Assembly: GCA_035640355.1 (NCBI GenBank)
Contig: DASQWI010000002.1
Coordinates: 62,001-126,000 of the forward strand
DNA length: 64,000 nucleotides
Reading direction: 5' to 3'
Source of the DNA: Actinomycetota bacterium
GTDB lineage: Bacteria; Actinomycetota; UBA4738; HRBIN12
In this document: positions 1-64,000 of the stretch, piece by piece
Layout of the letters: each line of letters begins with the position of its first letter
How positions within the stretch are numbered: the stretch's first letter is position 1
Notes under the pieces: model-generated
Told to the model about the DNA's origin: nothing
Database searches by the model: none
What the model saw: only the letters and a program-made list of their open reading frames with translations
Program-made: the position numbers and the translations under genes

Positions 1-113
1 GCGAGCGCCACCACAGCTCCCGAGAACAGGAACCACGTCCGCCGTCGCTGGACGATCCGGAAGTTCGGGGTTCGCTGCCCGCGGAAGGCCTGGAAGGTGG
101 CGGCGAGGCTCAT
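1..113 (-). CDS. secF: Protein translocase subunit SecF, N-terminal fragment
   Basis: Only the first 37 codons are in the window; the gene runs off the left edge. They encode a basic, cytoplasmic N-terminus ending in an arginine cluster (IVQRRRTWFLFSG) and the start of the first membrane segment, which is typical of SecF. SecF pairs with SecD in the inner membrane and uses the proton gradient to complete export of proteins pushed through SecYEG by SecA. The ATG overlaps the secD stop as ATGA, so the two are translationally coupled and lie last in the yajC-secD-secF run. Assignment rests on this N-terminal signature and on the adjacent secD. Confidence 0.85.
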   Translation of the reverse strand, partial: MSLAATFQAFRGQRTPNFRIVQRRRTWFLFSGAVVAL

Positions 114-2101
114 CGCGCTGCCGCTCCCGCCAGCTCGGGCGTCGGCTCGGACTCCGCGACGAGGCCGCTTCGCACGCCGATCCAGCGCATGCGGACCAGG
201 CGGTCGCTCCGCGCGAGCAAGAACACCGCCGGCCGCTTGAACAAGTAGACGACGAACAGGTCGAGCAGGACGGACACGCCGAGCGTGAGTGCAAACCCGC
301 GGACCGAGCTGATCGCGGTGAGGTACAGGACGATGGCGGCAAGCGCCGTCACGATGTCGGCGGCGATGATCGTTCGGAACGCTTTCTTGAAAGCGGGCTG
401 CACTGCCGAGCGCGGAGACTTGCCAGCGTGCACCTCGTCCTTGAAGCGCTCGAAGAACACGATGTACGAGTCGGCCGTCACGCCCAGCGAGATGACCAAT
501 CCCGCCACTCCGGCGAGCGTGAGTGCGTAGCCGACCGTTCGTCCGGCGAACGCGATCAACGCGAGCGCGAGGATCGCCCAGATCGTCATGCCGACCCACG
601 CTACGACGGCCAGGATCCGGTAATAGAACAACAAGTACAGCGCGAGCAGGATGAGGCCCGCGACGCCGGCCACGATTCCCTGCTGAAGCGACTCCTCGCC
701 GAGCGTCGGGCTGACGGTGAGGACCTGCTCCGTCGTGAGCTCCACAGGGAGCGCGCCCGCGTTCAATTGCGTGGCGAGGTCCTTCGCCCGGTTCTCGGTG
801 AAGTTGCCACTGATGATCCCGGACCCGCCCGTGATCGGTTCGTCGACGGTCGGCGCCGAGATGACCTCGCGGTCTACCACGATGGCCAACTGATCGTTGC
901 TCGCGGACAGTCGCGTGGTTGCGTCGGCGAACGCACCGCGCCCCTCCGGCGTGAGTGTGAAGTCGATCGTCCACCCCTGCCCTACCGCGCCGGTGGAGTT
1001 GAACACGGCGTCCGCGCTGTCGATCGCGTCACCTGTCAGCTCGACCGGTCCGAGCCGGTACTTCGCTCGTTCGGCGGGGTCCTCGAACACGACCTCCGCG
1101 TCGCGCAGCGCCTCGAACGAGCACTCGGCGCTCTCTCGCTCCTCGGGCGTCGCGCAGTCGACTGGTGTCGCGTCGAACTCGGGCGTCCCGAGCGGGATCT
1201 CCGCGATCACCTCCCGGAACTCCAGACGCGCCGTCTGGCCGATGACCTGCAACAGGCGCTCCTGGCCCGTCTCCTGGAGGCGCGCCTCGGCATCCTCTCG
1301 CGACAGGAAGCAACCGAGCTGCTGCCCGGCCGAGCTGACCACGCAGAACCGCGTGTTAACGTCGCCAACCGTGAGGCTTGCGAGCGAGTCCGTAGCAGCC
1401 TCCTCGGTGGAGTAGCACGCCGGACCGAGGTCGTAGCGGAGCGGCTCGTCACCGCGGCCCTGAAGGCAGAACGTCTGGGAAACGTCGACGGCGATGGTGT
1501 CGAGCGCCGCGGTGGCGCCTTCGCGTGACCCGAAGCACGGCTCGTCGGCAAGCCCCGTGTCCGTGAGGCAGAAACGGTCCTCGCGCTTGCGCACCGACAT
1601 TGCCTCGATCGCGTCATCGGCCTCCTGTTCGGACCCGAAGCACGGCGAGTCGCCCTCGGCGAACACATCGCCGGTGAGGCAGGCCGACGCCACCACCGGT
1701 TCCACGCTGGCGGCCTCAAGTTGCGCCTCGGCGTCGGCACGTTCGACGAAGCACCCGAAGCTCACGTCATCTGGATCGAGCAAACACGATCGCGGGCGCC
1801 GTTCCTCCTCGATCGTGCCGCGGGCGAGACCGGGGATCTGAACCTCGATCGTCGTGCCGGTGACGAACAGCAGCGGCTCGGCCGTTCCGAACGCGTCGAT
1901 CCGGTTCCGGATGTTCTCCAGGGCCCTGTCCATCACGTCGGTCGGGGTGCCCTCGGGCGCGGACAGGATCACCGACACGCCGCCCTGCAGGTCGAGCCCG
2001 AGGATCGGCCGTGTCCCCGTGCTGAAGGCGGCGATCGATCCGCCGACGAGCGCGGCAACGAAGGCGATCGAAACCCACAACGCACGCCCCCGTCGCTTCA
2101 T
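110..2101 (-). CDS. secD: Protein translocase subunit SecD with a cysteine-repeat insertion
   Basis: A 663-residue SecD. It has an N-terminal membrane helix (about 8-28), the GLDLQGGVSVIL motif (35-47), a large extracytoplasmic domain and a C-terminal block of five membrane helices including the RND-type segment LGVTADSYIVFFERF. The ATG at 2101 overlaps the upstream stop as ATGA. The oddity is about 180 residues between the conserved PGLARGTIEE and IGQTARLEF stretches, where family members normally have almost nothing. This insertion holds five degenerate repeats of the form C-x(7-16)-C-[FY] followed by an acidic, Ala-rich helix, ten cysteines in all. They would lie outside the membrane, where the pairs could form disulfides. 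SecD acts with SecF in late protein export; a function for the insert is unknown. Confidence 0.95.
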   Translation of the reverse strand: MKRRGRALWVSIAFVAALVGGSIAAFSTGTRPILGLDLQGGVSVILSAPEGTPTDVMDRALENIRNRIDAFGTAEPLLFVTGTTIEVQIPGLARGTIEEERRPRSCLLDPDDVSFGCFVERADAEAQLEAASVEPVVASACLTGDVFAEGDSPCFGSEQEADDAIEAMSVRKREDRFCLTDTGLADEPCFGSREGATAALDTIAVDVSQTFCLQGRGDEPLRYDLGPACYSTEEAATDSLASLTVGDVNTRFCVVSSAGQQLGCFLSREDAEARLQETGQERLLQVIGQTARLEFREVIAEIPLGTPEFDATPVDCATPEERESAECSFEALRDAEVVFEDPAERAKYRLGPVELTGDAIDSADAVFNSTGAVGQGWTIDFTLTPEGRGAFADATTRLSASNDQLAIVVDREVISAPTVDEPITGGSGIISGNFTENRAKDLATQLNAGALPVELTTEQVLTVSPTLGEESLQQGIVAGVAGLILLALYLLFYYRILAVVAWVGMTIWAILALALIAFAGRTVGYALTLAGVAGLVISLGVTADSYIVFFERFKDEVHAGKSPRSAVQPAFKKAFRTIIAADIVTALAAIVLYLTAISSVRGFALTLGVSVLLDLFVVYLFKRPAVFLLARSDRLVRMRWIGVRSGLVAESEPTPELAGAAAR

Positions 2102-2841
2102 GCGATCTCGGCCCCGTTGATGGTGAGCTTGAACCTGCAGTCGAGGACCTCGGCCGCCCTGCGACACATCTGCATGCGACCGAGGAAGATCTCGAAGTAC
2201 TCCAAGACCGGGCTGATCGTGGTGTCGATCGTGAGCTCGAGCGTCGCCGTCTTGGCGGCCGAGTCGACGCGCAGGAACGACTGCTCCGCCGCGTAGTTCA
2301 CGCGATCGTGGATGTCGAACTCGATCTGCCCATGCTTACGGACCCGGCTTCGGTGGACGTCCGACTTGTCGGCCAGGATCACCGCGGCCGACACCGGCGA
2401 GACCTCGGCGCCGTTGACCTCCTCGTGGTTCGCAACGGCGGCGACGACGAGCGCGAGGTCGGCCGCGGATGCTCTCGCGCGGAGAGCGTGGTACACGAGG
2501 AGGCCACCCGTCTGTCCGTGCACCTCGCGCGAGATCATGTTGCCCACGTCGTGGAGGTAGCCGGCGACGCACGCGAGGTTGGCCAAGTGCTCGTCGAACC
2601 CGACCCGCGACATGACGTTGTAGGCGATCCGCGCGGTGAGGTTGGCGTGCCGGAACCCGTGCTCCGTATAGCCGAGACCCTCCATGACGCGGTCGGCCGC
2701 GGAGATGAAGTTCGACAGCTCGGGGTCGTCCTTAACCTCGTCGAGCGTGAGCGGTTCGGGCTCGATGGCCGGAGCAGCCGGCGGCGTCGGCCCGGGGATT
2801 GGGGCCGGCTCGGCAGAGACGGGTGCCGGCTCCGAGCTCAC
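2098..2841 (-). CDS. HD-domain metal-dependent phosphohydrolase-like protein
   Basis: A 247-residue soluble protein that starts with GTG overlapping the yajC stop (GTGA). The first 35 residues are a Pro/Ala/Glu-rich, probably disordered tail. The core shows HD-superfamily metal ligands: FRHANLTARIAY near residue 63, GYLHDVGN near 95 (the HD pair) and a later ANHEE and ILADKSD. HD proteins hydrolyse phosphoester bonds of nucleotides or cyclic dinucleotides; the substrate cannot be told here. Its place inside the yajC-secD-secF run, with 4-base overlaps on both sides, shows co-translation with the Sec genes. A role in export is not implied by any known family member that I can name. Confidence 0.8.
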   Translation of the reverse strand: MSSEPAPVSAEPAPIPGPTPPAAPAIEPEPLTLDEVKDDPELSNFISAADRVMEGLGYTEHGFRHANLTARIAYNVMSRVGFDEHLANLACVAGYLHDVGNMISREVHGQTGGLLVYHALRARASAADLALVVAAVANHEEVNGAEVSPVSAAVILADKSDVHRSRVRKHGQIEFDIHDRVNYAAEQSFLRVDSAAKTATLELTIDTTISPVLEYFEIFLGRMQMCRRAAEVLDCRFKLTINGAEIA

Positions 2842-3209
2842 GGCTTCCGGTCGGCCTCCTCGTCGGCCGATCCGCTCTCCCCTTCGTCGTCGAGCCCTTC
2901 GCCTTCCTCCACGAAGCGCTGCGCGATCCCCTGACGCAAGATTCGGACGCGCGTGCCCGGCGCGATCTCGACCGTGAGAATGCCCTCGTCGTCGTCGATC
3001 TCGACGATCGTGCCGAAGATGCCGCCCGTCGTCAGAACCTCGTCGCCGACCTCGAGGGCGGCGACCAGCGCCTGTTGCGCCTTTTGCCGGTTGCGCTGCG
3101 GGCGGATGAGCAGGAAGTAGAACCCCACCAGGAGAAGTAACGGGAGCGCGAACGCGGCCAGCGGATTGCTCGTCTGTTCGCCGTTTTGGGCGAGAACGCC
3201 GAGGATCAT
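2838..3209 (-). CDS. yajC: Preprotein translocase subunit YajC
   Basis: A 123-residue protein with one membrane helix near residues 16-34 (LAAFALPLLLLVGFYFLLI) followed immediately by RPQRNRQKAQQ, the family signature, and the compact KOW-like region GDEVLTTGGIFGTIVEI. An acidic C-terminal tail follows. YajC forms a heterotrimer with SecD and SecF that associates with SecYEG. The ATG at 3209 gives the usual length. The open frame continues upstream antisense to ruvB, but that stretch has no family similarity. A 94-base gap separates it from ruvB. Confidence 0.93.
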   Translation of the reverse strand: MILGVLAQNGEQTSNPLAAFALPLLLLVGFYFLLIRPQRNRQKAQQALVAALEVGDEVLTTGGIFGTIVEIDDDEGILTVEIAPGTRVRILRQGIAQRFVEEGEGLDDEGESGSADEEADRKP

Positions 3210-3303
3210 TTGCGCGGTGCCTCCCGGGATCGACCAGGCAGCATACAGACTATCCGCGCGAACCGAGTCTCCCGCCCAGGCCGTTCTCGCAGGTAGCGGG
3301 GGG

Positions 3304-4371
3304 TTAGCCGAGCGGCAGGACGCCCTCGACTGTGACGCCCAGGTGGCGCACCGCTCGCTCCGTGGCGACGCGACCCCGAGGTGTGCGCTTGAGGAACCCG
3401 AGTTGGAGCAGGTACGGCTCGTAGACGTCCTCGACGGTGTCGGTCTCCTCTCCGACGGCGGCAGCGAGCGTCGACAGGCCCACCGGACCGCCGCCGAACT
3501 TCTCGACCACCGTCGACAGGATCGCCAAGTCGAGCTTGTCGAGTCCCCGCTCGTCGACCTCGAACAGCTCGAGGCCGGCGCGAGCGACGTCGCCCGTGAC
3601 GCCGCCGTCGTGACGGACCTCGGCGAAGTCGCGGACGCGCCGAAGCAGGCGGTTGGCGACGCGAGGCGTTCCCCGGGAGCGCCGGGCGATCTCGTCGGCG
3701 CCGTCGAGATCAACGGCGACGGCAAGGATCCCGGCCGAGCGCCGAACGACGCGCGTGAGATCGTCAACGGAGTAGTAGTCGAGGCGGGGCGAGAACCCGA
3801 ACCGCTCCCGCAGCGGGAGCGTGATCCGGCCGGGACGCGTCGTGGCGCCGACGAGCGTGAACCTCGGCAGGTCAAGGCGGATGCTGCGCGCGCTCGGCCC
3901 CTTGCCGAGGACGACGTCGAGCTGGAAGTCCTCGAGCGCGGGGTAGAGCACCTCCTCCACCGCGCGGGGCATCCGGTGGATCTCGTCGACGAACAGGACG
4001 TCCCCCTCCTCGAGGTTGGTGAGGATCGCCGCGAGGTCGCCGGGCCGATCGAGCGCCGGTCCCGACGTGGGGCGGAACCCGACGCCGAGCTCGTTGGCGA
4101 GGATGCCGGCGAGCGTCGTCTTGCCCAGCCCGGGGGGCCCCGAGAACAACACGTGATCGATCGTCTCCCGGCGGGCACGTGCGCCGTCGACGAGGAGGGA
4201 CAGCTGCTCCTTGACCCGCTCCTGCCCGACGAACTCGTCGAGCCGCCGTGGGCGCAACGCGGCGTCGAGCTCGCGTTCCTCGTCACCGAGGGTCACGTCG
4301 ACCATCCGGGCCTCGTCGGTCACGCCCGTCCCTTGAACAGCCTGCCGGATGGTGCGGTCGTCGTCGCTCAT
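3304..4371 (-). CDS. ruvB: Holliday junction branch-migration ATPase RuvB
   Basis: A 355-residue AAA+ motor. Walker A is [11 protein letters not shown] (near residue 79), Walker B is VLFVDEIHR (near 125), sensor 1 is LVGATTRPG, and the C-terminal winged helix ends in TPRGRVAT. RuvB hexamers assemble on RuvA-bound Holliday junctions and pump DNA through them during recombinational repair. A roughly 25-residue N-terminal extension precedes the conserved [11 protein letters not shown]. The ATG overlaps the ruvA stop (ATGA), giving the common ruvC-ruvA-ruvB order. Confidence 0.97.
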
Positions 4372-4937
4372 CCCCGTCCCACGTGTTGCAACGCGACCCG
4401 GAGCAGCTCTTCGACGGGGCGGTCATCGTTGCCGTCGATCGCGCGCATGGCCTCGGTTGCCTCCTGCGGCGAGAGTCCGAGCGACAGGAGCGCCTCCCGC
4501 ACGTCCGCGAGCGGACCTTCGAGCAGGACGACGTCGCCGCCGAGCTTGTCCTTGAGGTCGAGGACGACGCGTTGGGCGACCTTCTTGCCGACGCCGGGAA
4601 CGATCGTCAGCGCGGCGACGTCGCCCGCGCGAACGGCTCGCCGAAGGGCGTCCGGCGACAGCACCGACAGGAACGACAGCGCGACCTTCGGCCCCACTCC
4701 CGTCACCGTGACGAGCAGGTCGAACAGCTCGCGTTCGTCCCCGGTGGCGAACCCGAACAACGTCATGGCATCGTCGCGGAGGACCATCCGGGTGTGGAGC
4801 TTCGCTGCCCTGCCGACGGGCGGCAGGTTGGCCAGCGTCGACGCCGACACGTGGACGTCGTAGCCGACCCCCCCGACATCCAGTACGAGGCGTCCGCCGA
4901 GCTTCTCGGCCACCTCGCCTCGGAGGAACCCGATCAC
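4368..4937 (-). CDS. ruvA: Holliday junction DNA-binding protein RuvA
   Basis: A 189-residue RuvA starting with GTG. Domain I is the OB fold ([13 protein letters not shown]), domain II has two helix-hairpin-helix motifs ([13 protein letters not shown] near residue 80 and [13 protein letters not shown] near 115), and domain III is the short RuvB-contacting helix bundle ([16 protein letters not shown]). RuvA binds four-way junctions as a tetramer and loads RuvB. It lies 34 bases after ruvC and overlaps ruvB by four bases. Confidence 0.96.
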
Positions 4938-4971
4938 ATCGGGACCCCCTGCACAGCGTCAGCTCCCCTCG

Positions 4972-5478
4972 TCACGTGGCCAACCTTTCCATGCGCCGCA
5001 GACGCGACTGCGCGAGGTGACACAGCGCGACGGCGACCGCATCGGCGGCGTCCGGTTCGTCCGGAACGTCGTCGAGCCCGTGCACCCTCCTCAGCGCTTC
5101 GCGAACGCGCGTCTTGTCGGCGTTCCCCTGCCCCGTGACGGCCATCTTCACCTCGAGAGGCCCGTACTCCTCCACCGGGATCCCCGCCTGCGACGCGGCG
5201 AGCAACACGACGCCGGTCGCGCGCGCGACCCCGAGCGCACTCACCTGGTTCTTGTTCCATGCCAGCCGTTCCACGGCGACCGCGCCGGGCCGATGGACGG
5301 CGATCGCCCCCACGACGGCCTCATGGATCAAACGCAAGCGGTGAGCTTCGGCGAGCTTCGCCGGGGTGCGTACCGTCAGACACGCCAGCAGTTCCCAACC
5401 ACGATCGCGCCGTCGAACTGTGGCGAGGCCCATCGCGGAAACGCCGGGATCGACGCCGAGGACGATGGAGTCGAACAC
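4972..5478 (-). CDS. ruvC: Crossover junction endodeoxyribonuclease RuvC
   Basis: Resolvase of Holliday junctions, 168 residues from the GTG at 5478. The acidic catalytic residues of the RNase H-like fold are visible: Asp in LGVDPGVSAMG, Glu in VAVERLAWNKN, and the C-terminal acidic pair in DEPDAADAVAVAL. The start is uncertain because upstream codons remain open. The chosen GTG puts the first Asp at the position usual in the family. It is the first of the three ruv genes; a 56-base gap separates it from the flavin/F420-type oxidase upstream. Confidence 0.93.
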   Translation of the reverse strand: MFDSIVLGVDPGVSAMGLATVRRRDRGWELLACLTVRTPAKLAEAHRLRLIHEAVVGAIAVHRPGAVAVERLAWNKNQVSALGVARATGVVLLAASQAGIPVEEYGPLEVKMAVTGQGNADKTRVREALRRVHGLDDVPDEPDAADAVAVALCHLAQSRLRRMERLAT

Positions 5479-5534
5479 CTGTTCAGTGTCCAGGACGACA
5501 CGGAGCGGTTCAAGCACCCCTGGCGGCTGGGGAG

Positions 5535-6005
5535 CTAGGTTTCCCGCCAGATCTGGTGGCGCGGCGCCGGGTCGCCGTGCCTCGTGGTCCGTGTCAACAG
5601 GACCCACGAGATATCGAAGGAGAAGAGCTCCCACGTTGCCACCTCGGCCGGTGTCGCCTCGAGTCGACGCTCCGCCGCGAACTGACGAGTCAGCGCATCA
5701 AACCTGGGGGCGTCGTTGACCGGCTCCGCCACTCCTCGGACGAGAAACGCGTCCTCGTTCTCATCGGCCGGGAACGAGTGCATCGCGAATCGCGGATCTC
5801 GATGCAGATCGTCTCGCTTCGGCGACGGCACGATGAACGCGAGCAGGTCGTCATCGGTGATGAGCGGACACATCGGATGGAGTCTGGGGCCGCCGTCGGA
5901 GCGGACGGTGGCGAGGAACGCCAGGCCAACCCCGTATTGATAGAGCAGCTCCCGTCCCGCGCGCGCCAGATCTGGGCGAACCTCGGCGAACGCACCCCAC
6001 CTCAA
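5535..6005 (-). CDS. Pyridoxamine 5'-phosphate oxidase-fold (PPOX class) protein
   Basis: A 156-residue protein with a split-barrel flavin-binding fold of the PPOX class: GVGLAFLATVRSDGGPRLHPMCPLI, a strand leading into FIVPSPKRDDLHRDPRFAMHSF, and a C-terminal WELFSFDI. Such proteins bind FMN or F420 and reduce diverse small molecules; the substrate is unknown. No ATG or GTG begins the conserved region. A TTG at 6005 without a clear Shine-Dalgarno is the best available start, so the N-terminus is tentative. Neighbours (yebC upstream, ruvC downstream) are unrelated in function. Confidence 0.75.
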   Translation of the reverse strand: MRWGAFAEVRPDLARAGRELLYQYGVGLAFLATVRSDGGPRLHPMCPLITDDDLLAFIVPSPKRDDLHRDPRFAMHSFPADENEDAFLVRGVAEPVNDAPRFDALTRQFAAERRLEATPAEVATWELFSFDISWVLLTRTTRHGDPAPRHQIWRET

Positions 6006-6049
6006 GAGGAAACGAGGATCGGCCCGCGCACCGGCGCAGTCAACGCCGC

Positions 6050-6808
6050 TTAGCCGGAGAGCTCCGCCATGACCGACTCGGGGATGTCGAAGTTCGCGTA
6101 CACGTTCTGGACGTCGTCCAGCTCCTCGAGCCCCTCGAGGAGCGCGAGCACCTGGCGAGCGTGGCCGCCTTCGACCGGCACGGTGTTCTGCGGAACCATC
6201 GTCAGCTCGGCGGAGAGCATCCCGATCCCCGCGGCCGAGATCGCGTCACGAACCGCGGCGAACGCTGCCGGCTCCGTCGTGATCTCCCACGTGCTCTCCT
6301 CGTCGCGCATGTCTTCCGCCCCGGCATCGAGCGCGATCTCGAGCAGCTTCTCCTCGTCCGGCGCCGACTCCTTCTCGATCTGGATCACGCCGCGGCGCTG
6401 GAACATCCACGCCGTGCTCCCCGTCTCGCCGAGGTTCCCGTTGTTCCGCGTGAAGGCGTGCCGAACGTCCTGCGCGGTCCTGTTCCGGTTGTCGGTCAGC
6501 GTTTCCACGAACAGCGCTACGCCGCCCGGACCGTACCCCTCGTACGTGACCTCCTCGTACCTGGCCCCGCCCGCGAGCTCGCCGGTTCCCCGCTTGATCG
6601 CCCGCTCGATGTTGTCGACCGGCACTGAACCGTCCCGGGCCTTTTCGATCGCCGACGCGAGCGTCATGTTCGCCTTCGGGTCACCGCTCCCGCCCTCGCG
6701 CGCCGCGACCTCGACCGCCCGCAGCAGCTTGGCGAACTCGTTGCTCCGTTTGGCGTCCTGTGCGCCCTTGCGCCGCTTGATCGTGCTCCACTTGGAATGA
6801 CCGGACAC
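6050..6808 (-). CDS. yebC: YebC/PmpR family protein (TACO1 family)
   Basis: A 252-residue YebC-family protein: MSGHSKWSTIKRRKGAQDAKR at the start, then GGSGDPKANMTLASAIEKAR, and the conserved EGYGPGGVALFVETLTDNRNRTA. Family members bind DNA or act in translation of difficult stretches (TACO1 homologues relieve stalling at proline runs). It starts at a GTG four bases after pdxT. The pdxT-yebC-ruvC order is a familiar actinobacterial arrangement. Confidence 0.95.
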   Translation of the reverse strand: MSGHSKWSTIKRRKGAQDAKRSNEFAKLLRAVEVAAREGGSGDPKANMTLASAIEKARDGSVPVDNIERAIKRGTGELAGGARYEEVTYEGYGPGGVALFVETLTDNRNRTAQDVRHAFTRNNGNLGETGSTAWMFQRRGVIQIEKESAPDEEKLLEIALDAGAEDMRDEESTWEITTEPAAFAAVRDAISAAGIGMLSAELTMVPQNTVPVEGGHARQVLALLEGLEELDDVQNVYANFDIPESVMAELSG

Positions 6809-6812
6809 GCGG

Positions 6813-7370
6813 CTACACCTTCCCCAACAGGTACTCGTGCAGTCGCGTCTCGCCGACGAGCTCGGGATGGAACGAGGCGACGATCAACGAACCCTGCTCC
6901 AACACGACAGGCCGCCCGTCCAACGACGCGATGGTGCGGACGTCGGCTCCGACGTCCTCGACCACCGGCGCGCGGATGAAGACCCCACGAACCTGGTGAT
7001 CGACGCCCTCGACGTCGACGTCGGCCTCGAACGAATCGACCTGACGCCCGTACGCGTTCCGGCGAACGGTTACGTCCACCAAGCCCAGCAGCGGCTCGAG
7101 TCCGATCACACGCTTGGCCATGACGATCATCCCCGCGCACGTTCCCAGGATCGGCATGCCCTCGGAGGCCCGTTCGACGATGGGTCCCACCAGTTCCGCG
7201 CTGCGCGCGAGCTTCGAGATCGTCGTGGACTCACCGCCGGGGATCGCCAACGCGTCGACACGCGACAGGTCTTCGGGGGTTCGAACCTCGACGGGCGACG
7301 CGCCGAGCTCGGCGAACACGCGCGCGTGCTCCCTGAAGTCTCCCTGCAAAGCGAGCACTCCGGCCTTCAT
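6813..7370 (-). CDS. pdxT: Pyridoxal 5'-phosphate synthase glutaminase subunit PdxT
   Basis: A 185-residue class I glutamine amidotransferase: MKAGVLALQGDFREH at the N-terminus, IPGGEST, the nucleophile Cys in ILGTCAGMI, and the His/Glu pair in ASFHPEL. PdxT hydrolyses glutamine and channels ammonia to PdxS, which makes PLP from ribose 5-phosphate and glyceraldehyde 3-phosphate. The partner pdxS lies upstream with one membrane-protein gene between them, all in the same direction. Confidence 0.97.
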   Translation of the reverse strand: MKAGVLALQGDFREHARVFAELGASPVEVRTPEDLSRVDALAIPGGESTTISKLARSAELVGPIVERASEGMPILGTCAGMIVMAKRVIGLEPLLGLVDVTVRRNAYGRQVDSFEADVDVEGVDHQVRGVFIRAPVVEDVGADVRTIASLDGRPVVLEQGSLIVASFHPELVGETRLHEYLLGKV

Positions 7371-7403
7371 GACGCCTCCATGATAAGGAGCCGCCAGGTC
7401 GCG

Positions 7404-7981
7404 CTAGGCGGACACCGGGCGGCGGCCCTGGCGGAGGTGCCACCACCAGACGGCGCCGGCCACAACGACCACGATGCCCGCGTTGAGAGCCGCGCGGAGC
7501 GCATCGCTGGCGCTGGTGCAAGAGTCAAAGAGAACGTCGGACGGCTGGGCCGGACAGTCGGGCGCGAACGCCGCTTCGACGAGCGAGAACAGCGTGGCGA
7601 TCACGCCGCCGAGCGTGACGCCGTACGCCATGAACGCCACGCCGTGGAAGTAGAGCGATCGCCCCCAGAATTCGCCATGAACGCCGAGGCCTTGCCGCCG
7701 CCTCGCCTGGACGAGATGCCACCACGCGGCAACGAACGCGGGAACCGCGAACGCCAGACCCTGGAGAAACCCTCGCACGGAGTCGCTGGTCTCGGTTCCC
7801 GGATCCGGGAGAACGAGACCTCGAAGGGCGATCATCGACACGATCGTTCCGCCGATCACGAAGCCGAACGCGACGATCGCCACGAGGTAGTAGTAGAGCT
7901 GCGAGATGACGTAGGCAGCCCGACCGGTGAACCGAGGAGCGGCGTCGGGACTCGGCGGGAGTAGTTGTGTGCCCGTCGGCG

Positions 7982-7985
<4 letters not shown>
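7404..7985 (-). CDS. Multipass membrane protein, DUF5671-like
   Basis: A 193-residue hydrophobic protein with about four membrane segments (near residues 24-48, 67-85, 105-130 and 165-180). The second and fourth are each followed by a [12 protein letters not shown] or WWHLRQGRR motif, an internal repeat of a Trp-His-Leu plus basic turn. This resembles DUF5671-type domains, which have no known function. The GTG start overlaps the pdxS stop (GTGA), and pdxT begins 33 bases downstream, so it is inserted inside the PLP-synthase operon. Nothing in the sequence ties it to vitamin B6. Confidence 0.7.
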
Positions 7986-8869
<884 letters not shown>

Positions 8870-9065
8870 GCCACTCCCCTCCTTCGAACGGGTCGAGGCC
8901 GTTCTCTCCGAACCTGACCGGACCGGAAGAACGCGCTGCTCACCGAGTGTACCGCCGAGGTCCGGACGGTCTCACGGGCCAGTTGGACGGCAGTCGTAGC
9001 CCCCACCACGACGAGACCACTTATCCTCCGCGCGTGCTGACCCGCCGACGCACACACCCACGCTC

Positions 9066-10457
9066 GTGTATCCGCGACGCCTGACGCGCCGGGACTTCAT
9101 GTCCCGGTCGGCGGCGGCGGCCGCCGGCGTGTTCCTCACATCGTGCATCGGGGATCGCCTGTCGACGAGCCCAACGCCGAGGCCATCGTTCGGCGCGACC
9201 CCTGCGAGCGTCGACACGCGGTGGCCGATCAAGCATGTCGTCTACGTGATGCTCGAGAACCGCAGCTTCGACAACCTGTTCGGCCGTTTTCCCGGCGCCC
9301 GAGGGACGAGCACCGGGATGCGCTCCGGCGTCCAGGTGCCGCTCATCCAGTGCCCCGAGTGGCTCCCCGGCGACCTCCCTCACGACCTCGCCTCGTGGGA
9401 GATCGCCTTCAACGACGGTGGGATGGACGGGTTCGCCTTCGGCGAGTACGGCCGGTACTTCGCGTATTCGCAGTTCGACCGGGCCGACGTTCCGAACTAC
9501 TTCGGGTGGGCCGACGAGTTCGTCCTCTGCGACAACGTGTTCGCTTCGGTGGCCGGACCGTCGTACCCGAACCACCTGTTCTTCATCGCCGGGCAGGCGG
9601 GCGGCGCGATCGACAACCCCGAGAACATCCGTACCCGAACCCTCAATGACGGCCGCGTCTTCAAGAGCTGGGGGTGCGACGCGTTCGGCGAAGACGTCTA
9701 CGTGCTCGTGCGCGGCGACGATGGCGGCATCACCAAGCACGGCAGCTGCTTCCGGTTCGAAACCGTCGGCGAACAGCTCTCCCGGAGGGACATCGATTGG
9801 GCGTCGTACTCGGCCGATCCGTACGAGGCCGGCTACATCTGGCAGGCGTACTCGGCGATCGAGGACGTCTACGGCAACAACGAGCTCTGGGACGAGCACA
9901 TCTGGCCGGTGGACGACCTGCTTCGCGACGTCGAGGCGAGCTCGTTGCCGTCGGTCACATGGGTAACGCCCCGCTTCCAGTTGTCGGATCATCCGCCGTT
10001 CAGCACGAAGCACGCGCACAACTGGGTGACCGACGTCGTCAACGCGATCATGCGGAGCGAGATGTGGGAGAGCACGGCGATCTTCATCACCTGGGACGAG
10101 TGGGGAGGCCTGTACGACCACGTCGAGCCGCCGCAGATCGACGAGGTGGATCTCGGTTTCCGTGTTCCGATGCTCGTGATCTCGCCGTACGCGAGGCGGG
10201 GGTACGTCGACGATGCGTTCGCCGAGTTCTCTGCGCCGCTGCGGTTCATCGCGGAGAACTGGGGGCTTCCGCTTCTCTCACCGAGGATCCGCCGCTCGCA
10301 CGACTTCGAGCACGTCTTCGATTTCTCGAAACCGCCTCGGCGGCCCGACCCCCGGCCGCACGTCCGCGCTACCGGGCGGTTCTACGAGTGGCCGTCCGAT
10401 TTCCCGGGGTGGCCGGAGAACCTGGACCCGGAGGCGCCGGCGATCAGGTACCCGTAG
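9066..10457 (+). CDS. Tat-exported phosphoesterase (phospholipase C / acid phosphatase family)
   Basis: A 463-residue protein of the PF04185 phosphoesterase family: HVVYVMLENRSFDNLFGRFPG (near 56), ASVAGPSYPNHLF, and ITWDEWGGLYDHVEPP with metal ligands. The N-terminus carries a twin-arginine signal (LTRRDFMSRSA) followed by a lipobox-like LTSC, so it is probably folded in the cytoplasm, exported by Tat and lipid-anchored. Members hydrolyse phospholipids or other phosphomonoesters; the substrate is open. It is one of few plus-strand genes here and ends convergently with the DUF3048 gene with a 14-base overlap. Confidence 0.88.
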   Translation: MYPRRLTRRDFMSRSAAAAAGVFLTSCIGDRLSTSPTPRPSFGATPASVDTRWPIKHVVYVMLENRSFDNLFGRFPGARGTSTGMRSGVQVPLIQCPEWLPGDLPHDLASWEIAFNDGGMDGFAFGEYGRYFAYSQFDRADVPNYFGWADEFVLCDNVFASVAGPSYPNHLFFIAGQAGGAIDNPENIRTRTLNDGRVFKSWGCDAFGEDVYVLVRGDDGGITKHGSCFRFETVGEQLSRRDIDWASYSADPYEAGYIWQAYSAIEDVYGNNELWDEHIWPVDDLLRDVEASSLPSVTWVTPRFQLSDHPPFSTKHAHNWVTDVVNAIMRSEMWESTAIFITWDEWGGLYDHVEPPQIDEVDLGFRVPMLVISPYARRGYVDDAFAEFSAPLRFIAENWGLPLLSPRIRRSHDFEHVFDFSKPPRRPDPRPHVRATGRFYEWPSDFPGWPENLDPEAPAIRYP

Positions 10458-11529
10458 GGGTTACGCGCTCGACCGAAACGGTCGATGGCACCAGTTGCAC
10501 CCACGTCCGTCCCGGCGCGAGCGTGATCTCGGCTCCGTCGCGGGTGAGGAAGCGCGTCACGTCGCCGAGCGACTCGCGCTCCCAGCTTCCGGCGATCATC
10601 CTGCCGTCTCGAAGGACGTAGGCCCGACCGGACCCGGTCTGCTCGACGTCCGGCGACGCGTTTCCGGCGGCGTCGATGATCCGGCTGTCGGTGACCTCGA
10701 CGACCTGGATCACCACGTTGGTCGCCGCGACCTGGGAGCCGTCCTCGAGCGTGTGCGGAGTCGTGCCGTGCGAGCGCAGCCACGTGTCGTCACGCCGGCT
10801 CCACGACCAGTAGACGTCGGAGACGCTTGAGTAGGGTAGGTGAACGGTTCTGGCGCGACGGGCCTTGCCGTCCCACGCGTCGGAGTACCCGAACACCGGC
10901 GACGGGGCGTCGCCCGTCTTGTCCGCGGCGCGCCACAGCACCGCCGTCGTCGTGAACAGGTTGTGTGGCGCGGACCGGCTCGCGTCACGGGTATACGCAT
11001 CAGCGGCGACGATGTAGTTCACGTCGACGAGCCCGGCGCGGGCGACGGCTGCCTTGACCGCCGAGACGCCGCCCGCGTACCCGAAGACGACGTCGCCGAA
11101 CTGCCGCAGGTATGCCGGATCCGTCATCCGCCCGCTTCGGACCGGCCCGACGCGGTCGGAACGGCCGCACTGGAAGATCGCGATGAACCGGGTGTATCCG
11201 CCCTCGACGGGCTCCTCGACGACGATGTCGGCGTCGTTCAGGGACGCCTGCGGCCGCGATTCCGGCGAGTTCTCGACCTTGATGGCCAGTGTCGGGCGCT
11301 CCGGGACGGCTCCCCGCGGCGCGTCGACCCCCGTCAGGGGACACGTCGGCGGATCGGCCAGGCCCATCGAGGAGAACGCGTCGCGGACGAACGCCGGTGC
11401 CCGGCCCGGGAAGAGCGTGAAGTATCCGACGGTGGCGCCGGTAACGACGACGGCCACGAGCGCGAATGCTTTCGCGCGTCGGGTGAACCGGCGCGTTCGG
11501 GACCGCCGTCCGGATGGGCGGGCACGCAT
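10444..11529 (-). CDS. DUF3048 (YerB-like) cell-envelope protein
   Basis: A 361-residue protein with a basic N-terminus and one membrane anchor (near 22-41), followed by the DUF3048 hallmark: CPLTG, RPTLAIKVENSPESRPQ, ADIVVEEPVEGGYTRF and GPVRSGR. The C-terminal half carries VQVVEV-like strands and a Trp-rich turn. Homologues such as YerB are extracytoplasmic proteins of unknown role. The ATG has a good AAGGAG site eight bases upstream. Its last codons overlap the end of the convergent phosphoesterase gene. Confidence 0.85.
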   Translation of the reverse strand: MRARPSGRRSRTRRFTRRAKAFALVAVVVTGATVGYFTLFPGRAPAFVRDAFSSMGLADPPTCPLTGVDAPRGAVPERPTLAIKVENSPESRPQASLNDADIVVEEPVEGGYTRFIAIFQCGRSDRVGPVRSGRMTDPAYLRQFGDVVFGYAGGVSAVKAAVARAGLVDVNYIVAADAYTRDASRSAPHNLFTTTAVLWRAADKTGDAPSPVFGYSDAWDGKARRARTVHLPYSSVSDVYWSWSRRDDTWLRSHGTTPHTLEDGSQVAATNVVIQVVEVTDSRIIDAAGNASPDVEQTGSGRAYVLRDGRMIAGSWERESLGDVTRFLTRDGAEITLAPGRTWVQLVPSTVSVERVTPTGT

Positions 11530-11643
11530 CCAGATCTCCTTCGTACATCAGGACTCACCGCGCGCGGGCGGCGAGTTCGGCCGCGCGATGCTAGCGGTCG
11601 GCCGGCGCGCCCTCAACGACCCGGCTCGTCCTTTGCCGGATCG

Positions 11644-12552
11644 TCACATCTCCTCCAGGCGCCGGATCCGTTCCTCGATCGGAGGATGAGTACTGAACAA
11701 CCGCTCGAGCGAGCCCACCCGTTCGCCCTCCACTCTGGATGGCTGGTTCAGCCACAGATGCGCGGTCGCGTTGTTGGCCGAGTGCATGCGGATCCCGCTC
11801 GCCGCGCCGATCTTGCGGAGGGCGCTGGCCAGACCGGGCGGGTAGCGCGTGAGGAGCGCGCCCTGCGCGTCGGCCAGGTACTCGCGCTGTCGCGAGACCG
11901 AGAACCGGATGATCTGCGCGAAGATCGGCGCGAGGATCAGCAACACGATGCCGACGGCGAAGATGATCGCCTCGGCCCCGCCGCCACCGCGATCGCCTCC
12001 CCGCCTCCCCCGGAACCCGCCCCACCACCACGACCGAGTGAAGAACTCGGAGAGCAGGATGACCGCGCCCGCGAGCGTCGCGACGACGGTGCCGACCAAG
12101 ATGTCGCGGTCGACGACGTGGGCGAGCTCGTGGCCGACCACGCCCTCGAGCTCCACACGGCTCATCGTCTTCAACAGCCCGTCGGTGACGGCGATCGACG
12201 CGTGCTCCGGATCTCTCCCCGTGGCGAACGCGTTCGGCGCGACCTCGGGCACGACGTACACACGCGGCTTCGGGATCCCGGCCGCGATGGAAAGACCCTC
12301 GACGATGTTGTGCAGGCGCGGCTGCTCGTCGGGGGTGACCGGTCGCGCACGCGTCGAGGCGAGGACGACGCGGTCCCCGTAGGCGTACGAGCCGATGGAG
12401 AGCCCGATCGCCACGACGAGCGCGATCACCAGTCCCGCGGGCCCCGACTGCCAGATCAGGCCGAGCGCGTAGCCGACCGCACCGAGCAGGATCACCGCGC
12501 CCGCGATCAACAGCCACGTTCGCCTGCGATTCGAGGCGATCTGCTCGTACAC
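11644..12552 (-). CDS. htpX: HtpX-type membrane zinc metalloprotease (M48)
   Basis: A 302-residue M48 protease with two N-terminal membrane helices (about 13-62), the zinc site VVGHELAHVV near residue 140, a Gly/Trp-rich loop and a third hydrophobic segment before SVSRQREYLADAQGA, which supplies the third ligand. HtpX proteases degrade misfolded membrane proteins, complementing FtsH. It follows lemA by nine bases; a LemA-HtpX pair is widely conserved. The GTG start and length fit the family. Confidence 0.92.
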   Translation of the reverse strand: MYEQIASNRRRTWLLIAGAVILLGAVGYALGLIWQSGPAGLVIALVVAIGLSIGSYAYGDRVVLASTRARPVTPDEQPRLHNIVEGLSIAAGIPKPRVYVVPEVAPNAFATGRDPEHASIAVTDGLLKTMSRVELEGVVGHELAHVVDRDILVGTVVATLAGAVILLSEFFTRSWWWGGFRGRRGGDRGGGGAEAIIFAVGIVLLILAPIFAQIIRFSVSRQREYLADAQGALLTRYPPGLASALRKIGAASGIRMHSANNATAHLWLNQPSRVEGERVGSLERLFSTHPPIEERIRRLEEM

Positions 12553-12561
12553 GCGGCGCCG

Positions 12562-13119
12562 CTACGAGAACTCGACCGTGGCCGGTGCGCGCGCCGGGTC
12601 CTCGATGTCGAAGAACTCGCGCTCGCGGAACCCGAACGTGCCCGCGATGACGCTGCTCGGGAAGGAGCTGATCAGCGTGTTCAGCCGCATGACCTGATCG
12701 TTGTAGAACTGACGCGCGTAGGCGATCTTCGACTCGGTGCCGGTCAGTTCCTCCTGGAGCGCGAGGAACGCCTGGTTGGCCTTCAGATCGGGATACGCCT
12801 CCGCGACCGCCATCAGCTTGCGGAGGCCCTGGGTGATCTTGTTCTCTGCATCGGCCTGATCCGCGACGGCCGAGGCGTCGATCGCCCGCGCGCGCGCCTC
12901 CGTCACGCTTTCGAACAGCCCGCGCTCGTGAGCCGCGTACCCCTGGACCGTCCGCACGAGGTTCGGGATCAGGTCATACCGGCGACGGAGCTGCACGTCG
13001 ATCTGGGACCAGCCGTTGTCGACACGGTTCCGCAGGGCGACGAGGCGGTTGTAGATGAGCACGGCCGCGACGAGCGCGATAATGAGGACCGCGACGACGA
13101 CCCACCCCCAGGCCGGCAC
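12562..13119 (-). CDS. lemA: LemA family membrane protein
   Basis: A 185-residue LemA: a single N-terminal membrane helix (5-23), then YNRLVALRNRVDNGWSQIDVQLRRRYDLIPNLV, the family core, and a helical bundle ending in AGTFGFREREFFD. LemA proteins expose a four-helix bundle with unknown partners. Coupling to htpX suggests a role in membrane protein quality control, which is inference from gene context. Confidence 0.92.
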   Translation of the reverse strand: MPAWGWVVVAVLIIALVAAVLIYNRLVALRNRVDNGWSQIDVQLRRRYDLIPNLVRTVQGYAAHERGLFESVTEARARAIDASAVADQADAENKITQGLRKLMAVAEAYPDLKANQAFLALQEELTGTESKIAYARQFYNDQVMRLNTLISSFPSSVIAGTFGFREREFFDIEDPARAPATVEFS

Positions 13120-13144
13120 GCGGGCGATAGTAGCAACCGCTTGC

Positions 13145-14239
13145 TCACGGCCTACTCGTCCGTTCGTAGACCGCCTCGATCCGGGGCGTCACGACGTCCC
13201 AGGAAAACTCGCGTGCGCGCTCGCGTCCGGCACTCGACAGCTCTCGGGCGAGCGTCGACTCGCGCAATACACGCGCGATCGCCGACGCGACCGCTTCGTG
13301 GTCGGACGGAGGTGTGAGCAACCCATCGATGCCATCGTGGATCACCTCGCGGTACCCGGGAATGTCCGAGGCCACCACGGGCAGTCCCGCAGCGAGCGCC
13401 TCGACCAGCACGATGCCGAAGCTCTCGTGGCCCGTCGCGGGTGCGACGAAGACGTCGCACGCGACGTGGTAGCGCGGCAGTTCGACGTTTTGAACCGCGC
13501 CAAGCATGTCAACGCGCGCGCGGATCGCGGGGGACAGAAGTTCGAGGGCGTCGCGGCCGCGTCCCTCCCCGGCGACCACGAAGACGAGATCGTCGAACTC
13601 CGTCGCCAGACGTGCGAACGCGCGGACGGCGACATCGAATCCCTTCTGCGGATCGAGGCGGCTGGCCCACAGGAGCCGGCGGCCGGCCGGCAGATCGCCT
13701 GCGGGCTCGGCCCGCGACCAGCGATCGACATCGATGCCGTTGGGAACGACCTCGATACTGCCGTCGATGACGGGCGCCACGAACTCGGCAGCCGCTTCGG
13801 ACACGGCGATCGATGCGCCCAGCTTACGGGCGACCGAGCGAAGGAACGGCGCTGCGACCGCGAGCAGCCTCGATCGCTCGTGGAAGGCGTGGAAGGTAGC
13901 GACCGCGGGCGCGCTCGACGCCAGGACCGTCAGCATCGATGTGCTCGGCGAGAATGGCTCGTGGGCGTGCACGACGTCGGGTTCGAACACGTCCACCAAG
14001 CGCCGGATCCGTCGCCAGGACGCGCGCGAGAAGCAGATCGGGGCAACCTTGCCGCCGTAGGGAACGCGGATCGGTCTGCCCACGATGTGGACTTCCTTCC
14101 CCGAGGCGCTGGTCCGGCCGGGCGTCAGAACCAGTGTTTGGTGTCCACGCGAACGCAGCGCCGCGGCCAGCTCGCGAACGTGGACCTGCACACCGCCGGG
14201 CGCGCCCCAATCGTAGGGGCACGCGAGGAGGACCCTCAC
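13145..14239 (-). CDS. pimA: PimA-like GDP-mannose:phosphatidylinositol mannosyltransferase (GT4)
   Basis: A 364-residue GT-B glycosyltransferase. It has the PimA-type acceptor loop ACPYDWGAPGGVQVHVRELAAAL, VPYGGKVAPI and HAHEPFSPSTSM, with the GT4 donor site GHESFGIVLVEALAAGLPVVASD near residue 280. PimA adds the first mannose to phosphatidylinositol at the inner face of the plasma membrane. The GTG start overlaps the stop of the acyltransferase gene (GTGA), matching the pgsA-patA-pimA order of mycobacteria and relatives. The assignment of the exact acceptor relies on this context. Confidence 0.85.
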   Translation of the reverse strand: MRVLLACPYDWGAPGGVQVHVRELAAALRSRGHQTLVLTPGRTSASGKEVHIVGRPIRVPYGGKVAPICFSRASWRRIRRLVDVFEPDVVHAHEPFSPSTSMLTVLASSAPAVATFHAFHERSRLLAVAAPFLRSVARKLGASIAVSEAAAEFVAPVIDGSIEVVPNGIDVDRWSRAEPAGDLPAGRRLLWASRLDPQKGFDVAVRAFARLATEFDDLVFVVAGEGRGRDALELLSPAIRARVDMLGAVQNVELPRYHVACDVFVAPATGHESFGIVLVEALAAGLPVVASDIPGYREVIHDGIDGLLTPPSDHEAVASAIARVLRESTLARELSSAGRERAREFSWDVVTPRIEAVYERTSRP

Positions 14240-15138
14240 GGCGTTCGCGCGCCGTTCCACCCCGGCTGGAACATGTGCCAGTCGGCCGGCTTCGCCGAGA
14301 TCGCGCGCTCGAACTCGGCGGCCATCGCCTGCGACAGCGCGCGCACGTCCTGCCGCGTATCACGCGTCCGGTCGATCTCGATCGGGGAACCGATCCTGAT
14401 CTCCCAGCCCTCGTCGAGCGTGTAGACGGGACAGACCAGCAGCGGCGCGCCGGTCGCGAGCGACAGCACCGCCGGACCTGCCGGGACTCGCCACGGCGCG
14501 CCGAACATCTCGACCTCCACGCCGCGCCCCGTGAGATCGCGATCGGCCACGAGCGCGACCAACCAGTTGTCGGCGAGCAGTTGCTTCAGCTGCGCCCCGA
14601 CGTGCCCGTTCTTCGACAACGGAACGATGCGCATGCCGAGCTCCTCCCGATGTCTCAGGAACAGGTCCGATAGTCGCCGTGGCCGAAGCTCCTCGGCCAC
14701 CGACGCGATGCGGTAGCCGTTCAGGGCCAGCCAGTGGCCGGCGACGTCCCAGTTCCCCATGTGCGGCAGGACGCACACGACGCCGTTCCCCAGCTCGAGC
14801 GCCTCGTCGATGTGGCGGATCTCCGCGACCCGAGTGCGCGCGTTGACCTCCTCGGGCGTCGCCACCCGAACGCGGAACGAGTCGTACCAATACCGCGCGT
14901 ACAGATCGAAGGCCTCGCGCGTCGAGATCTTCACGCGCACTTCGTCGACGTCCAGCCCGAGGGCGCGCGCTTGGTTCGCGGCAACCGTCGCGCGAACGCC
15001 GTCGAGCCTTGCGTGCGCGATGCCGCCGACGGTCGAGAAGGCCCAACGCCCCACGGCCGGCGGCAACGACATCGCCAGCACCTCGAGCCCCCGATACGCC
15101 CAGTACGCGAGCGTCTCGCGCCACGTCTCGTCTCTCAC
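14236..15138 (-). CDS. PatA/HtrB-like lipid acyltransferase
   Basis: A 300-residue member of the lysophospholipid/lipid A acyltransferase superfamily with the catalytic HX4D box in LPHMGNWD (near residue 130). In actinobacteria the homologue next to pimA is PatA, which transfers palmitoyl-CoA to the mannose of PIM1. It ends KPADWHMFQPGW, a typical family tail. The chosen GTG at 15138 lies 23 bases after the pgsA-like stop; the open frame extends antisense-like upstream with no support. It is translationally coupled to the downstream mannosyltransferase. Confidence 0.82.
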   Translation of the reverse strand: MRDETWRETLAYWAYRGLEVLAMSLPPAVGRWAFSTVGGIAHARLDGVRATVAANQARALGLDVDEVRVKISTREAFDLYARYWYDSFRVRVATPEEVNARTRVAEIRHIDEALELGNGVVCVLPHMGNWDVAGHWLALNGYRIASVAEELRPRRLSDLFLRHREELGMRIVPLSKNGHVGAQLKQLLADNWLVALVADRDLTGRGVEVEMFGAPWRVPAGPAVLSLATGAPLLVCPVYTLDEGWEIRIGSPIEIDRTRDTRQDVRALSQAMAAEFERAISAKPADWHMFQPGWNGARTP

Positions 15139-15161
15139 GGCACGTTTGCCACCGTCACCGC

Positions 15162-15689
15162 TCAGGCGCGTTCCTCCTTCGCCACCTGGCTCGCCCGAAC
15201 CACCGCAGCCAGCGCCGTTACGCCTGCCACGACCCAGATCGCCCACGATGTCCAGCCGAAGATCAACGCGATGGAGAGCAATCCGTAGCGGAGGATCGGC
15301 GTCACGACACCTTCCTCGATGCCGTAGCCGAGCGAGCCGCCCTTCGCGCGGATGTACGACGCGAGGAAGCCCGCGGCGAGCGCAACGAGCGCTCCCGCGG
15401 CCACCGCCGGGCTCGATGTCCGCGTCACCCAAGCAAGCGCGGCCAGGATGCATCCGTCGAAGGCCCGGTCCGAGAACGACAGCGCGACTCGCGCGCGTCG
15501 ATCGCCGCTCCGGAGCAACGTTCCGCCGAGGACGAGGCACGAGCCGGCGACGAGCGCGGCCCACCCGGCCGCCCGGGGATCCCGAGCGATCAGCAGCCAA
15601 GCGGAGACGACGACGGCGAGCATCGCGGCGGCCGAGAGCACCAGTACGGCAGCGCGCTCGCCGACCTGCCCGCGTACGCGCATGTCCAC
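15162..15689 (-). CDS. PgsA-like CDP-alcohol phosphatidyltransferase homologue with an incomplete active-site motif
   Basis: About 175 residues and six hydrophobic segments. Position and the stretch FLASYIRAKGGSLGYG match the PgsA of this actinobacterial cluster, which makes phosphatidylinositol phosphate or phosphatidylglycerophosphate. The family motif DGxxARxxxxxxxxGxxxDxxxD is not intact: only the second half (SDRAFDG, a D-x3-D) is recognisable, and the DGxxAR part reads LRSGDRRAR with the wrong spacing. It may be a divergent or inactive homologue. The start is ambiguous: GTG 15689, ATG 15683 or GTG 15743. I prefer 15689 because the last would leave only 24 bases to the divergent EF-G2 gene. 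Confidence 0.65.
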   Translation of the reverse strand: MDMRVRGQVGERAAVLVLSAAAMLAVVVSAWLLIARDPRAAGWAALVAGSCLVLGGTLLRSGDRRARVALSFSDRAFDGCILAALAWVTRTSSPAVAAGALVALAAGFLASYIRAKGGSLGYGIEEGVVTPILRYGLLSIALIFGWTSWAIWVVAGVTALAAVVRASQVAKEERA

Positions 15690-15767
15690 GACGCGCGCGA
15701 GCCTATCATCGGTAGGATTCCGCCCTACTCGAGCCCCGCGCACGCACGTTCACGCATAGGAGCCCGG

Positions 15768-17858
15768 ATGAAGACCTACGACGCCAGTGAGATCCGAAAC
15801 GTACTTCTCGTCGGCCACGGTGGGTCGGGCAAGACGACGCTGCTCGAGGCCATGCTGTTCACGTCCGGGGCGACCACGCGGATGGGACGGATCGAGGACG
15901 GCAACACGGTCGGCGACTTCGAGCCGGAAGAGGTGAAGAAGGGCATCAGCGTTTCGCTGTCGATGGCTCCGATCGAATGGAGCGGCGTGAAGATCAACGC
16001 GCTCGACGCGCCGGGCTACGCGGACTTCATCGGCGACGTGCGCACGGCGATCCGGGCCGCGGACGCGGTTCTCCTCGTCGTCTCGGCCGTCGAGGGCGTC
16101 GAGGTTCAGACCGAGGTCGCTTGGGAACTCGCCGTCGAAGCCGGCCTGCCGCGGGCGATCGTCATCAACAAGCTCGACCGCGAACGAGCGTCGTTCGAGC
16201 GCACGCTGGACGAGCTCGTGCAGGCGTTCGGCACGCAGGTCGCCCCGCTGGAGCTACCCCTCGGGGAGGAGCACGACTTCGATGGTGTTGCCGACCTGCT
16301 TTCGCGCAAGGCGTTCCGCTACCCCTCGGGCGCGACGGCCGACGAGGGCGACTGGCCGGAGGAAATATCGGGCCAGGCGGACAAGTTCCGGGAGAAGCTG
16401 ATCGAGGCCGTCGCCGAGTCCGACGACAGGCTGATTGAGAAGTACCTCGAGGAGGGCGAGCTCTCCCACGACGAGGTGCTGAAGGGCGTCAAGACAGGGT
16501 TCGCCGAAGCCCGCATCGCACCGGTGCTCTGCGCCGCCGCGGCGAAGCCGATCGGCGTCGACCGGCTGCTCCACTTCATCGCGGACGAGTTTCCCTCGCC
16601 CGTCGACCGTGGTCCGATCACGGTGACGACGAAGGCCGGTGAGGAGAGACAGCGCGACGCGGACGCGGGTCAGCCGCTCACGGCGTATGTGTTCAAGACC
16701 GTCTCGGACCCCTACGTCGGACACATCACGATGTTCCGGGTGTACTCGGGGAGGGTCCGCCCCGACTCGACCGTCTACAACGCAACGAAGGGAAGCGAAG
16801 AGCGCGTCGGACAGATCTTCTCGCTGCGGGGGAAGGAGCACGACACCGTGGCAGAAGTGCCCGCGGGCGACATCGGTGCGGTAGCCAAGCTCGCACACAC
16901 GACGACGGGAGACACGCTGGCCACGAAGGACGACCCGGTCGTCGTTCGCGGCGTGGACCTGCCCGAACCGCTCCTGGCGTTCGCCATCTCACCGAAGACG
17001 AAGGGCGACGAGGACAAGCTGTCGACCGCCCTTTCGCGCCTTCGCGAGGAGGACCCCACGCTCCGCATCGAGCGTTCGGAGGAGACGCACGAGACCGTGA
17101 TGTACGGGATGGGCGAGGCCCACCTCGACGTCCAGATGGAACGCATGAAGCGCAAGTTCGGCGTCGAGGTGAGCGTGGCGCCGGCGAGGATCCCCTACCG
17201 GGAGACGATCCGCGCCGCGGGCAAGGGGCTCGGCCGTCACGTCAAGCAGACGGGCGGGCACGGCCAGTACGCGGTGTGCAACATCGAGATCGAGCCGCTG
17301 CCACGCGGCGGCGGGTTCGAGTTCGTGAACAAGATCTTCGGTGGGGCGATCCCCAGCCAATTCATCCCCTCGGTCGAGAAGGGCGTCGTGAGGACGATGG
17401 CCGAGGGCGTGATGTCGGGCTATCCGATGGTCGACATCAAGTGCGCGCTCCTCGATGGCAAGTTCCACACCGTCGACTCATCCGACATGGCGTTCCAGAT
17501 CGCCGGGTCGCTCGCGCTCAAGGAGGCCGCGCAGGCGGCGGGCGTCGTGCTGCTCGAGCCGATCGTCGAGCTCGAGGTCGTCGTCCCCGAAACGCATACC
17601 GGCGACATCATGGGCGATCTCAACTCCAAGCGCGCCAAGATCCAGGGCATGGAGTCGGCCGGAGCGGGCAAACAGCGGATCAAGGCGCTCGTGCCGCAGG
17701 CCGACGTGGCACGCTACGCGATCGACCTGCGATCCCTGACCGGAGGGAGGGGCGCGTTCACCATGCGGTTCTCGCACTACGAAGAGGTGCCGACGCATCT
17801 CGCCGACAAGATCATCGCCGAGGCGCAGCGCGTGCGCGAGGAGGCGCAGAAGAAGTAG
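15768..17858 (+). CDS. Elongation factor G-like GTPase (EF-G2 type)
   Basis: A 696-residue translational GTPase homologue. G1 is GHGGSGKTTL instead of the AHIDAGKTT of true EF-G, G3 is DAPGYADF instead of DTPGH, and G4 is NKLD. Domains II to V follow, with the EF-G-like GGAIPSQFIPSVEKG and GDIMGDLNSKRAKIQGM. Actinobacteria often carry such a second EF-G of uncertain role; some lack translocation activity. The loss of the switch II His after Gly suggests that GTP hydrolysis on the ribosome differs. The ATG at 15768 has TAGGAG seven bases upstream. It stands alone on the plus strand, divergent from the pgsA-like gene. Confidence 0.9.
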   Translation: MKTYDASEIRNVLLVGHGGSGKTTLLEAMLFTSGATTRMGRIEDGNTVGDFEPEEVKKGISVSLSMAPIEWSGVKINALDAPGYADFIGDVRTAIRAADAVLLVVSAVEGVEVQTEVAWELAVEAGLPRAIVINKLDRERASFERTLDELVQAFGTQVAPLELPLGEEHDFDGVADLLSRKAFRYPSGATADEGDWPEEISGQADKFREKLIEAVAESDDRLIEKYLEEGELSHDEVLKGVKTGFAEARIAPVLCAAAAKPIGVDRLLHFIADEFPSPVDRGPITVTTKAGEERQRDADAGQPLTAYVFKTVSDPYVGHITMFRVYSGRVRPDSTVYNATKGSEERVGQIFSLRGKEHDTVAEVPAGDIGAVAKLAHTTTGDTLATKDDPVVVRGVDLPEPLLAFAISPKTKGDEDKLSTALSRLREEDPTLRIERSEETHETVMYGMGEAHLDVQMERMKRKFGVEVSVAPARIPYRETIRAAGKGLGRHVKQTGGHGQYAVCNIEIEPLPRGGGFEFVNKIFGGAIPSQFIPSVEKGVVRTMAEGVMSGYPMVDIKCALLDGKFHTVDSSDMAFQIAGSLALKEAAQAAGVVLLEPIVELEVVVPETHTGDIMGDLNSKRAKIQGMESAGAGKQRIKALVPQADVARYAIDLRSLTGGRGAFTMRFSHYEEVPTHLADKIIAEAQRVREEAQKK

Positions 17859-17879
17859 CTCGCCGCTCGCGTCCGGAGA

Positions 17880-18371
17880 TCAGTCCTCGTCGAAACGCGG
17901 CCGCAGCTTGGCGAACGTTTGGTCGAGAAGCTCCGGGAGCACCCGCGTCTCCCCCACGACTGGCATGAAGTTCGTGTCGCCGCCCCATCTCGGGACGACG
18001 TGCCAGTGGGCGTGCTCCGGCATGCCTGCGCCGGCGGCACGCCCCAGGTTCAGCCCGATGTTGAAGCCGTGCGGCTCGGAGGTCTCTCGCAGCGCGCGAA
18101 CGGATCGATTCAGCAGCCGCGAGATCGCCGCGCTCTCCTCCGACGTCAGGTCTTCCAGGTCGCCTGTGTGCCGGACGGGCAGCACGAGCATGTGTCCGGG
18201 GTTGTACGGGTACTTCGCGAGGGCGACGAACGCGAGCTCATCACGCGCGAGGACGCGCTCGCCGCTCGACCCCTCCGCCTCCAACAGCGCGCAGAACACG
18301 CACCCATCGCCGTCGTTCTCCCGCGCCGACTCGATGTACTCCATCCGCCACGGCGACCACAGCCGCTCCAC
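17880..18371 (-). CDS. HIT family hydrolase
   Basis: A 163-residue histidine-triad protein: WRMEYIESA at the start, a CVFC pair, KYPYNPGHMLVLPVRHTGDLEDL, and the catalytic HAHWHVVPRW. HIT proteins hydrolyse nucleoside phosphoramidates or dinucleoside polyphosphates, as in the actinobacterial Ap4A phosphorylase-like group. It follows thrS by three bases and is probably co-transcribed; the thrS-HIT-pgsA order is typical for Actinomycetota. Confidence 0.92.
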   Translation of the reverse strand: MERLWSPWRMEYIESARENDGDGCVFCALLEAEGSSGERVLARDELAFVALAKYPYNPGHMLVLPVRHTGDLEDLTSEESAAISRLLNRSVRALRETSEPHGFNIGLNLGRAAGAGMPEHAHWHVVPRWGGDTNFMPVVGETRVLPELLDQTFAKLRPRFDED

Positions 18372-18374
18372 CGG

Positions 18375-20306
18375 CTAGCTCCCGAACGACGTACCCGTCA
18401 GCCGCCGGGTCCGCGCCTCCTCGACGAGCGCCGCGACGAACTCGTCGAACGGCACGCCCTTCGTCTCTGTCCCCGCTCGGTCCCGAACCGTGAGCTCGCC
18501 GGACTCCACCTCCCGATCGCCGATCACGAGCACGTACGGCGCCTTCATGAGCTGTGCGGCTCGGACCTTCTTGCCGACCGTTTCGCTCGACGCGTCGACG
18601 AACGGCCTCAGCCCCGCTTCCCGCAGCCGCGAAGCGAGCGTCTCCGCGTGGCCGACGTGGCGATCGGCAACGGGGACCAGCCACACCTGCTCCGGCGAGA
18701 GCCATAGCGGGAACGCGCCGGCGTAGTGCTCAATAAGCACGCCCGAGAACCGCTCGATCGACCCGAGGATCGCTCGGTGGACCATGATCGGACGGTGGCG
18801 CTGGTTGTCCTCGCCGACGTACTCCATCTCGAACCGTTCTGGAAGGCCGAAGTCGCATTGCACCGTCGTCAGCTGCCATGGGCGCCCGATCGCGTCGTGA
18901 AAGTGGAAGTCCACCTTCGGGCCATAGAACGATCCTTCGCCCTCGGCCACGTCGTAGCTCATTCCACTCTTCTCGAGCGCCGTGCGGAGCGCCTCGGTCG
19001 CGCGTTCGGCCATCTCAGGCGTCACGATCGTCTCGCCGGGAAGCGTCGAGAGCCGAACCGTCGGTTCTGTGAACCCGAACGTCCCGAGGATCTCGAGCGT
19101 CAGGTCGAATACACCGAGGATCTCGTCGACGAGCTGGTCCTCCCGGCAGATGATGTGCGAGTCGTCCTGCGTGAAGCCTCGGGCCCGGAGCAGACCGTGG
19201 ACGACGCCGATCCGCTCATGGCGGTAGACGGCGCCGAGCTCCGACAGCCGCATCGGCAGATCCCGATAGGAACGGATCTGCGACTTGTACACGAGCACGT
19301 GGAACGGGCAGTTCATTGGTTTGACGAAGTAGCCGGGCTCGCCCTCACGCCTCATCTCCGGATACATGAGATCGGCGTACTTAGTTGTATGCCCCGATGT
19401 GTCCCACAGCTCCCTGCGTGCGATATTCGGCGTCACGACGAGGTCGTAGCCGCGCTCGAGATGTAGGTCGCGGACATAGTCTTCGAGCTGCTTTCGGAAG
19501 ACGCCGCCCCTCGGATGCCACACGGCAAGACCCGGCCCCAGCTCCTCGGGGAACGAGAACAGGTCGAGGTCGCGGCCGAGCTTGCGGTGATCGCGCTTCT
19601 CCGCTTCCTCGAGGCGCCGGAGATACGAGTCGAGGTCCCCTTCGGTCGCCCACGCCGTCCCGTAGATCCGCTGGAGCATGGGCTTCGTCTCGTCGCCCCG
19701 CCAGTACGCGCCGGCGAGCTTCATCAACCTGAACGCGCCGAGCCGTCCCGTCGACGGAACGTGCGGACCAAGACACAGGTCCGACCACCCGTCGTTGCGA
19801 TAGATCGTGACCGTCTCACCGAGCGCGCCCTCGCTTTCGTCGAGGCTCTCGATGATCTCCCGCTTGTACGGCTGGTCGGCGAAGCGCTGGAGCGCCTCCG
19901 AGCGTGAGACCTCCTCTCGGATGAACGGCTGGTCGGCCGCCACGATCTCGCGCATCCGATCCTCGATCTTCGGCAGGTCGGATTCGGAGATCGGTCCCGG
20001 CAGCCCGAGGTCGTAGTAGAAGCCGTCGTCGATCGGCGGCCCGATCGCGTACCTCGTCCCGGGCCACAGGTCGCACACCGCCTGCGCCAGCACGTGTGCG
20101 GCGGAATGCCGAAGGACGTGCAGCCCGTCGGGCTCGGCAGCGTCGACGGGTTCAGCCTTGCCGTCGTCGGACGGAACGAACGACAGGTCGACGAGCTCGC
20201 CGTCGAAGCGCGCCGCGATCGCTCCCGCCGGAAGGACGGATCCGATCGGTTCGCCCTCGGGCAGCTCGCTGGAACGATCGTCTTCGAGCTCGATGCGCGG
20301 CATCAC
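18375..20306 (-). CDS. thrS: Threonine-tRNA ligase
   Basis: A 643-residue class II synthetase with a TGS-like N-terminal domain, the editing domain (HVLRHSAAHVLAQAV near residue 85), the catalytic core with KPMNCPFHVLVYKS (a zinc-binding Cys) and motif 2 YRHERIGVVHGLLRARGFTQDD, and a C-terminal anticodon-binding domain ending in the family-like VIGDREVESGELTVRDR. It charges tRNA-Thr. Start is GTG 20306 or the adjacent ATG 20303; neither has a strong ribosome-binding site. Confidence 0.97.
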   Translation of the reverse strand: MMPRIELEDDRSSELPEGEPIGSVLPAGAIAARFDGELVDLSFVPSDDGKAEPVDAAEPDGLHVLRHSAAHVLAQAVCDLWPGTRYAIGPPIDDGFYYDLGLPGPISESDLPKIEDRMREIVAADQPFIREEVSRSEALQRFADQPYKREIIESLDESEGALGETVTIYRNDGWSDLCLGPHVPSTGRLGAFRLMKLAGAYWRGDETKPMLQRIYGTAWATEGDLDSYLRRLEEAEKRDHRKLGRDLDLFSFPEELGPGLAVWHPRGGVFRKQLEDYVRDLHLERGYDLVVTPNIARRELWDTSGHTTKYADLMYPEMRREGEPGYFVKPMNCPFHVLVYKSQIRSYRDLPMRLSELGAVYRHERIGVVHGLLRARGFTQDDSHIICREDQLVDEILGVFDLTLEILGTFGFTEPTVRLSTLPGETIVTPEMAERATEALRTALEKSGMSYDVAEGEGSFYGPKVDFHFHDAIGRPWQLTTVQCDFGLPERFEMEYVGEDNQRHRPIMVHRAILGSIERFSGVLIEHYAGAFPLWLSPEQVWLVPVADRHVGHAETLASRLREAGLRPFVDASSETVGKKVRAAQLMKAPYVLVIGDREVESGELTVRDRAGTETKGVPFDEFVAALVEEARTRRLTGTSFGS

Positions 20307-20337
20307 CGCATGATATCGGCCGGTCCGAGCGCGCTTG

Positions 20338-22872
20338 CTACTCGTACGCGATGGCTTGCAACAGGTTGAGGCGGGCTGCGCGTCGCGCCGGAAGGAACGC
20401 GAACATCCATCCGAGGATGGCCGCGGCGATCACGTAAGCGGCGATCTGGCCGCCCGGGATGCCGAGCTCGGTGAACCCCTCGGGCGCGAGGGCCTGCTGC
20501 ATCGCCCACCCGAAGGCGATGCCGACGACGACGCCGAACAGCGCTCCCATCACCGAGATGATGCCGGCCTCCCGCCGGACCATCGACCGCGTTTGCCGTC
20601 TGGTGAGCCCCACGGCGCGGAGCAAGCCGAGCTCACGCGTCCGCTCATAGATCGACAGGTACAACGTGTTCATCACGCCGAACAGCGCGATGAACACCGC
20701 CAACAGGAGCAGACCGGTAACCAGGTTGAGCACGGTATTGAGGAACGTCGTGTACTGGTCGCGGAACTCGGCCTGATCCTGCACCTCCATGTTCGGATAC
20801 GCCTGGAGCGCGCGCTCGAGCTCCGGACGGACCGCTGCGGCGTTCGTTCCCTGCTCCACCTTGACGAGCACGAAGATGTCCAGCTGCTGGGCCACGACGT
20901 TCTCGTCGAAGGTGTCGAGCGAGATGGCCCAGTCGCCGATCAACCCGTTCTCCTCGTAGATCGCCACGATCTCCAGATCGATGTCGCCCGTCGCGGGGAA
21001 CTGCGCGTGGACGACGTCGCCGACGCTCCACCCGTTGTCCTGCGCGTGGTCTTCGAAAACAGCCAGCGTGTTCGGCTGCGACAGGTCGGCGATCGATCCA
21101 CTGAGGACCCCCGCCTCTGACACGGCGGAGAACGTGGTCGGATCGATCCCCGACAAGAAGGCTGTCCCGCGGTCAACCTTGGCTTCCGCCTGGCGAACCT
21201 GCGAGACCGTCGCCACCCCGGGAACGTCACGAACATCCTCGGCCGCGGAGGTGCTGAACCCGGTGAACGTCGGCGACGTGAGGATGAAGTCGGCCCGAAG
21301 TGTGCGGTCGAGGACCGCCGAAGTCGAAGCCTTCGCCGACGCCCCGAAGACCGCCACGAACACCACGAGGCCGAGGCCGATCATCAATGCCGACGCCGTT
21401 GCCGCCGTTCGGCGCGGGTTGCGGATCGCGTTCTCCCGGGCGAGCTTGCCCGGAACGCCAAGTGCCCGCACCGGTATACCGATCGTCGCAGCCACCGGCC
21501 TGGCGATGAGCGGCGTCAGCATCGCGATGCCGATGAACGTCAACGCCACGCCTGCGCCCACCAGCTGGAGCGCGTTGTCGGGCGTCCCGAACAGGCCGTA
21601 TGTCAGGAGACCGACCCCAACTGCGAGCACGACGGCGCCGCTCACGAGTCGGAACCGAAGTGACCGGCCGGGACGGTCCTGTGCCTCTCGAAGCGCCTCG
21701 ATCGGCGCGATCCGAGACGCGCGACGCGCGGGGACGACCGCGGCCACGACGGTGATGACCGTACCGACCACGATCGAGACGACCACCGTCCGAAGCTGGA
21801 TCACCGTTCCCGACGAGGGCAGGTCGACGCCGATCGATGACAAAAGACCCTTCAGGCCGATGGCGATCCCTATGCCGACGACCACACCGATGGCCGAGGC
21901 CACGACCCCGACGATGAACGCCTCGGCGACGACCGTGCTCAGCACCTGTCGTCCGGTCGCACCGAGCGCCCGGAACAGGGCGAGCTCTCGCGTCCGCTGC
22001 GCGACGATGATCGCGAACGTGTTGAAGATGATGAACGCCCCCACGAACAGGGCGACGTAGGCGAACACGAGAAACGCTGTGCGGAGGTACCCGAGACCCT
22101 CGCCGATCTGGTCCTGCTGCTCCGTGATGACCGTCGACGCGGGGACGGCCTCGATCCCATCGGGGACCGCGGCGGTGACGCGGTTGGCGAGCGCGGTGCC
22201 CGATTCGCCTTCGTCGGCCACGACGGCGATCGAGTCGAGCTCACCTTCCTTCCCCAGGACCCGTTGTGCGGTGGGGAGGTCGAACAACGCGAAGGTCGCG
22301 CCGAACAAGCTCCCCCCCTCCCCGTAGCCGGCGATGCCTACGACGTCGAACTCCCCCGGCGGCCCCTCGAACAGGATCTCCACTCGGTCGCCGATGCCGA
22401 TGTCGTTGCTCTCAGCCGATCCTGAATCGATCACCACCTCGTCGTCGCCTTGCGGCGCTCGGCCCGCCTCCACGGTGAAGCCAGTCAACGTGTCCCACGA
22501 CGCCGCGGCGGTCGGAGGCCCGAACGTCCCGATGACCTTCCCTGTCGCTGGGTTCACGATCTGCGCGTAGCCGATGACATCGCCAACGGCCCGGTCCACA
22601 CCGGGGACGTCCTCGACCGTTGACAGCACCGAGTCCGGCATCGCCTCGCGTTCCTCCAGGCTGCTCGTCTGTGCGGTGAACGCACTCTCTCGACGTACGA
22701 GGACATCGATCTGCGCGTAGCCGGTGTCCACGAGATCGTTGAACGCGGCCGTCATCGTGTCGGTGAGGACGTACGTGCCGGACATGAAGCTCACGCCGAG
22801 CAGGACGGCGAGGCCCGTGAGGAGCAGCCGGACCTTGCGCGCCAGAACGCTGCGCAGCGCCGCTCGGAACAC
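20338..22872 (-). CDS. ABC transporter permease, double MacB/FtsX type
   Basis: An 844-residue permease with an N-terminal membrane helix (17-37), a periplasmic MacB-type domain, three helices of an FtsX domain (about 270-385), a second N-terminal-like helix (400-470), a second extracytoplasmic domain and a final FtsX block (about 715-830). FtsX motifs occur twice: ELALFRALGATGRQV and ELGLLRAVGLTRRQT. This is the duplicated single-chain architecture of actinobacterial MacB-like exporters. It directly follows the ATPase gene, with no gap. Substrate unknown; lipids, peptides or mechanotransduction are all seen in the family. Confidence 0.92.
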   Translation of the reverse strand: MFRAALRSVLARKVRLLLTGLAVLLGVSFMSGTYVLTDTMTAAFNDLVDTGYAQIDVLVRRESAFTAQTSSLEEREAMPDSVLSTVEDVPGVDRAVGDVIGYAQIVNPATGKVIGTFGPPTAAASWDTLTGFTVEAGRAPQGDDEVVIDSGSAESNDIGIGDRVEILFEGPPGEFDVVGIAGYGEGGSLFGATFALFDLPTAQRVLGKEGELDSIAVVADEGESGTALANRVTAAVPDGIEAVPASTVITEQQDQIGEGLGYLRTAFLVFAYVALFVGAFIIFNTFAIIVAQRTRELALFRALGATGRQVLSTVVAEAFIVGVVASAIGVVVGIGIAIGLKGLLSSIGVDLPSSGTVIQLRTVVVSIVVGTVITVVAAVVPARRASRIAPIEALREAQDRPGRSLRFRLVSGAVVLAVGVGLLTYGLFGTPDNALQLVGAGVALTFIGIAMLTPLIARPVAATIGIPVRALGVPGKLARENAIRNPRRTAATASALMIGLGLVVFVAVFGASAKASTSAVLDRTLRADFILTSPTFTGFSTSAAEDVRDVPGVATVSQVRQAEAKVDRGTAFLSGIDPTTFSAVSEAGVLSGSIADLSQPNTLAVFEDHAQDNGWSVGDVVHAQFPATGDIDLEIVAIYEENGLIGDWAISLDTFDENVVAQQLDIFVLVKVEQGTNAAAVRPELERALQAYPNMEVQDQAEFRDQYTTFLNTVLNLVTGLLLLAVFIALFGVMNTLYLSIYERTRELGLLRAVGLTRRQTRSMVRREAGIISVMGALFGVVVGIAFGWAMQQALAPEGFTELGIPGGQIAAYVIAAAILGWMFAFLPARRAARLNLLQAIAYE

Positions 22873-23634
22873 CTACTTCTCCAGAGCCTTCAGGCGATCG
22901 AGGATGCGCTCTGTCGTGGGCTCGAGCATCTCGTCCACGATGTTGCCGTCCTGAAGGAAGACGATCCGGTCGGCGAACGAAGCGGCGACGGCATCGTGCG
23001 TCACCATGACGATCGTCTGTCCGTGCTCGTTCACGGCGGACCTCAGGAACTCGAGCAGCTCGACGCTCGCCTTCGAGTCGAGGTTCCCCGTCGGCTCATC
23101 GGCGAAGACGATGTCCGGCCTGCTGAGCAGCGCCCTCGCGCCGGCAACACGCTGCTGCTGTCCCCCGGACAGCTCGCTCGGATGGTGCGACAGCCGGTCG
23201 CGGAGCCCGACGGTGTCGACCACGGTGTCGAACCACCCCGGGTCCGGCTTGTCGCCGGCGATGTCGAGCGGGAGCGTGATGTTCTCCGCCGCCGTGAGCG
23301 TGGGAACCAGATTGAAGGTCTGGAAGACGAAGCCGACCTTCTCACGCCGTAAGAGGGTCAGTTCCTTCTCGGAAAGCGACGTGAGGTCGACGTCGCCGAT
23401 GAAGACGTTGCCGCTCGTCGGCGTGTCGAGCCCGGCCATGCAGTGAAGGAGCGTCGACTTGCCCGACCCGGACGGTCCCATGATGGCGCTGAACCGCGCC
23501 CGCTCGAACGTGACGGATACGGAGTCGAGCGCGCGGACGGCAGCATCGCCCGCGCCAAAGATCTTCGTGAGATCGACGGCGCGCGCGGCGACCGTGGTCG
23601 CCGGCGCGACCGCTGGGCTGCGTGTTGTCGACAT
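22873..23634 (-). CDS. ABC transporter ATPase, MacB/LolD type
   Basis: A 253-residue nucleotide-binding subunit: Walker A GPSGSGKSTLLH, Q-loop FVFQTFNL, signature LSGGQQQR, Walker B DIVFADEPTG and H-loop VTHD. The NTLDS-like D-loop reads NLDSKASVE. It energises the adjacent double permease. The ATG has a GAGGGGGG site upstream and is the first gene of this two-gene operon. Its start lies only 69 bases from the attachment repeat of element A, so the operon promoter must lie next to the insertion. Confidence 0.95.
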   Translation of the reverse strand: MSTTRSPAVAPATTVAARAVDLTKIFGAGDAAVRALDSVSVTFERARFSAIMGPSGSGKSTLLHCMAGLDTPTSGNVFIGDVDLTSLSEKELTLLRREKVGFVFQTFNLVPTLTAAENITLPLDIAGDKPDPGWFDTVVDTVGLRDRLSHHPSELSGGQQQRVAGARALLSRPDIVFADEPTGNLDSKASVELLEFLRSAVNEHGQTIVMVTHDAVAASFADRIVFLQDGNIVDEMLEPTTERILDRLKALEK

Positions 23635-23703
23635 GGGTCCCCCCTCGTGTAAGGGACCACGCTATCGAACGGAACATGAACCGACGACGACGGGACGGTG
23701 AAT

Positions 23704-23756
23704 CTACGTGGTGGGCGCGGCAGGTTTTGAACCTGCGACCTCTTGCGTGTGAAGCA
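23704..23756 (-). repeat. attL of element A: displaced 3' part of tRNA-Val(CAC)
   Basis: A 53-bp segment identical to 35565-35617. It contains the last 48 bases of tRNA-Val(CAC) including the encoded CCA, plus five bases beyond. Identity stops inside the 5' strand of the anticodon stem, which is the usual crossover region of tyrosine integrases using the anticodon loop. The intact tRNA gene is at the other end, so this copy is the 3' end displaced when the island inserted. Confidence 0.92.
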
Positions 23757-23784
23757 CCTTCACGCCCATTCGCCGGCGGCCGCG

Positions 23785-23806
23785 TGACCTGCGGATCTAC
23801 CGAATG
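23785..23806 (+). promoter_or_regulatory. Conserved att-flanking motif of element A (TGACCTGCGGATC type)
   Basis: A 22-base stretch beginning TGACCTGCGGATC recurs, with two mismatches, in element B at 48600. In both it starts 36 bases from the first base of the tRNA anticodon complement. A shorter TGACCTGCG copy lies at 35555 beside attR. Likely an integrase or excisionase binding site; further tandem motifs (GATGTACGC, twice at 23871-23890) follow in A. Confidence 0.55.
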
Positions 23807-23899
23807 ACCTGCTCAGGGCATGTAACGCGCGAAACGTGTTGAGACGCTAGAAACGGGTGGAACGCATGGGATGTACGCCGATGTACGCGCTCCGGCCTG

Positions 23900-24163
23900 T
23901 CACCTACTCGGATCCCGCAGCATCCCGATAACGAGCGCCCGCGCGGCGCGATCGTCCTCAAGATCGATCAGTAGCTCGCCAAACGTCCGCGTTGCCGGGT
24001 TCGCCCAGAACTCCCCGATCCGCCAGGCACGGTCGAAGTCCGGCAGCATCAAGACGTGGAGTAGCTCTGCTCGAGCGGCTGGCGGCATCGCATCGAGCCG
24101 GTCGCTGAGCCACTGCTCGAGCTCGGGAATCGTCGGCACGCGAGAAACGCTAGTCGAGTCCAC
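23900..24163 (-). CDS. Small hypothetical protein of element A
   Basis: An 87-residue acidic protein with natural-looking composition, predicted mostly helical (PTIPELEQWLSDRLDAM, RAARALVIGML). No family recognised. It starts with a GTG lacking a clear ribosome-binding site and is the first gene inside the left end, reading towards the attachment site, a position where excisionases or directionality factors are sometimes found. It shows no HTH that I can identify, so that role is only a possibility. Confidence 0.55.
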   Translation of the reverse strand: MDSTSVSRVPTIPELEQWLSDRLDAMPPAARAELLHVLMLPDFDRAWRIGEFWANPATRTFGELLIDLEDDRAARALVIGMLRDPSR

Positions 24164-24180
24164 TGACCGTCGCCGCGGCG

Positions 24181-24278
24181 TGCGGTCGGACGGTCCACTG
24201 GTTTTCAGTGTGTCGCCACGCCACTGGGATCACCGCGAACCGGCGCCGCACGGCCTTCTCGTGGTCGGAGCGGAGTGA
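24181..24278 (+). pseudogene. Remnant of a small zinc-ribbon-like protein gene (full copy in element B)
   Basis: The last codons read HWDHREPAPHG and match, at both protein and DNA level, the C-terminus of the intact gene at 49184-49495 in element B (HWAHREPAPHG, with three base differences in 33). Upstream, short patches (TGCGG, CGGTYCACTGG) still align but the coding frame and CxxC pair are lost and the space is now occupied by the minus-strand gene. It shows that A once carried the left-end gene that B keeps. Confidence 0.55.
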
Positions 24279-24348
24279 GCCATGCGGCCGTTGGAAACGC
24301 GCTCTTCGGACGTCCTAGACTCTTGCCGCCTACGGCGGGGGTCGCGAT

Positions 24349-24894
24349 ATGGCAATGTGTCCAAACGGTCATCCAGTTCAGGCGACTCAACAGTTCTGTC
24401 CAGAGTGCGGCGCTCGGATCGAGCTACCTGGAGACCGCCCCGAATCGGAGTTCCCGCCCGCCACTGGTCCAATACCGCCACCACCGGAGGCTTCCAAGCG
24501 ATCGCGCGCCCCGTACGTTCTCCTGGCTGCCATTGGAGGCGTCATCGTCATTGGGCTGCTTCTCTGGCTTGTTCTCTCGAGCCGTGGCGGCCCCGTGGGG
24601 CCGCTGGCCGAAAAGCACGACATCACTGGGACACTGTCGGCACCCGAGTGCGGTGGGGGCTACGACATCGAGAACGCGAGCGTTCACATCCGTGACGAGT
24701 CCGACAAACTGATCGGTAGCTCCAGTACGGGCTTCGACACGACAAGCGGAGCTGGGTGTGAAGTCGCGTTCACGGTTCGCGACGTCCCGAGGGCGTCGTT
24801 CTATCAGATCAGGATCGGCACTCACGACGGGCCGAGCTATTCCCACAGCGAGATGCGGTCGGCCAACTGGGATCTGGAGTTGGCGCTGGACTAG
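24349..24894 (+). CDS. Membrane protein with N-terminal zinc ribbon
   Basis: A 181-residue protein. Residues 4-20 form a zinc ribbon (CPNGHPVQATQQFCPECG), followed by a Pro-rich linker, one membrane helix (about 54-75) and an extracytoplasmic domain of about 100 residues with two Cys (PECGG and GAGCEV) that could pair. This layout, a cytoplasmic ribbon, linker, anchor and small outer domain, is common in actinobacteria and without assigned function. ATG start with a G-rich ribosome-binding stretch. It precedes the TIG-repeat protein in the same direction. Confidence 0.75.
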   Translation: MAMCPNGHPVQATQQFCPECGARIELPGDRPESEFPPATGPIPPPPEASKRSRAPYVLLAAIGGVIVIGLLLWLVLSSRGGPVGPLAEKHDITGTLSAPECGGGYDIENASVHIRDESDKLIGSSSTGFDTTSGAGCEVAFTVRDVPRASFYQIRIGTHDGPSYSHSEMRSANWDLELALD

Positions 24895-25111
24895 GTCGCT
24901 CGAACACTCTCTCGGGACTGCCGTGCGGAGCCTCGACGTCCTATTGGGTCTCAGGACTCAGCGCGTCGCCGGGACATTGGGCCCACACGGAGCCGGCGCC
25001 CCATGGGAGACCCGTCCTCCAGTCGCACTGAAGCGCTCGATGGATGGCGATTTGACAGCCGACCGGCCGACATGCTCTCTGAGGCAACCAGCACGATTTT
25101 GGAAGGTGATC

Positions 25112-26446
25112 GTGGTGAGGAACGCTCGGTCGCTCGGTGTTGTCCTCGTTGTTGCCCTGGCTGTCGTGTTTCTCGGCGCTCCCGCGGCCGTCGCGGCGCT
25201 GCCGACGATTACATCGTTCAACCCAACGAGCGGCCCGATCGGTACCTCGGTGACGATCACCGGGACCGGCTTTCAAGACACATCCGTGGTAACCGCAGTC
25301 GAGTTCAACAACGTCGCCGCGACCTTCACCGTCAACTCCGATACGCAGATCACGGCGACCGTTCCCGCCGGAGCCACGGACGGACCCATCGACGTTACGG
25401 ATTCCGAGGGGACGGCGGTCAGTGCCACGAACTTCGACGTGACGCCGTCGCCGCTCCCCACGATCACGTCGTTCAGCCCAACGAGCGGCCCGGTCGGAAC
25501 GAGCGTCGTCATCACCGGCACCGGGTTCACCGGAGTGAGCTCGGTGACCTTCAACAACGTGTCGGCGGCATTCGTCTTCAACTCGGACACGCAGATCACC
25601 GCCACGGTGCCGACGACGGCGACGACCGGCCCGATCCGTGTCACGACGCCCGGGGGCACGGCGACAAGCTCGACGAACTTCACGGTCCAGCCCGCCCCCA
25701 CCATCACGTCGTTCACCCCGAGCCAGGGCGCGGTCGGAACGACGGTTTTGATCACCGGCACCGGGTTCACCGGAGTGAGCTCGGTGACCTTCAACAACGT
25801 GTCGGCGGCATTCGTCTTCAACTCGGACACGCAGATCACCGCCACGGTGCCGACGACGGCGACGACTGGCCCGATCCGCGTCACGACGCCAGGTGGCACC
25901 GCGACGAGCGCGGCGAACTTCGTGGTTGATGGGCACGGCGACCCGGAGCCCATCGAACGGCATCGAAGCAATGTCACGCTGCGGCTGCGCGGCCATCTCG
26001 CCGCGACAGGGCAGGTGAACGTCCCAGATGGGACCAACGCATGCGAGCGTCGCCGCCTCGTGAAGATCCAGCGAAGGAGCGAGGGCAACTGGCGAACGGT
26101 CGGCAAGGACCGAACGACCGCCAACGGCTCCTACCGAGAGAGCCTGCCCGATCGCGAAGGAAAATACCGCTCGGTCGTCTCGAGGAGCAGGCTGGTCAAC
26201 GGCGATCGTTGTCTGGGCGACGTGTCGCGCGCACGGACCCACAACCACCCGACAGTGAGTGACGGCGATGACGACCGTGAACCGAGCTGCACGGCCGGCT
26301 ACTCTCCGTGCATTCCACCTGGCCCCGACGTGGACTGCGCTGGCGGTACAGGCGACGGCCCACGGTACGTAATGGGGCCAATTCGTGTAACCGGCTCTGA
26401 TCCCTATGGCCTCGATGGCGACAACGACGGGATCGGCTGCGAGTGA
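25112..26446 (+). CDS. Secreted protein with three IPT/TIG repeats and Excalibur-like C-terminus
   Basis: About 444 residues: a signal peptide (hydrophobic core then APAAVAALP), three IPT/TIG immunoglobulin-like repeats of roughly 80-90 residues (each with ITSFxPxxGxxGTxVxITGTGF), a basic linker domain, and a C-terminal Excalibur-like segment ending DPYGLDGDNDGIGCE with paired cysteines and a calcium-binding Asp pattern. It is probably exposed at the cell surface and could bind carbohydrate, the wall or other cells. Repeats two and three share a perfect 116-bp DNA repeat. Start is GTG 25112 or 25115, both served by GGAAGG. Cargo of element A. Confidence 0.8.
   Translation: MVRNARSLGVVLVVALAVVFLGAPAAVAALPTITSFNPTSGPIGTSVTITGTGFQDTSVVTAVEFNNVAATFTVNSDTQITATVPAGATDGPIDVTDSEGTAVSATNFDVTPSPLPTITSFSPTSGPVGTSVVITGTGFTGVSSVTFNNVSAAFVFNSDTQITATVPTTATTGPIRVTTPGGTATSSTNFTVQPAPTITSFTPSQGAVGTTVLITGTGFTGVSSVTFNNVSAAFVFNSDTQITATVPTTATTGPIRVTTPGGTATSAANFVVDGHGDPEPIERHRSNVTLRLRGHLAATGQVNVPDGTNACERRRLVKIQRRSEGNWRTVGKDRTTANGSYRESLPDREGKYRSVVSRSRLVNGDRCLGDVSRARTHNHPTVSDGDDDREPSCTAGYSPCIPPGPDVDCAGGTGDGPRYVMGPIRVTGSDPYGLDGDNDGIGCE
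25511..25866 (+). repeat. 116-bp perfect direct repeat inside the TIG gene
   Basis: Bases 25511-25626 and 25751-25866 are identical and start exactly 240 bases (80 codons) apart, so they encode the same segment of TIG repeats two and three. The first TIG repeat is clearly diverged. This points to a recent duplication or gene conversion within the gene and makes repeat-number change by recombination likely. Confidence 0.9.
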
Positions 26447-26538
26447 TGTCGGGTTGGGCGTCGCGTCGCCGGGAAGATCACTGGTCGATGGCTTAGGCGC
26501 CTCTTGAGGTATGGCGTGGAAACCCCAGGGTTTGATTC

Positions 26539-27603
26539 GTGACTGACGAGAAGGAATCCGCGCCGAAGGGACGGGGGCGTAGAACCGCCCCCACGGCACC
26601 GGACGACCAATCCGCCGTCGAGCCACGCCCAGCTGAGAGTTCCTTGCCAACCTCGATGCGCGCGTTCCTTGATGGACTCGCACTGACCGCCTCACAACAG
26701 GAGGCGTTTCACTCAGCCCTAAAGAAGATGGCGGACGATCAGGCTGCGATGGCAGCAGCGATGACCGAACCGATTCGTGCAGCCTTGAACCAATCGGCTA
26801 GTACGGTCTGGGCCAAAATCAGCAGAGATCTAGCCGCTGCCGCGACGTTACCTACGTTCACCTCATCACGTCGCTCCGAAGTACCTGAACCGCGCAGGCC
26901 GGAAAAGGCCATTCCACTCGACATCAAGCTCTTCGACCGCCACGCGCCGAAAGATTGGGAGAGTCAACTGTATGCCTCGGACGTCCGAGCTGCGCTGAAA
27001 GATGGAAGACCCATACACGTCGCCGTTGTTGCGGCCGACATTCGGTCTTCGACGGTCTTGATGAAGGAAGCGGTTAGCGCCCGAGCGTTCGCAGATGTAC
27101 TCGGATCCTTCGTCGAGAGTGCGCGGGCCATCGTCCGTGAGAAAGGAGGTTGGTTCGACAAGTTCACAGGAGATGGCTTCCTCGCCTTTTGGCCCTACAA
27201 GAATGGCACGCTTGAAGACACGCTTCCGAATCTCTTGGAGGCTGTGAAGGGTGTCTTCGCGGCGTTCTACACAGACGCGATCCCGGCATTTAGGTCGAAC
27301 TCTCAGAACTTCCCCGAAGAAGTCGGGCTGGCGATTGGAATGGCTGCCGGTCCTGCTTCCCTCGGAGACATTCTTGGCCCCGCTCTCGTCGGGGCTGCCG
27401 TCGTTGGCGCGGCCCGCATGGTGAAACTGGCTCCCTCTAAGAGGACCTTTGCGAACGCGTATCTGGGCGAGATTCTCTCCGCGGCATCACAGGATGACGC
27501 GCTTGGCATCTCGGTTGACTGGGAATGGCTGAAGGTCGAAGAGCAGTCGAGTCGCGCCGCCGTGTACTCCATATCGTTCAACGACTTCGAGTTGCCCGAG
27601 TAG
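26539..27603 (+). CDS. Class III nucleotide cyclase domain protein
   Basis: A 354-residue protein. The C-terminal half is a class III adenylate/guanylate cyclase catalytic domain: VAVVAADIRSSTVLM near residue 160 and FDKFTGDGFLAFWP near 210, supplying the two metal-binding Asp residues. The first 150 residues are charged, partly helical and without a recognised domain. No membrane segment. Base composition is visibly less GC-rich than the chromosome. Cyclases of this type on mobile elements include the pyrimidine cyclases of Pycsar anti-phage systems, but no TM or TIR effector gene is adjacent in the same direction. cAMP or cGMP production is equally possible. Confidence 0.82.
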   Translation: MTDEKESAPKGRGRRTAPTAPDDQSAVEPRPAESSLPTSMRAFLDGLALTASQQEAFHSALKKMADDQAAMAAAMTEPIRAALNQSASTVWAKISRDLAAAATLPTFTSSRRSEVPEPRRPEKAIPLDIKLFDRHAPKDWESQLYASDVRAALKDGRPIHVAVVAADIRSSTVLMKEAVSARAFADVLGSFVESARAIVREKGGWFDKFTGDGFLAFWPYKNGTLEDTLPNLLEAVKGVFAAFYTDAIPAFRSNSQNFPEEVGLAIGMAAGPASLGDILGPALVGAAVVGAARMVKLAPSKRTFANAYLGEILSAASQDDALGISVDWEWLKVEEQSSRAAVYSISFNDFELPE

Positions 27604-27721
27604 CACTCGGAAAGACGTCATTACGCGCCAGATGAAACGCTATTCAGCGTTCGTGGTCGCGAGACCAAGGATGTCTGACGTATCGTCCCTAACACTCTTC
27701 CGCTGAAGCCCCTACTCCGTT

Positions 27722-28342
27722 TCAGTCAACGATTCGATCGTCGTCGACGCCATTCCTCCTCAAGATGCTGACTATGTGCTCCGTACGAATCTCGAGGTGC
27801 TCCATGAGCTCAGCGGTAAGGGCTTCGATCGCTGCCCTATGGCGTCGAACAGCATTGCTCGAATCACTCCGCGAGCTGAGTGCAAGCCTGTCTCGCCAAT
27901 ATCCAACCTTCATCCAAGCATCGCGCCTCAGCCGTCCCTCCCTGTCGAATGCCTCACCGAAGTCCTCCGTCTTTAGCTGCATGAGGAGCCGTTCCTCTTC
28001 ACGCCTGTCGAAAGTCGCGTGAATGCGCGCGGACTCACCGTCAACATCGAACGCCAGTTCCGCTTGCTCACCCGCGGCAGTGATCATGAGGCGATGCTTG
28101 ATTGGTCGACCACGAATCCGCGCGCTACTCCCCGGCAGGTGCCATGTCGACGTTGTCGGCTCATCGTGATGCACGCGCCCGGCTGTATCGCCGCGGGTAA
28201 CGATGCTCGCCTTATGGACGATTACCCCTACGACGTACGCGACTAATGCGTGTCCCGCCTCGTGAATCGCCGTGATCTCACGGTCGGAGCGGTCGCTCAC
28301 AACCACCTGTCTCGATGTCAGCATGGCATCCATGGGAAGCAT
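27722..28342 (-). CDS. Stand-alone M41 (FtsH-like) peptidase-domain protein
   Basis: A 206-residue protein without AAA or membrane domains. It has the M41 zinc site TAIHEAGHALVAYVVG near residue 30 and the following strand VHKASIVTRGDTAGRV, as in FtsH (VxxVTIxPRGxAxG), and a helical region with AAGEQAEL where FtsH has GGRAAE. The third zinc ligand expected in a later Asp is not obvious. Small M41-like proteins are frequent in actinobacterial and phage genomes and uncharacterised. ATG 28342 has GAGG six bases upstream. It lies directly downstream of the integrase, with only three bases between, so it is probably co-transcribed with it. Confidence 0.75.
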   Translation of the reverse strand: MLPMDAMLTSRQVVVSDRSDREITAIHEAGHALVAYVVGVIVHKASIVTRGDTAGRVHHDEPTTSTWHLPGSSARIRGRPIKHRLMITAAGEQAELAFDVDGESARIHATFDRREEERLLMQLKTEDFGEAFDREGRLRRDAWMKVGYWRDRLALSSRSDSSNAVRRHRAAIEALTAELMEHLEIRTEHIVSILRRNGVDDDRIVD

Positions 28343-28345
28343 CAA

Positions 28346-29533
28346 TTACCTCGCACTCCCGATCTCGACGACATCGGCGGACGTCGCCGCCACACTTCCC
28401 GTCGAGTGGTACATCTCGTCGAGCCGCTCGTCGGTACGTGATCGTCGACTCTCGAGAACCGCCGCATACCGTCGCAAAGTGACGGACGGATCGGTGTGGC
28501 CCATCAGCCGAGCAACCTCGACGACATCGGCGCCGGCGGTCAGCATCATCGTCGCGCACGTATCTCGCAGGTTGTGCGGCGTCGGTCTCCACGACAGGCC
28601 CGCAGCGCGCACGGCCGGATCGAAGACTCGGCGTCGGTAGTTGCCGGGGCGCAGCGGTCCGCCCTCCGGCGACGTGAACACAAACGCTCTGGGATTTGTC
28701 GGGCTTGAGAACGCCGCGAGATGCTCGGCGAGGATGTCTCTGAGGAACGGAGGCAGGCTGATTGTCCGGTTCCCCTCGGACGTCTTCGGTGGTCCGATGA
28801 TGACCTTGCCGGAGACCTCGACGAGGTTCTCATCGACCCGCAGCCCGCCGCGCATGAGGTCGAGATCATCTGTCCGCAATGCTGCAAGCTCACCGATCCG
28901 CAAACCGCGGAACCCCATCACGTACACGGCCGCGCGGAAACGTTCGGGGTGCGCATCCGCGAGCGCGCGCAGCTCCTCGGGCTCGAGCGCGCGAGCTGCG
29001 AGTGGCTTCGGTGGTCGGTTACGGATAGCGCGCGCAGGGCTTCTAGCGATCACGTCGAAGTCGATCGCCCGGTTGAGCATCGTTCGAAGAAGCTGCGTCG
29101 CGTGGTACACGGTCGACTCCCCCGCTCCTCTGTTCCGCAGTGCACCGCGCCATGACGCGACGCGTTCGGGCGTCAGCGCGTTGAGCGGGATGCGTCCGAG
29201 CGACTCGCTAGGGGGAAGTGCCTTCGGACTCGTCGACGTTCCTCCGCTGCCGATGTAGAGCTCGAACCACTTGCGATAGGCGGCGAGTGTCGTCGGACGA
29301 GGTGGATGCTCGAAGCTCGCGAGGAACTGAGGCCACCACTCGTCGACCGTCATGCGGCCTCGACTCGAATCGAATACTTCGCCGCGCGACCGCGAGACTG
29401 TGAAGTTCGCGAGGTATGTCTTTGCCTCTCGCTCTGTCGCGAACGTCCGCTGTCTGTGATGACCTCCCTCGCGCCAGCGGATGAGCCACCGGCTGTTGTC
29501 GAGCTTCTTCGGATAGTCAGACTTTCTTGGCAC
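28346..29533 (-). CDS. Tyrosine integrase of element A
   Basis: A 395-residue phage-type site-specific recombinase. An N-terminal arm-binding domain (RWLIRWREGGHHRQRTFATEREA), a SAM-like core-binding domain (about 60-180) and a catalytic domain follow. The catalytic residues are Arg in GLRIGELAAL, HxxR in HNLRDTCATMM, His in LMGHTDPSVT and the nucleophile Tyr in LRRYAAV. The GTG start at 29533 has GGAAGGGAGG upstream and overlaps the regulator gene by 17 bases. It is expected to recombine within the anticodon region of tRNA-Val(CAC). It sits mid-element, not next to an att site, in the same place as in element B. Confidence 0.95.
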   Translation of the reverse strand: MPRKSDYPKKLDNSRWLIRWREGGHHRQRTFATEREAKTYLANFTVSRSRGEVFDSSRGRMTVDEWWPQFLASFEHPPRPTTLAAYRKWFELYIGSGGTSTSPKALPPSESLGRIPLNALTPERVASWRGALRNRGAGESTVYHATQLLRTMLNRAIDFDVIARSPARAIRNRPPKPLAARALEPEELRALADAHPERFRAAVYVMGFRGLRIGELAALRTDDLDLMRGGLRVDENLVEVSGKVIIGPPKTSEGNRTISLPPFLRDILAEHLAAFSSPTNPRAFVFTSPEGGPLRPGNYRRRVFDPAVRAAGLSWRPTPHNLRDTCATMMLTAGADVVEVARLMGHTDPSVTLRRYAAVLESRRSRTDERLDEMYHSTGSVAATSADVVEIGSAR

Positions 29534-30038
29534 TCGTTCCTCCCTTCCGCTTTGGTCCAGATTTGGTTGTCGTGCGTTTCGGGGCGCCGCGATAGACCTC
29601 ACCCTCGGCCGACAAAGAGGAAGACGCGCGAAGTCGGGCCTCAGCCAGATGGGTAATCGCCTGGACGGATTCGAGTGCGTCCTTTGCGAGTTCGCCTGCG
29701 CGAGCCAACGCCTCGAGCTCGACGATTGTGCCCGCGACTTCCCCTCTGTGGATGATGGCCGGAAGATCCTGTGTCGAGACCGTCTGTCCTCCTGAGAACA
29801 CGAGCTCTGCTTCGCCGTTGCCGTGGAAGAAGAAGCCGAGCGGCTGCTCGAGGCAAGCGGACAAAGCGACGAGTTCCTCAGCGGCGAACGACCGACGCCC
29901 GAGCTCTGCCGCCGAGATTTGCTGTTTGGCCCACTTCCCAATCCAGGGCTCGAGAAGCTCGCCGAGTTGTCGCTGCGTCAGACCGCGCATGCGTCTCGCT
30001 TCAGCAAGTCGTCGCCCGATCAATTGGGCCGGAGTCAT
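29517..30038 (-). CDS. XRE-family regulator of element A
   Basis: A 173-residue protein with an N-terminal HTH (LIGRRLAEARRMRGLTQRQLGELL to ISAAELGRRSFAAEELVALSACL) and a basic Lys/Arg-rich C-terminal tail. Probably the repressor that controls the divergent rightward operon and its own transcription together with the integrase, since the two genes overlap. A sigma-70-like promoter lies so close that the mRNA should begin at or near the ATG (leaderless), which explains the absence of a Shine-Dalgarno. The positional equivalent in element B is the 216-residue HTH protein at 53938. Confidence 0.82.
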   Translation of the reverse strand: MTPAQLIGRRLAEARRMRGLTQRQLGELLEPWIGKWAKQQISAAELGRRSFAAEELVALSACLEQPLGFFFHGNGEAELVFSGGQTVSTQDLPAIIHRGEVAGTIVELEALARAGELAKDALESVQAITHLAEARLRASSSLSAEGEVYRGAPKRTTTKSGPKRKGGTSAKKV

Positions 30039-30044
30039 ATCGGG

Positions 30045-30073
30045 AGCCTAAGCCGATGTGGAGGGAGAGTCAA
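30045..30073 (-). promoter_or_regulatory. Promoter for the regulator-integrase operon (leaderless)
   Basis: On the minus strand TTGACT (30073-30068), a 17-base spacer and TAGGCT (30050-30045) form a good -35/-10 pair. Six bases separate the -10 from the ATG at 30038, so transcription should start at the initiation codon. Confidence 0.55.
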
Positions 30074-30099
30074 CACAGATGCGACCTGTCAGCCATTAC

Positions 30100-30129
30100 T
30101 TGACCGAAGCCTGGAGTCGGTGATAAGAA
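30100..30129 (+). promoter_or_regulatory. Candidate promoter for the rightward operon of element A
   Basis: TTGACC at 30100-30105, an 18-base spacer and TAAGAA at 30124-30129 on the plus strand. The predicted transcript has a leader of roughly 115 bases before the first gene at 30250. It is back-to-back with the repressor promoter, 27 bases away. Confidence 0.4.
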
Positions 30130-30249
30130 AGGCACCACGGCGCGCAGGGACGTAGTCCCAGGGGTCTTTCCGCCGGACCCGGAACTGGCGCGAGCACCAC
30201 GGCTGATTCCGCCCAGCCAAGCGAACTCAGGACATCGAGGAGCAGCTTG

Positions 30250-30495
30250 GTGGGAGCGAAGACAGCCGAGCCCAAGTTCAGCGGCGAGCGACTGCGTACG
30301 GCACGAGAAACCCAGGGTCGCGGTCTACGCGCAGTCGCGCGCGAGGCCGGCGTGGATCCCGGCCAGCTCAGTCGGATCGAGCGAAGCCTCGAACGACCCT
30401 CCACGCGGACGCTCCTGCGCCTTGCCCGCGTCCTAAACCTGCGCGACCTCGAAAAGGCTCTCGGGTCTCTGTACGAGAGGAACGGCCGCGCGTGA
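30250..30495 (+). CDS. Small XRE/Cro-type DNA-binding protein
   Basis: An 81-residue single-domain HTH protein: FSGERLRTARETQGRGLRAVAREAGVDPGQLSRIERS is a clear XRE helix-turn-helix, with no further domain. GTG at 30250 has GAGGAG seven bases upstream; an in-frame TTG lies just before. It is the first gene of the rightward operon, divergent from the repressor, the Cro position of lambdoid switches. The next gene overlaps it by four bases. Element B has an 80-residue HTH protein at the same place. Confidence 0.82.
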   Translation: MGAKTAEPKFSGERLRTARETQGRGLRAVAREAGVDPGQLSRIERSLERPSTRTLLRLARVLNLRDLEKALGSLYERNGRA

Positions 30496-30734
30496 CTGAG
30501 CGCACCTGGCCGCCCGACGTCGACGAAGAGGATGTCGTGCGTGACAAGGGCGAATCCCTTGACAACAAAAGCAGCCTGGGCCGGGACGTCGAGGACGAGT
30601 TGACGATCGAGCAGCGACTCCAGCACATCGACGAGCTTCTCGGGCTCGCGCCGACGCCGAGCGTTGAAACGGAGTTCGAGCCGCCGGACACGACCGACGA
30701 TGACGAGGAGGACAGCGATGCAGACGGGCGCTGA
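30492..30734 (+). CDS. Small acidic protein, unknown
   Basis: An 80-residue, strongly acidic protein ending in an Asp/Glu run (TTDDDEEDSDADGR), with a central EQRLQHIDELLGL helix. GTG start overlapping the upstream stop (GTGA). It overlaps the next gene by 17 bases. No domain recognised; acidic DNA-mimic or scaffold-like roles are conceivable but unsupported. Confidence 0.6.
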   Translation: MTERTWPPDVDEEDVVRDKGESLDNKSSLGRDVEDELTIEQRLQHIDELLGLAPTPSVETEFEPPDTTDDDEEDSDADGR

Positions 30735-31740
30735 CAAACTCGCCCAACAGAGCGAGGACGCATACCGCGAGGCGATGGGTGAGCTCCTCGAACTCACTCA
30801 AGCGACGGACCCTGAGATCGGGGATCTCCCCGAAGACCAGGAGGAGCGCGACGCGCTCATCGCTCAGCTCCACGAGCAGCTCGGCGACTTGTCGCAGTAC
30901 ACAGTCGATGACCTCGTCTCACAAGGAATGGGCGCCGATCTTCCGCCGCGACTCCGTGAAGCGTTCGACGCGACGATAGACGAGCTCGAATCGGCCGGTC
31001 CGGGCGAAGGCCACGCCATCCTGCGACGCGCCGCGGCGCTGCTCGCATGGCGGGATCACGAATACCAGCTCGCGCGGCCGCTGATGAACGTGCTTCGTCG
31101 GTCCGAGAAGAACCTCGGGCCGCGCGGAGCATTGATCACAACTACATACAGCGACGGGCGGCGAACCGTGCAACGCATCACCGGCGAGGAGATTGCGCAA
31201 GCCGAGGAAACGCAGCGGCAGCAGGAGGACGAGCAGCGCCGCTTCCCGTACGGACGACCCGACAGAGTCGGGACCGTGACCTTGAAGCCCGAGGACGTAT
31301 CGCGATGGCCTGCCGACCGGTTCTACTCCTTCTCGCGCCGCTACCCCGATCTCGCGGACACGTTGCTCAAGGGTTTGCCGGTTCGTTGCCTAGGCGGGCG
31401 ACGCCGGCTCAAGAGCGCCAGTTCTGGGCTCTCGTCGCTGGCGGGATGGGCGCTGCGCGGGCGGCCGTCGAAGTCGGCATGTCGCGCCAATGGGGCTGGC
31501 GAAAGCACCGAGGCGTCGGGCCGTCCAAATCGATCGCCGAGCGCGAGCGTCTTGACGAGGCGCAGCCCGACCCAAAGACGTGGGACGAACTCGACGGTGG
31601 TGTCCGAGATACGCTTGCCGACTTCTCGCTCTTCGCCGAGACCTTTCTCCTTCGGCGACCAGTTCCGTGGCGCAGGGATGCCGCAGAGCGTGTCGTGGAC
31701 GCCCTGCAGGACCGAACGAGCCGCTCCTACATGGTGCTGA
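30718..31740 (+). CDS. Conserved element protein with FPYG-x-PDR C-terminal block; long overlapping tail
   Basis: ATG 30718 after GAGGAG. About 225 residues are alpha-helical and acidic and end in a block shared with the element B protein at 54921: FPYG-x-PDR-x-G-x-VTL, then WP, F-x-RR-[FY]-PDL and LLKG. In B the protein stops about ten residues later. Here the frame stays open for about 111 more residues that run in another frame over the start of the terminase gene, with the Arg/Ser-rich composition of an out-of-frame translation. A TAG one frame away at 31391 would end it at the expected place. The tail is therefore probably a frameshift artefact or mutation. Position directly before the terminase suggests a packaging partner. 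Confidence 0.7.
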   Translation: MQTGADKLAQQSEDAYREAMGELLELTQATDPEIGDLPEDQEERDALIAQLHEQLGDLSQYTVDDLVSQGMGADLPPRLREAFDATIDELESAGPGEGHAILRRAAALLAWRDHEYQLARPLMNVLRRSEKNLGPRGALITTTYSDGRRTVQRITGEEIAQAEETQRQQEDEQRRFPYGRPDRVGTVTLKPEDVSRWPADRFYSFSRRYPDLADTLLKGLPVRCLGGRRRLKSASSGLSSLAGWALRGRPSKSACRANGAGESTEASGRPNRSPSASVLTRRSPTQRRGTNSTVVSEIRLPTSRSSPRPFSFGDQFRGAGMPQSVSWTPCRTERAAPTWC

Positions 31741-33311
31741 ACATGCCGCCGGGCTCCGGCAAGAGCACTCTGTTCACGCACGACATCCCGGCCTGGTTGA
31801 TCGCTGGCGGCGGTCTGTGCGATCCGCTGCGCGGGCGCGCCGTCCGCATCATGCTCGGGTCGTTCGGATACCGATCGGCGACGCACTACGTGGAGAGGAT
31901 CCGGCGCCTGCTCGAGCCCCCGCGGCCGTTCTACGACAAGGCGACGCAACGCCGGGCGGAGCTGTCGCTCGTTCAAGCCTTCGGTCGGTTCAAGCCACGA
32001 CAGCAGGGCATCGCTTGGAAGGCCGACGAGTTCATCGTCGAACAGCTCGAGGCGATCGACCTATCCGAGAAGGAACCGACCGTCCAGGCGGCATCTCGCG
32101 AGTCGGGATTCCTCGGTGAACGCGTGGAGCTCGCGCTATGGGACGACCTGGTCGTGACGTCGCTCGTGCGCTCCGTAGAGGTTCGCACGGAACTTGGCAG
32201 ATGGTTCGAGGACGAAGCTGAGACTCGCGTAGAGCCGGGCGGTGCGCTGCTTCTCGTCGGTCAGCGTCTCGGCCCCGACGATCTGTATCGAAGCCGGCTT
32301 GACGTGAGCTACGCCGACGATGATGGCGTCGCGCGCCGCAAGTACACTCACGTGAAGTACCCCGCGCATCACGAGGCGACGTGCGACGTCGCCTTGCCGA
32401 ACGGATCGCATCGGCAGTGGGATGCGCGCGAAGACGGCTGCCTCCTCGACGCCGAACGGCTGCCGTGGTCGGAGCTCCAAGCGGAACGGTCGTCCAACGC
32501 TCGGAAGTTCCGTCTCGTGTACCAACAGGAGAACGTGGATCCGGCCGGCGCGCTGGTCGACCCGGCGTGGCTCGACGGAGGCGTCGATCGCGACGGCATC
32601 CTCGCGCCAGGGTGCTACGACTCAGAGCGCGGCTTCATGCAGTGGCCGGAGGGAGTGTCGGGACTCGTCGACTACTGCACGATCGATCCGTCCGCCGGCA
32701 ACTTCTGGGGCGTCGAGTGGTGGGCGATCCAGCCGGAGACGAAGGTGCGCTACCTGATCCGAGGACTTCGCTCGGCGCGGTTCAAGGCCGGCGACCTTCT
32801 CCAGTGGGATACGTCACGGCACGACCTGTCCGGGCTGATGCAGGAGTGGCAGGCGCTCTCGGTCGAGCTTCATCACGCGATCCGGTGCTGGGTCATCGAG
32901 GGGAACTCGGCGTTCAAGCACCTCATCCAATACGACCACTTCCGCGTTTGGCAGCGACGTTGGGGCGCGGCAGTGATCCAGCATCAGACGCAGCGCAACA
33001 AGTGGGATGAGCAAACGGGTGTCGAGGCTCTGATGCCGCCTCTGTATCGGCAGGGGCTCAAACGATTGCCAGCCAGCCGTGGCGACATGGACGCGCGGGG
33101 GTTCACGATCAGGTTCGCGAAGGAACTCACCGAGTATCCCGAGTCGGCGACGAAGGATCTCGTCATGGCCGACTGGCAAGCCGAGTGGAACATGGGGAAG
33201 ATCCTCGCGGTGGGTCGCCGCTCGACCGGCCGTGCGGCTGCAGACGCGAAACTCCCGCCCTACCTCGAGACACGTCAGCACGAGATCGAGTTCGAGGAAG
33301 CCCTCAGGTGA
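31386..33311 (+). CDS. Large terminase with N-terminal HTH (element A)
   Basis: 641 residues from a TTG chosen because it aligns with the ATG of the element B homologue (MPRRATPAQERQF versus MPGNRISSAQKSRF). Residues 5-40 form a small HTH (GGMGAARAAVEVGMSRQWGW) like those of small terminases. Then come Walker A MPPGSGKSTLF (near 120), an acidic Walker B-like LALWDDL (near 248), a coupling-like VGQRLGPDDL, and an RNase H-type nuclease with Asp in TIDPSAGNFWG (near 433) and Glu in CWVIEGNSAF (near 503). Terminases cut and pump DNA into capsids. Nearly every stretch after residue 60 matches B. No capsid or portal gene occurs in this element. Confidence 0.88.
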   Translation: MPRRATPAQERQFWALVAGGMGAARAAVEVGMSRQWGWRKHRGVGPSKSIAERERLDEAQPDPKTWDELDGGVRDTLADFSLFAETFLLRRPVPWRRDAAERVVDALQDRTSRSYMVLNMPPGSGKSTLFTHDIPAWLIAGGGLCDPLRGRAVRIMLGSFGYRSATHYVERIRRLLEPPRPFYDKATQRRAELSLVQAFGRFKPRQQGIAWKADEFIVEQLEAIDLSEKEPTVQAASRESGFLGERVELALWDDLVVTSLVRSVEVRTELGRWFEDEAETRVEPGGALLLVGQRLGPDDLYRSRLDVSYADDDGVARRKYTHVKYPAHHEATCDVALPNGSHRQWDAREDGCLLDAERLPWSELQAERSSNARKFRLVYQQENVDPAGALVDPAWLDGGVDRDGILAPGCYDSERGFMQWPEGVSGLVDYCTIDPSAGNFWGVEWWAIQPETKVRYLIRGLRSARFKAGDLLQWDTSRHDLSGLMQEWQALSVELHHAIRCWVIEGNSAFKHLIQYDHFRVWQRRWGAAVIQHQTQRNKWDEQTGVEALMPPLYRQGLKRLPASRGDMDARGFTIRFAKELTEYPESATKDLVMADWQAEWNMGKILAVGRRSTGRAAADAKLPPYLETRQHEIEFEEALR

Positions 33312-33367
33312 GATCGGTGCGAGACCTCCATTCCGGCCGCCTCAGACCAAAGCGTCGCCTCGGCAGG

Positions 33368-34342
33368 TCACGAGTCCTCACCCCAGACATCCGCCAACCC
33401 TTCAAGTAGTTCCTCGGGGAGAGCTTCGGTCCAGGCGGCCCTAAGCGCCATGGCTTTGGTCTCAAGTCGCTCAAACACAGCGATCGTTTCGGGCTGGAAG
33501 AGCAGCGGGTGACGGCGCTCGTCATTGCGGTAGTCCTTGTCGAGGTCTCGCAGCTTCGACTCATTCCGCGCAACGAACTCGTTGATGATTCCTGCAAACC
33601 GGTGTGTTTCTTCAGGGTCATAGACTTGAGCCAGGACTGAGAGCACCTGTATGGAAAGCTCTGAGTCGAATGGCTTAGCGAAGAGCCGGTAGAAGGGCCT
33701 CTCCAGAGCCAGCAGCATCCTAGCCTCGCCGTAGCGGTCCCGGGAACTCACCGCTCTCAGAGTCCGATCAGCCTCCTCATCGAAAACCTCGACGAACGCG
33801 GCAAGGCGATAGACGGAGCGTTGGTGTTCCTCGGGTGGAGGCAGCGCACCCTCGGGTGGCTTGTAGACAAGATCATGAGCCACGGCCGCCCAAGCCGTCT
33901 CCGCAGACGTATGGAGCTGGATCTCACAAGGCAACTCGGTAAGTTCCGGCGTATCCAAGAGGTCGCTCTCCTTGAGCCGCACCTCGAAGTGCTGGCCGAG
34001 GTACCCCATCTCGTTGTAGGCAAGGCTTGACCGCTTGTTCTCGAAGTGGTCGACATTGAACCGGTCTCTGATAAAGCCTGCAATCTCTCCCAAATTAGAG
34101 TAGAAGGGCGCAATGACACGGACGCCGGCCTTGTCCCGAATCTCTCGGTTGGGGTCCCCGTAGCCTTTCCTAATCGCCTTCTTCAGAAACGAGTCGATCG
34201 TCTTGGCGCGTGACTCAAACCGGCAAACTAGGCCGATTTCGCGAGTGGCGCCCTCCAAGATGCGTCGGACGTGGCTCGCCAACTCCTCGTAGCTGGCGTA
34301 GTCCGACAGATATCGTTCGCGAAGGGCATCAATGTCAGTCAC
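33368..34342 (-). CDS. RelA/SpoT-domain protein (possible alarmone synthetase or toxin)
   Basis: A 324-residue soluble protein with a nucleotidyltransferase domain of the RelA/SpoT type: CRFESRAKTIDSFLKKAIRKG (the RxKxxxS substrate loop), DKAGVRVIAPF, and EIQLHTSAETAWAAVAHDLVYK (ExQ and the WA-H element). No HD hydrolase, TGS or ACT domain, so it resembles small alarmone synthetases and the synthetase moiety of fused or two-gene toxins and phage-defence proteins. About 150 C-terminal helical residues are specific. GTG start three bases after the NA37-like gene, so the two form an operon. Its composition is AT-richer than the chromosome, fitting cargo DNA. Confidence 0.8.
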   Translation of the reverse strand: MTDIDALRERYLSDYASYEELASHVRRILEGATREIGLVCRFESRAKTIDSFLKKAIRKGYGDPNREIRDKAGVRVIAPFYSNLGEIAGFIRDRFNVDHFENKRSSLAYNEMGYLGQHFEVRLKESDLLDTPELTELPCEIQLHTSAETAWAAVAHDLVYKPPEGALPPPEEHQRSVYRLAAFVEVFDEEADRTLRAVSSRDRYGEARMLLALERPFYRLFAKPFDSELSIQVLSVLAQVYDPEETHRFAGIINEFVARNESKLRDLDKDYRNDERRHPLLFQPETIAVFERLETKAMALRAAWTEALPEELLEGLADVWGEDS

Positions 34343-34345
34343 TGG

Positions 34346-35371
34346 TTATCGGCGGCCGGAGATGCCCTTCAGCTCGTCCTCAAACTCCACTCGCGTTCGA
34401 CCATCCGGCCGCGACTCAATCTTGAGCTTGTCTTCGGCGACCTCGGGCGGGGCCAGCAGTATCAGACCACTCTCGAAATCGAGACGCATCTTCTGAATAC
34501 GCGACTTCACGAGCTCCAGGTTCTTCGGGAACGCGCGAATCGGTATCTCCCAGTTGCGTAGCGCATCCAGATAACGGTCCTGGTCCTCGACCTCCAAGTG
34601 CTCGATCGCGAAGTTTCGAGGTTGTACCCGATCTACGGCTCTCGACACTTCGCTCAGTAGAGCAATCTGATATCGCGCTTTGCGGCTGGGGTCCAGTACG
34701 TCATCGTTGATGAAACTCTCTGTGGCATCGACGAACCGCCTAGTGATGACGTCTGGTGCCATCCTCAGCGTGCATCCCAGGAACTTCCGTAGGAAGAAAT
34801 CAGCGACGGCCGAACCCGGGATCTGATTGTCCGAGACGAGACCTACGACTACATCCCCATCCTGCCAGAACAACCCAGCTTTGAAGACCCGCGTCCGTTC
34901 AGTGAGCATGAGTTCTCGAATGTGCTGCAGGCTCAGAGTGTGCTTTCCACTTACCGTGGCCTCGCGTACTCGAACACCTTGCTCCTTCTCAAGCTTGAGG
35001 ACGGCCACCGATGCGGTTCCTTCCAGGGATCCAGTGGCAACGACGAGCAGGCCGCCCGAGTTAGCCCCCGTCTGCACGGCGTTGAGGTGTTGCGCCATCT
35101 TCTTTGACCTTGAAACAAGGCGCTGACTGCCCGCTAGCAGGGCCCCCACCAGTTCGGGCATAGGTGATGTCGAGTTCGCATCGAAGAGGACGTCAAACGC
35201 AGCCCTCCGAAGCGACCCCCGGATGCGTTCCCGGAAATAGTTCTTCAGCTCTGCGTTGAGCGGTGGCGCAGCGTCGCTCAGATTCGGCTCTACTCCTTCA
35301 GTGTCGACGAGTCGATATGGGACCTCGTGAACGATCACACGCCCAATTCGGAGGGACCCGAGATCAGCCAC
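34346..35371 (-). CDS. NA37 (37-kDa nucleoid-associated) family-like protein
   Basis: A 341-residue protein resembling the NA37/YejK family: SRSKKMAQHLNAVQTGANSGGLLVV, ASVAVLKLEKEQGVRV and HIRELMLTERTRVFKAGLFW are the characteristic stretches. Members bind DNA and are often found in mobile and defence loci; biochemical function is little known. The GTG start lies 200 bases from the tRNA-Val gene, and the RelA/SpoT gene follows three bases after the stop. It is the first gene of a two-gene cassette between terminase and attR. Confidence 0.72.
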   Translation of the reverse strand: MADLGSLRIGRVIVHEVPYRLVDTEGVEPNLSDAAPPLNAELKNYFRERIRGSLRRAAFDVLFDANSTSPMPELVGALLAGSQRLVSRSKKMAQHLNAVQTGANSGGLLVVATGSLEGTASVAVLKLEKEQGVRVREATVSGKHTLSLQHIRELMLTERTRVFKAGLFWQDGDVVVGLVSDNQIPGSAVADFFLRKFLGCTLRMAPDVITRRFVDATESFINDDVLDPSRKARYQIALLSEVSRAVDRVQPRNFAIEHLEVEDQDRYLDALRNWEIPIRAFPKNLELVKSRIQKMRLDFESGLILLAPPEVAEDKLKIESRPDGRTRVEFEDELKGISGRR

Positions 35372-35564
35372 CGGAGTACTCCTGTATCTCGGCGGAATTC
35401 TCCATCACCGTGATAATCGGAGTCGACTCGGCGCGACTCAAGAGCCGGTCGTCTGGCTCGCCGTGGCTCAAGAGAGTCCGCAAGGCGCTCCTGATGTGCG
35501 CGCATGTGCGCGCTCGTGGTCTCCCTGAAGATCGATCGGTCAGGATTACTCCGCTGACCTGCGA

Positions 35565-35617
35565 CTACGTGGTGGGCGCGGCAGGTTTTGAACCTGCGAC
35601 CTCTTGCGTGTGAAGCA
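35565..35617 (-). repeat. attR of element A within tRNA-Val(CAC)
   Basis: Identical to attL at 23704-23756. It covers the 3' 48 bases of the intact tRNA and five flanking bases. TGACCTGCG at 35555-35563, just inside the element, repeats the motif seen beside attL and beside the element B junction. Confidence 0.92.
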
Positions 35618-35644
35618 AGCGCTCTCCCACTGAGCTACGCGCCC
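35570..35644 (-). tRNA. tRNA-Val (anticodon CAC)
   Basis: A full cloverleaf on the minus strand: acceptor stem GGGCGCG/CGCGCCC, D-arm, anticodon stem CTTGC/GCAAG with loop TTCACAC (anticodon CAC, codon GUG), five-base variable loop, T-arm GCAGG/CCTGC, discriminator A and encoded CCA. Its 3' half serves as the attachment site of element A; the element restores the complete gene sequence. Confidence 0.96.
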
Positions 35645-35867
35645 GCGGCGGCAAGGGTAGCACCACATAAAAGGAGACGGCGGCGCGTGCCCGCGTCGCG
35701 CCGCCGTCCATCGCCGAGCCTTGCGGCTCAGACGTTCGCGCAGAAGTGTGGCACCCGGATGCCCTCCGGCGCAAGACCAATCTGCGCTGGCCAACGGGCA
35801 GTTTCGGTGGTTTCGAACGCCCACGGTCCAGGCTTCCGACCGCGCCTAACCGGGTACGCGAGGACCC

Positions 35868-36602
35868 GTGAGCGCAACCACCTGGGGCCCGATAGCACTC
35901 CTGGGGTCGGGCGAGTTCGAGCCGTGGGCTGGGGACGCCGAACGCCTGATTCTCTCCGAGGCCAACGGGGACGGGAGCGTGGCGATCCTTCCGCTCGCAT
36001 CGGCGCCCGAGGGTGAGACGTACGCCGACTGGGCGCACAAGGGACTGGAGCACTTCGGTGAGCTCGGCGTCCCCGCACGTGTGATAGAGGTGAAGGAGAG
36101 CGGCGACGCGTTCAAGCGAGAGGTGTTCGATCAGCTCGAACGCGCGAGCCTGATGTTTTTCTCGGGTGGCAATCCCGCTTACCTAGCGGGCTCGGTGACC
36201 GGAACGCCGCTCGGTCGCGCCCTGCTCGATGCGCTCGAGCGCGGGGCCGCGCTCGCCGGGTGCAGCGCCGGCGCATGCCTCATGGGCGAGGCAGCACCCG
36301 AGAGCGTGACCGACGAAATCGACGAGTACCAATGGGTCGCGGGGCTTCGGCTGCTGCCGGGCGTTTGGGTCGTTCCCCACTGGGATGCGCTCCGCGACGA
36401 CGTGCGCGAGTACTTCCTGACCCACATCCCAGCCGAGGGCATCGCAGTCGGGATCGACGAGAGCACCATGCTCGTTCGCCTCGCCGACACGTGGTCGATC
36501 CACGGAGAGGGTTCGGTCTTCGTCCGCGCAGACGGACGGAACCTGCGCGTTCGCCGTGGGGACCAGCTCGCCGGCGCGCTGCCGCTCCCGATCCGCCCGT
36601 GA
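35868..36602 (+). CDS. Peptidase S51 / cyanophycinase-like class I amidotransferase-fold protein
   Basis: A 244-residue protein with the S51 nucleophile elbow AGCSAGACLMGE (Ser near residue 131) and the preceding GGNPAYLAGSV, plus WVVPHWDALRDDV. S51 enzymes are dipeptidase E or cyanophycinase-like serine peptidases acting on Asp or isoAsp bonds. No signal peptide. GTG start with GAGG upstream. It is a chromosomal gene flanking the tRNA; no partner gene nearby. Confidence 0.82.
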   Translation: MSATTWGPIALLGSGEFEPWAGDAERLILSEANGDGSVAILPLASAPEGETYADWAHKGLEHFGELGVPARVIEVKESGDAFKREVFDQLERASLMFFSGGNPAYLAGSVTGTPLGRALLDALERGAALAGCSAGACLMGEAAPESVTDEIDEYQWVAGLRLLPGVWVVPHWDALRDDVREYFLTHIPAEGIAVGIDESTMLVRLADTWSIHGEGSVFVRADGRNLRVRRGDQLAGALPLPIRP

Positions 36603-36729
36603 CCGGTCGCGCTGCGGCTCACCTGGGGGTCGACCGTGCCGCAAACGCTCGGACGCTTCATCATGGGGTATCAACTGGACGACGCGGCGAGTCATGCCGC
36701 TAGAACGATGAGAGGAAGAGGAGGTCAAC

Positions 36730-37182
36730 GTGAGCTTCGACGCGACGGGCAACGGTGAACTGAGCGACACGGCGGGAACGGCTGGCTCGTCGACAGCGGA
36801 GAAGCGCCTCGGCATCGCCGAGGTCGTGCGCGCGATCGCGGCCGACCTGTCGCTGCTCGTTCGACAGCAGATCGAGCTCGCCAAGCAGGAGATGAGCGAG
36901 GCGGCAAAGGCCCGGGCGCGAGGGGTCGGCGCGTTCGTCGCCGCCGGGGTGCTCTCGCTGTTCGTGATCGGATTCCTCGGGATGACGCTCGCGGCCGCGC
37001 TCGCGATCGTGTTGCCGAACTGGCTCGCCAACCTGATCGTCGCCGGTCTGTTCCTGCTGATCGCGCTCGTGGCCGTCATCGTCGGCCGAGCATCGATGAA
37101 GACCCCCCGTGCGACGGCCGAGCGCACCAAGGAGACGCTGAAGGAGGATGTGGAGTGGGCGAAACAGCAGATTCGACGGTGA
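36730..37182 (+). CDS. Phage holin-X (Act_Hol) family membrane protein
   Basis: A 150-residue protein with an amphipathic helix (VVRAIAADLSLLVRQQIELAKQEM) and two membrane helices (about 73-97 and 100-122), the pattern of PF07332 actinobacterial putative holin-X proteins. Despite the name, these chromosomal genes usually travel with DUF3618 genes and are thought to act in the envelope. The GTG start follows a strong GAGGAGG. The DUF3618 gene overlaps by 28 bases and starts with its own ribosome-binding site. Confidence 0.82.
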   Translation: MSFDATGNGELSDTAGTAGSSTAEKRLGIAEVVRAIAADLSLLVRQQIELAKQEMSEAAKARARGVGAFVAAGVLSLFVIGFLGMTLAAALAIVLPNWLANLIVAGLFLLIALVAVIVGRASMKTPRATAERTKETLKEDVEWAKQQIRR

Positions 37183-37427
37183 GGGAGATCGAGGCTACGA
37201 GGCGTCGCCTCGACGGAGAGGTTCGCCAGCTCGAGGCGATGCTCCCCGCGCCCGTCGCGTGGGGGAAGCGGATCGTCGGCGGGATCGTCGGCGGAGGCAT
37301 GGTCGGGACGGCCTTCTGGTTCCTCGTTCGCCGACGGAAGGGCAAGAAGGAGCAGAGAAAGCTCAAGGACTTCGACAAACGCCTGTCGAAGGTCGAGCGG
37401 CGGATCCAGAACTTCGAGGAACTGTAG
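37155..37427 (+). CDS. DUF3618 family protein
   Basis: A 90-residue protein: IEATRRRLDGEVRQLEAML is the DUF3618 signature, followed by a short hydrophobic segment (about 38-58) and a highly basic, coiled-coil-like C-terminus. It is co-translated with the holin-X gene (28-base overlap, AAGGAGG upstream of the GTG). Function unknown; probably a small envelope protein with its helix in the membrane. Confidence 0.8.
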   Translation: MGETADSTVREIEATRRRLDGEVRQLEAMLPAPVAWGKRIVGGIVGGGMVGTAFWFLVRRRKGKKEQRKLKDFDKRLSKVERRIQNFEEL

Positions 37428-37476
37428 CCCGGTTCGCGAAAAGAGTGCGGTTCAGCAGTCCGAGCCACGTACCTCG

Positions 37477-37596
37477 TTAGTATCCGCCGCCGCTGCCGCC
37501 ACCACCTCCGTTCGGGCAGGCGACGAGCGTGAGAACCACGACGATGAGCAGCAACTCGATAGGGATCCGAGTCCAGAACGGCCGATACGGCGTCAT
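37477..37596 (-). CDS. Possible 39-residue membrane or lipo-peptide
   Basis: A short frame with one membrane helix (IELLLIVVVLTLVAC) containing a lipobox-like LVAC and a tail of almost only glycine. It ends opposite the GNAT gene upstream region. The ribosome-binding site is weak and the frame stays open upstream, so this is a suggestion only; such Gly-rich small membrane peptides are easily missed by gene callers. Confidence 0.35.
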   Translation of the reverse strand: MTPYRPFWTRIPIELLLIVVVLTLVACPNGGGGGSGGGY

Positions 37597-37677
37597 GCTC
37601 GAGGCGTACCCCGAATCGGCCGCACGCGAACGCTCCCCCGACGCTCCGCTGATCCCAACGCCGGTACCCTCGAAACC

Positions 37678-38190
37678 GTGTCGGAACGGAGTGATCGGGT
37701 CGGGCCGTCGATCCGGCTCGAACCCTGGAGCGAACGAGACCAGCCGCTCCTTCAACAGCTCCTCGGCGTCCCAGAGATGACCGAGCACGTCGGTGGGCCC
37801 GAGGACGCCGAGAAGATCGGCGAACGTCAGGCGAGGTACCAGTTGCCGAGTTCTCGCCAATACAGGATCGTCGTCGACGGCGAGAGCGCCGGGTGGGTCG
37901 GCTACTGGGAGCGCGAGTGGCTCGGCGAGAAGGTGTGGGAGACCGGCTGGTCGGTGCTACCCGGATTTCAGGGGCGAGGCGTGGCAAGTGAGGCGACACG
38001 CCAGCTGATCGAGATCGCGCGGGCCGAGCGCACGCTCCGTTACGTCCACGCGTATCCGTCGCTCGACAACGCACCGTCGAACGCGATCTGTCGCAAGGTC
38101 GGGTTCGAGCTGATGGGCGACCACGAGTTCGAGTACCCCAAGGGCAACTTCATGCGCTGCAACGACTGGCGCTACGACCTGCTCGCGTAG
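37678..38190 (+). CDS. GNAT family N-acetyltransferase
   Basis: A 170-residue RimJ/RimL-like acetyltransferase: IRLEPWSERD start, WEREWLGEKVWETGWSVLPGFQGRGVASEATRQLI with the acetyl-CoA P-loop (QGRGVA), then NAPSNAICRKVGFELMG. It transfers an acetyl group from acetyl-CoA to an amine, substrate unknown. The GTG at 37678 lacks a clear ribosome-binding site; the next good start would cut into the first strand. Isolated in context. Confidence 0.85.
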   Translation: MSERSDRVGPSIRLEPWSERDQPLLQQLLGVPEMTEHVGGPEDAEKIGERQARYQLPSSRQYRIVVDGESAGWVGYWEREWLGEKVWETGWSVLPGFQGRGVASEATRQLIEIARAERTLRYVHAYPSLDNAPSNAICRKVGFELMGDHEFEYPKGNFMRCNDWRYDLLA

Positions 38191-38382
38191 TCGAGATCGC
38201 CAGACTTCACCAACAGTCGCTCGGCCCGCGCGCAAGAACGGCCGCTACGGGTGCCCGGGTCGCCGGGATGCAGAACATGCGCGGCGCCTTCACCGCGAAG
38301 GGCCTCGCATGGACTCACGCGCGTTCATAGACGCGTTGGGGTATTGACCCGGCGCCGATGAGGGAACACCTATGAGACAGGC

Positions 38383-39300
38383 ATGACGCACGAACTCATC
38401 GACGGATGGCTCTACGGCAGGCTCCGTGGGCCGAAGGGGCGACTGATCCCCGTGCGCCGGTTTCCGCAGCTACCGTTCTACCGCCGGCAGGATGACCGCC
38501 CGGACCTCGTGCAGCACACCACGCAGGTGGCCGAGCATTACATCCCCGTTCTTCGTTACCCGACGGAGTGGCAGGTCGGCATCTACCAAGGCGAGCTCAT
38601 CATCGGTCAGCACAAACCGACGTGGGCACGAGGCGAGGCGACCGATGAGCAGGATCACCACGCCGTTCAGATCGAGATCCAGGCCGACAGCAGGATCGAG
38701 GTCTGGCTTCCCCGACCGGACATCCTCGACGCGCTCGTAGCGCTCATGGCGTTCCTCCACCGACGGGGACTGGTCAACACGGCACTGAAGAGACCGGACC
38801 ACCAGAGCTGGCCCTTGCGAGTCGATCGGCTTCCGGCCGCGACCGACGACTACTACCGCCGGAAAGCCGGACTGTGGCGGAGGGAACCTGGCGTCTACGG
38901 CCACATCGAGATGCCGGGCGACGAGCACTGGGACCCCGGCGGCCTGAACTACCCAGTCCTATTCGAGATGGTCAGCGACGTGCTGAAGGCAGGAGGCGAC
39001 AAAGAAATGGGACTCAGCGAAGAAGAGCTCGAGGCGGTTCGGTTCGCCAACGGTCAGTTGTCGTTCCTCGAGGGAGGGCGAGAACCGCCGGAGGCCGGTC
39101 CCAAGCGCCGCGGCTATCGCTTCGCCCGATCGATCAACGAACACCTCGAGGAACTGACCACGGCGGCAGGAGCAGCCGAGCCTATGACCGAGGCATTGCC
39201 CGACGACGCCGAGCTGAAGGCGATGCGCGAGTACAAAGGCCCACAGGAGCACCACGCGGGACGCGAGGAAGAAGAGGAGAGCCGCGACACGCCGTCATAG
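38383..39300 (+). CDS. Possible peptidoglycan amidase-type (PGRP/amidase_2-like) protein
   Basis: A 305-residue protein without a signal peptide. LVQHTTQVAEHYIP (near 43) and GVYGHIEMPGDEHWDPGGLNYPVLFEMV (near 167-195) resemble the two His-containing zinc-site segments of N-acetylmuramoyl-L-alanine amidases of the T7-lysozyme/PGRP fold (GH-x-EMPG-x-x-H-x-DPG). The C-terminal 100 residues are charged and probably disordered. A lysin-like role without an export signal would need a holin or lysis, or the similarity may be structural only. Unclear neighbours. Confidence 0.5.
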   Translation: MTHELIDGWLYGRLRGPKGRLIPVRRFPQLPFYRRQDDRPDLVQHTTQVAEHYIPVLRYPTEWQVGIYQGELIIGQHKPTWARGEATDEQDHHAVQIEIQADSRIEVWLPRPDILDALVALMAFLHRRGLVNTALKRPDHQSWPLRVDRLPAATDDYYRRKAGLWRREPGVYGHIEMPGDEHWDPGGLNYPVLFEMVSDVLKAGGDKEMGLSEEELEAVRFANGQLSFLEGGREPPEAGPKRRGYRFARSINEHLEELTTAAGAAEPMTEALPDDAELKAMREYKGPQEHHAGREEEEESRDTPS

Positions 39301-39313
39301 CCGGCAGACGGCT

Positions 39314-40759
39314 CTAGCGCTCGGTGCTGCTCCCACCTACTTGGGTGAAGCGGATCGTCTGCTTCGCGAGGTCGGCTTCTTCGAGGCGGACTCGGACGCG
39401 AGCTCCGAGCTGCGTGGCCGCGTCACAGGGGCCGACGACGGCGGGGCTCCGGATCGTGACCTCTCCCTTACTACCCTTCCAAAGGTCTACGACGAGCGCG
39501 TCGAACTCACGGCCGACCATCGGCGCGAGGACCGACGCCTCGACGGCGTCCACGATCGACCGCTCGAGGCGGTTGCCTCGATCCACGCCCTCGCGCATCT
39601 CGTCGGGCAGCCGAGGCAGCGCGTCCTTGACCCATGCGGGCACGGCCACGCCGGAAGCGACGGCGAGACACGCCTCGAGCGCGTAACGATCCACGAGCCG
39701 CCGGAGCGGGGCGGTGACGTGGGCGTAGGGTGCCGCGACGGCGGCATGCGTCCGTTCTTCCGGCGCGGTTCCGTCGAACGCCTCGTACGAGGCGCCCCGA
39801 AACAGCACGGTGGCTTCCTGAAGGAATACCGCATCCGCCTCGGAACCACTCGCGTCGAGTACCTGCAGGAGCTTCGCGTACGGCCGTTCGGCGGGCCAGT
39901 CGATGCCGAGCCCGGCGGCGACGCGGCGAAGCCGGTTCACCTCGCCCGACTTGGGCGCCGGCATCGTTCGGAGGATTCCGACACCGCCGCGTAGCATCAG
40001 CTCGGCCGCCACGCGGCCCGTCAACAGCGACAATTGCGCGTTCCAACCCTCTACCGGTAAGGGCGCCTCGAACGAGAGGTCATACCCCTTCGAGCTCGAC
40101 ACGACCTCCTGTCTCGGGACGTTCAAGCTCGAGCCGCCACGGTCGCGTTCGGCCTCCTGGAGCACGTGGCCGATCCGAGGAAGGATCGCCAGCATGGGGT
40201 CGGCCGTGCCGGCGTCGAGCGCCGACTGGACCTCTGCATACGCGATCTTAGCCCTGCTCTGAACGGTCGCCCGCGAGACGACCACGTCGTCGGTTTGGCC
40301 GTCCGCGTTCACGTCGATTCGCCACACGATCGCGGGCCGTGGTCCCGACGGCATGAGCGACGCCGCGGACTCGGAGAGCACCGGCGGGTACAGCAGGGCT
40401 CGGTGGTCAGGGCTGTACGCGGTCTCCGCGCGCCGATGCGCCTCGGCGTCGACGGCGCCGCCTGGCCGAACGAAGGCCGCGACGTCGGCGATGGCGTATC
40501 GGAGCCGGAACGCGCCTCGAGGAAGGGACTCCAAGTGAAGCGCCTGATCGAGGTCCCTCGAGCCCGGCGGGTCGATGGTTACGAACGGGACGTCCATGAG
40601 ATCGGTGTCGGGAAGGTTCGGAGCCGCGGCTGAGGCCGCCGCCTCGTCGAGCACTTCTGGTGCAAACGACTCGGGGATCCCGATTTTGGCCCGGATGTCG
40701 GCGAACACCGCTCGAAGGTCGTCCCCGGGAACGGTGAGTCGAACGGATCGCCTCGGCAC
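39314..40759 (-). CDS. RNB-domain ribonuclease (RNase II/R family), short form
   Basis: A 481-residue protein consisting mainly of the RNB catalytic domain: FVTIDPPGSRDLDQALHLE (metal-binding Asp residues, near 60), YAIADVAAFVRPGG, YAHVTAPLRRLVDRYA (near 345) and a short C-terminal OB-like part. The N-terminal cold-shock domains of RNase R are missing, a form common in actinobacteria. It degrades RNA 3' to 5'. GTG start; 126 bases from the divergent amidohydrolase gene. Confidence 0.9.
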   Translation of the reverse strand: MPRRSVRLTVPGDDLRAVFADIRAKIGIPESFAPEVLDEAAASAAAPNLPDTDLMDVPFVTIDPPGSRDLDQALHLESLPRGAFRLRYAIADVAAFVRPGGAVDAEAHRRAETAYSPDHRALLYPPVLSESAASLMPSGPRPAIVWRIDVNADGQTDDVVVSRATVQSRAKIAYAEVQSALDAGTADPMLAILPRIGHVLQEAERDRGGSSLNVPRQEVVSSSKGYDLSFEAPLPVEGWNAQLSLLTGRVAAELMLRGGVGILRTMPAPKSGEVNRLRRVAAGLGIDWPAERPYAKLLQVLDASGSEADAVFLQEATVLFRGASYEAFDGTAPEERTHAAVAAPYAHVTAPLRRLVDRYALEACLAVASGVAVPAWVKDALPRLPDEMREGVDRGNRLERSIVDAVEASVLAPMVGREFDALVVDLWKGSKGEVTIRSPAVVGPCDAATQLGARVRVRLEEADLAKQTIRFTQVGGSSTER

Positions 40760-40885
40760 CTTGCGAGGATAGGGGGCTCAGTGACGACGCAAAGCAACGA
40801 CGCAAAGGGGACGTAAGCGACAGCCAGCCGCGCGGGATAGGTTGTGGACGCCGCGTATGCGCGGAACGCGAGTGAGGAGCCGACG

Positions 40886-42091
40886 ATGCGTGTCGTCTTG
40901 TCCGGTGGTCGGGTATTCGATGGCACCGGAGCGCCGGCCTCGGAGGCAGATGTCGCGTTCGAGGACGGACGGATCGTCGAGGTCGGTACCGCTATCGACG
41001 GCGACGAAGCGGTCGATGTTTCTGGCGCGACGCTTCTACCCGGTCTGTTCGATTGCCATATCCATCTGGCGGATCGTTACGAAGATCGCGACGAGCTCGC
41101 CGTGATGAATCGGCCCTTCTCCTATCGGTTCTTCACGATCGCGGAGAACCTCCGCCGGACACTGGCGCTCGGTATCACGACCGTGCGCGACGCGGGCGGT
41201 GCCGACCGCGGTCTCAAACAGGCGGTCGAGGACGGTGTTCTCCTCGGCCCTCGGATGCAGATCTCGGTGACGGCGCTCAGCATGACCGGAGGCCATAGCG
41301 ACGGCTCGCTGCAGAGCGGCGCGATGTCGTGGTGGGGCGTCACCTATCCCGGCATGCCAGACCCGATCTGCGACGGCGTCGACGGCGTGGCCACCAAGGT
41401 GAGAGAGGTCGTTCGGGCTGGCGCCGACGTCATCAAGATCTCGTCGACGGGTGGGTTCCTGTCCCCGTCCGACGACCCCAAGCTGCCGCACTTCTCAGAG
41501 CGAGAGATCGAATCGATCGTCACGACCGCCGCAGATCTCGGACGATGGGTGATGTCGCACGCGCACGGGCCCGAGGGGATCAAGCGAGCGGTACGAGCGG
41601 GGGTGCGCTCGATCGAGCACGGAACGTTCCTCGATCCCGAGGCTGCGGAGCTGATGGTCGACCGAGGAACCTGGCTCGTGCCGACCCTTACGTCGGGTGA
41701 CACAACGGAGGCGCTCGCCGAGGACCCGAAGGTTCCCGAGCCCGTTCGCGAGAAGCTCCGCGGACTGGGGCGTCCCGAGATCCATGCTTTCCGGCTCGCG
41801 GCGGACGCCGGCGTCAAGGTGGCGATGGGTACCGACTGTCCGGTTGCGCCGCACGGGACGAACCTTCGCGAGCTTCAGCTCATGGCAGAGAACGGGTTCA
41901 CGCCCGAACAGGCGCTCGTTGCCGCGACCTCCAGCGCCGCCGACCTCCTGGGAGTTGGGGACGAGCTGGGGACGCTCGAGCGCCGAAAGCTCGCGGACAT
42001 CACGGCGGTCGACGGCGATCCCTTCGAGTTCGAGAAGCTGCCGGAGCGCATCCGTGCGGTCTACAAGGAGGGCGTCCGCGTGGTCGGCTGA
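40886..42091 (+). CDS. Metal-dependent amidohydrolase (prolidase-like)
   Basis: A 401-residue amidohydrolase-superfamily protein: DCHIHL (HxH metal site near 55), IKISSTGG with the bridging Lys, SHAHG, IEHGT and GTDCP with the catalytic Asp, in the canonical order. Such proteins act on Xaa-Pro dipeptides, imidazolonepropionate-like or carboxypeptidase-type substrates; the exact one is unknown. ATG 40886 follows GTGAGGAG; an upstream in-frame ATG at 40844 is less likely. Cytoplasmic, no operon partner. Confidence 0.88.
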   Translation: MRVVLSGGRVFDGTGAPASEADVAFEDGRIVEVGTAIDGDEAVDVSGATLLPGLFDCHIHLADRYEDRDELAVMNRPFSYRFFTIAENLRRTLALGITTVRDAGGADRGLKQAVEDGVLLGPRMQISVTALSMTGGHSDGSLQSGAMSWWGVTYPGMPDPICDGVDGVATKVREVVRAGADVIKISSTGGFLSPSDDPKLPHFSEREIESIVTTAADLGRWVMSHAHGPEGIKRAVRAGVRSIEHGTFLDPEAAELMVDRGTWLVPTLTSGDTTEALAEDPKVPEPVREKLRGLGRPEIHAFRLAADAGVKVAMGTDCPVAPHGTNLRELQLMAENGFTPEQALVAATSSAADLLGVGDELGTLERRKLADITAVDGDPFEFEKLPERIRAVYKEGVRVVG

Positions 42092-42119
42092 GCCTCACGC
42101 GATGCAAGATTTTCTACGC

Positions 42120-42341
42120 CTACGCTTCGTCCGACCCGCTTTCGATCTGCTCGAGGATCCGACGAGCCTGCGCCTCGAATCTCGACGGAACGAACACCTC
42201 CGCCTTTCCCACGGGATATGGACCTTCGCGGCCCTCGCCCTTGAGGTCGACCGGGATGCCCTCGGACTCGAGGCGGCCCTTGGCGATCTCGCCTTCGACC
42301 CAGGACTGCGTCAGCAACACTCGCACGTAGTCATCCCCCAT
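42120..42341 (-). CDS. DUF2007 putative signal-transducing protein
   Basis: A 73-residue protein of the DUF2007 type: VRVLLTQSWVEGEIAKGRLESEGIPVDLKGEG and a final VFVPSRFEAQARRILEQ, a ferredoxin-like small domain. Function unknown. It starts 12 bases after arsC and is probably the last gene of the HTH-phosphatase, arsC, DUF2007 operon. Confidence 0.8.
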   Translation of the reverse strand: MGDDYVRVLLTQSWVEGEIAKGRLESEGIPVDLKGEGREGPYPVGKAEVFVPSRFEAQARRILEQIESGSDEA

Positions 42342-42353
42342 GGGTTCATCCTG

Positions 42354-43010
42354 TCACGCACCGCTGCCTTGAACGGCGAGCTCTTCGACGAGTCCACGGA
42401 CCCGCTCGCCGATCTCGTCGCGGATCGGGCGGACCTGCTCAAGGGGAAGCCCCGCGGGGTCGCCAACCTCCCAGTCGAGATAGCGCTTGCCGGGGAAGAT
42501 CGGACAGGAGTCGCCGCACCCCATCGTCACGATCACGTCGGCGGCGCGGACGACCTCGTCGGTCCACGGCTTCGGGAACTCGCTCGAGATATCGATGCCT
42601 ACCTCGGCCATCGCTTTGACGGCGGCAGGATTCACCACGCTCGCGGGATCCGAACATCCCGAATACACTTCGACGTTCTCGCCGCCGAGGTGCTGCATCC
42701 ACCCCGCCGCCATCTGAGAGCGTCCGGCGTTCTGAATGCAAAGGAACACGACCATCGGCCTCGCGTCGGTGAGCGTTCCCTCGATACGAGCCAGCGCCCG
42801 CAAGCGCTGTCGGGTGAAGCGCTCGAGGAACAGCGGGATGAACGCCGCGACCTTGGATCCGGACAGCTGATCCCAGGACTCGGCCATGTACCGCTGGATC
42901 GTCTCGGAGGCGAAGATCCCCGAGAAGTCGGTGAGGAGCCGATCGGCCACGCCTTTGATCAACGGCCGCATCTCGAGCGGAGCCGCTGTGAGTGGATCGG
43001 TGAGGCTCAT
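42354..43010 (-). CDS. arsC: ArsC/LMW phosphatase-type arsenate reductase with N-terminal helical domain
   Basis: A 218-residue protein. About 85 N-terminal residues form a helical bundle (MRPLIKGVADRLLTDFSGIF, VAAFIPLFLERFTRQRLRAL), seen in actinobacterial ArsC proteins. Then comes a low-molecular-weight-phosphatase domain with the P-loop VVFLCIQNAGRSQMAAG (CX5R) and a Cys-rich VTMGCGDSCPIFPG that can relay disulfides to thioredoxin or mycothiol. It reduces arsenate to arsenite. The ATG overlaps the upstream stop (ATGA). No arsenite efflux gene is nearby, which is unusual for an ars operon. Confidence 0.82.
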   Translation of the reverse strand: MSLTDPLTAAPLEMRPLIKGVADRLLTDFSGIFASETIQRYMAESWDQLSGSKVAAFIPLFLERFTRQRLRALARIEGTLTDARPMVVFLCIQNAGRSQMAAGWMQHLGGENVEVYSGCSDPASVVNPAAVKAMAEVGIDISSEFPKPWTDEVVRAADVIVTMGCGDSCPIFPGKRYLDWEVGDPAGLPLEQVRPIRDEIGERVRGLVEELAVQGSGA

Positions 43011-43711
43011 CGACGACACCTCCTCGGTCGACGGGGGGAACGGACGTGCGGGGCGAGGATCTCGACGCGCGCGGTGATCCGGCCCAGCGCGCGGTCGAAC
43101 GCGGAAGGCGATCGACTGCGGGCGGGGTCGGGGATGGACCAGTGCAGGAGCTTGGCGTCTGCGGAAAGCGACCGAACCTGTTCGTGTGCGATGTCGCACA
43201 CCGTCACGACCAGATCGGGGTCGTCGGTCACCTCGTCGATCGACCTGGTTCGCGACCCTCGGAGGTTCAGGCCGGCTCGGGCCGCGGCCTCGATCGCCTC
43301 GCGACGGACCCGCTCGGCCGGCCTGGTCCCGGCACTCGATGCGCGCACGTCGTGCCGCGCGTTCCACACCGCGGCGGCGAGCTGAGATCGAGCGGAGTTC
43401 GCCGTGCAAACGAACAAGACGTGCCGCGCTACCAACGTCGCCACTGGCTCCGCGATCACGGAGACCGCATCGGGAACCAGGCGGACGTACCGCCGACGGG
43501 CATCTCCCGCCGAAGCGAGCCGTTCGACGATCCCCGCCTCTTCCAGGACTCGCAGATGGTGAGCGAGCAGGTTCGAACCGATCCCGAGCGAGATGCCCAG
43601 CTCGGAGGGGGACCGATCGGACATCGCCAGTTCGTCGACGATCTCTAGGCGATGTGGGTCGGCAAGCACTCCATGGATCGCTGCTCGCTCGACCAGAGAC
43701 ATCTCGACCAC
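43007..43711 (-). CDS. ArsR-type HTH fused to a low-molecular-weight phosphatase/ArsC domain
   Basis: 234 residues in two domains: a winged HTH of the ArsR type (ADPHRLEIVDELAMSDRSPSELGISLGIGSNLLAHHLRVLEEAGIV, about 16-62) and an LMW-phosphatase domain (VLFVCTANSARSQLAAA with CX5R, near 97, and VTVCDIAHEQV). A regulator joined to a reductase or phosphatase on one chain is known in some actinobacteria. A tail of about 12 mostly Arg residues follows. GTG start with GAGG six bases upstream; a CCTCA/TGAGG inverted repeat just upstream is a likely operator. Coupled to arsC by ATGA. Confidence 0.82.
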   Translation of the reverse strand: MVEMSLVERAAIHGVLADPHRLEIVDELAMSDRSPSELGISLGIGSNLLAHHLRVLEEAGIVERLASAGDARRRYVRLVPDAVSVIAEPVATLVARHVLFVCTANSARSQLAAAVWNARHDVRASSAGTRPAERVRREAIEAAARAGLNLRGSRTRSIDEVTDDPDLVVTVCDIAHEQVRSLSADAKLLHWSIPDPARSRSPSAFDRALGRITARVEILAPHVRSPRRPRRCRR

Positions 43712-43716
43712 GATTG

Positions 43717-43734
43717 CCTCAATGTTTGCTGAGG
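43717..43734. promoter_or_regulatory. Putative operator upstream of the HTH-phosphatase gene
   Basis: Inverted repeat CCTCA - 8 bases - TGAGG, with AATGTTTG between, located six bases before the GTG start. Size and position fit an ArsR-family autoregulatory site. It also coincides with the GAGG ribosome-binding site, so binding could block translation initiation sequences at the DNA level only. Confidence 0.35.
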
Positions 43735-43804
43735 TTCTTGGTGAATGTCAAGAGAGATGTGCGGTCCTCCGACGCCTTCGAATCAGACTTCTCTGTGACG
43801 TGCT

Positions 43805-44419
43805 TCACGTCGTGGCGGTTGCATATCGCGGGCGCCCGGTGGGCCGGTAAACCTGGATCGTTACCCCGTTCGGAGTGGCCCGCGAATCCAAAAGTTCGAG
43901 CGCGATATCCGGGCCGGTTTCTGGGAACAGCCGCGTGCCCTGGCCGACAACCACGGGGCAGACGAATAGGTTGATCTCGTCGACAAGCTGATTATCGAGT
44001 AGCCATCGAACCAGGGCGCCACTGCCGTGCACCTGCAGCTCCCCTCCCTGCTTGGCTTTCAGCTGGCCGATGGCCGCCGCAAGGTCACCGGAGAGAACGG
44101 TCGTGTTCGCCCATTGCGGGTCGGTGATCGTGGTCGATGCGACGTACTTGGGCTGCGTGTTCAACGCAGCCCAGACGGGGCTGTCGCCCGGATCGTCCCA
44201 CGTTCCCCAGGAGCCGGCGAAGATCTCGTAAGTCCGCCGGCCGAACAGGAACGCATCCGCGCGCTCGTAGATCTCGTTGAGACGCGTCATGGTCTCGTCG
44301 TCGAACAGCGGCGCGACCCATCCCCCGCGCTCGAACCCACCGCGGCGGTCCTCATCCGGCGCGCCGAGTCCTTGCATCACTCCGTCGACGGTGACGATCG
44401 TCGTGCTCGTCAATCGCAT
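43805..44419 (-). CDS. Dihydrofolate reductase/RibD C-terminal-fold protein
   Basis: A 204-residue protein of the bacterial bifunctional deaminase-reductase C-terminal family: TTIVTVDGVMQG at the start, FLFGRRTYEIFAGSWGTW, and a C-terminal INLFVCPVVVGQGTRLFP. It should bind NAD(P)H and reduce a small molecule, possibly flavin- or folate-related; the substrate is unknown. ATG 44419 has a perfect GGAGGA site. A paralogue lies next, 132 bases upstream in the same direction. Confidence 0.85.
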   Translation of the reverse strand: MRLTSTTIVTVDGVMQGLGAPDEDRRGGFERGGWVAPLFDDETMTRLNEIYERADAFLFGRRTYEIFAGSWGTWDDPGDSPVWAALNTQPKYVASTTITDPQWANTTVLSGDLAAAIGQLKAKQGGELQVHGSGALVRWLLDNQLVDEINLFVCPVVVGQGTRLFPETGPDIALELLDSRATPNGVTIQVYRPTGRPRYATATT

Positions 44420-44551
44420 CGGTTTCCTCCTTCCCAGTTCGTGAGCGTCCATCCAACCACCCGGTTCGCATTAGCTGGCCGTCCGACGGTCGTCCACAAC
44501 ACGTCACCCAGATCCAGCGGAAAGCTGGTCGGCCACGACCGACGGTTGAAG

Positions 44552-45133
44552 TCAGCTCAGCGAGTACACGAGCACCGCGATGTTGGAGTCGCCGAGCTGG
44601 CCCGCGCTGGTCAGCCGCATCGGGCCTGGCGGCCGGACCGAGAAGGCGGGAACGCCCTCGACCAGGACACCAGCGCCGACCATCATGTGCAGCTCATCGA
44701 CCAAGGCGGAGGCCAGCAGGCCGTTCCACGTCGTCAGGCTGCCGAAGACCAGCAGTGTGCCTCCCTTGCCTCCCTTGGCCTCGGCGATGGCGTCCCGTGC
44801 CTCATCCCGGCGCAGGATCCTGGTGTTCTCACGCCACGGGCCGGTCTCCTCCGCAGTCATGCTGTCGGAGATCACCAGGTGCTCCAGCTCACGATGCCGG
44901 CTCGAGATGGCCCGCTCGACCTCGGGCTGGGCGGGGTTGTCGACCACCTTAGGCCAATAGCTCACGAATTCGCGGTACGTCGTGGCGCCGGAGACCAGGG
45001 TGTCGGCAGCCCGCATGAGCTCGAGGTTGTAGTCACTGAAGGACGTGTCGAACGGCAGCGCCATCACGTCGCCGTCGGGACCGGACGCGTAGCCGTCCAG
45101 CGAGATCAGGTTGCTGACGATTAGCTTGCGCAC
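44552..45133 (-). CDS. Dihydrofolate reductase/RibD C-terminal-fold protein, second copy
   Basis: A 193-residue paralogue of the preceding gene: LIVSNLISLDGYASG, LVSGATTYREFVSYWP and a C-terminal ELHMMVGAGVLVEGVPAF. The GTG at 45133 is preferred to the GTG at 45139, which directly abuts the GGAGG site. Same fold and presumed NAD(P)H dependence; low similarity to its neighbour suggests different substrates, not recent duplication. Confidence 0.82.
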   Translation of the reverse strand: MRKLIVSNLISLDGYASGPDGDVMALPFDTSFSDYNLELMRAADTLVSGATTYREFVSYWPKVVDNPAQPEVERAISSRHRELEHLVISDSMTAEETGPWRENTRILRRDEARDAIAEAKGGKGGTLLVFGSLTTWNGLLASALVDELHMMVGAGVLVEGVPAFSVRPPGPMRLTSAGQLGDSNIAVLVYSLS

Positions 45134-45297
45134 CCTCACCTCCGAGGTATCTCACGCGGCGCCAGAAGTATGACGCCCAACCCTCCAGAGAATCATCTGC
45201 GTCCGATCTGTCGTCCACGACGGTCATGAACGCCTGACCGCCTCGAAGTGTCTACCGCAAGTAGCAACGCCCGACCGCGACACTTCAACCGTCGAAC

Positions 45298-45327
45298 TTG
45301 ACCGAGGACGTCCGCCGAGAGTAGAGA
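45298..45327 (+). promoter_or_regulatory. Candidate sigma-70-type promoter of the ACT-domain gene
   Basis: TTGACC at 45298-45303, an 18-base spacer and TAGAGA at 45322-45327, 29 bases before the ATG at 45357. Only consensus-like hexamers support it. Confidence 0.4.
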
Positions 45328-45356
45328 GAGTTCATCCAATCGGAGGGGGGAGTGCA

Positions 45357-45737
45357 ATGAAGGACCTAACCGTCTCCCTCGAGGACCGACCCGGGACCCT
45401 CGCCGACCTGGGCGAGGCGCTCGGTAAGGCCGGTATCAACATCGAGGGGTTGTGCGTTGTCACCAGCGAGGGGCGTGCGATCGGGCACGTCCTCATCGAG
45501 GACGCTACGGCTGCGCGAACGGCGCTGGAAAGCGCCGGCATAAAGGTCGAGGGCGAGGCCGAGCCGCTCATCTGGGAGACACCACCGGATGCCGTCGACC
45601 GGCCCGGCGCGATGGGCGAGTCGGCCCGTATCGTCGCCAATGCCGGCGTGAACATCCAGCTGCTGTACCTCGCGACCAAGAACCGCGCCGTGTTGATCAC
45701 GAGCGATAACATGAAAGCGGCCCAAGCGCTCGCCTGA
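45357..45737 (+). CDS. Tandem ACT-domain protein
   Basis: A 126-residue protein with two ACT folds: VSLEDRPGTLADLGEALGKAGINIEGL and, shifted, VDRPGAMGESARIVANAGVNIQLLYLA. ACT domains bind amino acids and usually regulate enzymes; stand-alone pairs like this occur widely in actinobacteria with unknown targets. The ATG follows GGAGGGGGGAG. Separate from neighbours by more than 200 bases on both sides, so a single-gene unit. Confidence 0.85.
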   Translation: MKDLTVSLEDRPGTLADLGEALGKAGINIEGLCVVTSEGRAIGHVLIEDATAARTALESAGIKVEGEAEPLIWETPPDAVDRPGAMGESARIVANAGVNIQLLYLATKNRAVLITSDNMKAAQALA

Positions 45738-45958
45738 TTGGGTCTGGCTTCACTGCCGGCCGCCGTACGGTCGGTTAGTGGGGTCGCAATCGCTGGAGGA
45801 ACGGGCATCCGAGGAATGGGGCTCGGATCCCGAGAACCTGTTGGGTTCTTTTCGATTCCAGTGAGCGCCGCCTCGTCCCGCCCTCGGCCCCGGGGAGAAC
45901 TCGGCATTGTCCCGAAGGACCGGCCTCGGATTTATCATCCACTTGCAGGGAGAGCGGA

Positions 45959-46630
45959 GTGAACAAGTTCGTCGCCTTCATGATCGGGTTCGTGCTCGGC
46001 GGCGTGGTCGTCGGGGGGGCGATTTACTTGTCGGACACTCAGGACGATTCTCCTTCCGGGCCGATCGAGCAGACAGAGGTCTCTGGATCTCTACCTGCCG
46101 AAGACTCATCCACTCCCACTTCAAGCGGTACCGGCGATCCGAGCGCGTCCCCGACCGCCACCGTCCCCACTCCGGTGACCGAGGCAGATGAGCTTCGTCT
46201 CGACGGGCTCGGATCGATGACGATCGGAATGCACGTCGACGATGTCGAGCGTGCGACGGGGATGGAAGTCGATGTCTCATCGGACTTTTCCCCTCAGTGT
46301 CGATACGGGCAGTTGGTCGGCGGCCCCAACGACCTTTTCCTGATGTTCAGCCGACGAGAGCTGGTGCGGATCGACATAGGGACCGAGTCGGCGATCCAAA
46401 CAGATACCGAGATTGGAGTGGGGAATCCAATCTCGGAAGTCGAAGACGCCTACGGCGATGAGCTCGAACACGAGCTCCATCCTTACCTGGGTGATCGCGG
46501 CAGCTACCTCATTTTCGATCCCCGACCCGAGGATGGCCTCTTGATCATCTTTGAGACCAACCGACGCAGCGTGACGTCCTTTCGTTCGGGATTCGATGAG
46601 CAGGTTCGTTACATCGAGGGCTGCGCCTAG
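45959..46630 (+). CDS. Membrane-anchored extracytoplasmic protein, unknown
   Basis: A 223-residue protein with an N-terminal membrane anchor (residues 4-24), a Ser/Thr/Pro-rich linker (about 28-75) and a C-terminal globular domain with LRLDGLGSMTIGMHVDDVERATG, a start like those of BLIP/SmpA-type domains, and two Cys (PQCRYG and the last GCA). No firm family assignment. GTG start with GGGAGAG upstream. Monocistronic in appearance. Confidence 0.72.
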   Translation: MNKFVAFMIGFVLGGVVVGGAIYLSDTQDDSPSGPIEQTEVSGSLPAEDSSTPTSSGTGDPSASPTATVPTPVTEADELRLDGLGSMTIGMHVDDVERATGMEVDVSSDFSPQCRYGQLVGGPNDLFLMFSRRELVRIDIGTESAIQTDTEIGVGNPISEVEDAYGDELEHELHPYLGDRGSYLIFDPRPEDGLLIIFETNRRSVTSFRSGFDEQVRYIEGCA

Positions 46631-46889
46631 ACTCCTCGTTTCACGCCCGGAAGACGTGGTCGGGGTGGTGGAGACCCTCGCTGCGAGCCTCCGCACCCTC
46701 TCTCGCCTTGGTGGGCATCGTGTCGAGACCGCTGCCGTCCTTGTAACGCTCAAACCACCAGGGCCACCAGAGACGTGGCCGGCGCGCCGAGTTCCCTGGA
46801 TTCCATCGACCGACGCCTCGTCCGGCCGTTCCGTCAATTTTGGTCAACGTGAATGCCGCGGCCGGTCTCCCTGGCAATAATCGCGAGGC

Positions 46890-46928
46890 AACGAGGCAGC
46901 GGCCGCCGCGAGTACGCGGCCTTTCGTT
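46890..46928 (+). terminator. Hairpin in the 334-base gap before the BenE-like gene
   Basis: GGCCGC (46901-46906) pairs with GCGGCC (46916-46921), flanked by AACGA/TCGTT that extends the stem after a small internal loop, and followed by a T-rich tract. It could terminate transcription from 45.96 kb. The rest of 46631-46964 holds no gene I can support: open frames there have shadow-like composition. Confidence 0.4.
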
Positions 46929-46964
46929 GTCTTCCGACTCCCGTACGCGTTGCCGGGGAGGGTC

Positions 46965-48269
46965 ATGGCGGAGAGATTGGGGGAGCTGCGGCGATCGCTG
47001 CCGGCGTTGATCGCTTCGATCCCCGTCTTCATCGTCTTCTTCGCGGTGCTGGGGATCGTCCTGACGGCGGCGGGTCCTGAGGGACTCGACCTGACGGACG
47101 CCCAGACGAGCGGCTGGATTGCGGTGCTCTACGGGCTCCCCACGCTCATCGCGCTCGCCCTGACGGTCCGTTTGCAACAGCCCCTGCTCATCACCGGGAA
47201 CATCTTCGCGATCATCTTCTTCGTGTCCCTCGGGGACACTCTCAGCTTCGCCGATCTGGCCGGCGCCTCAATGCTGGCGGGCGCGATCGTGTTGGTGGCG
47301 GCAGTGTTCGGGCTCACCCGTCGGATCGCGGCCTGGATCCCCGCACCCATCGTGTACGGCCTGATCGCCGGCGCGGTGATGCCCTTCGTCGTGAACGTGT
47401 TCACTTTCCTGAGCACCTCGCACGATGGCAACCGCCTCCCGTACGAGGTGCCGCTCATGGTGGGCAGCGCGCTGTTCGCGTACCTCCTGAGCCAACGCGT
47501 GCTCGGCACGCGTGTCCCACCGATTCTGCCGGCATTCCTCGCCGGGCTCGTGGTGGCGGCGGTTACCGGCCAACTCGGCGCCTTCCCGAGCTCGTTCACG
47601 CTGCCGAGCCTCGAGCTCGCACCCCCGTCGTTTTCGCTCAGCGCCATCGTTACCGCAACGCCGGTGCTCGTCGCGCTGCTAACGGTGCAGTCGAACATCC
47701 CCTCACTTATCTACATGCGGACGCAGGGCTTCACTCCCCCAGAGCGTGCGATCGACATCGTGAGCGGGGCCGGAACGATCGTCGGCTCGCTCTTCGGTCC
47801 CATAGCGGTCTCGCTGGCGCTCCCGCCAGTGCTGCTAACGGCCGGACCAGGGGCCGGTCTGCCGGCGATCCGCTACCGGGCCGTCTACCTACCGGTTGTT
47901 GCGGGCCTGTTGATCGCGTTCTTTGCCGGCACGGCCGCTGACCTCGCGGTGCTGGTGCCGTCGACATTGCTACTCACGATGGCCGGGTTGGCCCTGATCG
48001 GAGCCCTCGTGAGCGCGCTGAGAGAGATCACGCGCGGTCCGTTGGTCCTGGGCCCGATCCTCGCGTTCGCGATCGCGCTCTCGAACCTGACGCTCGCCGG
48101 ATTGGGACCGTTCTTCTGGTCCCTCGTCCTCGGCGCCAGCATATCCCTACTGGTCGAACGGGACGGCTGTAGGCGGCTGCAGGTCGAGGCGGACTCCAAG
48201 GGACCGGTGGATCGGGCCGCGACGCCGAGAATTGATGGGAGCCTCGACTGCCAGGTCACCAAGCTATGA
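46965..48269 (+). CDS. BenE-like (benzoate/H+ symporter family) membrane transporter
   Basis: A 434-residue protein with about 12 membrane helices of the BenE/NCS2 type: IAVLYGLPTLIALALTVRLQQPLLITGN, IYMRTQGFTPPERAIDIVSGAGTIVGSLFGPI and VYLPVVAGLLIAFFAGTAADL. BenE proteins import aromatic acids such as benzoate by proton symport; the substrate here is not proven. ATG 46965 has GGGGAGGG upstream. A roughly 30-residue polar C-terminal tail is unusual. It is the last chromosomal gene before element B. Confidence 0.85.
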   Translation: MAERLGELRRSLPALIASIPVFIVFFAVLGIVLTAAGPEGLDLTDAQTSGWIAVLYGLPTLIALALTVRLQQPLLITGNIFAIIFFVSLGDTLSFADLAGASMLAGAIVLVAAVFGLTRRIAAWIPAPIVYGLIAGAVMPFVVNVFTFLSTSHDGNRLPYEVPLMVGSALFAYLLSQRVLGTRVPPILPAFLAGLVVAAVTGQLGAFPSSFTLPSLELAPPSFSLSAIVTATPVLVALLTVQSNIPSLIYMRTQGFTPPERAIDIVSGAGTIVGSLFGPIAVSLALPPVLLTAGPGAGLPAIRYRAVYLPVVAGLLIAFFAGTAADLAVLVPSTLLLTMAGLALIGALVSALREITRGPLVLGPILAFAIALSNLTLAGLGPFFWSLVLGASISLLVERDGCRRLQVEADSKGPVDRAATPRIDGSLDCQVTKL

Positions 48270-48526
48270 GGCGTCCGTTCACATCAGTCCCTCCAGGAAG
48301 ATGATCGGAGTTCTTCGCATCCATCGATTGGAGGTGACGAATGTGTCGCTGCGTTGGACCCCTGAATGGCTCAGATCCTTTCAGCGAGACGGTCGCGCAA
48401 AATGCTCATGCCCGCGTGCACGGAGTCGCACAAGAGGTCGATCGATCCCTTGATATACACGTCCTTCTGCGTTCAGGAAGAGGTCAGCCACCGGCGAAAA
48501 GGTGGGTTGACCTGCGGCTTTGCTCG

Positions 48527-48572
48527 TGGGCGCTAGAGGATTCGAACCTCTGGCCTCTTCCGCGTCAAGGAA
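48527..48572 (-). repeat. attL of element B: displaced 3' half of tRNA-Val (anticodon GAC)
   Basis: On the minus strand this reads as the 3' half of a tRNA: anticodon loop TTGACGC (GAC, Val), 3' anticodon stem GGAAG, five-base variable loop, T-arm AGAGG/TTCGAAT/CCTCT, acceptor 3' strand AGCGCCC and discriminator A, without an encoded CCA. The 5' half is absent: the matching anticodon stem breaks after four of five pairs. The structure mirrors attL of element A, so the intact tRNA-Val(GAC) should lie at the right end beyond the window. Confidence 0.85.
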
Positions 48573-48599
48573 CGGCAGGCATGACGACCGCCATGCCGC

Positions 48600-48621
48600 T
48601 GACCTGCGGATCCATCGAATG
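48600..48621 (+). promoter_or_regulatory. Conserved att-flanking motif of element B (TGACCTGCGGATC type)
   Basis: Matches 20 of 22 bases of the motif at 23785 and has the same 36-base distance from the anticodon. Another TGACCTGCGG lies on the other side of the tRNA fragment at 48508-48517. A tandem GTGCCCAACG motif follows near 48690-48710. Probably recombinase or excisionase sites. Confidence 0.55.
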
Positions 48622-48764
48622 CGCTGGTCAGAGGACGTGACAGGTGAACCCGTTGGAACGTCGGAAACGGGTGAAACGGATGTGATGTGCCCAACGCGTG
48701 CCCAACGGCTGAGGCGCCAACGGGTGGGCGTATCGTTCGCCTCACCAGGCTTGAAGGGAGGCGG

Positions 48765-49178
48765 ATGGTGAAGGAACCCAAGGATGAGGCCGCCATCTGG
48801 GAGCTCTACGAGAAGGAGATCCGGGCAGCACTCCTCGAGGAATCTCCATCCTGGAGCGCGCGTGAAGCGGTCAACATGCGTCTAGCAGAAACCTACGCGC
48901 AACTCGAGCCGTACCTCGAAGCACAGAGGACGCTCGCCATCCATGAGGGCTACCAGCAGGCTCTCAGCAGGGACACCCGGTCGCGCGGACTCTTTGATGC
49001 GGACGAGCCGTTGGCCGTCGAATTGAAGAAGGTCCGCGAGGAGATAACCGAGCAGCGCGACAAGATCGCTGATCTCGAGGAGCAGTTCAGGGACAAGCTA
49101 CAACGTGTCCAAATGCTTCGGGCGCTGCGCGAGAGTCTACCCACCGCCGAGAACGGCGCCGATCGGGAACCGCCCTAG
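48765..49178 (+). CDS. Coiled-coil protein at the left end of element B
   Basis: A 137-residue charged helical protein, with a long C-terminal coiled coil (VELKKVREEITEQRDKIADL and onward). No family recognised. ATG 48765 has GGGAGG upstream. It is the first gene inside attL and is followed after five bases by the zinc-ribbon-like gene. Element A lacks it. Confidence 0.65.
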   Translation: MVKEPKDEAAIWELYEKEIRAALLEESPSWSAREAVNMRLAETYAQLEPYLEAQRTLAIHEGYQQALSRDTRSRGLFDADEPLAVELKKVREEITEQRDKIADLEEQFRDKLQRVQMLRALRESLPTAENGADREPP

Positions 49179-49183
49179 AGAGG

Positions 49184-49495
49184 ATGCCCGAGCGGGAACG
49201 CCACATCCTTGAGCGAGCGGTCCGAATCGTTGCAGAGCAGGCCGCGAAGGCGGACGCACTCGTCGACGAGGCGATCGCTACCGGCCTCGATGGGTCACAC
49301 CCCGTCACCCTCCAAGCGAAGATGCTCCGCCTCGAACTACTGAACGTAAAAGCTGGCCTCGACCGCGAACTAGGCCGGCTCGTACTTCATTGCTCCGACT
49401 GCGGGCGCACGGTTCACTGGGTCACGGGCTTGGGGAACGCTCCCGGTCACTGGGCTCACCGCGAACCAGCGCCGCATGGCGAACCCAACCTGTAG
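49184..49495 (+). CDS. Small protein with a CxxC pair and HWAHREPAPHG tail
   Basis: A 103-residue protein: an N-terminal helical region (HILERAVRIVAEQAAKADALVDEAI), then HCSDCGRTVHW and the C-terminal HWAHREPAPHG, a Cys/His arrangement that could bind zinc. Function unknown. A decayed copy of its end is recognisable in element A at 24181-24278, so it belongs to the family backbone at the left end. Confidence 0.65.
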   Translation: MPERERHILERAVRIVAEQAAKADALVDEAIATGLDGSHPVTLQAKMLRLELLNVKAGLDRELGRLVLHCSDCGRTVHWVTGLGNAPGHWAHREPAPHGEPNL

Positions 49496-49505
49496 CTCGC
49501 TTCGC

Positions 49506-49991
49506 TCAAACTGGAAGTCCGTGCTTCGTAAGAACTCTCTCCCAAGCCGCTAATGCGCGCGCTCCGACATCGGAGAGCCTCTCCCACCGACCGTTCACCT
49601 CGATCATGAACACGTCAACCGGCCCGCCTCGGAGCGTGAAGGGAGGATTACCTCTCAATCCGGCACCGCCGCGCTGTGCGCCTGTATCAATAGTCTCAGT
49701 CTGGACCGATGTTCGACGCCGTTCGACGTGCTTCAGGCCATTGCACACGTCCCACACGAGTTGCACCGGGTGAGCAGGGTCACCGCGGCATTCTGTCTTC
49801 ATCTCACCGGCGGCTGCCCCGGCCGCTGGTCGGTCATCCTTCTCGAGCCATTCCCGCAGCGGGGCGGCCGTGCAGACGAAGTTGATGGCGTCATCTGACG
49901 TCGCGGTTTTCGCTTCCTGAAGTCGCTGTAGATCTCGTCGAGCTTTGTCGAGCAGGTTCTTGTACGTCCAGCCTAGAAAGGCGGCAATCAT
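49506..49991 (-). CDS. Hypothetical protein, cargo of element B
   Basis: A 161-residue soluble protein with no recognised domain. The first half is helical with a FVCTAAPLREWLEKDD segment and LVWDVCNGLKHVERRR, a His near a helix end reminiscent of HEPN-like folds but without a convincing R-x4-6-H motif. The last part has beta-rich FTLRGGPVDVFMIEVNGRWERL. The ATG is at 49991. Slightly lower GC than its neighbours. Confidence 0.55.
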   Translation of the reverse strand: MIAAFLGWTYKNLLDKARRDLQRLQEAKTATSDDAINFVCTAAPLREWLEKDDRPAAGAAAGEMKTECRGDPAHPVQLVWDVCNGLKHVERRRTSVQTETIDTGAQRGGAGLRGNPPFTLRGGPVDVFMIEVNGRWERLSDVGARALAAWERVLTKHGLPV

Positions 49992-50049
49992 CTGGTCAGC
50001 TTAGACAGGGCCCACACCGACATAGGCGATGCAGGGTTCGGGGCCCGGG

Positions 50050-51258
50050 CTACTCTTGGCGAATGATCTGTGGATCGATCACGATCGAGTCGGGGAGGAA
50101 CGCGCGCATTCGATGCTTCGCGACGACGAGTCCGCCTTCTTGCGTGCGCTCCAGCAAATCCAACTCGATGAGTCGTCGCGCGTCGCGCCGAACGGTCTTC
50201 TCTGTCATGCGCGCGTACGTCTCCCCAAGCTCGGGCGAGAGATCGGGCAACTCGGACAACCGGAAGGCTGTCCCCTCCTGATACCTCGACATCGCGAGAA
50301 CAACCTTCGCGAGTCGATGACCGAGCTCGCTAGGCAACGAGTCGACAACTTCGTAGATGTAGTTTTCCCACGCCACATCGAGCTGCGCCTCTTGGATGCG
50401 AGCGATCTGGGCGCGCAGTCCGTCGACGAACCCCTCCGTCGCGTACTCGATGAACTCGACGAGGTCGCCGCCATTGCGACTGACGCCCGCGAGCCGTTGG
50501 TAGTACCGCGAGCGTGTGAGGTTGTAGTGATTCGAGAGCAGATGCGCCGCCGGGAATGGCACTCCGTTGGAGAGGAGAATCTGGAACTCGAGGAGGCGGC
50601 CGGTCCTGCCGTTGCCGTCCCCGAAGGGGTGGATCAACTCGAAGTAGAGGTGGGCGCAGATCGCCTTGAGGATCACATACGTAAGGTGGACGTCCGGCTG
50701 ATCTTCGGGGGGAGCGAACTCATCCCGGAGCCAGTCGAGCATCCGGCGCATGAGGTAGTCGAGGTCCTCCGCGGGCGCGCCTCGGTACGGTCCGGCGATG
50801 ACCGAGTGCATCCGAAGCTCACCCGGAACGACCTCTGGCGGGAGCTCAAGGCCCTTAAGAACCACCCGGTTCCACTCGCTGATCGTCTCGAGAGTTGGAT
50901 CGCTTGGCCCGTTGACTTTGAGATCGTCGGCGATCGAGTTGAACGCCCCGATCATGTTCTGGACCTCCACCTCGAGGTACTCCTGGGACCGTGGAAGGTC
51001 GAGGTCCCCCGTCTCGACGATCGCTCGGACCTGCTCCTCCGTAAGAGTGTTGCCTTCGATCGAGGTGGTCGCCCATGCACCCTTCGCGAGGTAGACACGA
51101 TGGAGCTCCTCGGCGACTGCCGGTCGCAGCGGCACGCCGCGGATGTGCTCGACTTTGCTAGTCGCCTCCCCGAGCAGCATCCATAGCCGACCCCCGGCCG
51201 ACCGGATGTCGACCTTGAACTTCAACCACGGATGTGACGTCTCATACGCTCTGGGCAC
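50050..51258 (-). CDS. Fic domain protein (AMPylase-type) with N-terminal inhibitory motif
   Basis: A 402-residue class II Fic protein. The N-terminal DUF4172-like region contains ATTSIEGNTLT, matching the (S/T)xxxE(G/N) inhibitory helix. The Fic core has IHPFGDGNGRTGRLLEF with the catalytic His and phosphate-binding loop, and a C-terminal winged HTH (YARMTEKTVRRDARRLIELDLL). It would transfer AMP or another nucleotide part to a target protein and is held in check by its own Glu. GTG 51258 has GGAGAAGG seven bases upstream; a longer start at 51297 lacks a ribosome-binding site. Probable cargo; may act as an intrinsic toxin-antitoxin or defence factor. Confidence 0.88.
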   Translation of the reverse strand: MPRAYETSHPWLKFKVDIRSAGGRLWMLLGEATSKVEHIRGVPLRPAVAEELHRVYLAKGAWATTSIEGNTLTEEQVRAIVETGDLDLPRSQEYLEVEVQNMIGAFNSIADDLKVNGPSDPTLETISEWNRVVLKGLELPPEVVPGELRMHSVIAGPYRGAPAEDLDYLMRRMLDWLRDEFAPPEDQPDVHLTYVILKAICAHLYFELIHPFGDGNGRTGRLLEFQILLSNGVPFPAAHLLSNHYNLTRSRYYQRLAGVSRNGGDLVEFIEYATEGFVDGLRAQIARIQEAQLDVAWENYIYEVVDSLPSELGHRLAKVVLAMSRYQEGTAFRLSELPDLSPELGETYARMTEKTVRRDARRLIELDLLERTQEGGLVVAKHRMRAFLPDSIVIDPQIIRQE

Positions 51259-51452
51259 TGAATCACCTTCTCCTGTCCCGGCACCTGTCCTGGTCATAGC
51301 TATGCTGACCAGGCATTATGCTCGATATCGGCCTCGCTTGGGTCGCTCTTGAGTCGGATTCTGCCGCATTCCGTGTCCCCAGCATAGAGCCTGTGTGTCC
51401 TACGACCGGATGCGGGTCAGTTCCCCCGTGCTCGGTTCGAAGGAACTCCTGG

Positions 51453-51477
51453 AGGGGCGGCGCACGACGCCGCCCCT
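51453..51477. terminator. Strong GC-rich hairpin after the DUF4236-TPR gene
   Basis: AGGGGCGGCG and CGCCGCCCCT form a perfect ten-base-pair stem with a CACGA loop, 41 bases after the stop of the minus-strand DUF4236 gene. No T-run follows on either strand, so termination would rely on the stem or Rho. Confidence 0.5.
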
Positions 51478-51518
51478 AACTCGTCGGATGGGTGGCCGAA
51501 GCTGACCGGCGCGGCTTG

Positions 51519-52577
51519 TTAAGGCGGAGGAGGAAGCTCCATCTCTGCCGGCTGCGCAACCCCCAACCGCTCGGCAACATCCATGAAGCGTGAGTCCTCG
51601 GCGTAGATCCGCTCGAGATCCTTCTTCGCCATCGCCTTCTTCCGACTCGCTTCGTACGCCAGCGCGCGGACGTACCGGGCGGCTCGGAGAAGTTCGGGCG
51701 GTCGTTTCGTGCTCCTGAGCGCCTCCTTGGCGGCGGCGATCGCGGAGTCCAGCAGTCTGAGCTCGTACAAAGCGTTTGCGCGCAGCGCCACGAGCTCACA
51801 CGTGGCGTCGTCCTGGTTGGAGAAGCCCTCGCTGACGCGAACAACCTCGTTCCAGGCCGACTCGCCGGTGTACAGCTCGGCGAGGGACAAGGCGAAGATC
51901 GGATCGGGGGCGACGGACCCAAGCGACTCAAGGAGTTCGATCGCATTTCTCGTGTCTCCGGTCTCCTGGTAGAGCTCCGCGAGCATCAGGGCCGCGCCGA
52001 CCGGACTGATGGGGAGCTCCGCCACAACGCTCGATGTGACTTGTATCCGAGTCATCCCCGTGACGCCGTACTTGACCATGAGCGGATCGGGAAGCCCCAC
52101 GGACGACGCGACGACGTCCTCAAGCGGATCGATCGCGTCTTTGTACCGCTCGAGCGCGATGAGCGACATGGCCGCGAAATACTCCTCGCCGACGTGCCGC
52201 TCGCTCGCGTCTCGAGCTCGGACGTCCTGGAGTAACCGGACGGCCTCTTCGTGGCGCCCTTGCATGTACGCCGTGACGCCCTGAACGAACAGCTTCTCCT
52301 CTTTTGGTGCGAGGAGGCCAGCCTTCGGGAACATTTGAACGGGAGGCGCGACCGTGCGAGATGAGCTGGAGCGAGCACGTGACGAGGTGCCCGCCCGTGA
52401 GTCCTTCCGGTAGTAGAGGCCCGTGCCAGGAATCCCGGCGGTCTTGGTGGTTCGACCCGACGAATGGACCGAGTAGCGGAGACCGGGGACGCCGGCCGAG
52501 ACCCCGACCCCTGTCTTCGAGAGATTGAGACGTACGCCCTTACCGAGCCTCACTGACTTGTACAGGCGGAACCCCAT
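51519..52577 (-). CDS. DUF4236 plus TPR-repeat protein
   Basis: A 352-residue protein. Residues 1-57 are DUF4236 (MGFRLYKSVRLGKGVRLNLSKTG, then GVPGLRYSVHSSGR and GIPGTGLYYRK), a small glycine-rich beta domain often at the N-terminus of phage and bacterial surface or defence proteins. A Ser/Arg linker and about 230 residues of tetratricopeptide-like helices follow (GVTAYMQGRHEEAVRLL, MLAELYQETGDTRNAIELL). Likely a protein-binding scaffold. It lies between integrase and Fic, all minus strand. Confidence 0.78.
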   Translation of the reverse strand: MGFRLYKSVRLGKGVRLNLSKTGVGVSAGVPGLRYSVHSSGRTTKTAGIPGTGLYYRKDSRAGTSSRARSSSSRTVAPPVQMFPKAGLLAPKEEKLFVQGVTAYMQGRHEEAVRLLQDVRARDASERHVGEEYFAAMSLIALERYKDAIDPLEDVVASSVGLPDPLMVKYGVTGMTRIQVTSSVVAELPISPVGAALMLAELYQETGDTRNAIELLESLGSVAPDPIFALSLAELYTGESAWNEVVRVSEGFSNQDDATCELVALRANALYELRLLDSAIAAAKEALRSTKRPPELLRAARYVRALAYEASRKKAMAKKDLERIYAEDSRFMDVAERLGVAQPAEMELPPPP

Positions 52578-52667
52578 AGGAGATCCCTTTCCGTAGCTCG
52601 CGCCCTTGTACGGCGTTCGGGGAGACCAGTCAAACCGGCGGCTCCGACCACCCCACAGGACCGGAAG

Positions 52668-53954
52668 TTATGTCGACGGCCGTGATCTCGCCTCTCCGAT
52701 CTCGACGACATCGAAGGACTTCGGTGCGGCCCCCGTCTGCCGGTACAGCGCGTCGAGGCCATCGGCGGCTCCCTGGTCGAGACCCTCAAGCAGGTGTCCA
52801 TAGACATCCATTGACACGCGGATCGACGCGTGGCCGAGGCGATCGGCGATCGTCTTCGGATGCTCCCTTCGCGCGATGAGCATCGCGGCGTGCGAATGCC
52901 GCATGTCGTGAAACCGAAGCGGCTCCCCCACGGACGCTCGCACAGCTGGCATCCAGAAGCGCTGCCTGAACGTGTTACGGCGAAGTGGTCCACTACCGGG
53001 CGCGGTGAACACGTATCCATCGGCTGGCTTGCCTTGGACTTCCGCGGCGAGCAGCTCTACCAGGAACGACGGCACCGAAATCGTCCGACGGGAACGCCGC
53101 GTCTTGCACGGCGAGACCACGATCTCGCCGCGAACCTCGTTGAGCGTCTCCTCGATGCGGATCTGTCGGCGCAGGAAGTCGATGCGTTCGACTCGTAACG
53201 CCGCCAACTCACCGAATCTTGCGCCCGTATATGCGGCAGTGAGAACGAGCGTGCGATACCGCGGATCGATCGCATCCGCGAGTCGAGTGATCTGCTCGGC
53301 GTCGAGGAACCGCTGCTCCGTGTGCTCGCCGTTCGGCAGGATCTCGCCGAGCTCGACGTCCTCGAGTGGTGATCGTGGGATCCACCGCTTCCTAGCGGCG
53401 TAGCGCATCACGCGGCCGAGGAGCTGGAACGCCTTTTGAATGGTTGACCTCGCGCAGCCTCGATCGACGAGAGACGCGAGCCAGCGTTCGACCGCGGTCT
53501 CTGAGATATCGCGGATCGGAACGTCTGCGAACGTGGGAAGCACGAGGCTGTTCATCACCGACTCGTCGCGTGCCCGCGTCGAGGTTCGGCGGCCGGCGCT
53601 CGTCGTCTTGACGATCTCAGCGACGTCGGCGAACGCTCGACGGCCGTCGCGTGCCGTTGGCGTCGACTCGTTCCGCCGGCGGCGACTGTCCTCGTCGTGC
53701 AAGTGATCACGGGCGGCGCCGAGCGTCTGGTGCGACTTCTTGTGTGATCGACCCGCTGCGTCGCGCCACCGCGCAAACCAACGATCTATCTCGACCGGCT
53801 CGCCGATCTGAACGCCACCGCGCTCGACCTCGCGACGAAGCAGCGTCATGGCCTCCGTCGCCGTCGGACATGCACGCCGATGCTCTTGGCCAGCGGCGTC
53901 TCGCCAACGGGCCTCGACCATCCGGCTGATACGCGGATCACCTCTGCGTGCCAC
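52668..53954 (-). CDS. Tyrosine integrase of element B with duplicated N-terminal arm-binding unit
   Basis: A 428-residue phage-type integrase with Arg in TGARFGELAAL, HxxR in HDMRHSHAAML, His in LGHASIRVSM and Tyr in DVYGHLLEG. The N-terminus has two copies of a similar unit, VEARWRDAAGQEHRRA and WFARWRDAAGRSHKKS, each followed by T-x-x-x-A and a helix, where the element A enzyme has one. It is only distantly similar to that enzyme, in line with a different tRNA target (Val-GAC). GTG start with AAAGGAGA, overlapping the regulator gene by 17 bases, as in element A. Confidence 0.94.
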   Translation of the reverse strand: MARRGDPRISRMVEARWRDAAGQEHRRACPTATEAMTLLRREVERGGVQIGEPVEIDRWFARWRDAAGRSHKKSHQTLGAARDHLHDEDSRRRRNESTPTARDGRRAFADVAEIVKTTSAGRRTSTRARDESVMNSLVLPTFADVPIRDISETAVERWLASLVDRGCARSTIQKAFQLLGRVMRYAARKRWIPRSPLEDVELGEILPNGEHTEQRFLDAEQITRLADAIDPRYRTLVLTAAYTGARFGELAALRVERIDFLRRQIRIEETLNEVRGEIVVSPCKTRRSRRTISVPSFLVELLAAEVQGKPADGYVFTAPGSGPLRRNTFRQRFWMPAVRASVGEPLRFHDMRHSHAAMLIARREHPKTIADRLGHASIRVSMDVYGHLLEGLDQGAADGLDALYRQTGAAPKSFDVVEIGEARSRPST

Positions 53955-54588
53955 GACTGTCTCCTTTCCGTGATCGGCTGCTCGATGGTTTCTTCGCCTT
54001 GGTCACCGTGGCGTCAGCCGAGAGTCGGGCGTGCTTCCTCGGAGTCGGCCCGGCCGCGGCGAGGTGCACCGTTCCTGACGCCTTGCCCTTGCCAGCTCTC
54101 GTCAGTAGTCCGAGCTCGCGCGCTCGCGAGACGTACTTCGCGGCTCGGCCGTAGGAGACACCGAACGCCCGCTCGACTGCCCGCGTCGGCGCCTCGCCTT
54201 TGCGTCGCGCCTCTGCGTACACCGCGGCGACTCGGATCCAGTGATCGGCGCCCAGCCGTGTCAGGCCCGACTTCGTGAGCCGCCGCTCGAGTTCCTCCCG
54301 GGCGGCCTCGTCGTCTATCTCCGCCATCCCGACGCCTGCGCGCAGGAGAGCACCTCGCGCGCGGCCAATCAGCGAGGCGACATTCAGTCGACGGACAGCT
54401 GTCGTCGTCAACGGCCGGCGCTTCCGGCCCGCCACGGGCGAAATCGTGAGACCGACAGGCTCGAGCCGGTCCTCTATCCAGTCGAACTGGAACAGAAGCG
54501 CCCAGTCTCTCTCCGTGTGTTTCACGCTCAGCGCCTCGGCGTCGGCATCCACGGCGACGAGAGTACCGAAGGGGGAACGGTTAGGCAA
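53938..54588 (-). CDS. HTH regulator-like protein of element B
   Basis: A 216-residue protein. The middle part has a helical DNA-binding look: VYAEARRKGEAPTRAVERAFGVSYGRAAKYVSRARELGLLT (about 123-165), a resolvase/MarR-like HTH found in many actinophage proteins, followed by a very basic Ser/Lys/Arg tail. The N-terminal domain (LLFQFDWIEDRLEPVGLTIS) is of unknown type. TTG start without Shine-Dalgarno; a TATAGG hexamer eight bases upstream suggests a leaderless or near-leaderless mRNA. It occupies the repressor slot upstream of the integrase. Confidence 0.7.
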   Translation of the reverse strand: MPNRSPFGTLVAVDADAEALSVKHTERDWALLFQFDWIEDRLEPVGLTISPVAGRKRRPLTTTAVRRLNVASLIGRARGALLRAGVGMAEIDDEAAREELERRLTKSGLTRLGADHWIRVAAVYAEARRKGEAPTRAVERAFGVSYGRAAKYVSRARELGLLTRAGKGKASGTVHLAAAGPTPRKHARLSADATVTKAKKPSSSRSRKGDSRGTQR

Positions 54589-54596
54589 GAGGTATC

Positions 54597-54641
54597 CCTA
54601 TAGGTGCCTACCCCTCACTTGCCAGAACTAGCCAGGGGTAG
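54597..54641. promoter_or_regulatory. Divergent control region of element B with an inverted repeat
   Basis: CTACCCCT (54608-54615) and AGGGGTAG (54634-54641) are perfect inverted repeats with an 18-base spacer. A TATAGG -10-like hexamer for the leftward gene is at 54602-54597. Position between regulator and Cro-like genes makes this the likely operator of the lysogeny-like switch. Confidence 0.5.
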
Positions 54642-54685
54642 GGGGTGGCACGTGCTCCCCCCCCATCTTTACCCTCGCTCTCAGC

Positions 54686-54928
54686 ATGACCACCAAGCGA
54701 TTGCTCGAGTTGGCAAAGGTCCGCGAGCTAGCGGTGAGCGGCGAAGCCAAGCGACTACGCGAGAAGGTCGGCCACCTGTCACTTGCTGAGGTCGCCGACC
54801 TCTGCGGCGTCTCTCCTGTGTCCGTGTGGCGATGGGAGCAAGGCGAAAAGCGTCCTCACGGAACGCCCGCGATTCGATTCCTCCGTCTGCTTGAGCAGCT
54901 TCGAGATCAGGAGGGCCTGTATGTCTGA
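54686..54928 (+). CDS. Small HTH protein, Cro-like position
   Basis: An 80-residue protein with one HTH: HLSLAEVADLCGVSPVSVWRWEQGEKRPHGTPAIRFLRLL. It is the first gene of the rightward operon, like the XRE protein at 30250 in element A, although the two are only weakly alike. ATG start; the next gene overlaps by eight bases. Confidence 0.8.
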   Translation: MTTKRLLELAKVRELAVSGEAKRLREKVGHLSLAEVADLCGVSPVSVWRWEQGEKRPHGTPAIRFLRLLEQLRDQEGLYV

Positions 54929-55799
54929 CGCCACTGCAACACGAGCCGTCACCGACGACGACCCGGAGAACGATCAGAACGACGACCTCTCCGACGGCGG
55001 GCAGCAGGACATGGACACGGGAACGACCCTCGGCCCGAACGCGACGCGGGAAGAATACGAAGCCGCGTCGCCGGCCGAGCAACGCCGGTTTGACGCTGAC
55101 CACACTGACCGCCTCGGCGAGTGGACTGAGGAAGACCGTCAACGATCCGAGGCCGTCAGCTTCGACGACGAGGCGATTGAGCGCGAAGCCGCTGCGATCG
55201 ACGAGGTGTTCGACGACGTCGCCGTCGGGCGGCTAGTTGAAGAGGCCATGCAGCTCGAGCAAGGCGCTCGCGATGGCACTGTCGTCTTCCAGGATGCGGA
55301 AGAGCGAACGAAGTACGAAGCCGCGATCATGAGCGTCACGGCGTCCGGCTCGCTGGGAGCTCACCCAACGTTGTCGGACGGGTCCTCTCGATTCAGCGCG
55401 GACCCGGAGTATCTAGCCGCCGTCCGTCGCCTCGCCGCGATGACGACGCTCATTCAACAGGCGCTTCCGGCGGCCGAGCTCATGGGTGGCGTCCATCGAG
55501 TCGAACGTCCCGATCAGTTCGGCAACGTCGACGTGTTCATCGGTGGACGATTTGTGGAGCGCGTCACGCCGGAGCAAGCCGCGGAGCGCGAAGAGGCACA
55601 GCGCCGCGACGAAGAGGAACGAGCCAAGTTCCCGTACGGACAGCCCGACAGGCTCGGCGTTGTCACGCTCTCACCCGACGATGTTCGAGCCTGGCCCGGA
55701 GGCCGGTGGCTCGAGTTCGGTCGACGATTTCCCGACCTTCAAGACGCGCTTTTGAAGGGCAATGCGATCCGTTTCACACCGCCCCGAGAGGAGGGCTAG
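54921..55799 (+). CDS. Conserved element protein with FPYG-x-PDR C-terminal block
   Basis: A 292-residue acidic, mostly helical protein (long Asp/Glu-rich N-terminus of about 90 residues). The last 60 residues, from EEAQRRDEEERAKFPYG to LLKGNAIRF, match the element A protein at 30718; the conserved frame is FPYG-x-PDR-x-G-x-VTL-x-P-x-DV, WP, and F-x-RR-F-PDL-x-x-LLKG. No known family recognised. ATG follows AGGAGGG. In A its counterpart precedes the terminase directly; here the operon has eight or nine further genes between. Confidence 0.75.
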   Translation: MSDATATRAVTDDDPENDQNDDLSDGGQQDMDTGTTLGPNATREEYEAASPAEQRRFDADHTDRLGEWTEEDRQRSEAVSFDDEAIEREAAAIDEVFDDVAVGRLVEEAMQLEQGARDGTVVFQDAEERTKYEAAIMSVTASGSLGAHPTLSDGSSRFSADPEYLAAVRRLAAMTTLIQQALPAAELMGGVHRVERPDQFGNVDVFIGGRFVERVTPEQAAEREEAQRRDEEERAKFPYGQPDRLGVVTLSPDDVRAWPGGRWLEFGRRFPDLQDALLKGNAIRFTPPREEG

Positions 55800-55802
55800 C
55801 GC

Positions 55803-56186
55803 ATGGGCAACACCGTCAAAGGCGCCACCGTTCGTTCGCGGACGATCGAGAACGACGAAGAGGTGCAGGTCTCCTCTCTCGACAGAGGCGAGGTTCCGAC
55901 CGTCGCGTTTGCTTCGTTCGGCACGAGCCCCGCGTTGACGTCGATGCGGGGAGGTTCCGGCCGGTTCCGGATGCGCGTGACAAGCGGGACCGGCACTCCA
56001 GCGATCGCCGCGAACAATATCCAGATCACGTGTGGATTCGCCCCGCGCAAGGTGTTCCTCGACGCGGGGACGCAGGCGCCCGGGTTCTACGTCGCGTCCA
56101 TCTCGGGGAACGTCATCAACATCGGCACGAAGGTCGCGCCGGCGGCGTCGACCGCCTTCGACTTCGAGCTCGTCGTGTTGCCGTAA
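55803..56186 (+). CDS. Small beta-rich protein, possible virion or decoration-like protein
   Basis: A 127-residue protein predicted all-beta: VRSRTIENDEEVQVSS, RFRMRVTSGTGTPAIAANNIQITCGF, VASISGNVINIGTKVAPAASTAF. Composition (Gly, Thr, Val, Ala, few charges) and the run of short strands are like phage head-fibre, decoration or tail-fibre-tip domains. No family assigned. Start ATG with GAGGAGGG; three bases after the FPYG gene. Present only in B. Confidence 0.6.
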   Translation: MGNTVKGATVRSRTIENDEEVQVSSLDRGEVPTVAFASFGTSPALTSMRGGSGRFRMRVTSGTGTPAIAANNIQITCGFAPRKVFLDAGTQAPGFYVASISGNVINIGTKVAPAASTAFDFELVVLP

Positions 56187-56198
56187 GAGGGAGGAGTC

Positions 56199-56447
56199 GT
56201 GGGACTCGCATGCAGAACGTGCCGCGGAATGGGACGACTGAGGGATGGCTCTGACTGTCCCGTCTGCGTCGGCGGACAGCCGGATCCGTTCCCGCCGCGC
56301 GAGGTTTTGAACGATACGAACCAGTTCCGTCCGCCGATTCGACACGCTCGCGACTTGGGACCGAGCGAGGCAACACCGAGCGGCAACACCGTCGCCGGCG
56401 CGCTCGCTGCACCGGATGAACCGAGCGGGAGCGCTGACGATCGGTGA
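56199..56447 (+). CDS. Small protein with a DnaJ-like CxxCxGxG zinc finger
   Basis: An 82-residue protein starting MGLACRTCRGMGRLRDGSDCPVC, one unit of the CxxCxGxG zinc finger as in DnaJ central domains, then a Pro-rich disordered tail. GTG start with GAGGGAGGAG. May bind nucleic acid or unfolded protein; coupled to the next gene by GTGA. Confidence 0.6.
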   Translation: MGLACRTCRGMGRLRDGSDCPVCVGGQPDPFPPREVLNDTNQFRPPIRHARDLGPSEATPSGNTVAGALAAPDEPSGSADDR

Positions 56448-56743
56448 TCGCTACGTACGACATTAGACCCGGCGAGCTTGCGGTCCGCGCTTCTCGTCGA
56501 GTGGCCTGTTCTTCACCGCTCCGCGCCGACGTCTTCGGCAGACACTTCATCGTCCTCCTCGACCGCGGCGTCGTCTACCTGCTTGACGAGCTGTTGGCAG
56601 AGGACTTCGCGAAGCAGGATCCGCGGGTGGTCATCGTGCCCGCCGATCGCGGCAGCCTGCCAGCGATCTTGCAACCAAGCGAACGTAGAGACGCTCAACG
56701 ATGGATGCGTGGCGAGCTCCGAGCTGTGGGGGCGTCGCGTTGA
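56444..56743 (+). CDS. Hypothetical protein, element B operon
   Basis: A 99-residue protein with a compact mixed fold (GRHFIVLLDRGVVYLLDELLAEDFAKQDPRVVIVPADRG). No recognised family. GTG start overlaps the upstream stop, and its own stop overlaps the TTG of the next gene, so it is part of a tightly coupled run. Confidence 0.55.
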   Translation: MIATYDIRPGELAVRASRRVACSSPLRADVFGRHFIVLLDRGVVYLLDELLAEDFAKQDPRVVIVPADRGSLPAILQPSERRDAQRWMRGELRAVGASR

Positions 56744-56955
56744 CGCGGCTGCTCAACCTCGGTGAGGTCGCCACCCGTCTGAGCGTCAGCAAGACGACCG
56801 CCTGGAGACTGCTCAAGAGCGGCGCCATCCCCTCCATCGAGGTGACAAGCAAGCTCCGCCGCGTCGATGAACGCGACCTCGAGCGGTTCATCGACGAACG
56901 GCGCGGACGAGCGGATCACGCCGACGTAGTCCCGCTCTCGAACCGGACAGCGTGA
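56740..56955 (+). CDS. Excisionase/MerR-like HTH_17 DNA-binding protein
   Basis: A 71-residue protein: LLNLGEVATRLSVSKTTAWRLLKSGAIPSIEVTSKLRRVDERDLERFIDERR, a textbook winged HTH of the excisionase (HTH_17) family, which bends DNA at att sites. It starts with TTG in a TTGA overlap. Candidate recombination directionality factor or regulator of element B. No equivalent is visible in element A. Confidence 0.75.
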   Translation: MTRLLNLGEVATRLSVSKTTAWRLLKSGAIPSIEVTSKLRRVDERDLERFIDERRGRADHADVVPLSNRTA

Positions 56956-57113
56956 TGGCGCGATCACGCAACAGTCGCGGACTCAAGCTCCTCCGTGAAG
57001 CCGAACGTCGCGAACGTCGTGACGCACGGCGAGCGGAGCGATTGCTACGAGCTGAGGACGCACGGCACCGCAGAACCGCGGGAGATCAGCAACAGAGCGG
57101 GAAGGAATCGTGA
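56955..57113 (+). CDS. Small highly basic protein
   Basis: A 52-residue peptide, about a third Arg, in one long helix (LLREAERRERRDARRAERLL). It is linked to neighbours by a TGATG overlap upstream and a GTGA overlap downstream, which supports real translation. It may bind nucleic acid. Too short for family recognition. Confidence 0.5.
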   Translation: MARSRNSRGLKLLREAERRERRDARRAERLLRAEDARHRRTAGDQQQSGKES

Positions 57114-57505
57114 GCACCGACGTCGACGTTCTCGCCCGCGTCCGTCGTTACCGCGAGGCCGCACGCATAGCCGTTCGTGCGGACGCGTCGTTCAAGGATC
57201 GATGCCTGGCGCTCCTCGACATCGCCGATATGGCGCGCGAAGAGGAAGACGTCACGATCCGCACTTGGGCGGAGCGAGCGATCTGGGAGGAGTCGAAGGC
57301 GTTCCTCGGGATGGACGACGCCGAGCCCGAGCTTCCTCATCCGAGCTACGAGCAGCGCGTGCGTCGGCTGCGAGCGCAAGGTCTCGTCGCCTGTCGCGAG
57401 TGTCTCCATCCATTGCCGACGGACGAAGAGCTCGAGCGGTGGAGTCGCCTCCGTCGGGACTACACCGAACTGCGAGAGGCGCGCGAACAGGCAGTCGAGT
57501 CGTGA
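57110..57505 (+). CDS. Hypothetical helical protein, element B operon
   Basis: A 131-residue charged helical protein with a central ACRECLHPLP turn (two Cys, no second pair). No known domain. GTG start overlapping the preceding stop; its stop overlaps the GTG of the RepA-like gene. Possibly an accessory replication protein given the next gene, but only by position. Confidence 0.55.
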   Translation: MSTDVDVLARVRRYREAARIAVRADASFKDRCLALLDIADMAREEEDVTIRTWAERAIWEESKAFLGMDDAEPELPHPSYEQRVRRLRAQGLVACRECLHPLPTDEELERWSRLRRDYTELREAREQAVES

Positions 57506-58578
57506 GAGATCCCGTTGCCGTGACGGCGCACCTGGAGAAGTTGAAGAGCAGCGCTCTTGAGATCCTCGGCCTCGAAGAAGTCATCGACCGTGTCGACCGG
57601 TCTGGCGCTCCGCGCTTTCTCGTCGAGGGATTGTGGCCCGCTGACGCGTACGGCGTATTGGGTGCCGAGGACAAAGCCGGCAAGACATGGGCTGCGCTCG
57701 ACCTCGGCGTCTCGGTCGCGACCGGAACGCCGTGGTTCGGACGGTTCACATGCCCCAGCCCGGGACCCGTGACGCTCTTCCTCGGTGAGGGCGGAGAACG
57801 GTACTTCCTGAGGCGTCTGGAGGCGATCAGCGCCAGCCGAGCGCTCCCGATCGTCGATCTCATCGGGTCCGTGCGAGCGTGCTTCTCCGTTCCTCGGCTG
57901 CGCGATCGCGACCAGCTCGCAGAGGTGAGGGCGGAGCTCGAGGATCACTCTCCCAAGCTCGTCGTGATCGACCCCCTGTACCTCGCCGCCGCTGGAGCCA
58001 AGGGCTCGGACCTCTACGAGATGGGAGACGTCCTCGGTGGCGTTCAGCGCCTTACCCAGGAGGCAAAGGCGGCCCTGGTCGTCACCACACACTGGAACAA
58101 GACGGGCACCGGCAGTGGACCGGAGCGGTTCACCGGTGTTGGCCCTGGCGCGTGGGGCCGCGTGCTCGCTTCGGCTGCGGTCGAGCGTCGCGGCCAGGAC
58201 CCCGACGGCTCAAGCGTCGTCCTGCTCCGATGGGACTTCCGTGGCAGCGAGATCCCCGACACCGTCTTTCGGATGCGCCGGCGCGTCCGGAGCGACGACC
58301 CCCGGAGCCTCACCGCCCGGCTGTTCTACGAGGTAGAGGTGACCAGCGAGAGTGAGGACGTCGTGTCCTCGGAGGCCCGGATCTTCGCCGTGCTCGAGGC
58401 GGCTGGCATCGACGGCCTGAGCGTCCGTGAGATCGGGGACGCCCTGGCGAGCGACGGAAGGGGCAAGCCGCTCACCGTCCGCACGATCCAGCGGGTCCTG
58501 AACGACCTGGCCGAAGCTGGCCGGATTGACGGCGAGAAGGGCGACCGCGGCCGCCCGGGGCGGTGGTGGCTGACGTGA
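57502..58578 (+). CDS. RepA-like RecA-fold ATPase/helicase with C-terminal winged helix
   Basis: A 358-residue protein of the AAA_25/RepA (hexameric helicase-like) group. Walker A is VLGAEDKAGKTWAALDL (near residue 52), Walker B is PKLVVIDPLYLAAAG (near 155), followed by VVTTHWNKTGTGSG and VGPGAWGRVLASAAV motifs. Residues about 305-358 form a winged HTH (GLSVREIGDAL, TIQRVLNDLAEAGRI). Such proteins are replicative helicases or initiators of plasmids and phage-like elements. The iteron-like cluster begins three bases after the stop, which supports a role at that site. Absent from element A. Confidence 0.82.
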   Translation: MRDPVAVTAHLEKLKSSALEILGLEEVIDRVDRSGAPRFLVEGLWPADAYGVLGAEDKAGKTWAALDLGVSVATGTPWFGRFTCPSPGPVTLFLGEGGERYFLRRLEAISASRALPIVDLIGSVRACFSVPRLRDRDQLAEVRAELEDHSPKLVVIDPLYLAAAGAKGSDLYEMGDVLGGVQRLTQEAKAALVVTTHWNKTGTGSGPERFTGVGPGAWGRVLASAAVERRGQDPDGSSVVLLRWDFRGSEIPDTVFRMRRRVRSDDPRSLTARLFYEVEVTSESEDVVSSEARIFAVLEAAGIDGLSVREIGDALASDGRGKPLTVRTIQRVLNDLAEAGRIDGEKGDRGRPGRWWLT

Positions 58579-58580
58579 TG

Positions 58581-58775
58581 TGCGACATGGTGCGACATGG
58601 TGCGACACGCGAAATGTCGCAGCGACATGAGGTGCGACATTTGGGTGCGACCCCTATAGGTGGGGGCGCTTGTCGCACCCCCCACCCGAGTCCTACGCCC
58701 CGACAGGGTGCGACACGGGCAATGTCGCACCTCCCGCCCCAGGTGAGCGACACCCGGCCGACGTCCGCTGTCGCA
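58581..58775 (+). repeat. Iteron-like cluster of TGCGACA repeats, possible origin
   Basis: TGCGACA occurs on the plus strand at 58581, 58591, 58601, 58633 and 58709, with near-copies at 58622, 58646 and 58747, and in reverse as TGTCGCA at 58615, 58671, 58723 and 58769. The first three are spaced exactly ten bases (one helical turn). A short palindromic CCTATAGG sits at 58653-58660. Placed immediately after the RepA-like gene, it could be its origin; a terminase recognition (cos/pac) site is an alternative. An open frame across it (58563-58952) has repeat-derived composition and is not called. Confidence 0.7.
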
Positions 58776-58948
58776 CCACTGAAGACACCCGGACGCAACC
58801 CCGGGAAGAGTGCCCCTGGAGGCCGACCCACTCTCTTCCCCGGAGGAAACCGTGCCGAACTGCCCTCACCCGGAGCCAGCCCTCCCGATCTGGCCGCTGA
58901 TCCGCCCGCTGGCCGAGGATCGACGTCGCGAGCGTCGGAGCGGTTGCC

Positions 58949-59422
58949 GTGAGGATCGGACACGCCACCTTCGGGCCGTGGGTCGTGGACCTCGACGGCT
59001 TGGTGCTCGATCTCACCGCCGGACCTGATCGCGCATCCTGCCGCTACGAGATCGACCTCGAGCGGTGCACGACGCCGGCGGAGGTCCTCGACTGGATCTT
59101 CCAGGTCCGGGGGAAGGCGTTCGCCTCGCCTGAGGTCCTCACCGGGCTGATTCATGCGTTGCAAGCCACGCTCGACCCTCAGGCGACGCTGTGTTCGTGG
59201 GGCGTGGCCAAGGACGCCCCGGTCACGGCTGCTGACGTTCGCCGCCGGCTGATCGAGTACCTCGGGGTTCACGACGCCGAGGAGGAGCTCCGAGAGAGCG
59301 AGGCCTCGGAAAGGTCTCCGGCGTTCAGCTTCGTGGCGTTCAACTTGAGGGAGTGGCATGAGGCAACCGAGCGCCACGCCAAGCGTTGGGAGGCGGCCAT
59401 CGACGCCGCGTCAACGCCATGA
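58949..59422 (+). CDS. Hypothetical protein, element B operon
   Basis: A 157-residue protein, beta strands first (IGHATFGPWVVDLDGLVLDL) and then helices, ending KRWEAAIDAASTP. The middle (EVLDWIFQVRGKAFASPEVLTGLI) resembles small phage proteins of unknown role. GTG start, without a strong ribosome-binding site. No family recognised. Confidence 0.6.
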   Translation: MRIGHATFGPWVVDLDGLVLDLTAGPDRASCRYEIDLERCTTPAEVLDWIFQVRGKAFASPEVLTGLIHALQATLDPQATLCSWGVAKDAPVTAADVRRRLIEYLGVHDAEEELRESEASERSPAFSFVAFNLREWHEATERHAKRWEAAIDAASTP

Positions 59423-59826
59423 GAACGAGGCAGGCTGATCCCGCCGAGCTGTGCCATACACGTGCCCAACGACTGTTCGCGGTACCGCTGGCCAGCGCCG
59501 TTCCAGTGGCCTCTTCCCCGTCGAGGAAGCGCGGGCGGCATTCCTCCGCCCCATCGGAGCCGCCGAGCCGAGCTCGAACGCCGCGGCACGACGTAGGAGG
59601 CCGCGACTGCGCCGTCGCGCTCGCTGGTGGGCCCCGCCAGCGCCGCGATCGAGAGCTGCAACCGCGCGCGCGCGCACGCCTGCGGCAGGTCTTTGACCCG
59701 GGGGATGTTCCCCTGGCCTCTTCAACCCCTGTAGTTAGCTTGCTCCTCGGCCATGTCCAACGCCGACCCAGACGTTGTCGCAGGTCCCACAGCCGCTCCC
59801 TCTCGTCTCCGAAGGCCGCGGTCTGA
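59419..59826 (+). CDS. Doubtful Arg-rich open frame before the terminase
   Basis: A 135-codon frame that starts in an ATGA overlap with the upstream gene and stops in a TGATG overlap with the terminase start. Those junctions argue for translation. The protein is Arg/Ser/Pro-rich with no predicted structure, and the minus strand is equally open, so it could be filler between two real genes. If genuine, position suggests a small terminase-like DNA-binding protein. In element A nothing corresponds. Confidence 0.35.
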   Translation: MRTRQADPAELCHTRAQRLFAVPLASAVPVASSPSRKRGRHSSAPSEPPSRARTPRHDVGGRDCAVALAGGPRQRRDRELQPRARARLRQVFDPGDVPLASSTPVVSLLLGHVQRRPRRCRRSHSRSLSSPKAAV

Positions 59827-61766
59827 TGCCGGGGAACCGGATCTCGTCGGCGCAGAAGTCGCGCTTCTTCCGCCTGCTCGAAACCGGCATGACCGTCCCG
59901 CAGGCCGGAAGGCAGGTCGGCATTAGCCGACAGAGCGCCTGGCGCCTCTCGGTCGGGCTGGATGGCACCTACCCAGTGTCGCGTTCGATCGCCGAGGCCG
60001 AGCGTCGCGACGAGCAGCAGCCGGACCCCAAGCCGTGGGACGAGCTCGACGATGGCGCGCGCGAGGCCCTGCGGTCGTTCTCCGTCTTCGCCGAGCGATT
60101 CCTGCTGCGCAGGCCCGTGCCGTGGCGTGAGGATGCGGCGCAGCGTGTGGTCGAGGCGTTGCAGGACCGGAGCACTCGCTCGTATCACGTACTGAACATG
60201 CCGCCCGGCAGCGGCAAGTCGACGCTGTTCACGATGGACCTCGTCGTCTGGCTCCTCGCCGGCGGTGGTCGGTGCGATCCGCTTCGCGGGCGGGCGACCA
60301 GGATCATGCTCGGGAGCTTCGGCTACAAGGTAGCGACGCACTATGTCGGCCGGATCGCTCGCCTCCTCGAATCGCCGCGACCGTTCTACGACAAGGGCAG
60401 GTCGCTCCGTGCGGAGCGCTCAATCGTGCATGCGTTCGGGAGGTTCAAGCCGCGACAGCAAGGGATCCCATGGAAGGCCGACGAGTTCATCGTCGAGCAG
60501 CTCGAGGACGTCGATCTGAGCGAGAAGGAGCCGAGCTGCCAGGCGGCCTCGTTCGAATCGCGGTTCCTCGGCGAGCGCGTTGAGCTCGCGATCTGGGACG
60601 ACCTCGTCACGACGGCGAACGTCCGATCCGTTGAGGTCCGAACCGAGCTCGCGCGTTGGTATGAGGATGAGGTGGAGTCGCGTGTCGAGCCGGGCGGTTC
60701 GCTCCTGCTCGTCGGTCAGCGTCTCTCTCCCGATGACTTGTATCGGTCGAGGCTCGACATCAACTACGTGGACGATGAAGGCGTGCCACGCCGCAAGTAC
60801 ACCCACGTGAAGTACCCGGCGCATCACGAGGCGACGTGCGATGTCGCCACGCCGAACGGATCGCATCGCCAGTGGGACGCGCGTGAAGACGGCTGTTTGT
60901 TGGACGCAGAGCGATTGTCGTGGGCGGAGCTGCAGGCGGAACGCGCATCGAACCCTCGGAAGTTTCAGCTCGTGTATCAGCAGCTAGACGTAGATCCGTC
61001 CTCCGCGTTGGTCGATCCGGCATGGCTCGAGGGCGGTGTCGATCGCGACGGCGTCCTCGCGCCGGGGTGTCGCGACGAGGACCGAGGGTTCCTCGAATGG
61101 CCGCAGGGCGTCTCGGGTCTCGTCGACTACGTGTCCGTCGACCCGAGCGCCGGCAACTTCTGGGGCATCGAGTGGTGGGCGATCCAACCCGAGACGAAGG
61201 TTCGATACCTCATCCGAGGACTTCGCTCGTCGCGGTTCACTGCCGGCGATCTCCTGCAGTGGTCCACGTCGCGAAGTGACCTGACCGGCCTCATGCAAGA
61301 GTGGCAAGTGCTATCCCTCGAACTCCATCATCCGATCCGGTGCTGGGTGATCGAGGGGAACTCGGCGTTCAAAGGGTTGGTGCAATACGACCACTTCCGC
61401 GCGTGGCAACGACGCCACGGCGCGGCGGTGATCCTGCATCAGACGCAGCGGAACAAGAACGATGAACAGACGGGCGTCGAGGCTCTGCTGCCGCCCCTCT
61501 ACCGACAGGGACTCAAACGACTGCCGGCGAGCCGTGGCGACATGGACGCGCGAGGGTTCACGATCAAGTTCGCGAAGGAGCTCACCGAGTACCCCGAATC
61601 AGCGACGAAGGACTTGGTGATGGCAGATTGGCAAGCGGAGTGGAACATGGCGAAGATCCTTGCGGTCGGTCGTCGTGCTACCGGCCGTGCGATCGTCGAC
61701 ACGGCGCTCCCGCCGTACCTCGAGGCGAAACGGGGCGAGATCGAGTTCGAGGACGCGCTTTCGTGA
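59826..61766 (+). CDS. Large terminase with N-terminal HTH (element B)
   Basis: A 646-residue homologue of the element A terminase. N-terminal HTH: KSRFFRLLETGMTVPQAGRQVGISRQSAW. Walker A: LNMPPGSGKSTLF (near 124). Walker B-like LAIWDDL, and the nuclease Asp in SVDPSAGNFWG with Glu in CWVIEGNSAF. Long stretches, for example YTHVKYPAHHEATCDV and TGVEAL with LYRQGLKRLPASRGDMD, are the same in A. The HTH is the most divergent part, as expected if it reads different recognition sites. ATG start overlaps the preceding stop (TGATG). Last gene of the rightward operon. Confidence 0.88.
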   Translation: MPGNRISSAQKSRFFRLLETGMTVPQAGRQVGISRQSAWRLSVGLDGTYPVSRSIAEAERRDEQQPDPKPWDELDDGAREALRSFSVFAERFLLRRPVPWREDAAQRVVEALQDRSTRSYHVLNMPPGSGKSTLFTMDLVVWLLAGGGRCDPLRGRATRIMLGSFGYKVATHYVGRIARLLESPRPFYDKGRSLRAERSIVHAFGRFKPRQQGIPWKADEFIVEQLEDVDLSEKEPSCQAASFESRFLGERVELAIWDDLVTTANVRSVEVRTELARWYEDEVESRVEPGGSLLLVGQRLSPDDLYRSRLDINYVDDEGVPRRKYTHVKYPAHHEATCDVATPNGSHRQWDAREDGCLLDAERLSWAELQAERASNPRKFQLVYQQLDVDPSSALVDPAWLEGGVDRDGVLAPGCRDEDRGFLEWPQGVSGLVDYVSVDPSAGNFWGIEWWAIQPETKVRYLIRGLRSSRFTAGDLLQWSTSRSDLTGLMQEWQVLSLELHHPIRCWVIEGNSAFKGLVQYDHFRAWQRRHGAAVILHQTQRNKNDEQTGVEALLPPLYRQGLKRLPASRGDMDARGFTIKFAKELTEYPESATKDLVMADWQAEWNMAKILAVGRRATGRAIVDTALPPYLEAKRGEIEFEDALS

Positions 61767-61787
61767 TGTCGTGAGCGATCTGCACTC

Positions 61788-62570
61788 TCATGACGTCGGT
61801 TCGGTGTCGCGCTGCCGTTCTTGGCTGAGCACTTGCAGTTCACTCTCGATCCTGTCGAGTCGAGCGGCGATATCCCGAAGCCCGACGTCGTCTGTTGGCG
61901 TATCGACCTCGCGGCCTCGCTCAAGCAGGAAGGAAGCTAGAGACGCCGCGAGTAGCCCAAATACGCCAACCCCAATGAGCATTAGCGCTACTCCGACGCC
62001 GCGCCCGATCGGAGACGTTGGGAAACGGTCTCCGTACCCAACCGTGGTCAGAGTCGTAATCGCCCACCACAGGCCGTCGCCCACCGTCTCGATGTTCTTG
62101 TCGGGGCTTTCCTGCTCGACGGCCCACACGAGCACACCGGCTCCGCATGTAAGAACGCCCACCGTGAGCAGCGTGTAGCCGAGCCCATGGCGAGTCAGCA
62201 CGACCCGTGCGGCGCCTAACCCGCGCATCAGGAACACAACGACCCGGGACGCGCGCAAGAGCCGGAGCAGGCGCGCCGAACGCACAACCCTGAGGGGTCT
62301 CAGCAACGGCAAAGCGACGACGACGAGATCGACGACGTTCGCTCGCACGAACGCGCGCTTCGACGGCGCGAGGTACAGGCGGACTCCGTACTCCACGGCG
62401 AAGAGACCCCAGATGATCCAGTCCGCCGTGAAGAACGCCGTTTCAGTCGCAGGGGATAGGTCGGCGACCCAAGGGATGACCAGCAGCGGGATGATGGCGA
62501 GCGACAGGACCATCATGAGCCACGCCGTCTGTCGCTCGAAGCGATCGAGGGCTTCGGCCGAACCGCTCAT
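61788..62570 (-). CDS. Voltage-gated K+ channel-like protein
   Basis: A 260-residue ion channel: four S1-S4 helices with an Arg-rich S4 (LRPLRVVRSARLLRLLRASRVV near 92-113), the pore helix with the K+ selectivity filter TTLTTVGYGD (near 175) and S6, then a C-terminal coiled coil (IAARLDRIESELQVL) for tetramer assembly. It is a full-length KvAP-like subunit. Position in the cargo slot after the terminase, where A has RelA/SpoT and NA37-like genes, and a neighbouring SIR2 gene, raise the idea of a membrane-depolarising role, but it may be simply a passenger. Confidence 0.88.
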   Translation of the reverse strand: MSGSAEALDRFERQTAWLMMVLSLAIIPLLVIPWVADLSPATETAFFTADWIIWGLFAVEYGVRLYLAPSKRAFVRANVVDLVVVALPLLRPLRVVRSARLLRLLRASRVVVFLMRGLGAARVVLTRHGLGYTLLTVGVLTCGAGVLVWAVEQESPDKNIETVGDGLWWAITTLTTVGYGDRFPTSPIGRGVGVALMLIGVGVFGLLAASLASFLLERGREVDTPTDDVGLRDIAARLDRIESELQVLSQERQRDTEPTS

Positions 62571-62660
62571 GCCGCCATCGTGCAGGATTCGACACTAAGG
62601 ATGCCCACTTAGACAATCCGAAGGCCGGAGGGGAGAATCACGAACCGATCTTCAACCCAA

Positions 62661-63680
62661 TCATGAGATGGCTCCGGCCAACTCGTCGAGCGTCCGATAC
62701 TCGAAAATTCGCGTTCGCGCCGGCCTGATTGCTGTCGCACAGAGGCTGCGCCACCTGTTCCGCACGTCCTGATTCGGATTGGCAACTACGAGCGCCGACA
62801 ACCGGCGAGGGACTTCAGTCGCGAGATGAAGCCGAATGAGAGCCTGCGAAAGAGCGTCGACGTCGGGCGCCGAATACCCCACGACGACGAGGGCCCTGCA
62901 GCGCGCAAGCGCATCCCGAGCAGCGGCCCACACCGTGGCGAATGGTTCGGCCGCTATGGACTTGCCAGCAATAGGTGGAATGATTCTCTCCGCCGCTGAC
63001 CCCACGTAGGGATCGGCCCGAAGCGCAAGCGTTGTGACTCCTCCTTTGCTCGAGACACGCCAGTTCAACGACCCATGTGGCTTCAGCAATTGAATTGGCG
63101 ACCGAATCCGGCGGCGCACCGGTCCTCCCCAATACTGAGCACCCAAGGCAGCCGCAAAACCGTAGCTTCGCGCCGGATCGAACCGCGACTGGACGCCATG
63201 AACGGTAGCCAGAGTTTGATCGATGAGACAGTCATAATTGAAACTGATTACGGAGTCCCCGCTGCGAAGCGTTGAAACGATGGCATTGTGAAAGTCGCAG
63301 CTCCGATCGCCGATCGCCTCGGCGAAGAGCTCGACAAGGGCCACGAGAAATGCGTCCTGCATACGTTTGTAGGTGCCGAGTGGACGCCCCGGCCTCCGCT
63401 GTAGCTGAGCAATATCGCCACTCGCGACGAGCTGCGAGAAGACAAGCTCCATCGACCTGGAAGCGAACCCGCCAAACTCTTCGGCGACGCGCTCCAGCAG
63501 ATACCGTATGTCGGCGGACCGGTTCGACATGCGCTCGAGCTGTAGGAAGAAGTCCGCATCGAGCGGTGGTTGTGGCGCACCCGCTCGACCGGCTACGAAT
63601 GACGCGCCACGCGTGGCGCCGGCGCCGAGAATCAGGACAGCGGGCGAAACATTCCCAGCTCCGAGACCGTCGAGATTCAT
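62661..63680 (-). CDS. SIR2-like domain protein (possible NADase defence effector)
   Basis: A 339-residue protein with a divergent SIR2 fold: LILGAGATRGASF (Rossmann start near 16), SVISFNYDCLID with the Asn-Tyr-Asp motif (near 146), LLKPHGSLNWRVS with the catalytic-type His (near 199), and VVVGYSAPDVD near the C-terminus. SIR2-like proteins of this kind are NAD-hydrolysing effectors in ThsA-, DSR- and related phage-defence systems. No separate effector-sensor domain is visible here. The gene follows an unnamed upstream gene by 22 bases, which may encode its sensor. Confidence 0.8.
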   Translation of the reverse strand: MNLDGLGAGNVSPAVLILGAGATRGASFVAGRAGAPQPPLDADFFLQLERMSNRSADIRYLLERVAEEFGGFASRSMELVFSQLVASGDIAQLQRRPGRPLGTYKRMQDAFLVALVELFAEAIGDRSCDFHNAIVSTLRSGDSVISFNYDCLIDQTLATVHGVQSRFDPARSYGFAAALGAQYWGGPVRRRIRSPIQLLKPHGSLNWRVSSKGGVTTLALRADPYVGSAAERIIPPIAGKSIAAEPFATVWAAARDALARCRALVVVGYSAPDVDALSQALIRLHLATEVPRRLSALVVANPNQDVRNRWRSLCATAIRPARTRIFEYRTLDELAGAIS

Positions 63681-63702
63681 TCCGGCAGTGTTTAGTCGAG
63701 AT

Positions 63703-64000
63703 TCAGCCGGAGGCTCGACGCTCGCGTTCAGATAACTGATCTAGCTCGTTTAGGACGTCGGTTATGACATCGCTAACGTGAAGAACGGAAGCCTTGACGC
63801 TGTCAAACAGGGCGTCCAATTCCGGTCTACTGTTGAGTACTCCCTGGCTGGTTAGCGTTGCGACTTCCAAGCCGTCGGGGTTGAAGACCTTCAGCGCCGT
63901 CCCCGCAAGATCTCTCGTTAGGAGAATCGTCGCGCTCTTCGCGCTGATCGTAAAACTATCGTTCGCGACCGTTTCCCATTCGAGTTGCTGGTGGCGAGTG
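63703..64000 (-). CDS. C-terminal fragment of an unknown protein upstream of the SIR2 gene
   Basis: The last 98 codons of a gene entering from the right edge. The visible part has beta strands (DSFTISAKSATILL) and a long helix (LDALFDSVKASVLHVSDVITDVLNELDQL), no recognised motif. It stops 22 bases before the SIR2-like start on the same strand, so the two probably form an operon. Lower GC than the element backbone. Its identity needs the sequence beyond the window. Confidence 0.6.
   Translation of the reverse strand, partial: TRHQQLEWETVANDSFTISAKSATILLTRDLAGTALKVFNPDGLEVATLTSQGVLNSRPELDALFDSVKASVLHVSDVITDVLNELDQLSERERRASG

What the first reader, a model, noticed from the sequence alone, without database searches (positions are those of the whole stretch)
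48527..48572. A 3' half of a second tRNA-Val (anticodon GAC) marks the left end of element B
The fragment folds as a T-arm, variable loop, anticodon loop and 3' stem of tRNA-Val(GAC), and breaks inside the 5' anticodon stem just like attL of A. The family therefore seems to use tRNA-Val isoacceptors, each with its own integrase.
Basis: partly seen in the sequence, partly recalled or inferred. Interest (0 to 1): 0.68.

Follow-up and report, generated by a model that had tools for sequence, protein, structure and literature searches.

The report
Left end of a tRNA-Val-integrated satellite-like element
A broken-off piece of a tRNA gene marks the exact left edge of a 15.9-kb mobile DNA element that inserted into the gene for valine tRNA; the intact gene sits, as predicted, at the other edge, so the boundary is an ordinary one, although the element itself (an integrase and a phage DNA-packaging motor gene but no capsid genes found) belongs to a little-known satellite-like group.

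Summary
Confirmed. Window 48526-48572 is a 47-bp exact copy of the 3' part of tRNA-Val(GAC), broken one base into the 5' anticodon stem. The genome's only intact tRNA-Val(GAC) lies 386 bp beyond the window's right end (64385-64458, minus strand) and carries the second copy (64386-64432). Element B is therefore 15.9 kb between two direct repeats. It encodes a tyrosine integrase with all catalytic residues. Relatives keep the array tRNA-Gly-Cys-Val(GAC)-Val(CAC) without elements A or B, and three other genera carry displaced tRNA-Val(GAC) fragments broken at nearly the same point: a recurrent integration site.

A and B are one family: their terminase large subunits (TerL) are about 80% identical (dN/dS about 0.18). 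Their integrases are only 35% identical and have different putative arm repeats, so 'isoacceptors, each with its own integrase' fits this genome. It is not a rule: relatives of these integrases sit at Ala, Gly, Gln, Glu and Lys tRNAs.

New here: an element-end motif also lies just outside attL(B), so B probably landed in an older element's end. Both elements have integrase, regulator and TerL without detected capsid or portal genes: PICI-like satellites with TerL, inferred. The fragment itself is ordinary.

The parts
48526..48572 (-). attL(B): displaced 3' part of tRNA-Val(GAC), 47-bp direct repeat; second copy at 64386-64432, beyond the window
48526..64000 (.). Element B (continues to 64432; intact tRNA-Val(GAC) at 64385-64458 minus strand, then tRNA-Cys)
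52668..53921 (-). IntB, tyrosine integrase (R, K, HxxR, H, Y all present)
   Evidence: Pfam PF00589 9e-21, phrog_1 6e-60, alignment
48600..48608 (+). TGACCTGCG end motif inside attL(B); its counterpart inside attR(B) is at 64369
48508..48516 (+). Same end motif OUTSIDE attL(B), at the spacing seen in attR: putative remnant of an older element's end
48687..48706 (+). Direct repeat GTGCCCAAC x2 (11-bp period), putative IntB arm site; same pair at 64308/64319
54686..54928 (+). Small HTH_31/HTH_3 repressor-like gene (counterpart in A at 30250-30495)
54921..55799 (+). Conserved gene 'X' of unknown family, shared with A (44% over 137 aa)
56701..56955 (+). HTH_17 (AlpA/excisionase-like), candidate directionality factor
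   Evidence: Pfam HTH_17 1.3e-10, phrog_66 7.7e-9
56995..58578 (+). AAA_25 RepA/helicase-like replication protein; 47% identical to one beside an integrase at tRNA-Val(GAC) in G020
59826..61766 (+). TerL (terminase large subunit) of B; 80% identical to TerL of A
   Evidence: phrog_38 2e-49
50050..51225 (-). Fic protein, SoFic-like defence candidate (cargo)
51519..52577 (-). DUF4236 + TPR protein (cargo)
61788..62570 (-). Ion-channel protein (cargo, phrog_7872)
59507..59532 (-). Decayed tRNA-Val(GAC) anticodon-arm-like sequence inside B, 45 bp from a lone GTGCCCAAC at 59462
23704..35617 (.). Sister element A in tRNA-Val(CAC): attL 23704-23756, attR 35565-35617, intact tRNA 35570-35644 (-)
28346..29533 (-). 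IntA, integrase of A
31446..33311 (+). TerL of A

Best explanation
48526-48572 is attL of a 15.9-kb integrative element. IntB recombined the element's attP with the anticodon stem-loop region of the chromosomal tRNA-Val(GAC). The element's own copy of the tRNA 3' part rebuilt the gene on the right (attR), and the original 3' part was pushed to the left end, where it remains as the fragment. SHOWN: both repeats, the intact gene, a complete integrase gene inside, a sister element with the same TerL in tRNA-Val(CAC), and relatives without the insertions. INFERRED: that IntB still excises and integrates the element (with the HTH_17 protein as directionality factor), that the GTGCCCAAC pairs are its arm sites, and that after excision the element replicates with its AAA_25 protein and directs its own packaging with TerL into the capsids of a helper phage, i.e. 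a PICI-like satellite. Also inferred: B integrated at the end left by an earlier element. The confidence given is for the boundary and the integrase mechanism; the satellite step is about 0.6.
For: Exact 47-bp repeat and intact gene at the other end. Integrase with all catalytic residues; only four Phage_integrase genes in the genome: two far better-scoring matches on other contigs, probably the Xer pair, plus IntA and IntB. Ancestral order Gly-Cys-Val(GAC)-Val(CAC)-ABC gene in relatives, with Val(GAC) and Val(CAC) 236-257 bp apart in G005/G012 and about 650 bp in G006. Displaced tRNA-Val(GAC) 3' fragments with the same or nearly the same break in G003, G007 (two) and G009. Conserved end motif at all junctions and beside integrase-linked tRNAs of relatives. 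TerL under purifying selection between A and B, dN/dS about 0.18. No hit to Phage_capsid or Phage_portal in the whole genome. Principle of regenerated target plus displaced fragment: PMC4383910; anticodon stem-loop as integrase core: PMC8371274.
Against: IntB lies about 4 kb from attL, whereas relatives' integrases are next to the tRNA. No excised circle or reads could be examined. The precise empty site of B itself is not seen in a relative, because 12.9 kb of extra DNA also separates Val(CAC) from attL(B). No helper phage or TerS is identified, so the satellite step rests on gene content.
Confidence: 0.94

Rival explanations
1. B is a decayed prophage: it was once a complete phage in tRNA-Val(GAC) and has lost its structural genes, leaving integrase, helicase and TerL.
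For: TerL has its distant best matches in Streptomyces tailed phages; no helper is known; a decayed att-like sequence lies inside B.
Against: Two elements with diverged integrases both keep TerL and lack detected capsid/portal genes; TerL is under purifying selection; sizes of 11.9 and 15.9 kb fit satellites (PMC6092414).
Confidence: 0.3
2. The fragment is a stray tRNA pseudogene or a product of homologous duplication, unrelated to an integrative element.
For: The fragment is not a functional tRNA.
Against: The break is at the anticodon stem, as in A and close to the breaks in three other genera; an integrase and satellite-like genes lie exactly between the repeats; the partner is the only intact gene copy.
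Confidence: 0.02
3. B is a fusion of two tandem elements (48.5-59.5 kb and 59.5-64.4 kb) whose shared att site at 59.5 kb has decayed.
For: 26-bp tRNA-Val(GAC) anticodon-arm match at 59507-59532, score 42 against a shuffle maximum of 31, near a lone GTGCCCAAC; relative to A, B has about 4 kb extra between gene X and TerL ending there.
Against: In A, gene X and TerL lie together in one element with no att between them; the end motif TGACCTGCG is absent at 59.5 kb.
Confidence: 0.25

Closest known systems
tRNA-integrated genomic islands mapped by displaced tRNA fragment and regenerated target (Islander principle, PMC4383910)
   Same: Fragment and intact gene mark the two ends; tyrosine integrase inside
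   Different: Nothing of principle
Phage-inducible chromosomal islands (PICI; PMC6092414)
   Same: Integrase, regulator, AlpA/excisionase-like HTH (in B), replication gene (in B), 12-16 kb, no structural genes found, cargo at the sides
   Different: Carries TerL, where PICIs carry at most TerS; the integrase lies inside, about 4 kb from attL; no AlpA-like or rep gene detected in A
Capsid-forming PICIs (cf-PICI)
   Same: Encode their own packaging genes (from general knowledge)
   Different: No capsid or portal gene found in A or B
PICMI satellites (PMC10803314)
   Same: Integrase and PF12728 HTH; no capsid remodelling genes
   Different: tRNA-Val instead of fis; TerL present; no primase of the PICMI type
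Mulch/Flayer satellites of Streptomyces (PMC10690885)
   Same: Actinomycete satellites with packaging genes
   Different: Those encode encapsidation machinery; here only TerL was found

Membership tests
tRNA-integrated tyrosine-integrase genomic island | Intact tRNA gene at one end and its displaced fragment as direct repeat at the other | tested here: met
tRNA-integrated tyrosine-integrase genomic island | Integrase gene between the repeats with catalytic residues | tested here: met
tRNA-integrated tyrosine-integrase genomic island | Unoccupied site in relatives | tested here: met
   Val(GAC)-Val(CAC) 236-257 bp apart in G005/G012; the exact empty junction of B was not seen
tRNA-integrated tyrosine-integrase genomic island | Excision as a circle | not testable with these tools
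   no reads or cells
PICI | Integrase, replication module and regulator in divergent operons | tested here: inconclusive
   B: int on -, HTH/rep on +; the master repressor is not identified and A lacks a detected rep gene
PICI | No phage structural or lytic genes; about 12-15 kb | tested here: met
   11.9 and 15.9 kb; no capsid/portal families in the genome, none among element ORFs scanned
PICI | Phage-dependent induction and packaging | not testable with these tools
   needs a helper phage
cf-PICI | Own capsid genes | tested here: not met
PICMI | Integration at fis with PICMI primase | tested here: not met
   site is tRNA-Val; no such primase among hits

The most novel reading that the evidence does not exclude
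A and B are members of a new group of phage satellites in an uncultured actinobacterial class that carry their own TerL but no capsid, portal or detected TerS, and so would redirect a helper's packaging by replacing the motor rather than the recognition subunit; members swap integrases and arm sites and thereby occupy neighbouring tRNA-Val genes side by side in one chromosome.
Probability: 0.3. Interest if true: 0.6.

Novelty: new member of a known kind. Interest (0 to 1): 0.36.

Why it matters
It fixes both ends of the element to the base and confirms a blind prediction. It shows two sister elements sharing one chromosome by using different isoacceptor genes and diverged integrases. If the TerL-only satellite reading holds, it would give a testable case of packaging taken over through the motor protein.

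Tried and rejected
TerL relatives: none confirmed in GTDB contigs, IMG/VR, 397 phylum genomes or plasmids; only weak phage hits of about 24%. Helicase relatives in IMG/VR: none. TerL structure: model too poor to use (pLDDT 32), so no fold search was run. PDB by sequence: none. A left tRNA-Val(GAC) fragment for a putative older element in 35.7-48.5 kb: best match no better than shuffles. BenE synteny in G007: only BenE itself matches. Arm-repeat pattern in IMG/VR: one exact match, not informative. tRNA-Val-specific integrase clade: not supported, not rejected.

Full report
OBSERVATION. The sequence at 48526-48572 is the 3' part of a tRNA-Val(GAC) on the minus strand: anticodon loop TTGACGC with four bases of the 5' stem, 3' anticodon stem, variable loop, T-arm, acceptor 3' strand and A73-C74. 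No tRNA is called there. A 25-base probe has exactly two matches in the 2,788,310-base genome with up to 3 mismatches. The second lies 386 bases right of the window end and is an intact minus-strand tRNA-Val(GAC), with tRNA-Cys(GCA) next to it. The two copies share 47 bp without mismatch.

MECHANISM. Between the repeats lies one tyrosine integrase, IntB, with R, K, HxxR, H and Y all present. The repeat begins in the 5' anticodon stem, as it does in element A. This agrees with the anticodon stem-loop serving as the integrase core (PMC8371274) and with the rule that the regenerated target and the displaced fragment mark the island ends (PMC4383910).

RELATIVES. In the small class to which this genome belongs (27 genomes held), the order tRNA-Gly, tRNA-Cys, tRNA-Val(GAC), tRNA-Val(CAC), ABC-transporter gene recurs. 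Val(GAC) and Val(CAC) are 257 bp apart in G012, 236 bp in G005 and about 650 bp in G006; they are 4.5-4.7 kb apart in G008 and G015. In our genome the same ABC gene stops 70 bp short of attL(A), and 28.7 kb separates the two tRNA-Val genes. Displaced 3' fragments of tRNA-Val(GAC), broken at the same stem within about three bases, also occur in G003, twice in G007, and in G009, so this is a recurrent target. A near-identical copy of a neighbouring chromosomal protein is held for an uncultured-bacterium MAG and an 81% one for an Actinobacteria MAG.

ELEMENT ENDS. TGACCTGCG occurs five times in 67.7 kb, always within 30 bp of an att repeat: inside both ends of A (23785, 35555), inside both ends of B (48600, 64369), and once outside attL(B) (48508). 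In relatives the same sequence (read CGCAGGTCA on the tRNA strand), or a close variant, follows the integrase-linked tRNA in most cases, whatever the isotype, and is missing at most Val(GAC) genes without an adjacent integrase. It is missing outside attL(A). The copy at 48508 is best read as the end of an earlier element into which B integrated. The 12.9 kb between Val(CAC) and attL(B) (peptidase S51, RNase II, amidohydrolase, BenE) is also extra relative to kin, but no matching left fragment was found for it. Farther inside, B has GTGCCCAAC pairs at both ends, while A has GATGTACGC and ATGTGCGCG pairs at corresponding places. These are candidate arm sites that differ as the integrases do.

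FAMILY. A and B share TerL (76% over the BLAST alignment; 80% over 621 codons, dN 0.16, dS 0.88), a small HTH gene, gene X, and the att-proximal DNA. Their integrases share 35%. B also has an HTH_17 gene and an AAA_25 replication protein, whose homologue in G020 lies beside an integrase at tRNA-Val(GAC). Cargo includes a SoFic-like Fic protein and an ion channel in B, and a cyclase-like protein and a RelA/SpoT protein in A. No capsid or portal family is found anywhere in the genome. TerL has no confirmed relative outside this genome in the collections scanned; the collection scans use short peptide patterns and can miss distant ones. The layout resembles PICIs as described in PMC6092414, with TerL in addition.

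VERDICT. The boundary is certain and of a known kind. The isoacceptor interpretation holds for this genome but is not a rule of the integrase clade. The satellite reading is plausible and unproven.

Noticed in passing
48508-48516: Element-end motif outside attL(B): B probably integrated at an older element's end.
   Followed up: partly
59462-59532: Decayed tRNA-Val(GAC) anticodon-arm-like sequence plus a lone GTGCCCAAC inside B, just before TerL.
   Followed up: partly
35720-48500: 12.9 kb between tRNA-Val(CAC) and attL(B) with metabolic genes (peptidase S51, RNase II, amidohydrolase, BenE), absent from this place in relatives.
   Followed up: partly
27061-27603 and 33368-34342: Element A carries a Pycsar-cyclase-like protein and a RelA/SpoT protein, defence-type cargo.
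   Followed up: no
L084 5956-6057: tRNA-Val(GAC) of relative G007 carries a tandem duplication of about 28 bp over its anticodon arm; real or an assembly error.
   Followed up: no
L086 8532-8578: 3' fragment of tRNA-Cys in G020, 2.9 kb from the intact tRNA-Cys: the neighbouring tRNA is a target too.
   Followed up: no
L011 (C17:198604-198676): tRNA-Gly(GCC) of this genome is followed by CCGCAGGTTAG, like an element end, without an integrase nearby.
   Followed up: no
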